DNA of 34,365 nt from Thermoanaerobaculia bacterium (GTDB lineage Bacteria > Acidobacteriota > Thermoanaerobaculia > Multivoradales > JAHEKO01). Position numbers and translations under genes: made by a program. The notes below the pieces were generated by a model. That model did no database searches and was not told the DNA's origin. It was given only the letters and a program-made list of their open reading frames with translations. The stretch covers positions 1 to 34,365 of the forward strand of contig CALZIK010000184.1 in assembly GCA_945787635.1 (NCBI GenBank), in the 5' to 3' direction. Positions 1 to 34,365 of this stretch are shown here, piece after piece. Position 1 is the first letter of the stretch. Every line of letters begins with the position of its first letter.

Positions 1-408
1 GCCGGCCTGCTTGCGAAGCCGCATCGACTCGAGCAGCCCGAGCATCGCGCCACTCCCCCGTCCGTCTTGGTACTCCCGGCTCCAGAAAGGCAGCTCGAGT
101 ATTTCTTCTATGCTGGCTTCGGCTCCGCCGAGGAACTCGCTGACCGCCGCCTGTTCATCCTGCGGCAGCTCGAGCGCGACGGTGACCCCCAAGCCTTCCG
201 CCAGAGCGTGACAGGTCAGCATCTCGACGAACTCCGGGCTCTCGGCGGTACCGTGAATCTCGCCGAGAAGCACGATCCGGCCTTTCGCGAGAAGCTGGTC
301 GGTGCCTTCTACATATGTGCACGGCGGAGCGTCCGCCGCCGAAGTCCCCGCAGCCGGCGCGACCATGCCGAGGATCGTCGCGGCCGCAAAGAGGACTCCG
401 AGCCTCAA
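1..408 (-). CDS. ChaN/Tiki-superfamily-like secreted protein (3' end outside window)
   Basis: 136 codons are open to the window edge, so the C-terminus is missing. I start it at a TTG (408) because this gives a signal peptide: a basic start, a hydrophobic stretch (residues 4-17) and an Ala-rich cleavage region before 'SAADAPPC'. A GAGCGAGG stretch upstream could serve as ribosome binding site. The mature part has 'IVLLGEIHGT' followed by 'VALELPQDEQ', the pattern of the ChaN / erythromycin-esterase / TraB (Tiki) superfamily, whose ChaN members bind heme or act as metal-dependent hydrolases. It follows coxB by only 10 bases and is probably the last or a late gene of the cox operon. A role in heme handling for the oxidase is inference; an esterase-like enzyme is the alternative. 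Confidence 0.6.
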   Translation of the reverse strand, partial: MRLGVLFAAATILGMVAPAAGTSAADAPPCTYVEGTDQLLAKGRIVLLGEIHGTAESPEFVEMLTCHALAEGLGVTVALELPQDEQAAVSEFLGGAEASIEEILELPFWSREYQDGRGSGAMLGLLESMRLRKQAG

Positions 409-418
409 GACGCCTCGC

Positions 419-1267
419 TCAGGCTGCCGGCTCGGCTTCTTCGGGCGTCGCTTCCGGCTCGGGCTCAGGCTCCGGGGGTGCCACGAACGGATCCTGGCTC
501 GCGAGCCAGCTCTCGAACGCGCCCTGCTCGTGCACGGTGTAGAAACCGCGCATCCGGTAGTGGCCCAGGCCGCAGAGCTGCGCACAGGCGATCTCCCAGC
601 AGCTCTTCTCGGCGGCACACGCCGGCAACGTCGATTCGGGCGGAGTGGTCATCTTGGCCTCGAACCGCACCGGGATCTCCTGGCCTGGAATCGCGTCCTG
701 CTTGACCCGCATGACGGGCAAGAAAAAACTGTGGATGACGTCTTTGGTCGAGAGCAGCACCGTGATCGGGCGGTCCACCGGCAGGTGGAGCTGATTGACC
801 GAGACGATGTCGTCGTGGCTCGCGGGGTCCTTGGCATCGAGCCCCAACGGGTTGGTCCCGCCCGCGATGAGATGCACATCGGTCTGGCCGAACACGCCGT
901 CGGCACCCGGGTAGTGGACGTTCCAGGCGAACTGCTCGCCGACCACACGCACGACCAGGGGGTCGCTGTCGACCGGATGCGGCGTGACCCATTTGGCCCA
1001 CGCGGGAATCGCGAAACCGATCAGAAGAATCGCTTCGACGACCACCACTCCGCCCTCGATCCAGGTCGAGAAATGCGACTTCGACCCTTCGTAGACCGCC
1101 TTGGGCTGCCGCGAAGCGCGGAACCGAAACAGGACGAAGAGAAAATAGAGTGCCCAGCCGACGAACAAGACCGCCATCAGCCAATGCACGAGAGCGTTCA
1201 TGGAGTCGAGCTCAGCGCCGTGGGTCGAGGCGTCGAGCGGCATCCAGCGCGCGAGAAAATCTTTCAT
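419..1267 (-). CDS. coxB: Cytochrome c oxidase subunit II (CuA subunit)
   Basis: 282 residues. Subunit II accepts electrons from cytochrome c at the binuclear CuA centre and passes them to heme a of subunit I. Two N-terminal membrane helices lie at about 28-48 and 72-90. They are followed by the aromatic transfer motif 'QFAWNVHYPG' (112-121) and the CuA ligands His179, Cys228, Cys232, His236 and Met239. The usual CxExC glutamate, which binds through its backbone carbonyl, is Gln230 here. The C-terminus is a Pro/Glu-rich tail with no CxxCH, so no fused cytochrome c domain is present. The ATG immediately follows the TAG of the upstream small gene with no gap. No Sec signal is obvious; the N-terminus starts directly before helix 1. 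Confidence 0.96.
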   Translation of the reverse strand: MKDFLARWMPLDASTHGAELDSMNALVHWLMAVLFVGWALYFLFVLFRFRASRQPKAVYEGSKSHFSTWIEGGVVVVEAILLIGFAIPAWAKWVTPHPVDSDPLVVRVVGEQFAWNVHYPGADGVFGQTDVHLIAGGTNPLGLDAKDPASHDDIVSVNQLHLPVDRPITVLLSTKDVIHSFFLPVMRVKQDAIPGQEIPVRFEAKMTTPPESTLPACAAEKSCWEIACAQLCGLGHYRMRGFYTVHEQGAFESWLASQDPFVAPPEPEPEPEATPEEAEPAA

Positions 1268-1537
1268 CTACCCGTCTCCCTCGATCAAATGAAACTGCTC
1301 CTTGAGCTTGCGCAACTTGCGCGTCCGATACCAGATGGACCCGAACAGGGCGACGAAGCCGGTCTGGACGGTCGCCACGACCGCCAGCAGAGTGAGGATT
1401 CCGTTGTTCATTCCAGCGGTCATGTCCGAGCTCTCGCCCCCGAAGCAGACGGCGCAAGCGCTCGCCGGTCCGGAGAATGCGAGTGACACGCACAGCGCTG
1501 CCGCTAGAGCGGGCGCAAGACCTCTGATTCTCTTCAT
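1268..1537 (-). CDS. Small membrane protein of the cox operon with CAVCFGG motif
   Basis: 89 residues. A signal-peptide-like N-terminus (basic start, hydrophobic 7-25, 'GPASA') is followed by 'CAVCFGGESSDMTAGMNNG', then one membrane helix (about 47-70) and a basic, charged tail 'YRTRKLRKLKEQ'. The pair of cysteines at the start of the mature protein could bind metal or form a disulfide; there is no following His, so it is not a heme site. The ATG overlaps the stop of the gene before it (ATGA), and the TAG abuts the coxB ATG, so it is clearly part of the operon. I do not recognise a named family. A role in oxidase assembly or copper delivery is only a guess from position. Confidence 0.75.
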   Translation of the reverse strand: MKRIRGLAPALAAALCVSLAFSGPASACAVCFGGESSDMTAGMNNGILTLLAVVATVQTGFVALFGSIWYRTRKLRKLKEQFHLIEGDG

Positions 1538-1734
1538 CCGAGCTCCGCCAGCTTCTTGTAGACCTTGAAGCCGTAGACGATCAGACCCGCGCCCAGCACG
1601 AAGCAAGCAACAGCGAGGCCCAGACCCGTCACATTCGAGGCAGCCAAGTACTCGCGCGTGCCCCAGGCGCCCACGGCGAGGCACATCACCACGCAGACAG
1701 CGACGAAGAGAATATGAAAAGCCTTCAACGACAT
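1534..1734 (-). CDS. Small two-helix membrane protein of the cox operon
   Basis: 66 residues with two predicted membrane helices (about 5-24 and 37-57) joined by a short polar loop, ending 'YKKLAELG'. It lies between the subunit IV gene (24 bases upstream) and the CAVCFGG protein, which it overlaps by four bases (ATGA), so translation is probably coupled. It has no cofactor motif. It may be a small accessory subunit or assembly factor of the oxidase; the family is not recognised. Confidence 0.7.
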   Translation of the reverse strand: MSLKAFHILFVAVCVVMCLAVGAWGTREYLAASNVTGLGLAVACFVLGAGLIVYGFKVYKKLAELG

Positions 1735-1758
1735 TCGAGATTCCTGAAGTCTCCCGAC

Positions 1759-2064
1759 TCAGCCCATCGGAATGGGGCTTGCCCGCGTGCCGATCGGCAC
1801 GATCATCAAGACCGCGAAAAAGACCACGGTCAGGATCAGGAGCGCATAGATCGCCTGGCGCTCGGAGATTAGGTGCATGAAGACCGCGGCCACCAGGCCG
1901 CCCTTGATGCACGCGATCAGGAGCGCGACGAAGACCGCCATGCCGGCGCTGACGTCGAGGTAGCTGACCGCGACCGTGATTACGGTCAGGAGAAACAAAG
2001 CCAGCCCGATGATCCAGTAGCGACGGATCTCGCCGCGAATTTCTTCAGCTGTGTGACCACCCAT
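1759..2064 (-). CDS. Cytochrome c oxidase subunit IV, prokaryotic type
   Basis: 101 residues with three membrane helices (about 17-34, 40-63, 71-91), the size and layout of the small bacterial subunit IV (CoxD/CtaF-like) found after coxC in caa3/aa3 operons. The segment 'CIKGGLVAAVFMHL' resembles the 'KAxLVxxFFMHL' signature of that family. The start was placed at the ATG at 2064, giving 'MGGHTAEEIR', because the frame extends much further upstream only as antisense overlap with coxC and coxA. It lies 14 bases after coxC. It probably stabilises subunits I and III; it has no redox centre. Confidence 0.85.
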   Translation of the reverse strand: MGGHTAEEIRGEIRRYWIIGLALFLLTVITVAVSYLDVSAGMAVFVALLIACIKGGLVAAVFMHLISERQAIYALLILTVVFFAVLMIVPIGTRASPIPMG

Positions 2065-2078
2065 CGTCAGCGACTCCC

Positions 2079-2720
2079 TTACAGAAGATAGAGCGTGGGA
2101 AAGAGAAAGATCCACACCAGATCGACAAAATGCCAGTAGAGCCCCACGGTCTCCACCCGGTTGACGAACCTCTGGGGCTGGCTCTTCCACATCTTCGAGC
2201 CCGGACCCCAGAGATAGGCCAGAACGATCAGACCGCCGATCACGTGCAGGGCGTGAAGCCCGGTAAGGGTGAAGTAGACCCCGAGAAAATTCGAGGTCTC
2301 GGGATACAGATGATGCGAGAACTTCGACGAGTACTCGATCGCCTTGATACCCATGAAGCCGAGAGCACAGAGGATGGTCAAACCCATCCAGAGGCGGAAC
2401 TTGCCAAAGTCCTTCAAGCGCAGCGAAGCCCAGGACATGACGATCGTGACACTGGAGAAGATCAGCACCAGCGTGTTGACAAAGGCCAATGGAACGCTCA
2501 GAACATCCGACCATCTGTGCGCGTGGCCTTCGAGATGAAGCGCTTCGGCGACATCGTGCGACATGGTCATGAAGCCCGGATCGCCGGTCCGCAGAAGCAC
2601 GTAAGACGAGAACAAGGCTCCGAACAACATGACCTCCGACGCCAGAAACAGCCAGATGCCGAGCTTGGCGTTGTAGAGGCCGGTATCCGGCCGTTCTTCG
2701 ATCGTGTAGGGGATCTGCAC
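2079..2720 (-). CDS. coxC: Cytochrome c oxidase subunit III
   Basis: 213 residues with five predicted membrane helices, the short bacterial form that lacks the two N-terminal helices of the mitochondrial protein. Characteristic segments are 'KLGIWLFLASEVMLFGALF' (19-37, with the conserved Glu29), 'GVYFTLTGLHALHVIGGL' and the C-terminal 'VGLYWHFVDLVWIFLFPTLYL'. It has no metal centre; in this family it stabilises subunit I and supports proton uptake. The gene begins three bases after the coxA stop, so it is translated in the same operon. Confidence 0.96.
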   Translation of the reverse strand: MQIPYTIEERPDTGLYNAKLGIWLFLASEVMLFGALFSSYVLLRTGDPGFMTMSHDVAEALHLEGHAHRWSDVLSVPLAFVNTLVLIFSSVTIVMSWASLRLKDFGKFRLWMGLTILCALGFMGIKAIEYSSKFSHHLYPETSNFLGVYFTLTGLHALHVIGGLIVLAYLWGPGSKMWKSQPQRFVNRVETVGLYWHFVDLVWIFLFPTLYLL

Positions 2721-2723
2721 GCT

Positions 2724-4499
2724 CTAGCCTTCCTTGCCCGGCAGATTCTGGGGCAGGTAGTCGTCCGGGTGGCCCGGAACGCTGTACTCGTAGGGGCCGC
2801 GATAGACCGCCGGCACCTCGACGAAGTTGCCGTGGCCGACCGGCGGCGAGGGCGCCGCGGCCCACTCGAGCGTCGTCGCCTGCCAGGGATTCGAGTCCAC
2901 CTTCTTGCCCTTCTTGATCGACCAGAAGAGATTGATCATGAACGGAATCTGCGCGAACAGGAGCCCGAAGGCCGAGATCGACATGAACAAGTTCCACTCG
3001 AGAACCGGCTGGGCGTGCGCATATTGCTCTCCGCCGTCCCAAAGCCGGCGTGAAACGCCCGCCAGGCCGACGATGAACATGGGCATGAAGATGCCGTTGA
3101 TAAAGATGAACGAGGGCCAGAAGTGAAGCCTGCCCAAAAAGTCGTTCATCTTGCGGCCGGTGATCTTGGGGAACCAGTAGTAGATGCCCGCGAACATGGC
3201 GAAGATCGTGCCCGGGGCCACCACGTAGTGGAAATGGCCGATGACGTAGTAGGTGTCGTGCAGGTGAATGTCGGTCGGCGAAAGGCCCAAGGGCAGGCCG
3301 GTCAGCCCGCCGATGCCGAACATCGGCAGAAACGCCAGCGCAAAGAGCATCGGAGTGGTGAACCGGATCGACGCTCCCCAGAGCGAAATGAACAAAGCGG
3401 TCAAGATCACGACCGACGGAATCGAGATGATCATCGTCGTGGTCTGGAAAAACGAGCTGATGGTCGTGCCCATGCCGGTCAGGAACATGTGGTGCGCCCA
3501 GACGATGAAGGACATGAACCCGAGGAAGATGGTCGCGTAGACCATCGACTTATAGCCCCACAAGGGCTTGCGGGTGTTGTTGGCGATCACCTCGGCGACG
3601 ATGCCGAGAGCCGGCAAGATGAGAACGTAGACCTCCGGGTGGGCCAGAAACCAGAAGAGATGCTGCCACAGGAGCGGGCTACCGCCGCCGGCGGCCTCGA
3701 GCACCTCACCGCTGATCACCAGGCCGCTGGGCTGGAAGAAGCTGGTGTTCAAGACCCGGTCGAGAAGCTGGAAGATGCCGGCCGCCTCGAGCGGCGGGAA
3801 CGCCAACAGCAGCAGAAACGAGGTGACCAGCTGGGCGTGCACGAAAAACGGCAGCCGCATGAAGGTCAGCCCTTTGACCCTGAGCTGGAAGATCGTGACG
3901 ATGAAGTTGACCGAGCCCAGGAGCGACGAGGTGATCAGAAAGATCATGCCCACCAGCCACCAGGTCTGCCCCTGCGTGGCGATCGTCGAGAGCGGCGGGT
4001 AGGAGGTCCAGCCGGAGTTCGCGGCCCCGCCCGGCACGAAGAAGCTCGCCAGCATGATCAGACCGCCGGGGAAGTAGCACCAGTAGCTCGCCATGTTGAG
4101 CTTCGGAAAGGCCATGTCCGGGGCGCCGATCTGAAGCGGTACCACGTAGTTGCCGAAAGCCCCGACCGCGAGCGGCACGATGCCGAGAAACACCATGATG
4201 GTGCCGTGCATGGCCCCGAGCTGGTTGTAGAACTCCGGCAGCATGATCCCGCCCGGAGCGTTGGCCTCACCCAGGAGCCCGCCGATGATCGGAATCGGCC
4301 GGCCGGGCCAGGCCAGCTGCCAGCGCATCAAGATCATCAGGGTGAAACCGAACAGCAGGAAAAACAGCGCCGTGAAGGCATACTGCAGGCCGATCACCTT
4401 GTGGTCCTGAGAGAAGATATACCTCTTCCAGAACGGCTCCGGGTGATGGTGATCCGCGTGGTCTTCCGCCTCTGGCGGCGGCTTCTCCAATACACTCAT
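2724..4499 (-). CDS. coxA: Cytochrome c oxidase subunit I (heme a / heme a3-CuB)
   Basis: 591 residues from the ATG at 4499 (GAGGG about 9-13 bases upstream); the frame is open further upstream but that part is unlike any oxidase. It reduces O2 to water and pumps protons. Ligands seen: heme a His98 and His424, heme a3 His422, CuB His287, His336 and His337, with the cross-linked Tyr291 in 'HPEVY'. The Glu of HPEVY (289) and the D-channel residues Asn117 and Asp128 ('GNYVVPLQIGAPD') are present, so this is an A1-type proton pump. About 12 membrane helices. The N-terminus is His-rich ('DHADHHH', 13-19), unusual and possibly metal-binding. First gene of the cox operon. Confidence 0.97.
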   Translation of the reverse strand: MSVLEKPPPEAEDHADHHHPEPFWKRYIFSQDHKVIGLQYAFTALFFLLFGFTLMILMRWQLAWPGRPIPIIGGLLGEANAPGGIMLPEFYNQLGAMHGTIMVFLGIVPLAVGAFGNYVVPLQIGAPDMAFPKLNMASYWCYFPGGLIMLASFFVPGGAANSGWTSYPPLSTIATQGQTWWLVGMIFLITSSLLGSVNFIVTIFQLRVKGLTFMRLPFFVHAQLVTSFLLLLAFPPLEAAGIFQLLDRVLNTSFFQPSGLVISGEVLEAAGGGSPLLWQHLFWFLAHPEVYVLILPALGIVAEVIANNTRKPLWGYKSMVYATIFLGFMSFIVWAHHMFLTGMGTTISSFFQTTTMIISIPSVVILTALFISLWGASIRFTTPMLFALAFLPMFGIGGLTGLPLGLSPTDIHLHDTYYVIGHFHYVVAPGTIFAMFAGIYYWFPKITGRKMNDFLGRLHFWPSFIFINGIFMPMFIVGLAGVSRRLWDGGEQYAHAQPVLEWNLFMSISAFGLLFAQIPFMINLFWSIKKGKKVDSNPWQATTLEWAAAPSPPVGHGNFVEVPAVYRGPYEYSVPGHPDDYLPQNLPGKEG

Positions 4500-4527
4500 C
4501 CGCAAACCCTCACTGGCTGATTCTGAA

Positions 4528-4627
4528 GGGGATTCACACCCCGTAGGCGATTCGTCTGTGCAAGGTCTCGCGGAGTGTATGACAGCGTCCCGACCGGAGC
4601 AAGGCGACGGAGAACTTGTGAATCCCC
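4528..4627. repeat. 11-bp perfect inverted repeat flanking the coxA promoter
   Basis: GGGGATTCACA at 4528-4538 and its exact reverse complement TGTGAATCCCC at 4617-4627, 78 bases apart. One copy would lie in the 5' leader and the other upstream of the -35 element, so they cannot pair in one transcript from that promoter. A pair of protein-binding half-sites is more likely than an RNA hairpin. The inner sequence TTCACA also resembles a Rex half-site, but neither copy is a complete palindrome. Confidence 0.5.
4574..4602 (-). promoter_or_regulatory. Possible coxA promoter
   Basis: Reading the minus strand: TTGCTC (4602-4597), a 17-base spacer, then TACACT (4579-4574). The -10 element matches 4/6 and the -35 element only 3/6. 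It would start transcription near 4567, about 70 bases before the coxA ATG. It lies between the two arms of an 11-bp inverted repeat, which supports its being a regulated promoter. Prediction by eye only. Confidence 0.35.
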
Positions 4628-4719
4628 GGAACCCAGTCTGATCGGACACCCAGAAGAGCCGAAGCGGTGGCCCGACAAAGAGCACCGGCGCCGACTCCCG
4701 GAGCCCAAAGCAACCGGAG

Positions 4720-4983
4720 TCAGGGCAGCAAGTAGTAGCGACCGACCTCGAGGTCCTTGTAGGCCCGGCGCGGTGCACCGGGCCGCTGCACGACCAGACT
4801 CGAGGCTCCCGCCGAGTCACCGAGTCCGAAATGCAAGCGCGGAGTCTTTTTCCGTTCTCCAGGCCTAGCTGGCCGAGCAAGGATCAGCCGAACTTCGGAC
4901 ACCCCGCCGTCGACACGCCGAGCCGCGTAAGAGCACTCGGGGGGGTGACCGGCGGAAGACTCGGCCGCGCGAAACCGATACAA
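4720..4983 (-). pseudogene. Decayed C-terminal fragment resembling an ASPIC/UnbV-domain protein
   Basis: The minus frame ends with 'PRLHFGLGDSAGASSLVVQR' (from about 4842) and then a 'DLEVGRYYLLP' end. This closely resembles the last strands of the ASPIC/UnbV domain, where 'LHFGLG..', a 'WPSG'-like turn and 'DL.VGR' recur at the C-terminus of FG-GAP/CRTAC1-type extracellular proteins. Upstream residues fit poorly, and the FG-GAP part is absent because the divergent glycosyltransferase gene occupies that DNA. The WPSG turn is degraded to 'QRPGAPR'. It has no good start codon or ribosome site. A hairpin (GACTCCCGG 4693-4701 with CCGGAGTC 4714-4721) sits at its stop. I read it as the tail left by a deletion; a chance match is possible. 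Confidence 0.45.
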
Positions 4984-5013
4984 TCACCGCTCCCCCAGGG
5001 AGGTCCAACACGC

Positions 5014-5835
5014 ATGGTTGCCACCAGAGGTCACCTTCAGCCAGAACTGTCGATCGTGATTCCGGCCTATAACGAAGCCGAGAACCTTCCGATCCTGGTC
5101 TCCGAGATTGGCAAGGCCCTGTCGTGGGCAGGGTCGACCTACGAGGTCCTTCTCATCGACGATGCCTCGACCGACGCTTCTCCGGGAGTCATGCGTCAGC
5201 TGGCGACCGCCCACGACCATGTCCGCGTGATCCGGCACGACCGCAACCTGGGCCAGTCGGCCGCCCTGGTCTCGGGCTTCGAGCGCGCCCGGGGCGCGAT
5301 CGTGGTGACCCTCGATGCCGATCTCCAAAACGACCCCGCCGACATCCCCCGCCTGCTCGAGGAACTCGACGACTGCGATGTCGTTTGCGGCGTCCGAGCC
5401 CGGCGGCAAGACAGCTGGCTGCGCAAGATCTCCTCACGTATCGCCAACGGCGCCCGCAATTGGATGACCGCGGAGTCGATCAGCGACGTGGGGTGCTCGC
5501 TGAGAGCCTACCGAACCGAGTACCTTCGGCTGCTGCCGGTGTTCGATGGCATGCACCGGTTCCTGCCGACGCTGTTGCGGCTCAATGGCGCTCGCATCCG
5601 CGAGATCGAAGTCAACCATCGGCCGCGTCGATTCGGAAGGAGCAAGTACGGCGTCAACAACCGCCTCTGGCGCGGAATCGCCGACCTCTTCGGTGTACGC
5701 TGGCTGCAGAAGCGCTGGATTGATCGTTCGGTTGCGCGCGAATTGCAGCAAGAGGAGGCTCTGCAGACGGCCACCCCCCGGGGACACGCTCTTCCGACCT
5801 CGGGTTCCGGAATCGGCGACACCAACGAAAGCTGA
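5014..5835 (+). CDS. Family 2 glycosyltransferase (DPM1/ArnC-like)
   Basis: 273 residues from the ATG at 5014, chosen because CAGGGAGG lies about 10 bases upstream; longer readings start in non-coding sequence. GT-A fold signatures: 'LSIVIPAYNEAENLP' (12-26), 'LLIDDASTD' (46-54), 'NLGQSAALVSGF' (78-89), the metal/UDP-binding 'DADLQNDP' (101-108), and 'NHRPRRFGRSKYG' (201-213), typical of enzymes that move a sugar from a nucleotide to a polyprenyl phosphate. It lacks the C-terminal membrane helices of ArnC/GtrB, so it would be a peripheral membrane enzyme like dolichol-phosphate mannose synthase. Its donor sugar cannot be told. It stands alone, convergent with the next gene (21 bases between stops). 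Confidence 0.88.
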   Translation: MVATRGHLQPELSIVIPAYNEAENLPILVSEIGKALSWAGSTYEVLLIDDASTDASPGVMRQLATAHDHVRVIRHDRNLGQSAALVSGFERARGAIVVTLDADLQNDPADIPRLLEELDDCDVVCGVRARRQDSWLRKISSRIANGARNWMTAESISDVGCSLRAYRTEYLRLLPVFDGMHRFLPTLLRLNGARIREIEVNHRPRRFGRSKYGVNNRLWRGIADLFGVRWLQKRWIDRSVARELQQEEALQTATPRGHALPTSGSGIGDTNES

Positions 5836-5849
5836 GCGAGGCCTCTCGC
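5836..5849. terminator. Small hairpin between convergent genes
   Basis: GCGAG, loop GCCT, CTCGC, starting directly after the glycosyltransferase stop and just before the end of the convergent PLP enzyme gene. It is a five-pair stem without a T-run, so at best a weak bidirectional terminator. Confidence 0.25.
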
Positions 5850-5856
5850 AGGCGGC

Positions 5857-7020
5857 CTATGCCGAGAGCGCGCGATCGAAGTCCTCGAGGAGCTCATCCA
5901 GATCTTCGAGACCGACCGAGACCCTGATCAGATCATCGGTTATCCCGAGCCGCTCGCGGTCTTCCCGCGTCTGACCGAGGTGCGAGCTTTTCGCCGGGCG
6001 AACAACAAGGGTTTCGGGACCCCCGAGGCTCGCCGCATGGACCGGGATCCGAACGCTCTCCAGGAATCGCTCCGCGGCGGCGTCCGACCCCAGATAGAAC
6101 GAGAGCATTCCGGAGGTGCCGCCGAAGAGCTCGCGCGCCCAGCGGTGCCCGGGATCGCTCGCGAGGCCAGGGTAGTTGACTTTCTTTACAGCGGGGTGAG
6201 CGCTGAGAAACTCGGCCATCGCCGACCCATTTCGATTGTGGCGCTCCATGCGGACGGCGAGCGTCTTCAGGCCACGCTCGAACAGAAAGCAGGCATGAGG
6301 GTCGGCCGAACCCCCGGTGTGGAGCATGAGCTGACGGATCGTCTCCACCTTCTCGGCAGAGCCCATCACCGCACCGGCGACGATGTCGCTGTGGCCATTG
6401 AGATACTTGGTGGCGCTGTGGACCACGATATCGAAACCCACCTCGAGAGGCCGGAAGTTGACCGGCGTCGCGAAAGTATTGTCGATCACCGAAATCAGAT
6501 CTCGCTCACGGGCAAAAGCGGCAATCGCTCTTAGGTCGCCCACTTCCATCAGCGGGTTGGTGATCGACTCGACATAGACCATCCCGGTCTCCGGCCGGAG
6601 CGCCGCCGCCCAGGTCTCAGGCGCGCCCACTTCAATCGGGTCATAGGAGATTCCGAAGCGTGGCGCATCGTGATCGAACAGGCTCTGGGTACCGCCGTAG
6701 AGAGTCTTCTGGGTCAAGACGTGCTCGCCCTTGCCCACAAAGGCCAGGATCGAGTTCGAGATCGCCGCCATGCCGCTCGCGGTCACGAGCGCCTGCTCGG
6801 CGGACTCGATCACCGCGAGTCGAGCTTGAAGAGACAGGTGGCTCGGAGAGTTGGACAGCCTCAGATAGCGCACCTCGTCGTAGGCGGCTTCGTCCGCCAT
6901 CAGGTAGTTCGCCGATTGAAACACCGGCGACACCACGGCGCCGTTGATCCTGGGGCTGGGCGTACCGGCGTGGATCACGTTGGTCGCGAGCGTCTTGAAG
7001 CGTTCGTTGTACTCGGTCAC
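5857..7020 (-). CDS. Cys/Met metabolism PLP-dependent enzyme (cystathionine gamma-synthase/lyase family)
   Basis: 387 residues from a GTG at 7020, preceded by AAGGGAGC; the open frame continues upstream but overlaps the next gene. The PLP lysine is Lys205 in 'SATKYLNGHSD' (202-212). Other family features are 'ASGMAAISNS' (81-90), 'YGGT' (108-111), 'NPLMEV' (155-160), 'VIDNTFATP' (178-186) and the C-terminal 'RVSVGLEDLDELLEDF'. The family makes or breaks cystathionine or acts on O-acylhomoserine and methionine; sequence alone does not settle which. Length is normal. It follows the dioxygenase-like gene by 44 bases and may be co-transcribed with it, with no obvious functional link. Confidence 0.9.
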   Translation of the reverse strand: MTEYNERFKTLATNVIHAGTPSPRINGAVVSPVFQSANYLMADEAAYDEVRYLRLSNSPSHLSLQARLAVIESAEQALVTASGMAAISNSILAFVGKGEHVLTQKTLYGGTQSLFDHDAPRFGISYDPIEVGAPETWAAALRPETGMVYVESITNPLMEVGDLRAIAAFARERDLISVIDNTFATPVNFRPLEVGFDIVVHSATKYLNGHSDIVAGAVMGSAEKVETIRQLMLHTGGSADPHACFLFERGLKTLAVRMERHNRNGSAMAEFLSAHPAVKKVNYPGLASDPGHRWARELFGGTSGMLSFYLGSDAAAERFLESVRIPVHAASLGGPETLVVRPAKSSHLGQTREDRERLGITDDLIRVSVGLEDLDELLEDFDRALSA

Positions 7021-7064
7021 GGAAGCTCCCTTGAGGTTTTGGGATTGGGCCTGATCTCGAGGCT

Positions 7065-7628
7065 CTACCGAAGACGAAAGTCGCGCTCGACCCGCCAGAC
7101 ACCCTCGGCGTCCCGAGCGATCGGCCGCACGGTCGAGGTCCTGGTGAGATCGGCCTTGCGGCGATCTGAAACCGTCTCGTCGTCCGCGAACTGGAGGTCC
7201 TGTCGCTGCCGCGGAATGTCGTCTCCCCAGAGCTCGAAGTGAATGTGCGCCGGCACTCCGCCGGTCGGGTAGGAACCCGGTCGGATCGTCTCGAGACGGT
7301 ATTCGCCGCTCTGGTTGGTGCGCACGACCGCGCACAGACGGGCGTTGCCCTCATCGCTCCCACCCCGTGAGTAGTAGCCCTCCTCGTCGGTCTGGTACGC
7401 GAGGATGTGAACGCCCGCGAGTGGCTCGCCGCTCGAATCGAGAACCCGGCCGGTCACCTGCATCGGCTCGCCGCGTTCGCCCTCGGGCACCATCACCCCC
7501 TGCCAACTCGTTGCCTGAGCACCCCGGCAGTCGCCTCGGCGCTGGGCGAAGGCAGAGTCGGGAATGAGACTCGCAACCACGAGCATCGCGGACCCGAGGG
7601 CCGCTTGCCTGAGATTCATTGCCACCAT
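7065..7628 (-). CDS. Secreted intradiol ring-cleavage dioxygenase-like protein
   Basis: 187 residues. Signal peptide: hydrophobic 8-22, cleavage after 'DSAFA' (about 28). The start may be the ATG at 7628 or the one three codons later. The core is the beta-sandwich of protocatechuate/catechol intradiol dioxygenases: 'VTGRVLDSSGEPLAGVHI' (58-75), 'TDEEGYYS' (80-87), 'IRPGSYPTGGVPAHIHFELW' (115-134). Candidate non-heme Fe(III) ligands are Tyr85 or Tyr86, Tyr120, His128 and His130, all in the expected order, so the site looks intact. Secreted members are poorly characterised; aromatic substrate cleavage outside the cytoplasm is inferred, and a non-catalytic role cannot be excluded. Confidence 0.8.
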   Translation of the reverse strand: MVAMNLRQAALGSAMLVVASLIPDSAFAQRRGDCRGAQATSWQGVMVPEGERGEPMQVTGRVLDSSGEPLAGVHILAYQTDEEGYYSRGGSDEGNARLCAVVRTNQSGEYRLETIRPGSYPTGGVPAHIHFELWGDDIPRQRQDLQFADDETVSDRRKADLTRTSTVRPIARDAEGVWRVERDFRLR

Positions 7629-7697
7629 GAGGAATTGTACGAGAGATCCGCCTAAAGAGTTTTCGGCTCGTCCCGGAAGCGGCGGCGCGCAGACGAG

Positions 7698-7722
7698 GGG
7701 TCGACGACGCGCTCCGCGACCC
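7698..7722 (-). terminator. Hairpin at the end of ctaB
   Basis: GGGTCG (7698-7703) pairs with CGACCC (7717-7722) around a 13-base loop, ending at the ctaB stop codon. It is GC-rich, with no clear T-run in the direction of transcription. It may end the ctaA-ctaB transcript. Confidence 0.3.
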
Positions 7723-8618
7723 TACGTTACGCGGTCGAGCACCAACGCTAGGCAGAGCGCCGGCAGGTAGAAGACGGACGCCATCAGCAGTCGCTTGGCC
7801 GTGCGTTCTTCCACCGATCGCAAGAACCCCACCGCGGCTCCCAGGAGGGCGAGCGAGAGCACGAGGCCGGCGACCAGATACGCCCAACCGGCCACGCCCA
7901 GAACGGTTGGCAGGAGACTGACCGGAACCAGCGCCGCGGCATAGAGAACCGCCTGCCGGGCCGCCGAGCGCCCGTCCGGCGCGATCACCGGCAACATCTG
8001 GAGCCCTGCGCGCGCATAGTCGTCGCGGCACATCCAGGCGATGGCCATGAAATGGGGCAGCTGCCAAAAAAACAAAATCCCGAAAAGGGCCCAGGCGCCG
8101 GCGCCGAGCTCGCCCCGGGCGGCGGCCCAGCCCATCACCGGGGGCAGAGCCCCAGGAACGGCGCCGACCAGGGTCGCGATCCCCGACAGTCGCTTGAGCG
8201 GCGTGTAGACCCACACGTAGCTGACCAGTGCCACGAGACCGAGAAACGCGGCCAGCGTGCTAGTCCGCCAACCGAGGGCGGCGATCCCCGCGGCGCTCGC
8301 CGTGATGCCCACCGCCATCGCCCATTTGGGGCGCATCCGGCCCGACGGCAGCGGCCGATTGCGGGTTCGCTCCATCAGCGCGTCAACGGCGCGCTCGCCG
8401 TGATGGTTGAAGGCCGAGGCGCCCGCCGAGACCAGCGCCGTTCCGATCACGGTCCAGGCAAACTCGATCCAGTCGACGTCGGCCCCCGAGCCGACGACGA
8501 AGCCCATCGCCGCCGTGACCGCCACCAGAAAGGTGATCCGGGGCTTGGTGAGCTCGTAGATGTCGCGAAAGCGCCCCGGTCCGCGACGAGTCGAGACCGC
8601 CGGCTCGGCGACGGTCAC
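7722..8618 (-). CDS. ctaB: Protoheme IX farnesyltransferase (heme O synthase)
   Basis: 298 residues from the GTG at 8618, which overlaps the ctaA stop (GTGA). It attaches a farnesyl group to heme B to give heme O, the first step to the heme A of the cox oxidase. UbiA-type prenyltransferase with about eight to nine membrane helices. The substrate motif 'NHHGERAVDALMERTRNRPL' (71-90) has the NxxxD/ExxxD pattern with Glu75 in the first acidic position, a conservative change, and the 'RTRNRPL' end. The second motif region is 'YTPLKR', followed later by 'CRDDYARAGLQMLPV'. Length is normal. Translationally coupled to ctaA. Confidence 0.95.
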   Translation of the reverse strand: MTVAEPAVSTRRGPGRFRDIYELTKPRITFLVAVTAAMGFVVGSGADVDWIEFAWTVIGTALVSAGASAFNHHGERAVDALMERTRNRPLPSGRMRPKWAMAVGITASAAGIAALGWRTSTLAAFLGLVALVSYVWVYTPLKRLSGIATLVGAVPGALPPVMGWAAARGELGAGAWALFGILFFWQLPHFMAIAWMCRDDYARAGLQMLPVIAPDGRSAARQAVLYAAALVPVSLLPTVLGVAGWAYLVAGLVLSLALLGAAVGFLRSVEERTAKRLLMASVFYLPALCLALVLDRVT

Positions 8619-9580
8619 GTCAGCGCCTTTTCGAACCGTCCGGCGCTCGCGGCAGGAGCTTCCGACGGCTTGCCCTCCCGAAGCCGCCAGGCGCGCAGCG
8701 TCACCAGCAGGCTCGTGGCAAGGACCATGGCACCCGTCGCCACGTGAACGGTGTTGGGGAGGACGGCTCTTCCGGACAAGACCACCGTGGCCCCGAGCGC
8801 GACCTGAATCACGACCAAGCCGGCGAGCGCCGCCGCCGGGCGCTTGAGCCGAGCCTCGGAGCGAGCCTCCCGCCAAACTCGGGCCACCGTCCAGACCACT
8901 AGCGCGGCCACGGTCACGGCGCCAACGCGGTGGGCGAAGTGGATCGCGATAGGGAAGTCGAAACTCGGCGGAATCAAACGGCCGAAGGCGAGCGGAAAGT
9001 CGGGGATCGCGAGGCCCGCACCGGTGTGGCGCATCACCGCGCCCAGGAGAATCTGAACGTAGATCACGGCGGTCGTTACAGTGGCGGCGCGCAGTACCCG
9101 CGGTGCCGCGGGCGCCGGCGTCGAGCCGTCTCGCCACCAACGCGACGTGACCGCCGCGAGAGTCACCACCAGACACAGAAAGATTTGCGCCAGCCCCGCG
9201 TGACTGACGGAGATTGGAGTCGGCAGAAACAAGAGCACGGTCACGCCGCCGAGGAGCGCTTGCAGAAAAACCGCAGCCACCGCGGTCCACGCGAGTCTGC
9301 GCACCCATCGGCGAGGCTCTCGCCGGGTGACCGCCACGGCCAGAACAACGGTCAGCAAAGCCACCGTTCCCGCGATCAGACGGTGCCCGTGCTCAGCACG
9401 AACGTTTTCGATCTCCCACCAGCGAGGCGGATTGAGGGAACCATATGAAAGGGGCCAGTCGGGCACCGACAGGCCGGCCTCCTTGCTCTTGACCAGCCCC
9501 CCGGCCGAGATCAACAGCACGATCAAGCAGACGAGAACCGCGGCGAATCTGTGCAGCCACTCGGGCGTCTCGGAGCGCAT
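8615..9580 (-). CDS. ctaA: Heme A synthase (COX15/CtaA family)
   Basis: 321 residues from the ATG at 9580; a GTG at 9634 would add 18 residues of less likely leader. It oxidises heme O to heme A in the membrane. About eight helices in two pseudo-symmetric halves, each with paired histidines: 'EHGHR' (His64/His66) and 'SHAG' (His127) in the first, 'HFAHR' (His214/His217) and 'NTVHVATG' (His279) in the second, serving as substrate and cofactor heme ligands. 'GGLVKSKEAGLSVPDWPLSYG' (27-47) and 'RHTGAGLAIPDFPLAFG' (184-200) are the duplicated conserved loops. It is coupled to ctaB and divergent from the gene at 9674. Confidence 0.94.
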   Translation of the reverse strand: MRSETPEWLHRFAAVLVCLIVLLISAGGLVKSKEAGLSVPDWPLSYGSLNPPRWWEIENVRAEHGHRLIAGTVALLTVVLAVAVTRREPRRWVRRLAWTAVAAVFLQALLGGVTVLLFLPTPISVSHAGLAQIFLCLVVTLAAVTSRWWRDGSTPAPAAPRVLRAATVTTAVIYVQILLGAVMRHTGAGLAIPDFPLAFGRLIPPSFDFPIAIHFAHRVGAVTVAALVVWTVARVWREARSEARLKRPAAALAGLVVIQVALGATVVLSGRAVLPNTVHVATGAMVLATSLLVTLRAWRLREGKPSEAPAASAGRFEKALT

Positions 9581-9622
9581 CGGTTGGAGTCTATCCGCTG
9601 GCCAAAACCAGTCCAACACAAT

Positions 9623-9630
9623 GCTACTAT
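9623..9630 (+). promoter_or_regulatory. Possible extended -10 promoter for the 9674 gene pair
   Basis: The sequence TGCTACTAT (9622-9630) is an extended -10 element (TGn followed by TACTAT, 4/6 match). No -35 box is apparent at the right spacing. Transcription would start near 9637, leaving a leader of about 37 bases with AAGGAAG as ribosome site. Prediction by eye. Confidence 0.3.
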
Positions 9631-9673
9631 TCACGTTTCGCGCTGAGCCGAACCCGCTGACAAGGAAGCCTTT

Positions 9674-10057
9674 TTGAGTCTCGCCCTAGCCGTTTTCGCA
9701 GGCATCGCCGTCGCCGCGACGCTCTGGTTCCTGATCCGGCTGGCCGCTCAGCGCAGCCAGCTCGTCAAGAGTCTGGCCTTCCCTCTCTACGTAGCCGCTC
9801 TCGCCGTCGGCCTCAAGATCTTTACCCTCTTCGAAGCCGAGTCCATTCGAGAGCTGGCCCACTTCGACGTCGTACTCGCCGGCGTCCTCACATTCCTGAT
9901 CGCCATCGTGGTAATTCGCGTAGTCGGGCTGATCTTTTTTGACGTCTATCTCCACTCGAGCCGGGGCGTTCGGCTGCCGCCGCTTCTGCCCAAGGTCGCG
10001 ATCGGCACCTCCTACCTGATCGCCGCGATTCTGGTCATCAAGCTCGTCGGCTCTTGA
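9674..10057 (+). CDS. Small four-helix membrane protein (resembles the N-terminal part of MscS-type channels)
   Basis: 127 residues from a TTG at 9674; the AAGGAAG at 9662-9668 fixes this start. Four hydrophobic helices at about 2-22, 34-52, 64-90 and 107-126. The segment 'DVYLHSSRGVRLPPLLPKVA' (90-109) resembles the loop before the pore helices in some large mechanosensitive-channel-like proteins, but the MscS pore helix and beta domain are absent, so it would be only the sensor-paddle part. That likeness is weak. Its TGA overlaps the TTG of the next gene (TTGA), so the two are translationally coupled. Function unknown. Confidence 0.7.
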   Translation: MSLALAVFAGIAVAATLWFLIRLAAQRSQLVKSLAFPLYVAALAVGLKIFTLFEAESIRELAHFDVVLAGVLTFLIAIVVIRVVGLIFFDVYLHSSRGVRLPPLLPKVAIGTSYLIAAILVIKLVGS

Positions 10058-11226
10058 CCGAGATCGGCCGCCTCGAAGATCAACTGCGGCTGGGACTGGT
10101 TCACGAGGTCAGAGGAATCGGATCTTCAACTTCCAAGATATTTCTCAAATCGACGGGCAGTCGCACGATACGCCTTGCCGCCCTAGTGATCGGAGCGGTG
10201 GCGTTGATCGGCGCTGCGGTTTTCCTCGGAGGAGGTTTCGACACCAAGTCGGCTCCCGAGGGAACTCCGCTCGAGATCGTCGAGCATGAGCGCATCGACC
10301 TGCCCGAAACAGAGCTCGACCCACTGACCGCCGCGCTCGCCGACTTGGAAGCTCCCGAGCCCGACGACATCGGCGAGTCCGGCGAAGACGCCCGGCTTCC
10401 TACCGAGCCCTCCCCTGCCGCGCCCGCTCCGGTCAGGGGGCCTGCCCCCCCGCCCCGAGTGGCCACGGCCAGGACCGCGACCGCGGCACCCAGCCTCGCT
10501 CAGGACCTCGAGGTGGCTCGCAACAAGCTCGAAGCCGGCCTCCACGCAGAGTCTCGGCTCGATCTCGAGAAGCTCATCGCGAACAACCCGGCCGCGAACG
10601 CTACGCCCCAGGCCTACCTGCTGCTGGGTACCGCCCATGAGCGGGAGAGCAACATCGACAAGGCCAGGGCCGCCTACGTCGAGCTGAGAAGCCGGTTTCC
10701 CCGCTCAGGCGAAGCCGCTGAGAGCTTGTATCGAAGCGCCCGGCTGCTGCAGGCGGAGGGCGGCCGAGATCAATTGGGCGCCGCTCGCGCACTGTTGACG
10801 GAGCTCGCCGACCAACATCCGGAATCGAGCTGGGCGCCCCGGGCTCTGGTCGACCGAGCGTCGATCGAGATCGAAGCCAAATGGGCGGTCCAGGACCCGG
10901 TTCTCAAAGCCCAGGTTCCGGCCGCGCTGGTCACCTACCGCGACCTCGTCGGAAGCTATCCGAAAGACTCCGCCGTCGAAGACGCGCTATGGAGACTTGG
11001 CGACATGTACTTCGAGCTCAAGGAGTTCGAACGCTCGGCGCAGGCGTTCGAGGATCTCGGCCTGCGGTTCCCGGATACCGAGCACGACGCGTGGTGGCAG
11101 GCGGGCCAGGTTTACGATCGCCGACTGCACCAGCGGGAAAAGGCTGTCGCCGCCTACCAGCGCGTGCCGCAAAGCTCGAAGCGCCACGGAGACGCCCAAA
11201 AGCGGATCAACCGCATCAAGCGGTAG
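10054..11226 (+). CDS. Membrane-anchored TPR-repeat protein
   Basis: 390 residues from a TTG overlapping the upstream stop. A cytoplasmic N-terminus of about 38 residues, one membrane helix (40-60), an acidic and then Ala/Pro-rich linker (about 65-150), and a C-terminal alpha-helical part with tetratricopeptide repeats, for example 'AYLLLGTAHERESNIDKARA', 'ALWRLGDMYFELKEFERSAQ' and 'AWWQAGQVYDRRLHQREKAV'. The repeats look like those of YbgF/BamD-type outer-membrane assembly or scaffold proteins. The C-terminus is basic ('AQKRINRIKR'). It probably works as a periplasmic scaffold with the coupled small membrane protein; no enzyme motif is present. Confidence 0.82.
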   Translation: MTEIGRLEDQLRLGLVHEVRGIGSSTSKIFLKSTGSRTIRLAALVIGAVALIGAAVFLGGGFDTKSAPEGTPLEIVEHERIDLPETELDPLTAALADLEAPEPDDIGESGEDARLPTEPSPAAPAPVRGPAPPPRVATARTATAAPSLAQDLEVARNKLEAGLHAESRLDLEKLIANNPAANATPQAYLLLGTAHERESNIDKARAAYVELRSRFPRSGEAAESLYRSARLLQAEGGRDQLGAARALLTELADQHPESSWAPRALVDRASIEIEAKWAVQDPVLKAQVPAALVTYRDLVGSYPKDSAVEDALWRLGDMYFELKEFERSAQAFEDLGLRFPDTEHDAWWQAGQVYDRRLHQREKAVAAYQRVPQSSKRHGDAQKRINRIKR

Positions 11227-11243
11227 CAGAAAGAAGAGCGCGA

Positions 11244-11259
11244 CCGCCCCTCGGGGCGG
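11244..11259. terminator. GC-rich hairpin between convergent genes
   Basis: CCGCCCC, TC, GGGGCGG: a seven-base-pair perfect inverted repeat (realistically five to six pairs with a tetraloop or larger) in the 73-base gap between the TPR gene and the convergent cupredoxin-like gene. It has no T-run on either side. Probably a shared bidirectional terminator. Confidence 0.45.
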
Positions 11260-11299
11260 CCGCACGGTAGCTCATCGGACGCTTCGCCCGAGGTCGCGG

Positions 11300-12070
11300 C
11301 TAGCCCGCGGTGGGAGCGAAGTCGAAGGCAACGTCGACGGCGCCGTCCGCGCCGACCGAGACCGATTGGGTCTGCGTGCCCAGGGTCTCGTGCCACGCCT
11401 CGAGGACGTAGTCACCGGCCGGCAGTCCTGCGATCGAGAACGAGCCATCGGCTCCGCTGACCGCAAAGAACGGATGATCGACGACACCCATGTAGGCAGC
11501 CATCCAAGGATGGACGTCGCACTTGAAGCGAACCATCACCTCGGGAGCCATGAACTGCTTCTCGAGCTCCATGTTCTGGAAGGGCTGGCCCTGGTTGAAC
11601 TCTTCGTTCTTGGTCGGCAGAGCATGGACGTTATGCAGCGTCGGATCGCTGTTGCGAATCACCAGCGTCTGACCGGTCATGATCCCGGAGACGTGCGGGG
11701 TGTACCTGCAACCTTCCTGATTGAGCAACTGGGAGTCAGCCGGCGGCGAGAAGCTGCCGCTCAAGCCTTCCTTGACGTAGACGAAAGCGTTGGCGAGCTT
11801 GCCCGCCTCGGCGACTACGGTCTCGGTTTGGACCGGCTCCGAGTGGAGGCCGGCGCAGACCGGATCCGCTCCCATCTTGATCGCGGTGTCGGGATCGCCG
11901 TTCGAATAGTTGACGGTGCCGTTGATCGCGCCGTTTCCGGCGGGCGCCGCGGCAGGTGCGGGCTGGCTGCTCTCTTTCGCCACGGTCGTCTCACCGCCGC
12001 CACCGCCGCAGGCGACGAAGCCGAGGACAAGAACAATCGCGCAAAGCGCAGTGAGTCGATAGTTGTGCAT
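11300..12070 (-). CDS. Cupredoxin-like lipoprotein at the end of the bc-type operon
   Basis: 256 residues. Lipoprotein leader: hydrophobic 7-20, Cys21 followed by five glycines, then an Ala/Pro linker. The body contains 'NSDPTLHNVHAL' (140-151) and 'VRFKCDVHPWMAAYMGV' (180-196). His146 (or His149), Cys184, His187 and Met190 are in the order and spacing of a type 1 blue-copper site. A C-terminal beta domain (about 197-250, 'FSIAGLPAGDYVLEAWHE') resembles carboxypeptidase-regulatory/CnaB folds. It comes 54 bases after the octaheme cytochrome and is probably the last gene of that operon, which suggests a copper electron carrier or redox partner of the complex. That role is inference; a purely structural cupredoxin-like fold is possible. 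Confidence 0.72.
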   Translation of the reverse strand: MHNYRLTALCAIVLVLGFVACGGGGGETTVAKESSQPAPAAAPAGNGAINGTVNYSNGDPDTAIKMGADPVCAGLHSEPVQTETVVAEAGKLANAFVYVKEGLSGSFSPPADSQLLNQEGCRYTPHVSGIMTGQTLVIRNSDPTLHNVHALPTKNEEFNQGQPFQNMELEKQFMAPEVMVRFKCDVHPWMAAYMGVVDHPFFAVSGADGSFSIAGLPAGDYVLEAWHETLGTQTQSVSVGADGAVDVAFDFAPTAG

Positions 12071-12124
12071 TCCGACAGACCTCCTTGTAACTTGTTGGGG
12101 AGAACGCCGGACCCGGAGGGCCCG

Positions 12125-15055
12125 TTAGTTGAGATTCCACCAGATGTGGTCGCGCAGCGCAACCGTCACCTGGCCGGCGTCGGCGAGGAAGGCGTTGAGC
12201 TCTTCCTCCGACTCGAAGTAGCGCATCATCTCGCGCTTCTGGGCTGAGAACATGGGCGCCTCGATCGCCTGCGCGAGTGGCGATTGGTAGGTGCCGTCTT
12301 TCATTTTCTGGAAGTTGGCCGGCATGTTGGTGCCTCGCACCCACGACTGCGGGTCGGTGACCCACTCGGGCACCCAATCGTGGCGCAGCCGATCGGTCGC
12401 CAGCAGGAGCGACGGCGCCAGCTCCGCCGCGCTCACCCCGGCGACTGTGGAAGCCGACGGTCCCGCCGGGTGGCACTTCGCACACTGGAGCATGTTGAAG
12501 GTGACCCGGCCGACGGTCAGATTGCGCCCGTCGGGGCGACTCGGAGTCGAAAGGAAGGACTCGCGCTGGTCCCGGTGGGTGAAGTAAGACACCACCGTAT
12601 TGACTTGCTCGTCCTCGAAACCGAAGGTCGGCATGCGCGCGTTGAGCCAGGGCCTCATGGTCACGCTCGAGGGGTCGTGGAGGTAGCCAAAGAGCCAGTC
12701 CGCCTGCACCCGAGCGCCCTCGGACGCCAGGTTGGGCGGAAGCTGAGCGACATCCTCGAGAGCCGTCTTGATCGCTTGGCCTTCATCCTCGATCAAGTGG
12801 CAGCCCTGACAGTTGTAGCTGGTGATGAGCTTGCGCCCGGCGGCCAGAGCGGCTGCCCCCGGTGCCTGGTCGGCGCGCCGGCTCGACACAACATAGTCCT
12901 TCGTAAAGCCGAGCACGTTCGCGGTCACGGCCTCGGCCTCTCGCTCCGACATGCCAAAGTTGGGCATCCGGTAGAGCTCCGAGTACGACTTCACTTCTTC
13001 TTTGCCCTCGTCCCAAATGCGGGGCTCGAGCATCTTCGTCTTGATCCAGTCGTGGCGAGTGTGCGGAACGTCGTGGATGTGACCGAAGTCGAACTGGTGA
13101 ATTGGCTTCGAGCCCTCTTCGGTCAGCTCCACGCCGATCGGCTTGGCTTTCTCGAATCCGGCCACCTCGTGGCAGCCCCAGCAGCCGTACTTCTGGATCG
13201 TCTCCTCGCCGAGATATCGATCCCGCGCCCCGTCGTCCATCTTGTCGAGCTCGGCGTGGCTGCGCTCGATAGTCAGGTTGTTCTGCAGGTACTCGAGAAC
13301 CAAGGCGTCGCGCGTCTCGTGGTCGACCGCGGGGAGCTCGGCGTCTTCGAACTCGGGCGCCCTGCTGGTCAGCAGGTAGGCGGTGATGTCGGCCGCCTCC
13401 CGGTCGGTCAGTCGCAAGCTGGGCATCCGCGTCGCGGGGTTGTACTGCTTGGGGTCCTTGAGCCAGGCGAAGAGCCACCCGCTCGAAAGCTTGCTTCCGG
13501 CCCGGATCAGGTTGGGCCCGTGGAGTCGGTTGATCTGCGGAAAAAAGTCGTCGCGCTTGGCGTCGGCGTCGCGAATGTGGCAACCGGTGCAGCCAACGGT
13601 TTCGTAGAGCTCTTGCCCGCGGGCCACGTCGCCGGCCGGCGCCGGTGGGTACTCGGGGCTCTCCGACTGTGACCAGATGTAGGCGACCATCGAGCGGATC
13701 TCGGCTTTCTGGCGTTCCAGATTCTCGGGCGAAGTCGTGTTGGGCTGGAAGAAGAAATGCGGCATCCAGGTCGTCGGGCGAAACTCGCGCGGCGCCGAGA
13801 TCCACTTGTAGGCGAAGCCCTGCGAAACCTTGGAGGCGACCTTGTGCAACGCCGGTCCCGGCCTGGGCAGATCTTCAAAGGCCGGATAGTCGATCTTGTG
13901 GCAGACGTAGCAGCCCATCTTGTTGATCAGCTGACGGCCGGCATCCTGGTGCTCCGACTCCGGCGTCCAGACATTGCCGGCATGGCAACCGATGCAACCG
14001 GACTCGGAGTAGTTGGCCGGCACAATCGGCATCTCGAGGTACTTCTGTGGCTTCCAACCCCACTTCTCCCTCCACTCCTGCTCCTGCTCCTTGCTGGTCG
14101 GCGAGTGGCCCGCACGCGCGAAGTCCGTGGCGCGATCGAGCCCCCCGTGGCAGGTCGTGCAGCCGAACGTCGTGTACGGATGCGGCGAAGAGGCGCTTAA
14201 GAAGAGATCCAGCCGGGGATGACTGCGAAAGGGCTGCTCCCAGGTCTCGTCGTCAAAACCGGCGCGAGTCGAGGCCACGTGACAGGTCATGCAGCGGTCG
14301 ACGCGGTCCACGTCGGTGAAGTTGATGTCGTTGTAGAGCCCCGAGAGAATGACTTGCTCGATCTTGAGATCGGGTAGGACGAAGTCCATGAACGGAGCAT
14401 TGAGGACGTAATAGTCGATCTTCTTGTCTAGGCTCGCGACCCGGTGCTGGAGGTTGTCGTAACCAGATCTCAACGCCGCCAGCCGCTTTTCCGACGACTC
14501 GAGACCGCTGCGCTTGGACTCGATATCGGCTTCGAGCGATTTTTTCTGATCCGCAAAAGACTCGAGCTCCTTGCGCTGCTCCAAGTGCGTTGCGGCCAAG
14601 CGTTCGACCTCCGCCCGGACCTCGGCGATGCGGCCCTCGTCGCCACTCTGCAAGGCCACGTCGAACTGGAACCGTTCGGTATCGAGTAGTGATTTCGTGG
14701 TCCGCGAGCGCGCGTCGGCAGCGTAGAGATTCTTGCCCGTCGCGACGAGCGCGTCCTCGAGCTCATCCAGCTCGTTGCGCTTGTTCGCCAGGGCGGCTTC
14801 CTCACCGGCGATGTCCTCTTCGATTCGCGCGATGTCGTTCTCGTTGAGCTTGGCGCGCTCGGCTTCGGCCTCGGTCACCAGCTGCTCGCGCTCGAGCTCC
14901 CGAAACTCCGCCTGAAGGCGCTTCCACGGCTTGGCATAGTCGTCCCAGACCATCCACAGGGTGGTCACCAGCAGAGCGATCGAGCTCCAGGCGAACACCG
15001 CGTTCATGCCGCGGAAGTTGTAGTGCCGATCGGGGATCTTTTTGGGCGCTGCCAT
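12125..15055 (-). CDS. Membrane-anchored octaheme c-type cytochrome of a bc-type complex
   Basis: 976 residues. One N-terminal membrane anchor (about 18-37), a long coiled coil (about 43-212, heptad-rich Glu/Lys/Leu), then eight heme c motifs CxxCH at 255, 299, 354, 382, 489, 625, 749 and 858. The first four are close together; the last four lie in separate modules of roughly 110-135 residues, each with class I cytochrome features such as 'TRMPSLRLTDREAADITAYL' (542-561), where the Met could be a sixth heme ligand. No cleavable signal is evident, so the anchor stays. It sits six bases after the subunit IV gene in the operon with Rieske and cytochrome b, in the place of cytochrome c1 or f. It would carry electrons from the Rieske centre outward. 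Confidence 0.9.
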   Translation of the reverse strand: MAAPKKIPDRHYNFRGMNAVFAWSSIALLVTTLWMVWDDYAKPWKRLQAEFRELEREQLVTEAEAERAKLNENDIARIEEDIAGEEAALANKRNELDELEDALVATGKNLYAADARSRTTKSLLDTERFQFDVALQSGDEGRIAEVRAEVERLAATHLEQRKELESFADQKKSLEADIESKRSGLESSEKRLAALRSGYDNLQHRVASLDKKIDYYVLNAPFMDFVLPDLKIEQVILSGLYNDINFTDVDRVDRCMTCHVASTRAGFDDETWEQPFRSHPRLDLFLSASSPHPYTTFGCTTCHGGLDRATDFARAGHSPTSKEQEQEWREKWGWKPQKYLEMPIVPANYSESGCIGCHAGNVWTPESEHQDAGRQLINKMGCYVCHKIDYPAFEDLPRPGPALHKVASKVSQGFAYKWISAPREFRPTTWMPHFFFQPNTTSPENLERQKAEIRSMVAYIWSQSESPEYPPAPAGDVARGQELYETVGCTGCHIRDADAKRDDFFPQINRLHGPNLIRAGSKLSSGWLFAWLKDPKQYNPATRMPSLRLTDREAADITAYLLTSRAPEFEDAELPAVDHETRDALVLEYLQNNLTIERSHAELDKMDDGARDRYLGEETIQKYGCWGCHEVAGFEKAKPIGVELTEEGSKPIHQFDFGHIHDVPHTRHDWIKTKMLEPRIWDEGKEEVKSYSELYRMPNFGMSEREAEAVTANVLGFTKDYVVSSRRADQAPGAAALAAGRKLITSYNCQGCHLIEDEGQAIKTALEDVAQLPPNLASEGARVQADWLFGYLHDPSSVTMRPWLNARMPTFGFEDEQVNTVVSYFTHRDQRESFLSTPSRPDGRNLTVGRVTFNMLQCAKCHPAGPSASTVAGVSAAELAPSLLLATDRLRHDWVPEWVTDPQSWVRGTNMPANFQKMKDGTYQSPLAQAIEAPMFSAQKREMMRYFESEEELNAFLADAGQVTVALRDHIWWNLN

Positions 15056-15061
15056 GGCTTG

Positions 15062-16141
15062 CTAGATGTTGAAGAAGAACTCTTGGATATGAACGATGTA
15101 CTTCAGATTGAACACCCATCGGGCATACATCTTGATCGGCAAGAGCATCATGGTGAGAAACAGGGTCGCCCCGGTGTAGAACCGTGGTCCGCCCATCTCG
15201 TCGTAGAAGCGCTTGAAGTACTTCATTTTCGACATCGCCACCGGAAGCACGACAAAGTAGCCGATCATCAGGATGATCCCGAAGATCTCCCGCGGCAACC
15301 AGTGCGACGGAAGCCCAACGCCGAGCAGCTTGATCCAGATGATCTCGGAAAGATCGATGTTCACCAGAGGCTCGATCTTGTTGATGTCCCAGAACTCGTA
15401 GGGACCGAAAAAGTTCCAATTCGGCCCGCGCAGAAACGTACCGATGACGATCAACTGCACCCACAGAACGATGTAGCCGAACAGAAATAGGAAGATCTCG
15501 CTCTTACGCTCTTTGAAGGTGTAGTAACCGTTGCCCTTGGGGTTGGTGTCGATGTACGGAATCGCCATGAGGCCGACGATGATCAGCCCCGGCAGCACCA
15601 CCCCGGCCATCCACGGGTCGAAGTAGACGAGCATCTCTTGCAGGCCGAGGAAATACCACGGCGCCTTGGACGGGTTGGGGGCCACGGACAGGTTGGCCGG
15701 CTCCTCCAAGGGCGCTTTCAGGACGATCGACCAAACCACCATGCCGACAGTCAGGACCACCATGCAGATCAACTCGGAGAAGACCAGATCGGGCCAGGTG
15801 AAGACCTTGTCCTCGGACTCGCTCTTTTCGAAGGTCGGCGCGCCGGCCTCGATAGCCTGGTCGTTTTTGATTCCCTTGTACATGGCCAGCCACCAGAAGT
15901 AGCCGGTCAGATACACCATCATGACGATCGGCACGTTGTCGGGCTTTGCGACGACGCTGCGGAAGTTCTCGTCGAGCATGCTGCCGCAGAAAAAGACCGT
16001 GATCAGCGCGAGCATCAGCCAGCCGCCCGCGTGAGTCCAGAGCTTCTTCAGCTTGACCACCGCCACGAACAGGACGAGGGAAAGCGTGAACGAGAACCAG
16101 GGATACGAAAGCGTATTGATGAAGCTCTTGAGCGCGTCCAT
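15062..16141 (-). CDS. Cytochrome b C-terminal domain / subunit IV-like protein, extended
   Basis: 359 residues, more than twice the length of cyanobacterial subunit IV (about 160). About two membrane helices precede the family domain (12-55), one follows at 70-88, then 'WPDLVFSELI' (116-125), 'APLEEPANLSVAPNPSKAPW' (143-162) and 'YFLGLQEMLVYFDPW', followed by further helices and a C-terminal amphipathic part. This domain forms part of the quinol oxidation (Qo) site. The usual PEWY motif is APWY here (160-163), so the catalytic glutamate of the motif is not in place. It works with the cytochrome b encoded 24 bases upstream. The additional helices at both ends are typical of subunit IV-like proteins from non-phototrophs with multiheme partners. 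Confidence 0.88.
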   Translation of the reverse strand: MDALKSFINTLSYPWFSFTLSLVLFVAVVKLKKLWTHAGGWLMLALITVFFCGSMLDENFRSVVAKPDNVPIVMMVYLTGYFWWLAMYKGIKNDQAIEAGAPTFEKSESEDKVFTWPDLVFSELICMVVLTVGMVVWSIVLKAPLEEPANLSVAPNPSKAPWYFLGLQEMLVYFDPWMAGVVLPGLIIVGLMAIPYIDTNPKGNGYYTFKERKSEIFLFLFGYIVLWVQLIVIGTFLRGPNWNFFGPYEFWDINKIEPLVNIDLSEIIWIKLLGVGLPSHWLPREIFGIILMIGYFVVLPVAMSKMKYFKRFYDEMGGPRFYTGATLFLTMMLLPIKMYARWVFNLKYIVHIQEFFFNI

Positions 16142-16165
16142 GACGTACCGGGTCCAGGGCAGGCG

Positions 16166-16951
16166 CTAGACGGGCCCCGAAATACCACCGTCCTTGCGCA
16201 CCCGCCAGAAGTGGACGGCCATGAGGCAGGCCGCGACGAACGGGATGCCCAGACAGTGGAGCACATAGAAGCGAATTAGAGTGCCGCCGCCGATGGTACG
16301 GCCGGCGATCAACCCGAACCGGGCGTCGCTGCCAACGTGAATCAGCTTCTCCCCTCCCAGCGTCAAAAACGCCGCGCCGGGACCCTCGGCGCCCAGCAAC
16401 GGGGTCGCCCGCGCCATGTTGGAGCCCACCGTAATCGCCCAGACCGCTAGCTGGTCCCAAGGCAGAAGGTAGCCGGTAAACGACAGCAACAGCGTCAGGA
16501 CGAGCAGAATGACGCCGACGTTCCAATTGAACTCACGGGGTGGCTTGTAGGAACCGGTCATGAACACGCGAAACATGTGTAGCCAGACCGCGATGACCAT
16601 GGCATGAGCCGCCCAGCGGTGGAGCTCCCGCATAATGCCAAACGCCGCGACCTCGCGCAGATCGACCATGTCGAAATACGCGTACTCGACGGTCGGCCGG
16701 TAGTAGAACATCAGCAAGAGACCGGTGATGGTCTCGACCAGAAAGAGAAAGAACGCGGTCCCGCCCATACACCACGTGTAGCTCATTCGCAGACCCGATT
16801 TCTTGACCTTGATCGGGTGGAGATGGAGGACGACGTTACCGAGCATCGCCAGCGCGCGCTTGCGGTTGTCGGTCGGGATGCCGACCCGGAAGATCGACTT
16901 CCAGATCTGGGACTTGACGATGGCTTTTTGAAGATCCTGGAGTTGCTTCAT
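16166..16951 (-). CDS. Cytochrome b N-terminal domain (b6 type)
   Basis: 261 residues with four core membrane helices. It binds the two b hemes that carry electrons across the membrane: His111 and His125 ('[20 protein letters not shown]', 110-129) and His232 and His247, a 14- and 15-residue spacing as in cytochrome b6. Other family features: '[12 protein letters not shown]' (84-95), '[12 protein letters not shown]' (132-143), '[17 protein letters not shown]' (160-176) and the 'FWRVRKDGG' end. There is an N-terminal extension of about 40 residues before the usual amphipathic helix. It starts 10 bases after the Rieske gene. The split b/IV arrangement is b6f-like although the organism shows no sign of photosynthesis genes. 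Confidence 0.94.
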
Positions 16952-16961
16952 CTGGCTGGGC

Positions 16962-17600
16962 TCAACTCACTTCCAGATAGGAGCTGGGATCGTCCCATTG
17001 GCCTTGCTCCCAGAGATACTTTTGGGCCTTGTCGACCAGGATCTGTCCGTCATCGGGATCGATCGAGATCCTCGCGCGCTCGAGCGGCCGAGGCGTGGGG
17101 CCCTCGAAATTGATGCCGCTCTTGTAGTAGCCGCTGCCATGGCAGGGGCACTTGAACTTGTTCTGCGCTTCCAGCCACGCTGGAGGGCACCCCAGATGGG
17201 TGCAGATCGCGATGAGCGCGGTCAGCTGTCCCTCGTTGTTGACGATCCAGACCCCGTACGACTCCTTGAACCTCTCGTCCACGACGCCCGGGGGAAAGTC
17301 TTCGGGCTGGCCGACCTTGAACGAGGTCGGCGGCTCGAACAAAACGTTGGGAAACATGAAACGGCCGAAGGCGGTCATGCAGCCACCGATGGCCGCGGTA
17401 AAGCCCACCCAGGCGACCGCGGCCCAGGAGAACAGGCCGCGTCGGGTGATCTCGGCATCCGATGCCGCCCGCTTGGCGACCGGCGGCTTCGCCGGAGCCT
17501 TTTTGGCCGGACTCGGCTTGGCTGAAGACGTGTCGACTGCGGGCTCCGAAGCCTCCGGGGAATCGTTGTCAGCGGCCGGAGTGCTTTTTTCTTCTGTCAT
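16962..17600 (-). CDS. Rieske iron-sulfur protein of the bc-type complex
   Basis: 212 residues. The [2Fe-2S] cluster is held by 'CTHLGC' (133-138) and 'CPCHGS' (151-156), with the two Cys/His pairs and the disulfide cysteines intact. The N-terminus is a Pro/Ala/Lys-rich stretch of about 50 residues, then '[20 protein letters not shown]' (51-70), a twin-arginine-type signal that stays as membrane anchor. The protein takes one electron from quinol at the Qo site and passes it to a c heme, here presumably in the octaheme subunit. It is the first gene of the operon 17600-11300. The C-terminus '[16 protein letters not shown]' is about 20 residues longer than minimal Rieske proteins. Confidence 0.96.
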
Positions 17601-17665
17601 CAGCTGATCTTGCTAATGGTTTCGCCCAACAAATACGGAGCGCTCACTGGCGTCAAGATGCCGTA

Positions 17666-17693
17666 CTCTTACGTGAAGCGGCTGACCTGTCAA
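17666..17693 (-). promoter_or_regulatory. Possible promoter of the Rieske/b/octaheme operon
   Basis: On the minus strand: TTGACA (17693-17688), a perfect -35 box, then 16 bases, then TAAGAG (17671-17666), a weak -10 box. A second TTGACG (17656-17651) follows, with TATTTG 15 bases further on. Either would give a leader of about 20-65 bases to the Rieske ATG at 17600. The region is only 94 bases wide and is shared with the divergent gene at 17695. Confidence 0.4.
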
Positions 17694-17694
17694 G

Positions 17695-19209
17695 GTGAAT
17701 CGCCCCGCGCCGCAAGCTCACGTGACGAAGATCAAACAGGCCTCGAGAACCCTCTTGCTCGCGCTCGTGGTGAGCGCGAGCGCCTCGGTGCAGTCGGTCT
17801 CCGCGAGCGCATTGCAAGCCCGTCAGGGCGAGTTGGTCGAGGGGTTGATCGCCGCGCGACGGGCCGCGGCGACGGAATCCGCGGACGCGGCCCCTTCCGA
17901 TGTCGCGGCGGCCGAGCGCTATGCAGCCTACCTGCCGTCGAACTACTCGCCCGAGCGCTCCTGGCCGGTCTTGATCGTGATGGATCCCCGAGGCCGGGCT
18001 GCGGCGGCGGCCGAGATCTTTCGACCCGCCGCCGAGCGCTTCGGCTACCTCGTGTTGAGCTCCGAGAGCACTCGAAGCGACCTCCCTGCGGAGATCGCGG
18101 ATCCCAATGAGCCCGCACTACGAGCGCTTCTCGAGACCGCGGAAACGCAGTACGGCGCCCAACCCGACCGGATCTACCTGGCTGGATTCTCCGGCACCTC
18201 GCGCTTCGCCTGGATGGCCGGCGAGGCCTTGCCCGACAGGATCGCCGGAGTGATCGGCGTCGGTGGTGCGCTTCCCGGGCCTTGGTCGGAGTGGAGCCGG
18301 GTCGGTTTCTCCTACTTCGGGGCCGCCGGCCGCCACGATTTCAACCACCGCGAGATGCGCGAACTCGACGAACTCCTCGACGGCGTCCTGCCGCACCGCT
18401 TCCTGTTCTTCCCGGGCGTTCACCAGTGGCTGCGGCCGCAGGACGCCGAGCAGGCGTTGGGCTGGATGGAGCTCGAGGCCATGCGTCGCGAACTCGCGCC
18501 CAAGCGCGCCGCTCTCGTCGAAACCCTGTTGCGCGAGCGTCTCGAAGCCGCCGAGATCGCGGAGCGCGAGGCAAGGCTATTCGAGACCTTCGAGATCCTG
18601 CTCGCGGTCCTCGAGGATTTCGAAGGTCTGAGCGACGCCGCCGTGCTCGAGCCGGTGCGCGCCCGGGCCAGCCGGCTCGCGACCGACGATCGCGTCACTC
18701 GAGCCAACCTCGAGGTCGCAAGCGCGGTCGAAGTCGAGACGAACTACCGCGAACGTGTCGGAGCGGTTGTACGACGGATCGCCTACGAGGCCTCGCCCCC
18801 GACGGCAGCCGAGTTGGCGCGCGAACTCGACCTCACCCACCTGCGAAAGCTGGCCGATGGCGATTCGATCGCAGCGGACTCCGCGCGAAGGCAGCTCGAG
18901 ATCGCGTATGTCCACATGGCTATTATGACGCCGCCCGGCCTGCTCGCCCAGAAGGCCCCCCGGCGCGCCGCTCTCAGCCTCGAGCTCGCGACGATGGTGT
19001 TCCCCGACCGGCCGCTTTCGTGGTTGCGGCTCGCCGAGGCTCGCGCGCTAGCCAGCGCGAAGAAAGCCGCGATCGAAGCGCTCGCCAAGGCCGTCGAGCT
19101 CGGTTTTACCAACGCCGACTACCTGCGCACTCACGAGGGCTTGTCCGCCCTGCGCACCGAAAAAGGTTTTCAGAAACTCGTCGAGCTCGCCGAAGCGGCC
19201 GGCGAGTAG
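17695..19209 (+). CDS. Secreted alpha/beta-hydrolase-like protein with helical C-terminal repeats
   Basis: 504 residues from a GTG at 17695; a second GTG at 17722 (residue 10) would give a tidier signal peptide and neither has a strong ribosome site. Hydrophobic 19-32, cleavage near 'SVSASA' (35-40). The hydrolase domain (about 75-260) has 'WPVLIVMDPRGRA' (90-102), the nucleophile elbow 'AGFSGTSR' (Ser166) and candidate triad partners Asp215 ('AGRHDFNHRE') and His243 ('GVHQW'). Residues 260-500 are alpha-helical and end in TPR-like repeats ('ALAKAVELGFTNADYLRTHE'). This layout resembles secreted esterases/phospholipases. Substrate unknown. It stops three bases before the convergent cytochrome c gene. 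Confidence 0.75.
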   Translation: MNRPAPQAHVTKIKQASRTLLLALVVSASASVQSVSASALQARQGELVEGLIAARRAAATESADAAPSDVAAAERYAAYLPSNYSPERSWPVLIVMDPRGRAAAAAEIFRPAAERFGYLVLSSESTRSDLPAEIADPNEPALRALLETAETQYGAQPDRIYLAGFSGTSRFAWMAGEALPDRIAGVIGVGGALPGPWSEWSRVGFSYFGAAGRHDFNHREMRELDELLDGVLPHRFLFFPGVHQWLRPQDAEQALGWMELEAMRRELAPKRAALVETLLRERLEAAEIAEREARLFETFEILLAVLEDFEGLSDAAVLEPVRARASRLATDDRVTRANLEVASAVEVETNYRERVGAVVRRIAYEASPPTAAELARELDLTHLRKLADGDSIAADSARRQLEIAYVHMAIMTPPGLLAQKAPRRAALSLELATMVFPDRPLSWLRLAEARALASAKKAAIEALAKAVELGFTNADYLRTHEGLSALRTEKGFQKLVELAEAAGE

Positions 19210-19212
19210 CCG

Positions 19213-19587
19213 TTACTGCAGCGAACGCATGTAGGCGACGATCAGCGCCAGGTCGGCCTCGGTCAGAATCGGGTTGCCGCCCTTGGGTGGCATGTCGACG
19301 CCCCGCTCGTTGAGGGGGTCGCCCGCCGAGCGTCCCTTCTTGAGGAACTCGACGAGCTCGGCATCGGACAAGCCCTTGGTGAACTGGTTAGCATGGAGGT
19401 TCTTGCCGAGCTTGGGCATGCCTTCACCGTCCGGGCCGTGACAGGTCGCACAGGTCCCCTTGAACAGTTTGTGGCCCTCGGCGACTTTGGCGTCATCCGC
19501 GCCACCGCCGCCTCCACCGCCACAGGCGGTCCAACCGATTCCGAGCACGGCGATCCCAGCCGCGGCCATGAGCTTCTTGTGATTCAT
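19213..19587 (-). CDS. Monoheme cytochrome c lipoprotein of the nos cluster
   Basis: 124 residues. Lipoprotein leader with Cys22 followed by seven glycines. One heme site, 'CATCH' (46-50), with 'DMPPKGG' providing Met99 as the likely sixth ligand, so a class I cytochrome c of about 80 residues after a short linker. The final helix 'LTEADLALIVAYMRSL' is typical. It lies 32 bases after nosL and is probably in the nos operon. Clade II nos clusters often encode small cytochromes (NosC1/NosC2), so this is the best candidate here for passing electrons to NosZ; that role is inferred from position. Confidence 0.88.
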   Translation of the reverse strand: MNHKKLMAAAGIAVLGIGWTACGGGGGGGADDAKVAEGHKLFKGTCATCHGPDGEGMPKLGKNLHANQFTKGLSDAELVEFLKKGRSAGDPLNERGVDMPPKGGNPILTEADLALIVAYMRSLQ

Positions 19588-19619
19588 AGTCTCCGGTTCC
19601 TTCCTTGCGGTTGATTCTT

Positions 19620-20060
19620 TCAGCTATCGCCTGATCGAGCTTCCCAGCTCTCGACCAGCTCGGACCACGAGTAGCTCGGCCCGGCGCCGTCTTGCGCACC
19701 GCCGACCTCCCGGGCCGTCCAACCCGACCCCATCGGCGTGATCCGACTGGGGTCGCGGGCGAACACCGCTCGTTTCGCCTCGAGCCATGAGGAGTCGCCG
19801 ACGTCATGAACCCAGACCGTGGATGTCTCGAGGTCGCGGTCACGAACCCAATTCAACAAGCAGCCGAGATCATCGAACACCGCCCGTTCGCCGCCGACAG
19901 CCTCGACCGCGGCCGCGTATTTTTCCTCGCTCACGATCATCCGGCAGTGACCGCATTCCACTTCGCCGTACGCGATCTCCGGCGGCCCGGCCGCCGGGGG
20001 AGCCGAGCACGCTGCAACCCAAAGTGCGCCCGAAAACGCCATGGCCCCACCCGATCTCAC
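19620..20060 (-). CDS. nosL: NosL copper-binding lipoprotein
   Basis: 146 residues from a GTG at 20060 that overlaps the nosY stop (GTGA); this start, rather than the internal ATG at 20042, keeps the whole lipoprotein leader with 'WVAAC' (Cys18). NosL is a Cu(I) chaperone that delivers copper to NosZ. The family's metal motif is present as 'ECGHCRMIV' (35-43), with Cys36, Cys39 and Met41, and the domain continues with 'AVFDDLGCLLNWVRD' and 'WLEAKRAVFARDPSRITPMG', which are typical for NosL. Length is normal. The outer-face lipid anchor places it near NosZ and the NosDFY transporter. Confidence 0.9.
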   Translation of the reverse strand: MRSGGAMAFSGALWVAACSAPPAAGPPEIAYGEVECGHCRMIVSEEKYAAAVEAVGGERAVFDDLGCLLNWVRDRDLETSTVWVHDVGDSSWLEAKRAVFARDPSRITPMGSGWTAREVGGAQDGAGPSYSWSELVESWEARSGDS

Positions 20061-20893
20061 GCCACTTCTTCTCGTCGCGCAATGATGCGGGTCGCCAAAG
20101 CCAGTGGCACCAGCGCCCAGGCGATGAGAATGGCGCCCAGCGCCGGCAGCAGCGCGGAACCGAGCTCCCGAGAAGCCACCAGTCCTGCCGGACCGAGCAG
20201 CTCCAGACCGCCTCGGATGAGCTCTATCGCGGCCATGTTGAAGACACTGAGCGGGTTCCACAGGGCCAGCCCGAGCACCTGTCCGGCATCGAGTCCGAGC
20301 GCGGTGGCCGCCGCCAACGCGCCTAGATCTCCCACCAGCACCAGAAGCAGCCAGGCGAGGATCGCGATCCCGACCGCGCTCGAGGCGCGCTCGGAGACGA
20401 CCGAGACCAACAGCCCCACGCTGATCGACGCGGCGGCCAGAAGCAGCGCGAACCCGAGCAGACCGAAGTAGGGCAGAAACGACGCGCCCGAAGCCCCGGA
20501 GGAGACCAGGACGCCGGCCAGCCCGAAGCTCACCAGCATCGTTGCGCCGATCGCCAGCAACAGACCCAGAAACTTGCCGACGGCGAGCTCGAGAGCTCCC
20601 AACGGCTGCGCCAGAAGCAGGTTCCACGAGCCCCGGTCCCGCTCTCCCGCGATCGCTCCCGCCCCCATAGCCAGCCCTTGAAGCGGCACCACCAAGGCCA
20701 CGAGGTGAATCAAGCTGACCGCGGTTCGCCCCAGACCGGCAAACCCGCTTCCGGAAACGCCCGACTTCGCCAGCCAGGCCAATCCGAGCGCGGCCGCCAG
20801 GAAGCTCAGCGCAGAAACCAGGAACCATCGATTGCGGAAGGCTTCGCGCCGCTCGCGTTCCGCGAGCACCCAGATGCCTCGAAGCTCAGACAT
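20057..20893 (-). CDS. nosY: NosY, ABC transporter permease for NosZ maturation
   Basis: 278 residues from the ATG at 20893, which lies eight bases inside the end of the NosD/NosF fusion gene. About six membrane helices. It begins 'MSELRGIWVLAERERREAFR' with an elbow helix, as in ABC-2 type permeases, and contains 'AIAGERDRGSWNLLLAQPLG' (about 81-100), the cytoplasmic coupling-helix region conserved in NosY. It would pair with the NosF ATPase domain of the upstream fusion protein and couple ATP hydrolysis to the NosD part, supporting CuZ (sulfide/copper) assembly in NosZ. Overlaps both neighbours, so translation is tightly coupled. Confidence 0.92.
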   Translation of the reverse strand: MSELRGIWVLAERERREAFRNRWFLVSALSFLAAALGLAWLAKSGVSGSGFAGLGRTAVSLIHLVALVVPLQGLAMGAGAIAGERDRGSWNLLLAQPLGALELAVGKFLGLLLAIGATMLVSFGLAGVLVSSGASGASFLPYFGLLGFALLLAAASISVGLLVSVVSERASSAVGIAILAWLLLVLVGDLGALAAATALGLDAGQVLGLALWNPLSVFNMAAIELIRGGLELLGPAGLVASRELGSALLPALGAILIAWALVPLALATRIIARREEVA

Positions 20894-23834
20894 GCTCGCT
20901 CTCAGGATTGTCGTCGAGGTCGATGTCCTCGATCGCGGCCCCGCTGGCGCAGACCGTTTGCAGAAGGCCCGCTTTGTCGCGTTCACGCACCGAAACCGCG
21001 AGCCAGTCGAGCTCGATGGCGACTTCGTACCCAGCGCCGGCCAGTTGCCTCTCGAGGCGGCTCCGGTCGTCTTCGTGGGCCCGTAGCCGTATCCGAACCT
21101 GCTCGTCGCCGAGCACCTCTTCGGGGGTGCCCGCCGCCGCCAACCGGCCGTTGTCGAGGCGCAGAACGCGATCGGCGAGGAACCGCACTTCGCCCGCGCG
21201 ATGCGAGGCGAAGATCAGGGTCTTGCCGGCCGCCTTGAGCCGCTGGAGGTAGGCCAGCAGGGTCGCGCGCGTTCGGCCGTCGAGGTTCGCCGACGGCTCG
21301 TCCAGGAGCAGAATCGGCGGATCCCCGATCCGGGCCACCGCCAGAGCCACCCGCTGCCGCCAGCCTCCGGAGAGTGTTTCGACGAGCTGATCGGCGCGGT
21401 TCTCGAGCTCGAGCTCGGCCAGTAGCCGCTCCACTTCCTCGAGCGTCGCGCCGCGCAGGCGTGCAAATCCAAGCAGCGTCTCGCGCACCGTGAAGCCCGG
21501 CAAGAAACCGAAGCTCTGCGGCACATAGCCGATGAGCGAGCGCACCGCGCGACCCGCGGTGCGCGGATCCAGGCCCTGAACTCGGACCTGTCCCTTGTAG
21601 CGGGCGAGCCCCAAGAGGACCCTCAGGGCGGTCGTCTTACCGGCCCCGTTGCCGCCCCAGAGCGCCGTCGCCCGACCGGCGGCGACCTCGAACGAGACCC
21701 GATCGAGGGCCGCCGTCTCCCCGAAGCGCTTGGTCACGACGTCGAAATGCACTGCCGGAAGAGCCGGCGCTTCGCCAAGCCTCGGTTCTCGCTCCCGCCC
21801 GGGTGGGGCCGGCCCGGATCGGCGAACTATGCCGGCGGCAAAAGCGCCGCAAACGAGAAGCAACGCCGAGAACGCCCTCCAACCTCCGCCTCCCGTCGTC
21901 GGCAGCGGCGGAACGCCGGCCAGTGCGATGCCGCTCGAACGCGGAGCGGGATCGGTCAATTTGGGCTGCGGCCTGACCGCCGGCAGAACTCGGGCTGCGA
22001 AGTCCAGAAACCGCGCCGCCAGACCCAGAGAGAAGATCTCGAGCTCCGGAGCCCGGTCCGAAAACGCCTCGAACAAGCGTTCCGAGCGGTACGGGACGTC
22101 GCCGGTGCCGTCGCCATCGACATCGAACCCTTCGTAGTCGCTCCAGTAGTTGCCCACCCAGCGATTCTCGGCAACCGAGGCTCCACCGCCTCGGATCGAA
22201 ACCTGCTCCTGATTCTCTTCGAATGAATTGTCCAGAAACTCCGCTCGCCGGACATTCGGAAGCAGAACCACGCCTGCGTCGTTGCCGACGAAGCGATTGC
22301 CCTCGAGCCGTGCGCCGCTCGTGATCTCGCGCGGCGAGTTGTCGAGAAACGCGCCGACCCGGTTGCCCAGGAAGAGATTCCCGCGGACCTCGGCGTCATC
22401 CATGTCCTTCAGGCCGACCCCGTAGCCGCTCGGACCGTGATTGCCCGCCACGGTGTTTCCGTGTAGCCGCAAGCGGCGCGAGTACATCAGGAACGCGCCG
22501 ACCGAGTTGTCGACGAGCAAGTTGCCGCGAATCGTCGCGTCGTCACAGTACATGAAGTGGAGGCCGTAGCGGCCCCTCGCGACCTCATTGTCTTCGACCA
22601 GAAGGTCGTTCGAATACCAGAGCACGACGTCCCGGCTATCCCTGACCCGGTTGCCGGTGAGGGCCACCCGATCACTTTGCCAGACTCGAATCGCGTCACC
22701 CCGGCGCGGCAGGTCGAAGTTCTTGCCGGTGATGACGTTTCCCTCGATTCGAGTATCGGACGCTGCTCGCAGATAGATCCCGAAGAGGACGTCCTCGAGA
22801 CGGTTGCCGGCGATCCGCGCCCGCGGCGCCCCGACGGCGATGCCCGCGTTCTCCTGGTCGAGGGACTTGCCGCTGCCGCGAATCGAGAAACCGCTGACCT
22901 CGACGCCGGGCGCCGTCACCGAGACGACCGTTCCGCTGCCACCGCCTTCCAGCACCGCTCCAGCCCGGCCCCTGAGGACGAGCTGCCGATCGAGCTCGAA
23001 CGGACCGCGATGGACGCCCCCTTCGACGACGATCACGTCGCCCGCTACGGCCGCCGCCACGGCTTCAGCCAGAGCGCGCCCTCCGGACTCGGACACCGTG
23101 ATCTCGAGGGGTTCGGCGAGCGACACGGCGCCGCTCGCCAAGGCCGAAAGTGCCCCCACCAGCAGGATCGACAGAGCGTTACCACCTCTCCGCTCGGCTT
23201 CGACCAGGGGCTTGTAGGCCCGCCGATGCAGGTAGAGGCCGGTCACGATCACGAGCGTCGCGACCGTCGCCAGGATCAGTCCGGGTCCCGGTCGTGCGAC
23301 CGTCGCGAACTGGCCGACGTACCCGGTGCCCAGAACCGGTGGCACGAACGGCTTGATCGACGATGACAGCGGCGCAGTCGGATCGAGGTTGGTCCCGAAG
23401 TCTCGCAACCAGTAGGCCAGGTCGGCCAGGAAAAGCACCGGAAAGGCGAGCGCGGGCAGAGCCAGGTAAGCCGCCCGCCGGTTGTGCAGAAACACCGCAC
23501 CGACAACGAGGAGAGCGATCGCCGACACCGCGATGACCGACACCGAGCGCTCCAGCTGGGCCGCCTCGGCCATCGGCCGCATGCCGATGTAGTGATTGAG
23601 CCCGTCGACCTCGGCGACATCGCCCTCGAGGCGATTGAGATACGTGCGAATTTCGAGCCCCTTCGGATACTGCGGCGCCTTGAGCACCATCACCCAGTAG
23701 GGCAAGAAGATCGACGCGACCAGGAGCCCGGCAGCGGTTGCCAGCAGCAGGCTCGGAGCGAGGAACCGCATCGGATGAGCCTCTGCTACGGCCCGCGGCA
23801 CCCGGGGGCCCAAAAGACTGGAGTGTTCTCCCAT
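20886..23834 (-). CDS. Fusion protein: NosB-like membrane domain + NosD + NosF ATPase
   Basis: 982 residues in one uninterrupted frame. Part 1 (about 22-215): four membrane helices with 'LPYWVMVLKAPQYPKGLEIR' (44-63) and 'GLNHYIGMRPMAE' (78-90), like the membrane protein NosB between nosZ and nosD in clade II clusters. Part 2 (about 240-600): NosD, a right-handed beta-helix of repeated units ('GNRVRDSRDVVLWYSNDLLV', 394-413) after a second signal-like helix (220-240), outside the membrane. A helix (653-671) returns the chain to the cytoplasm. Part 3 (about 693-915): NosF ABC ATPase with Walker A 'GGNGAGKTT' (727-735), Q773, signature 'LSGGWRQR' (821-828), Walker B 'ILLLDEP' (841-847) and His878, then about 70 extra residues. 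Start at 23834 or 23771. These parts are normally separate proteins. Confidence 0.9.
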   Translation of the reverse strand: MGEHSSLLGPRVPRAVAEAHPMRFLAPSLLLATAAGLLVASIFLPYWVMVLKAPQYPKGLEIRTYLNRLEGDVAEVDGLNHYIGMRPMAEAAQLERSVSVIAVSAIALLVVGAVFLHNRRAAYLALPALAFPVLFLADLAYWLRDFGTNLDPTAPLSSSIKPFVPPVLGTGYVGQFATVARPGPGLILATVATLVIVTGLYLHRRAYKPLVEAERRGGNALSILLVGALSALASGAVSLAEPLEITVSESGGRALAEAVAAAVAGDVIVVEGGVHRGPFELDRQLVLRGRAGAVLEGGGSGTVVSVTAPGVEVSGFSIRGSGKSLDQENAGIAVGAPRARIAGNRLEDVLFGIYLRAASDTRIEGNVITGKNFDLPRRGDAIRVWQSDRVALTGNRVRDSRDVVLWYSNDLLVEDNEVARGRYGLHFMYCDDATIRGNLLVDNSVGAFLMYSRRLRLHGNTVAGNHGPSGYGVGLKDMDDAEVRGNLFLGNRVGAFLDNSPREITSGARLEGNRFVGNDAGVVLLPNVRRAEFLDNSFEENQEQVSIRGGGASVAENRWVGNYWSDYEGFDVDGDGTGDVPYRSERLFEAFSDRAPELEIFSLGLAARFLDFAARVLPAVRPQPKLTDPAPRSSGIALAGVPPLPTTGGGGWRAFSALLLVCGAFAAGIVRRSGPAPPGREREPRLGEAPALPAVHFDVVTKRFGETAALDRVSFEVAAGRATALWGGNGAGKTTALRVLLGLARYKGQVRVQGLDPRTAGRAVRSLIGYVPQSFGFLPGFTVRETLLGFARLRGATLEEVERLLAELELENRADQLVETLSGGWRQRVALAVARIGDPPILLLDEPSANLDGRTRATLLAYLQRLKAAGKTLIFASHRAGEVRFLADRVLRLDNGRLAAAGTPEEVLGDEQVRIRLRAHEDDRSRLERQLAGAGYEVAIELDWLAVSVRERDKAGLLQTVCASGAAIEDIDLDDNPESEHV

Positions 23835-23858
23835 GTCTACAGCCTCTGCATTCGCCGT

Positions 23859-25880
23859 CTACGAGGGGCTCGCCAGCAGGTATCCAACCATCTCGAGGTG
23901 GAGGGCGGAGCAGAACTCCGAGCAATAGTAAGTGTACACGCCGGATTCTTCGACGTCGAACTCGAAGGTCGTGCTTTCACCCGGCTCGAGACTCAAGTTG
24001 ATGTTGTAGGCCGGCAGTGCGAATCCGTGCGTCGCGTCCTTGGCGCGCTCGACGTTGGTGATGTGCCAGATCACATGGTCGCCCTTCTTCACTTCCACCT
24101 TCTCGGGAGTGAAATGGCTGCGGACGCCGGTCATCCAGATCTCGACGGTCTTACCTCTTCGCTCGACCTTCTCCTCACCGATCGCCACCGCGTGCGGGTC
24201 CAGAGCTTGCTGAATGGGATTCCAGCCCGCCTCCGGATAAACCTCCCAGGCCTTGAGCTTGTCGGCCTTGATCATCTGCACGTAATGAGGCTCGCCGATG
24301 CCAATCGCCATGTCGTAGAGAAGCTTCATCGAAGGCCCCTTGCCGGAGATGTCGATGAGCTGGAAGTTCTGCGGATGCAACGGACCGACGGTGAGGAATC
24401 GATCCACCGACCACTTGTTGAGAGCCACAAGGTATCCACCGTCCGGGCTCACCGTGTCGCCTTCGGCGGCGACGATGTGGCCGACGTTGTAGTGCACCGG
24501 AATCTTCTCGACCAAGGTCCAGTCGGCCTCGTCGTGACCACCTGCGTACGCGCCACCGAGCGTCCAGCGGGCGACCGCGGTATCCAGGAACAGGCTGGTA
24601 TACGCGTAGCCCTTGTCATCGAACTGGGTATGCAGCGGTCCGAGACCGAGCTCGATCTGGGTCTCGAGCGCCGCGTCGAAATCGATGATCGGGACCCCAT
24701 AGTCGTCCTTGCCCGAGAAATTCTCGGCCGCGATCGCAGCCTGGATCTTGTCCCAGCCAAAAATGGTCACATGGGGGTCGAGCTTGCCCGAAACCACCAT
24801 GTACTCGCCGCCGGGCGTGACATCGATGCCGTGGGGGCTCTTGGGCTCGGGCAGGAAGTAAAGCACACCCTCGGCGATCGCGGTCTCGAGCGTCAGCACC
24901 GGGAAGTCGTTGACGGTGGTAGTCGCGCCGGCGGCCGCCAGCTCCGCCGCCTTGCGCCAGTCGATGATGTGAAGGTAGTCCATGTCTCGCTGTGAGGCAC
25001 CGGCTTCGAACGGCGGCTTGTCGTCCTCGATTCCCCCTGTCGCCATCTCGGTGTTGAACGAGTTGCACAGAAGCCAACCATCGCTCACCGCCTTGCCGGC
25101 GTCACAGAGATCCTGCCAGTAGGGCGGCAGCTCGATAGCGAAGGACTCTCCCGGAACGACCCGGCCGGCGCTTCGGTCGAACTTCCACATCGTGACCATG
25201 CCCCGGTACTCCTCGGCGTACTTGTCGAGAGAAGCGTACTTCCAGCCCAGGGGAGCCGCGTACTGACCGCCCTCGATGACCCATTCGGTGTTCGGGGTCA
25301 CGAACGTGCCGCCGTGGTCCGAAAGGGCAATCGGGTTCTTGACGAGCTGCTTGGTTTCGAAGTCCCTCAGGTCGACCACCGCGATCCGGGCGTGCGCCTT
25401 GTCGTTGATGAACACGAACTCGCCGTCGTAGTCGCCCCCGGTCTCACTGAGCGCCGGATGGTGGGTGTCGGCCCAGGTTATGTCACGGCCTTCGACTTTG
25501 GCTCCGTCGAGGACCGCTCGGGTCTCGTCGGAGTACCCCCAGCCCTGCCAGGGCTCGGGCGTGAAGACTCCGATGACCTTGAGAAGACGCATCGAAGGCA
25601 CTCCGATCACCAGAATCTGCCCCGAGTGTCCGCCCGAGGCAAACATCACATAGTCATCGTAACGGCCCGAGGGGACAAAGGTCTTGACCGCCGCGTAAAC
25701 GTCGTCGGGAGTCAAACCGCGCTCCTGGATGACCGCATTGGAGTCGCCGGCGACGTCGACGCTACCGAGCTGCACTTCGCCTCCGCCGGTCTTGCACGAC
25801 CATGCAAGAGCCACCAGAGCGACCATCACGATGCCGGCGATCGAAAGATATCTGCTTCGAGTTGACTGCGAGTTCTTCAT
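23859..25880 (-). CDS. nosZ: Nitrous oxide reductase, clade II (Sec type)
   Basis: 673 residues. It reduces N2O to N2 outside the cytoplasm. The leader 'MKNSQSTRSRYLSIAGIVMV' lacks a twin-arginine motif and is a Sec-type signal, possibly ending at Cys29, a hallmark of clade II. The seven CuZ histidines are visible: His140, His141, His189, His350, His417, His468 and His532, in the family's order and with matching spacings in several intervals. The C-terminal cupredoxin domain has CuA ligands His618, Cys653, Cys657, His661 and Met664 ('CSEFCSALHLEM'). A strong ribosome site AAGGAGG (25893-25887) precedes the ATG by seven bases. First gene of the nos operon; no nosR or nosG/H gene lies in the window. 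Confidence 0.97.
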   Translation of the reverse strand: MKNSQSTRSRYLSIAGIVMVALVALAWSCKTGGGEVQLGSVDVAGDSNAVIQERGLTPDDVYAAVKTFVPSGRYDDYVMFASGGHSGQILVIGVPSMRLLKVIGVFTPEPWQGWGYSDETRAVLDGAKVEGRDITWADTHHPALSETGGDYDGEFVFINDKAHARIAVVDLRDFETKQLVKNPIALSDHGGTFVTPNTEWVIEGGQYAAPLGWKYASLDKYAEEYRGMVTMWKFDRSAGRVVPGESFAIELPPYWQDLCDAGKAVSDGWLLCNSFNTEMATGGIEDDKPPFEAGASQRDMDYLHIIDWRKAAELAAAGATTTVNDFPVLTLETAIAEGVLYFLPEPKSPHGIDVTPGGEYMVVSGKLDPHVTIFGWDKIQAAIAAENFSGKDDYGVPIIDFDAALETQIELGLGPLHTQFDDKGYAYTSLFLDTAVARWTLGGAYAGGHDEADWTLVEKIPVHYNVGHIVAAEGDTVSPDGGYLVALNKWSVDRFLTVGPLHPQNFQLIDISGKGPSMKLLYDMAIGIGEPHYVQMIKADKLKAWEVYPEAGWNPIQQALDPHAVAIGEEKVERRGKTVEIWMTGVRSHFTPEKVEVKKGDHVIWHITNVERAKDATHGFALPAYNINLSLEPGESTTFEFDVEESGVYTYYCSEFCSALHLEMVGYLLASPS

Positions 25881-25984
25881 GCAAGGCCTCCTTCGTTGAG
25901 GTAACCGGGAAAGCCTAGAGGGCTCCAGACGCCGTCAGAACCCATGGTCGGGTGGCCGGCCGGACCGCCGATGGAGGGGAGACC

Positions 25985-26002
25985 GCCACCCCGCTGGGTG
26001 GC
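25985..26002. terminator. Hairpin in the nosZ upstream region
   Basis: GCCACCC, loop CGCT, GGGTGGC: a seven-pair perfect stem with a tetraloop, about 105 bases upstream of the nosZ ATG. It could be a second terminator for the stress-protein genes or a leader structure in a read-through nos transcript. It has no T-run. Confidence 0.35.
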
Positions 26003-26029
26003 AGCCCGCGTTGACGGTAGCCACCGGGC

Positions 26030-26051
26030 CGCCGCGATCGCGGTCGCGGCG
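26030..26051. terminator. GC-rich hairpin after the universal stress protein genes
   Basis: CGCCGCGA (26030-26037), six-base loop, TCGCGGCG (26044-26051): an eight-pair perfect stem starting 10 bases after the stop of the stress-protein gene in its direction of transcription. It likely ends or attenuates that transcript before nosZ. No T-run follows. Confidence 0.45.
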
Positions 26052-26061
26052 ATCGGGCGGG

Positions 26062-26970
26062 TCAGACCAAGACTTTGCCCTTCGACTTGACCACGAAGAC
26101 CGGACACTCCGCCTCTCGGATCACCTGCTCCGCCGTGCTCCCGACCAGCAGTCGCTCGATTCCGCTCAGGCCGTGCGTTCCGATCACAAGCAACCCACAG
26201 TCGCTCTTTTTGGCGTGATCGAGAATCTCGGTTGCCACCCGCCCGACTCGAATCGAGGTCGTGTAGTTGACGTCCGACGAAAGCGTTTCGGCGGCGAGCT
26301 TGGCGAGCGCCTGACGCGCACGGTCCTGCCTCTGCGAGACCAGCTCGCTGTCGATCGGCAGGTAGAAGTACGGATAGGGGATTTCCTCGGCGACGTGCAG
26401 CAGCTCGATTCCGGACTGGTAGACATGAGCCAACTCTTGCGCGTAGCGGATGGTCAACTCGGAAGGCTCGGAGAAATCCACCGGTACCAGAATGCTCTTG
26501 ACCGCCTGCTCCCGGACGCTCCGCGCCCCGGCCCTGACGGTCAGGACCGGGCATGACGCGTGACGTGTGACGGATTCGGCGACACTTCCGAGAAACAGCC
26601 TCGCCGGCCCACGCCGACCGTGGGTCCCCATGACCACCAGATCCGCGTTGACCTCTTCGGCGTAGTCGAGAATCACTTCCGCGGCCGACAGGCCGCGCCG
26701 ACTGACCTGGCGCAGCGTCAGCGGCTCTCGGCCGTGCTGCTTGAGGAGGCCGGCCAGCCTCGAGTCCGCGATCTCGAACAGCTTTCGCAGTACCTCCTCC
26801 GAATTCGGAAACGCTTCATCGGGATTGTTGGGATCGAACTCATGCAGCACCAGGGCGTGCAGCATGTGAAGCTGCGCCTCGAATCGCTCGGCCAGAAACA
26901 GGGCCCGCCCGAGAGCCGCATTGGCGGAATCAGAAAAATCGGTGGGAAAGAGAATCGTCTCGACCTTCAT
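26062..26970 (-). CDS. Universal stress protein, tandem UspA domains (1)
   Basis: 302 residues made of two UspA domains (1-147 and 155-300). Both carry the ATP-binding pattern G-x2-G-x9-G-S: 'GTHG' 115-118 with 'GS' 128-129, and 'GTHG' 264-267 with 'GS' 277-278. Each domain opens with a strand and an Asp ('ILFPTDFSDS', 'ILVPVDFSEP'). It is therefore likely an ATP-binding, soluble stress protein. The ATG overlaps the stop of the next upstream stress protein (ATGA). Located between a two-component pair and nosZ; tandem Usp proteins are common members of hypoxia regulons such as DosR in mycobacteria, which makes a low-oxygen role plausible. Confidence 0.93.
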   Translation of the reverse strand: MKVETILFPTDFSDSANAALGRALFLAERFEAQLHMLHALVLHEFDPNNPDEAFPNSEEVLRKLFEIADSRLAGLLKQHGREPLTLRQVSRRGLSAAEVILDYAEEVNADLVVMGTHGRRGPARLFLGSVAESVTRHASCPVLTVRAGARSVREQAVKSILVPVDFSEPSELTIRYAQELAHVYQSGIELLHVAEEIPYPYFYLPIDSELVSQRQDRARQALAKLAAETLSSDVNYTTSIRVGRVATEILDHAKKSDCGLLVIGTHGLSGIERLLVGSTAEQVIREAECPVFVVKSKGKVLV

Positions 26971-27995
26971 GAGCTACCTCCTTCGCGAGGCGACTGCCTT
27001 GATGTCGAACCTTCAGGGCTCGGTACGCGCCAATGGGGCTCGGTCTGCTCGAGGACGGCCTCGGCCACCGAGGCCCCCATCGCCGTTTCGGGAGGAATCA
27101 CCAGCACCGGGCACGGCGACTCCGTGGCCACCGCGCGCGCGACGCTCCCCAGGAACGCCCGCTCGAAGCCGCCTCGCCCGTGGGTTCCGAGCATCACCAG
27201 GTCGGTCTTCAACCGTGCCGCCTCTTTGAGGATCTCACTCGCGGCGGGCCCCGTCCCGACCCGGCTCGACCGGCGGATTCGAGGCGCACCGGCGTGCTCG
27301 CGCCACATGTCCTCGAGCTCTTCCAGCGCGAACTTCTCTATCTGTTCCGGAGAAAACGGCTGAGCCAGAGTGCGTTGCAGCTCGCCGACGGCGTAGAACA
27401 ACTCCACCTCGGTTTTCGTGCCGCCGAGCTGCCGCAAAAAGGCGAGCCCGCACTCGAGCGCGTCCGCCGCGAGCAGCGAGAAGTCGGTAGGCGCGAGAAC
27501 GCGCTCGACCGGGAGCGACCACTCGCCACGCACCACCAGCACCGGACACCGCGCCCCGCGCAGCACCCTGTCGGCGGTACCGCCGAGGAATCTGCCCAGT
27601 CCGTCTCGATCGTTCGCTCCGACAACGATCAGGTCGGCGCCGGTCGTTTTGGCCGCCTCGAGGATCATTCGGTACGGACTGCCGGTCGCGACCCGTGAGG
27701 ACATCGGCACCGCGATATCGAGACGTTCCACCTGTGCCGCCAGCTCGTCAAGCTGGGCGTCAGACCATTTCTGTTGATAGTCGGCCTGCTCCCAGCCGGA
27801 GCCGGAGCGGGGCAAGTACACCTCCATCGGCAGCGCGTGCAAGATTTCGAGACGACCGCCGGCGGCTCGCGCCACGTCCACCGCCGCGCCGACCACGGCA
27901 TCGCTGCCCTCCTCGAGAGAGGAGCCCACGAGGATGGTGCGAATCGGCTTGAGCGCACTTCGGGCACGCTCGGCCCCTTCGTTGGGTGTGCTCAT
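26967..27995 (-). CDS. Universal stress protein, tandem UspA domains (2)
   Basis: 342 residues with two UspA domains (about 17-155 and 163-305) and a disordered tail rich in Ser, Pro and Arg. The first domain's nucleotide motif is degenerate ('GANDRDGLGRFLGGT', 126-140, with Asp in place of the second Gly); the second is intact ('GTHG' 270-273, 'GS' 283-284). It may bind one ATP only. A strong AAGGAGGG ribosome site precedes the ATG. Its stop overlaps the start of the downstream stress protein, so the two are probably made together and may pair. Confidence 0.92.
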   Translation of the reverse strand: MSTPNEGAERARSALKPIRTILVGSSLEEGSDAVVGAAVDVARAAGGRLEILHALPMEVYLPRSGSGWEQADYQQKWSDAQLDELAAQVERLDIAVPMSSRVATGSPYRMILEAAKTTGADLIVVGANDRDGLGRFLGGTADRVLRGARCPVLVVRGEWSLPVERVLAPTDFSLLAADALECGLAFLRQLGGTKTEVELFYAVGELQRTLAQPFSPEQIEKFALEELEDMWREHAGAPRIRRSSRVGTGPAASEILKEAARLKTDLVMLGTHGRGGFERAFLGSVARAVATESPCPVLVIPPETAMGASVAEAVLEQTEPHWRVPSPEGSTSRQSPREGGSS

Positions 27996-28150
27996 AGAGA
28001 GCGCCCTCCTTCCCGACTCAGCCTACGGGCGCTCTGGATTTCCTTCGACACCCGAGGAGACGGAGAGAGCCACGTCGAAGGGCTGCTCTCCGGCCACCCC
28101 AGCGGGCAGTGCCCGGAGTTCTTTCTCTGAAGTCGTCGCCGGCGCGCCGA

Positions 28151-28801
28151 TCAGTCCGGGGTCGGGGGATCGACCAGCCGATGTTTGAGGGCGTAGGCCA
28201 CTACCTGCGCGCGGTTGTGCAGGTGGAGTTTGTCGAGAATGTTACGGACGTGAAACTTTACGGTGTTTTCGCTAATGCCAAGCTGCTTGGCCAGCTTTCG
28301 ATTGGTGGTCACGCCGTCCACCATGAGCTCGAGAACCTCCTGCTCGCGATCGGTGAGCGCGTCTGGATCATCGCTCTTTCGGCCGGCGGGCCGGGCGAAT
28401 TCGTCGAGTAGCTTTCGCGCCAGAGACGGAGTCAGAGCCGGCTCGCCTCGGCCGACGGCCCCGAGCAACGAGAAAAACTCGTCCGCCTCGAGATCCTTGA
28501 GCAGATACCCCTTGGCTCCCGCCTTGATCGCCTCGAAGAGGCTCTCGTCGTCGTCGGAAGCGGTCAGGATGACGACCTTGATGTCCGGCAGCTCGGCGGC
28601 CAGGTGCTTGGTCGCGGCCAGGCCGTCCACCTCGGGCATCGCGAGATCCATCAACACGACGTCGGGTTTGTGCTCCCAGGCCTGCTCGACCGCCTCGCGG
28701 CCGTTGCTGGCTTCGCCCACGACCTCGAAGTCGCGCGCCGTCAGCAGGCTGCGCAGACTCTCTCTGAACAGGGCGTGGTCATCGGCGATCAGAATTCTCA
28801 T
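28151..28801 (-). CDS. NarL/DevR-family response regulator
   Basis: 216 residues. Receiver domain 1-120 with the acidic pocket Asp7/Asp8, phosphoacceptor Asp52 ('VVLMDLAMPEVDG', 48-60), Thr80 and Lys102. C-terminal LuxR-type helix-turn-helix 148-208 ('LTDREQEVLELMVDG', 'NRKLAKQLGISENTVKFHVR'). All key residues are intact. It starts three bases after the kinase stop, so kinase and regulator form a pair in one transcript. The targets are unknown; the adjacent stress-protein genes and the nos operon are the obvious candidates. No clear inverted-repeat target site was found by eye. Confidence 0.94.
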   Translation of the reverse strand: MRILIADDHALFRESLRSLLTARDFEVVGEASNGREAVEQAWEHKPDVVLMDLAMPEVDGLAATKHLAAELPDIKVVILTASDDDESLFEAIKAGAKGYLLKDLEADEFFSLLGAVGRGEPALTPSLARKLLDEFARPAGRKSDDPDALTDREQEVLELMVDGVTTNRKLAKQLGISENTVKFHVRNILDKLHLHNRAQVVAYALKHRLVDPPTPD

Positions 28802-28804
28802 AAT

Positions 28805-30142
28805 CTAGTCCTCCATCCGTGGCAGCTCGAACAATACACGGGTTCCGCCGCCCTGACGCGAATTGATCCGCAAACGGCCACCCGCACTCTCGGCCCGCTC
28901 GCGCATAATACTAAGGCCAAATCGAGGCAGCTCGGCCCTGGCCACCGATTCGGGGTCGAAGCCCGTTCCGTCATCCTCGACTATCGCCTCGAGACCGACC
29001 GAGTTGTGCCTCACGCTCACACGAACCTTCTTCGCCTTGGCGTGCTTGCGGACGTTCGCGAGAGACTCCTGGATCACACGCACGAGTTGCAGCTCGACGC
29101 GCGGAGGCACCGAGAGCGGTTCATCGATCTGGATCTCGCCGCCGATGCCGCTCGAGATCTTCCACTGCGCGAAGTATTCTCTGAGCACGTCTTCGAGCGG
29201 CCGGTCGCCGGAGGGCTGGGACCGCAAAGCCAGAATGCCTTCCCGGACGTCCGTGTAGGCCTCCCGAGCCGCCACCGCGAGCTGATCCAGCTGCTCACTG
29301 GCTTGCTCGTTCTTGCCCGACTTGAGGTACTGCTGCACCGCCTGCGCCTTGGTGTTGACATAGGCCAGAACTTGGGCCATACCGTCGTGCATCTCCCGTC
29401 CGATGCGGGTCCGCTCTTCGGTAATTGCAAGGTTTTCCAGCTCATGATGGAGGTAGGACTTGTCGATCGCGACCGCGGCCGTGGCCGCGAAACGAACCAG
29501 GGTCTCCTCGTCCTCGTCCGAGAACTCTTCGTCCGCGATTTTATCGGTCAGATAGAGGTTGCCCAGAAACGGCCCCTGACAGAGGATCGGAACCGCTAGC
29601 AGGCTCGACATCTTCGGATGGTTGTCGGGAAAGCCGCTGGACCGAGGGTCACGGTCGATCTCGGCGATCCGCAGGTGGCGCTCCTCGTGCAGAACCACGC
29701 CGAGAAGCCCCTTGCCCGCCGGTGGAGAGCCGATCGCCGCTCGTCGCTCCTCGCTCAGCCCGCAGGTCACGAACTCCACGATCTGCTGATGGTCGCCGAT
29801 CACCGACAGCGCTCCATAGCGCGCACCCACCAGCTGACAGGCCTGGTCGACGACCTTCTGAAGGACCGTGGTGAGCGCCAACTCACCATGGATGTCGCGT
29901 GCCGCCGAGTCGAGGGCGAGAAGCTCACGGTTGCGCCGCTCGAGGCGTTCGTGGGTCTGGGTCAGCACCGAGAAGACAGCGCCGACCAGAAAGAGCACCG
30001 CGAGGGCCACGACTCCCGCCCAAACGATCCTGCCCGCCAGGGTCGCGAGATAGGGCTCGAGCCGGCCCCGAGCGAACTCGAGAAACAGGATGACCAGCAC
30101 GAGGCCGGCGAGCGAAGCCCACTTGAGTCTCTTGATTCCCAT
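28805..30142 (-). CDS. GAF-domain sensor histidine kinase (NarX/DevS type)
   Basis: 445 residues: two N-terminal membrane helices (about 10-22 and 38-60), a GAF domain (about 85-230), a HisKA_3 dimerisation region with phosphoacceptor His252 ('REMHDGMAQVL'), and the ATPase domain (N box 'QESLANVRKHA' 358-368, G box 'EDDGTGF' 389-395, 'RFGLSIMRERAESAGG'). The GAF domain has 'ARYGALSVIG', 'GKGLLGVVL', 'GFPDNHPKM' (170-178) and 'FLGNLYLTDK' (192-201), a pattern like the heme-binding GAF domain of the mycobacterial oxygen/NO sensors DevS and DosT, where a His in the matching loop binds heme; here that would be His175. Heme binding is not shown, only suggested. Confidence 0.92.
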   Translation of the reverse strand: MGIKRLKWASLAGLVLVILFLEFARGRLEPYLATLAGRIVWAGVVALAVLFLVGAVFSVLTQTHERLERRNRELLALDSAARDIHGELALTTVLQKVVDQACQLVGARYGALSVIGDHQQIVEFVTCGLSEERRAAIGSPPAGKGLLGVVLHEERHLRIAEIDRDPRSSGFPDNHPKMSSLLAVPILCQGPFLGNLYLTDKIADEEFSDEDEETLVRFAATAAVAIDKSYLHHELENLAITEERTRIGREMHDGMAQVLAYVNTKAQAVQQYLKSGKNEQASEQLDQLAVAAREAYTDVREGILALRSQPSGDRPLEDVLREYFAQWKISSGIGGEIQIDEPLSVPPRVELQLVRVIQESLANVRKHAKAKKVRVSVRHNSVGLEAIVEDDGTGFDPESVARAELPRFGLSIMRERAESAGGRLRINSRQGGGTRVLFELPRMED

Positions 30143-30172
30143 CAGAGCCCAAGCAGTATAGCGGTGCGTCCG

Positions 30173-30406
30173 TCAGCGACGGCTCGGCCGCCGAGTCGCC
30201 TTCGCGCCCCCCCGAGAGCTCCAACCCAAAACGGAATAGAGCGGCGACCAGCCCAGAAGCCCGGTCACGAGCGGGTACCAGCCCAGGACCCGGCAAGCGA
30301 CGCCCGAGAGATCGTCAACCGGTCCGAACCAGCCAATGCCGAGGATCAAGGCACCTGCCGCCAGGCGCACGAGCCGATCCAGGCCGCTCTCATTGGGAAA
30401 CGCCAT
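30173..30406 (-). CDS. DUF2892-type small inner membrane protein
   Basis: 77 residues from the ATG at 30406 (GGAG about 10 bases upstream). The pattern 'NESGLDRLVRLAAGALILGI' (5-24), 'RVLGWYPLVTGLLGWSPLYS' (39-58) and a Cys38 between two membrane helices match DUF2892 (YgaP-type membrane part), which often forms a stand-alone protein or is fused to rhodanese. The C-terminus is basic. Located 30 bases before the kinase gene; no known partner. Function unknown. Confidence 0.8.
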   Translation of the reverse strand: MAFPNESGLDRLVRLAAGALILGIGWFGPVDDLSGVACRVLGWYPLVTGLLGWSPLYSVLGWSSRGGAKATRRPSRR

Positions 30407-30549
30407 CGGCTCCACTCCGGCCTGGGTACATGGCAAGAAAGTGTCTACGAGTATGCCATTACCCGCCACACCCTCATGGGTGGGCACTCCGTTCCAGCCG
30501 GGCAGGATTCTCGGACAGCTTTCTGGGCACCCAGCTCGGCCGAGCACGG

Positions 30550-31428
30550 CTACCGCGATTCGACGTACTTGCGGGCGTCGATCGCGGCTTGCCGAACGCG
30601 GTAGCTGGGGTCGCCCTCCGCCAGGCCGGCGAAGAGCTCGAGCGAGCGGGCACCTTCGATGCGCGCCAGTGCTCCGATGGCGCCGATCATCGTCTCTTCT
30701 TGTTGTTCGGGCGTGATCTCCGGTACGGCACCGGTCAGGCCCCGATCCAGCATCCGTCGAAGCACAGGCACGCCCGCCGCGCTTCCCAAACGGCTGACTG
30801 CCAGGGCCGCGTTCCAACGCACGTCGGCGACACCGTCGTCGAGCAAGAGCTCGAGCTCGGCGACCACCGACGGATCGCCCAGCTCTCCCAAAGCGTACGC
30901 GGCCACCTTGCGAATTCCCGGATCGTCCGAGCCGAGCTCGGCGGTCAGCGCCGGCAAAGCGCTCGGGTCACCAATACCGCCCAGCGCCCAGAGCAAGTAG
31001 ATCCGGGTCTGCGAGTCGGTCTCGGAATCGAGCGCCGTAGTCAGGACCGGCACCGCCTCCGGGTCGCGGGTGTAGCCCAGCACCAGGGCGAGGTAGCGCT
31101 GGATTTCTTGATCCTCGGCGGCCACGAACAGGCGCCGGACCTCGGCCGAGGCCGCCGGATCCAACGCCAAAGCGTCGGGGTCGGCGACCAGGATCTTCGA
31201 CAGCTCATAGGCTGCCTGCGCGCGCCGGGGCCGCCAGGAGGAACGCAGGTCGTTCAGGTAGTCGTCAATATCCTGATGGTCGTAAGCGATCCACCCGAAG
31301 CCGATAAAAACTCCCACGCAGATCAGAACCACGACCAGCGGGACGATGAAGAGGCCGAAGAACGCGCGCAGCGGGCTACCGCCTTCGTCTTCGTCAGGGA
31401 TCGAGCTTTCGGCTGACTCGTCGCTCAT
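30550..31428 (-). CDS. Membrane-anchored HEAT-repeat protein
   Basis: 292 residues from the ATG at 31428. A short acidic N-terminus ('ESSIPDEDEGG'), one membrane helix (about 24-48), then a solenoid of HEAT/PBS-lyase-type repeats: 'IYLLWALGGIGDPSALPALT', 'RKVAAYALGELGDPSVVAEL', 'RWNAALAVSRLGSAAGVPVL' and 'MIGAIGALARIEGARSLELF'. Such repeats make protein-protein interaction surfaces. The orientation of the solenoid is not certain. It is divergent from the alternative complex III genes and shares their 188-base upstream region, which hints at a linked role such as assembly of the complex, but this is only context. Confidence 0.82.
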   Translation of the reverse strand: MSDESAESSIPDEDEGGSPLRAFFGLFIVPLVVVLICVGVFIGFGWIAYDHQDIDDYLNDLRSSWRPRRAQAAYELSKILVADPDALALDPAASAEVRRLFVAAEDQEIQRYLALVLGYTRDPEAVPVLTTALDSETDSQTRIYLLWALGGIGDPSALPALTAELGSDDPGIRKVAAYALGELGDPSVVAELELLLDDGVADVRWNAALAVSRLGSAAGVPVLRRMLDRGLTGAVPEITPEQQEETMIGAIGALARIEGARSLELFAGLAEGDPSYRVRQAAIDARKYVESR

Positions 31429-31491
31429 TGAACGCTGGAGCTTACCGCTTCCAGACGCGAATCGGGCAACGCGCCGAAACTCATTCTCGGC

Positions 31492-31519
31492 TTGACACAC
31501 GCCGGGAGGGAGATATTCT
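31492..31519 (+). promoter_or_regulatory. Sigma-70-type promoter of the alternative complex III operon
   Basis: TTGACA (31492-31497, perfect -35), a 16-base spacer, then TATTCT (31514-31519, 4/6 match to TATAAT). Transcription would start near 31526, about 90 bases before the actA start. It is followed at once by the Rex-type palindrome, a layout expected for a repressed promoter. Confidence 0.65.
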
Positions 31520-31529
31520 TCGCCTCGTC

Positions 31530-31547
31530 TTGTGAAAGTTTTCACAA
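31530..31547. promoter_or_regulatory. Rex-type operator (TTGTGAAAGTTTTCACAA)
   Basis: Both arms match the Rex consensus TTGTGAAnnnnTTCACAA at every position, and the symmetry extends by one more base pair on each side (31529-31548). The centre lies about 12 bases downstream of the predicted start of transcription, where a bound repressor would block the promoter. Rex binds when NADH is low relative to NAD+, and releases when NADH rises. The inner part, TGTGA-N6-TCACA, is also the Crp consensus, so a Crp/Fnr-family protein is the alternative reader. Confidence 0.65.
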
Positions 31548-31616
31548 GCTTGATCGCGAACCGCGCTTGCCGGACCCGTCCGCGCAAGTTAGTTTCAAGC
31601 TCGCAACGACGGTCGT

Positions 31617-32276
31617 ATGTCGCAGATTTTCCACCGGAGCACGAACACCGTCTCGAAGGTGACGCTCTTTGGAGCGGTGTTTTTCGTCGGTGCACTCGGA
31701 TGGGTGTTCGCCGAGCTGGATCGATCCTCGTACAACACCGGCCAGGGCGTGGTGATCAAGCAGCCGGTGCCGTTCAGCCACGATCACCACACCGCCGCTT
31801 TGGGCATCGATTGCCGCTACTGCCACAGCTCGGTCGAGGAATCCGCCAGCGCCGGGATCCCGCCGATTGCAACCTGCATGAACTGTCACAAGCAGGTATG
31901 GGCCGACAGCCCGATGCTCGAACCGGTCCGCCGAAGCTACGCCGACCGCGAACCGATTCGCTGGGAACGCATCCACGACCTGCCCGACTTCGTCTACTTC
32001 GACCACTCGATTCACGTTGCCAAGGGTGTTGGCTGCGCTACCTGCCACGGCCGGGTGGACCAGATGCCCCTGGTCTTTCAAGCGGAGTCGCTGCAGATGG
32101 AGTGGTGCCTCGAATGCCATCGCGAGCCCGAGCGCTTCGTTCGCCCGCGCTCGGAGCTCGTCAACATGACCTGGAAAGCGCCCGGCGGCCGGGCGGGCCA
32201 GCGAAGGTTGGGCAGCGAGCTGGTCGCCGAATATCACATCCAGAGCAAGCTCAACTGCTCGGTCTGCCACCGTTAG
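31617..32276 (+). CDS. actA: ActA, pentaheme cytochrome c of alternative complex III
   Basis: 219 residues. One uncleaved N-terminal anchor (about 15-32), then five CxxCH heme motifs at 66, 87, 140, 164 and 214, the number and pattern of ActA. Histidine-rich segments such as 'FSHDHHTAALG' (53-63) and 'FDHSIHVAKGVGCATCH' (128-144) supply distal ligands. ActA is the electron exit of the complex, which oxidises menaquinol or other quinol without a Rieske protein or cytochrome b and hands electrons to a periplasmic carrier. The gene is first in the operon, next to actB. No strong ribosome site precedes the ATG. Confidence 0.93.
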   Translation: MSQIFHRSTNTVSKVTLFGAVFFVGALGWVFAELDRSSYNTGQGVVIKQPVPFSHDHHTAALGIDCRYCHSSVEESASAGIPPIATCMNCHKQVWADSPMLEPVRRSYADREPIRWERIHDLPDFVYFDHSIHVAKGVGCATCHGRVDQMPLVFQAESLQMEWCLECHREPERFVRPRSELVNMTWKAPGGRAGQRRLGSELVAEYHIQSKLNCSVCHR

Positions 32277-32292
32277 GAAAGCGCAAGCAACC

Positions 32293-34365
32293 GTGATCGA
32301 CTCGAACAACTCCCAGGATCTCGACGTTCTCCGCGAGCGACTCGCCAGCTCCCACGGCCGGCACTACTGGCGCAGCCTCGAGGAGCTCGCCGGCGATCCC
32401 GATTTCGAAGAGCTGGTCCACCGAGAGTTTCCGGCTTTCGCCAGCGAATGGCCCGACGGGGTCAGCCGCCGGAGATTCCTCCAGCTGGCGGGAGCTTCTC
32501 TCGCTCTGGGTGGTCTGACCGCCTGCACCCGCCAACCTCCCGAGAAAATCGTCCCGTTCGTGGATCAGCCGGAGAACCTGGTGCCGGGCAAGCCACTCTA
32601 TTACGCGACTTCCCTCGACTTCGATGGCTGGGCGCAACCGGTTCTGGCCGAGAGCCACGGTGGACGCCCGACCAAGATCGAAGGCAACCCTGAGCATCCG
32701 GCGAGCCTCGGCGCCACGGACCTCTTCGCCCAGGCCGCGATCCTGGGTCTCTACGACCCCGACCGCTCTCAGGTCACCAAGCGACTCGGCCGGATCTCGT
32801 CGTGGACCACATTCGTGGCGCAGGCCCGGGGAACGCTCGACGCTCTCAGCGCGTTCGGTGAGGTCAAGCTCAGAATCCTCACCCGCCCGGTTACCTCTCC
32901 CACTCTCATCCGGCAGATCCGGCAGCTCCTCAGCGCGCATCCTGCGGCGCGCTGGCATCAGTATTCGGCAGCCGGATCGGACTCCGTCTACGCGGGCTCG
33001 ACGCTGGCCTTTGGCCGGCCGCTCGAGCCTCGCTACCGGCTCGATCGCGCCCACGTCGTCCTCTCGCTCGATTCGGATTTCCTGACCCTGGGACCGGGGA
33101 GCGTGCGCTACGCCCGCGACTTCATGGACCGCCGCCGCGTGCTGACAGTCGACAACGCCCGCGGCGACGGCGCGATGAACCGGCTCTACGCCCTGGAATC
33201 GACCGTCACCGCGACCGGAGCCACCGCCGATCATCGGTTGCCGGTGCCGGCGGCAGTCTTCGAGGCGGCGGTGGTCGCTCTCGCGGCCGAGCTGGGAGTC
33301 CCGGCGATCGACGCGGCGCAGGCCGAGTCTCTCGGCGCCTCACTGGGCGACGGTGCGCGCCGGTGGATCGAAGCGGCGGCCGCGGACCTCGGCAACCATC
33401 GCGGCGCCTCGCTGGTGATCCCGGGCGACTGCGCATCGCCCGCGGTTCACGCACTGGCCCATGCCCTCAACGAGCATCTGGGCAACCTCGGCAAGACCGT
33501 CGAGCTTTCACCACCGAGCCTCGACGTCGAGACCCTCGGCACCGATTCGCTCCGCGATCTGGTTGCCGCAATGGACTCGGGCGAGGTGGATCTCCTGATC
33601 GTGGCCGGAGCCAACCCGGTCTTTGATGCGCCCGCCGATCTCGATTTCGCGGCGGCCATGCAAAAGGTCGCCAACCGGATTCACTTCGGTCTCTACGAGG
33701 ACGAGACCGCGGCCTATTGTGAATGGCACGTGCCCCAGGCCCACGAGCTCGAAGGCTGGGGCGACGCCAGGAGCTTCGACGGCACCCTGAGTTTGCGCCA
33801 GCCCCTGATCGAACCTCTCTACGACGGCAAGTCGGCAATCGAGCTCTTCGCGGCTCTGTCGAGCGCCGAAGAGACCGCACCGCGGGAGCTCGTCGAGGCC
33901 TCCTGGCTCGAGGCGGCGGCCACTCCGGAGGCCGACTCGAAGGAATTCGAGCGCGCCGTCCACGACGGCTTTGTCGCGGGCTCGGCGCCGGCGCCGGAAG
34001 CCGCCTCGGTCGACTTCGCCGCGGTCGCCGGCTCACTGGGTAGCTTCCCGGAAGCACTTGGCGACTCGGTCGTCTTCCGGCCCGACCCCACCGTTCTCGA
34101 CGGGCGCTTCGCCAACAACGGCTGGCTCCAGGAGTGCCCCAAGCCGCTGACCAAGCTCACCTGGGACAACGCCGCGATCGTCGGGCCCGGCATGGCCTCG
34201 CGACTCGGGCTCGCCAACGAAGAGCTGGTGGCGCTCACCGTCGACGGCCGCGAGCTCGAGCTGCCGGTCTGGATCCAGCCGGGCCAACCGGACCGCACGG
34301 TGACCGTGCACCTCGGCTACGGCCGCACCCGGGCCGGCAGGGTCGGCAACGGCGCCGGCGCCAAC
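32293..34365 (+). CDS. actB: ActB, iron-sulfur/molybdopterin-oxidoreductase-like subunit of alternative complex III (3' end outside window)
   Basis: 691 codons are open to the right edge, so only the N-terminal part is seen. GTG start at 32293, 16 bases after actA, with AGGAAAG about 12 bases upstream. Conserved family start: 'HYWRSLEELAGDPDFEELVH' (24-43), then 'SRRRFLQLAGASLALGG' (58-74), a twin-arginine signal ending at Cys78, which allows a lipid anchor. The rest resembles the molybdopterin-oxidoreductase fold of ActB ('KIEGNPEHPAS', 'DVNPVFD'-like 'GANPVFDAP', 'ANNGWLQECPKPLTKLTWDN'), which is known to lack the molybdenum cofactor in this family. The FeS-binding domain that follows in ActB should lie beyond the window. 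Confidence 0.93.
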   Translation, partial: MIDSNNSQDLDVLRERLASSHGRHYWRSLEELAGDPDFEELVHREFPAFASEWPDGVSRRRFLQLAGASLALGGLTACTRQPPEKIVPFVDQPENLVPGKPLYYATSLDFDGWAQPVLAESHGGRPTKIEGNPEHPASLGATDLFAQAAILGLYDPDRSQVTKRLGRISSWTTFVAQARGTLDALSAFGEVKLRILTRPVTSPTLIRQIRQLLSAHPAARWHQYSAAGSDSVYAGSTLAFGRPLEPRYRLDRAHVVLSLDSDFLTLGPGSVRYARDFMDRRRVLTVDNARGDGAMNRLYALESTVTATGATADHRLPVPAAVFEAAVVALAAELGVPAIDAAQAESLGASLGDGARRWIEAAAADLGNHRGASLVIPGDCASPAVHALAHALNEHLGNLGKTVELSPPSLDVETLGTDSLRDLVAAMDSGEVDLLIVAGANPVFDAPADLDFAAAMQKVANRIHFGLYEDETAAYCEWHVPQAHELEGWGDARSFDGTLSLRQPLIEPLYDGKSAIELFAALSSAEETAPRELVEASWLEAAATPEADSKEFERAVHDGFVAGSAPAPEAASVDFAAVAGSLGSFPEALGDSVVFRPDPTVLDGRFANNGWLQECPKPLTKLTWDNAAIVGPGMASRLGLANEELVALTVDGRELELPVWIQPGQPDRTVTVHLGYGRTRAGRVGNGAGAN

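Follow-up and report, generated by a model that had tools for sequence, protein, structure and literature searches.

Can NosB, NosD and NosF be made as a single chain, and how would such a chain fit the machine that loads copper into the N2O reductase NosZ? NosDFY together with NosL supplies this copper, and in described nos clusters the parts are separate genes. A preliminary description of a contig from a Thermoanaerobaculia bacterium (Acidobacteriota) had noted one frame with a NosB-like domain, NosD and, after a return membrane helix, a complete NosF. We followed up this gene, here called nosBDF, within the window, that is the whole stretch of 34,365 nucleotides that was analysed. We consider it very likely that nosBDF arose when three neighbouring genes of an ordinary clade II nos operon merged in frame, and that the merged protein serves NosZ as its NosDFY copper-loading ABC system. 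The sequence, the domains and their order are read from the DNA; the function is inferred from the protein families.

The gene is a single open frame on the minus strand, running from ATG to stop over 982 residues (Table 1). Family searches with the full protein bore out the composition first described, with NosD and NosF recognized by profile and NosB by motif and context. The NosD part matches TIGR04247 with 391.8 bits (cut-off 300) over residues 255-632, covering profile positions 1-375 of 377, and Pfam NosD at 8e-43; the solved NosD (PDB 7o0y, chain A) matches residues 272-628. For the NosF part, ABC_tran matches residues 710-848 (6e-29) and the solved NosF (7o0y, chain B) residues 694-938. 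The top fold match of the full model is the NosF of NosDFYL (7osf_B). Some two-domain ABCA chains nonetheless score higher in sum, so the NosF assignment leans on context, namely the nosY gene 3′ of it. There is a single NosD of this type in the genome.

Hydropathy places four helices in the NosB domain (residues 24-42, 98-116, 121-139 and 184-202) and two further ones at 221-239 and 652-670, in agreement with the workable topology first proposed from helices at 220-240 and 653-671. The full-chain model has a pTM of 0.52 with low inter-domain confidence, so it does not test how the parts are assembled.

Table 1. Features of the nosBDF locus (positions in the window).
Feature	Position	Strand	Evidence
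nosZ, clade II (Sec-dependent) N2O reductase	23859..25880	-	TIGR04246, 841 bits (cut-off 625)
nosBDF fusion gene, 982 aa	20886..23834	-	open frame, family matches, homologous fusions
NosB domain, residues 1-212; four membrane helices and extracytoplasmic beta sheet with LNHYIGM	23199..23834	-	hydropathy, alignment, AlphaFold2
Shine-Dalgarno-like GGAGAGGTGG 5′ of a CTG codon	23182..23191	-	-12.3 kcal/mol
Former NosD signal peptide, now internal, residues 219-240; candidate signal-peptidase site A240/E241	23115..23180	-	hydropathy, alignment with separate NosD
NosD beta-helix domain, residues 241-632	21939..23114	-	TIGR04247, PDB 7o0y_A
Return membrane helix, residues 650-670, then RR	21825..21887	-	hydropathy, full-chain model; ends the separate NosD of relatives
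Cytoplasmic linker to NosF, without Met and without plausible internal start	21756..21824	-	top-scoring start codon GTG, -1.7 kcal/mol
NosF ATPase domain, residues 694-982; Walker A, LSGG signature, Walker B, H-loop	20889..21755	-	ABC_tran, PDB 7o0y_B
nosY permease, 8-base overlap with the end of nosBDF	20057..20893	-	ABC2_membrane_2; PDB 7o0y_D, 5e-20
nosL copper chaperone lipoprotein	19620..20042	-	PF05573, 22.2 bits (below the cut-off of 24); synteny
Cytochrome c, 3′ of nosL in most relatives	19213..19587	-	family match, synteny

The surrounding genes form a clade II operon in the order nosZ-[nosBDF]-nosY-nosL-cytochrome c. Past a plus-strand gene follow genes for a Rieske protein, for a cytochrome b in split form and for a cytochrome c protein of 976 aa. 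The locus thereby combines a Sec-type NosZ (TIGR04246), an adjoining nosB and nearby Rieske and cytochrome genes, as expected of clade II. A 402-aa ORF at 19620-20828 was considered as a large NosL and rejected, as upstream it runs over nosY in a different frame. The gap 17600-19213 was also searched for nosY, and none was found, as this part is occupied by a plus-strand hydrolase-like gene.

The NosB label had first been given without database searches, and it is now supported by three features. The domain contains LNHYIGM exactly, a motif invariant in our NosB alignment; it has four membrane helices, the number stated for NosB (PMC11388526); and it lies directly downstream of a clade II nosZ. 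LNHYIGM is one of two published NosB motifs, the other being YGHN (PMC9697520, which also cites NosB as essential for N2O respiration in Wolinella). At the YGHN position nosBDF encodes FGTN. The loss of the histidine could be taken as a sign of a decaying, non-functional gene, a reading to which we give almost no credence: the position varies in most aligned NosB homologues (GQN, GLN, GMN, GTN), many of them in otherwise intact clusters, the ATPase motifs are complete, and the nosZ, nosY, cytochrome and Rieske genes are intact. Given this variation, the second motif is not strictly defining for NosB.

In sequence searches, residues 1-212 gave no Pfam match and no convincing relative among solved structures. 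Rows from annotated plasmid records were excluded from the input for structure modelling. The AlphaFold2 model of the domain (pLDDT 94) runs in the order helix, three strands, short helix with LNHYIGM, two helices, two strands, helix. In the PDB it comes closest to chains of claudin, TARP and MP20, with a best Foldseek E-value of 1.3e-3 and low TM-scores. A claudin fold calls for four helices and a five-strand extracytoplasmic sheet in claudin order. VIA gives a Z of 10.7 over 158 residues (rmsd 3.5) with negligible sequence support; since helical bundles reach middling Z values easily, this likeness is a lead only. A literature search for claudin together with N2O reductase returned nothing relevant. 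DUOXA1, a maturation factor of a redox enzyme, is also among the structure matches.

Next, we looked for NosB, NosD and NosF sharing a stop-to-stop frame in the contigs of named genomes and in genomes of the order, the phylum and the class. NosD and NosF share one frame in 20 sequences of the set, and about as many have them in separate frames. Full B-D-F frames are found here, in one other genome of the order (G043, sequence L020; 1082 aa, on a 170-kb contig) and in a Poribacteria MAG (L033; 1198 aa, with NosB doubled). In an Omnitrophota sequence (L055), a B-D frame runs off the contig end. Equivalent fusions, which the preliminary description had proposed to look for, are thus present in related genomes, and in the set compared NosD-NosF fusions are commoner than B-D-F. 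This type of NosD occurs in 7 of the 149 genomes of the class that were scanned.

The five nearest relatives differ among themselves. G003, G006 and G026 have a separate NosB and a fused NosD-NosF, the contig of G016 stops inside NosD, and G043 has all three parts fused. Separate genes in close relatives had been named as grounds for refuting the fusion. This is the case for NosB in most of the closest relatives but not for NosD and NosF, which are fused there, and the separate NosB dates the fusion rather than refuting it.

The separate NosB frame of G003, G006 and G026, together with the location of nosBDF on a 34-kb contig of a 203-contig assembly, would fit an assembly join or a sequencing error that merged separate genes. 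We regard such an artefact as very unlikely. The equivalent fusion occurs independently in G043 and L033, and the D-F fusion occurs in a complete isolate genome, that of Thermomicrobium roseum. The B-D joint offers no start codon for a NosD with its whole signal peptide. In addition, the operon order is kept: Z-B-D-F-Y-L is constant across relatives and the fused parts are exact neighbours in it, so a mis-join looks unlikely. Judged from one contig, this MAG may carry a single-base error at the B-D joint. The three-part fusion is confirmed as real and is not a one-off artefact.

How could the joins have arisen? In distant sequences (L025, L026, L074) NosD ends with the beta helix and carries no C-terminal membrane helix. 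NosD of the Chloroflexota and Acidobacteriota group has an extra short stretch and a membrane helix, and nosF overlaps it or starts within a few bases. C-terminal helices have also been reported for NosD of Bacillus azotoformans (PMC3475470). The earlier view of NosD as a free periplasmic protein therefore fails in this lineage, where the NosD of unfused relatives already has a C-terminal membrane helix. The sequences form a graded series, from no C-terminal helix to a helix with adjoining or overlapping nosF, then to D-F fused and B-D-F fused. With such a helix beside nosF, each fusion is a small step: loss of the stop between nosD and nosF would give a D-F chain with NosF correctly inside.

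In the tree, NosBDF groups with five other sequences in a supported clade (97/98); D-F is fused in all six, and B-D-F in two. A single origin is rejected for the D-F fusion (AU p = 0.00016, 7 changes on the tree) and for the B-D fusion (p = 0.0044, 4 changes). Each change may be a gain or a loss, and support is weak on several inner branches. NosBDF and G043 as sisters are not rejected (p = 0.225).

The B-D joint raises the question of whether NosB stays attached. Alignment with the signal peptides of separate NosD shows that the NosD signal peptide is kept in all four B-D fusions. In NosBDF it ends in NALSILLVGALSALASGAVSLA/EP, with SLA/EP as the candidate cut; candidate sites elsewhere are LSPPAAA/DD in G043, TTLDA/AT in L033 and PEAYA/KT in L055. 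With the signal peptide retained and a plausible cut site present in every case, NosB may be cut off. We lean towards the view that NosB is released by signal peptidase through a cut after A240 and that the NosD-NosF chain is the lasting unit; the cut at A240 is a motif reading rather than the output of a trained predictor. The covalent link through all parts, as first described, accordingly holds for the frame, which is unbroken, while the link between NosB and NosD may be removed after synthesis.

The fbcH cytochrome b/c1 polyprotein of Bradyrhizobium, in which a membrane protein and its exported partner are separated by signal peptidase, offers a parallel. There too the fusion joins a membrane protein to an exported partner's signal peptide, although the proteins are unrelated to those of NosBDF.

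It is conceivable, if somewhat doubtful, that the NosBDF chain instead stays whole, with six membrane helices and with NosB, NosD and NosF permanently at 1:1:1. The frame has no stop within its 982 residues, the hydrophobic stretch 221-239 suffices for a membrane helix and has RR shortly before it, and SLA/EP is the weakest-looking of the four sites. However, other B-D fusions keep textbook A-x-A sites (PPAAA/DD in L020, AYA/KT in L055), and residues 228-240 are modelled at pLDDT below 50, unlike the return helix, which is modelled better.

Separate translation of parts of the gene would restore one NosD to two NosF. At the B-D joint, no ATG, GTG or TTG gives a NosD with its whole signal peptide; there is only a CTG, and the GGAGAGGTGG 5′ of it is, speculatively, a relic of the nosD start. 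At the D-F joint, we compared start codons and Shine-Dalgarno energies near the ancestral NosF start with other stretches of each D-F fused gene. The enrichment across D-F fusions is significant (combined p = 5e-5, somewhat inflated by near-duplicate rows) and is driven by L035, L036, L038, L043, L058, L024, L031 and L040. The strong sites reach -15.8 kcal/mol in L035, -11.9 in L036, -11.2 in L058, -10.7 in L043, -10.4 in L038 and -9.3 in L031, as expected if NosF (or NosD) were also made alone from an internal start. For nosBDF we judge such a second product improbable. Its best D-F candidate, the GTG, is unremarkable compared to the rest of the gene, L021, L023, L041, L056, L072 and L075 likewise have no strong site, some sites could be left over from a recent fusion, and for NosD there is only the CTG with its Shine-Dalgarno-like stretch. 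Since no plausible internal NosF start is found in nosBDF, NosD and NosF are probably one chain; NosB may or may not stay attached to it.

From these elements a mode of action can be proposed. NosB would sit in the membrane with both ends inside, and the former signal peptide of NosD would send NosD across. The second helix would return the chain to the cytoplasm, where NosF would pair with a second NosF under two NosY. The return helix would thus tether a membrane-held NosD to its own ATPase. In line with known work on NosDFYL, NosL would hand copper to NosD and NosD would hand it to NosZ, in a cycle driven by NosF.

A NosF pair made from D-F fusions would bring two NosD to one complex. The preliminary description had pointed to the tension with solved NosDFY, and this tension is real. 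PDB entries for the Pseudomonas stutzeri complex hold 16 NosD chains in 16 entries, 30 NosF chains in 15 and 34 NosY chains in 17, that is one NosD, two NosF and two NosY. Two NosD per complex, as predicted from the fused frame, would contradict the only solved stoichiometry, 1:2:2. As an unlikely but specific proposal, the D-F fusion would force either a 2:2:2 NosDFY or an idle NosD, and NosB would be a claudin-fold subunit of the copper-loading machine rather than an electron carrier, with H81 and M85 as possible copper ligands facing NosD. Both residues lie in LNHYIGM and are invariant in the NosB alignment.

NosBDF is a recurring variant of the known NosDFY maturation machine and not a new machine. 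The NosD beta helix, the NosF ATPase and the NosY permease match those of P. stutzeri (PDB 7o0y, 7osf) by sequence, whereas there the chains are separate and NosB is no part of the complex; here NosD and NosF are one frame. Chloroflexota-type clade II clusters with separate nosB, nosD and nosF (L037, L045, L054) share the gene order, NosB and the tail-anchored NosD, with three genes in place of one. T. roseum shares the D-F junction with its membrane helix and the clade II operon, with NosB as a separate gene. The statement that these parts are separate in described clusters thus needs qualification, as NosD-NosF is a single gene in many Chloroflexota-type genomes and in T. roseum.

Fusions of NosB with NosL (in Bacteroidota) and with NosC2 are already in the literature (PMC9697520, PMC11409646). 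They likewise join NosB to a Nos maturation or electron-transfer protein, but the partners are others and include neither NosD nor NosF. In the openly accessible literature searched, we found no description of a NosD-NosF or B-D-F fusion.

In the complete genome of T. roseum, the 783-aa D-F gene (WP_012643063.1) is annotated as NosD only. The NosF half goes unnoticed in such annotation, and a survey based on separate nosF genes would report nosF as absent in D-F-fused genomes.

Of the enzymes known to remove N2O, NosZ is the main one, and the loading of its copper centre is still being worked out. Fusions point to cooperating proteins; that NosB has been joined to NosD and NosF in several lineages is an argument for placing it with NosDFY. 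With the D-F fusion, stoichiometry can be tested directly in a natural protein, and T. roseum, which carries this fusion, is in culture.

The predicted structure of the NosB domain in the window looks like a claudin fold, and the model places the invariant histidine and methionine of the LNHYIGM motif (H81 and M85) on the extracytoplasmic side. In a Poribacteria MAG (L033) the NosB unit is doubled at the front of a NosD-NosF fusion (Table). The RefSeq name of the T. roseum fusion refers to NosD alone, leaving the ATPase half unnamed.

In six NosD-NosF fusions (loci L031, L035, L036, L038, L043 and L058) a start codon preceded by a strong Shine-Dalgarno site has been retained close to where NosF formerly began. 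Free NosF may be made from the six loci alongside the fusion product.

Coordinates of fusion genes and of window features around nos
Feature	Locus	Positions	Strand	Size	Remarks
NosB domain	window	23199-23834	minus
Hydrolase-like gene	window	17695-19209	plus	504 aa	weak PHA-depolymerase-type match, TPR end
Cytochrome c protein	window	12125-15055	minus	976 aa	several c-type heme domains
Two double universal-stress proteins and NarX/NarL-like two-component pair	window	26062-30142	minus
NosR-NosD fusion	L027 (G001)	9129-12509	minus	frame up to 1127 aa
Tandem NosB x2, then NosD-NosF	L033	513-4106		1198 residues	single frame
NosD-NosF fusion	L072 (T. roseum NC_011961.1)	7509-9860		783 aa

Around the nos operon of the window, the hydrolase-like gene interrupts the block of nos and cytochrome bc genes, on the strand opposite to theirs, and the multiheme cytochrome c gene adjoins the Rieske and split cytochrome b genes. 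Directly upstream of nosZ are the universal-stress genes and the NarX/NarL-like pair, which are possible regulators.

Another NosD fusion is found in G001, a congener of the window's genome, where NosR (residues 90-684) precedes NosD (residues 722-1090) in another nos cluster. A signal peptide of NosD forms the joint, and ANPADA|AR is a plausible site for its cleavage. N-terminal fusions to NosD seem to be recurrent, with partners unrelated to one another.
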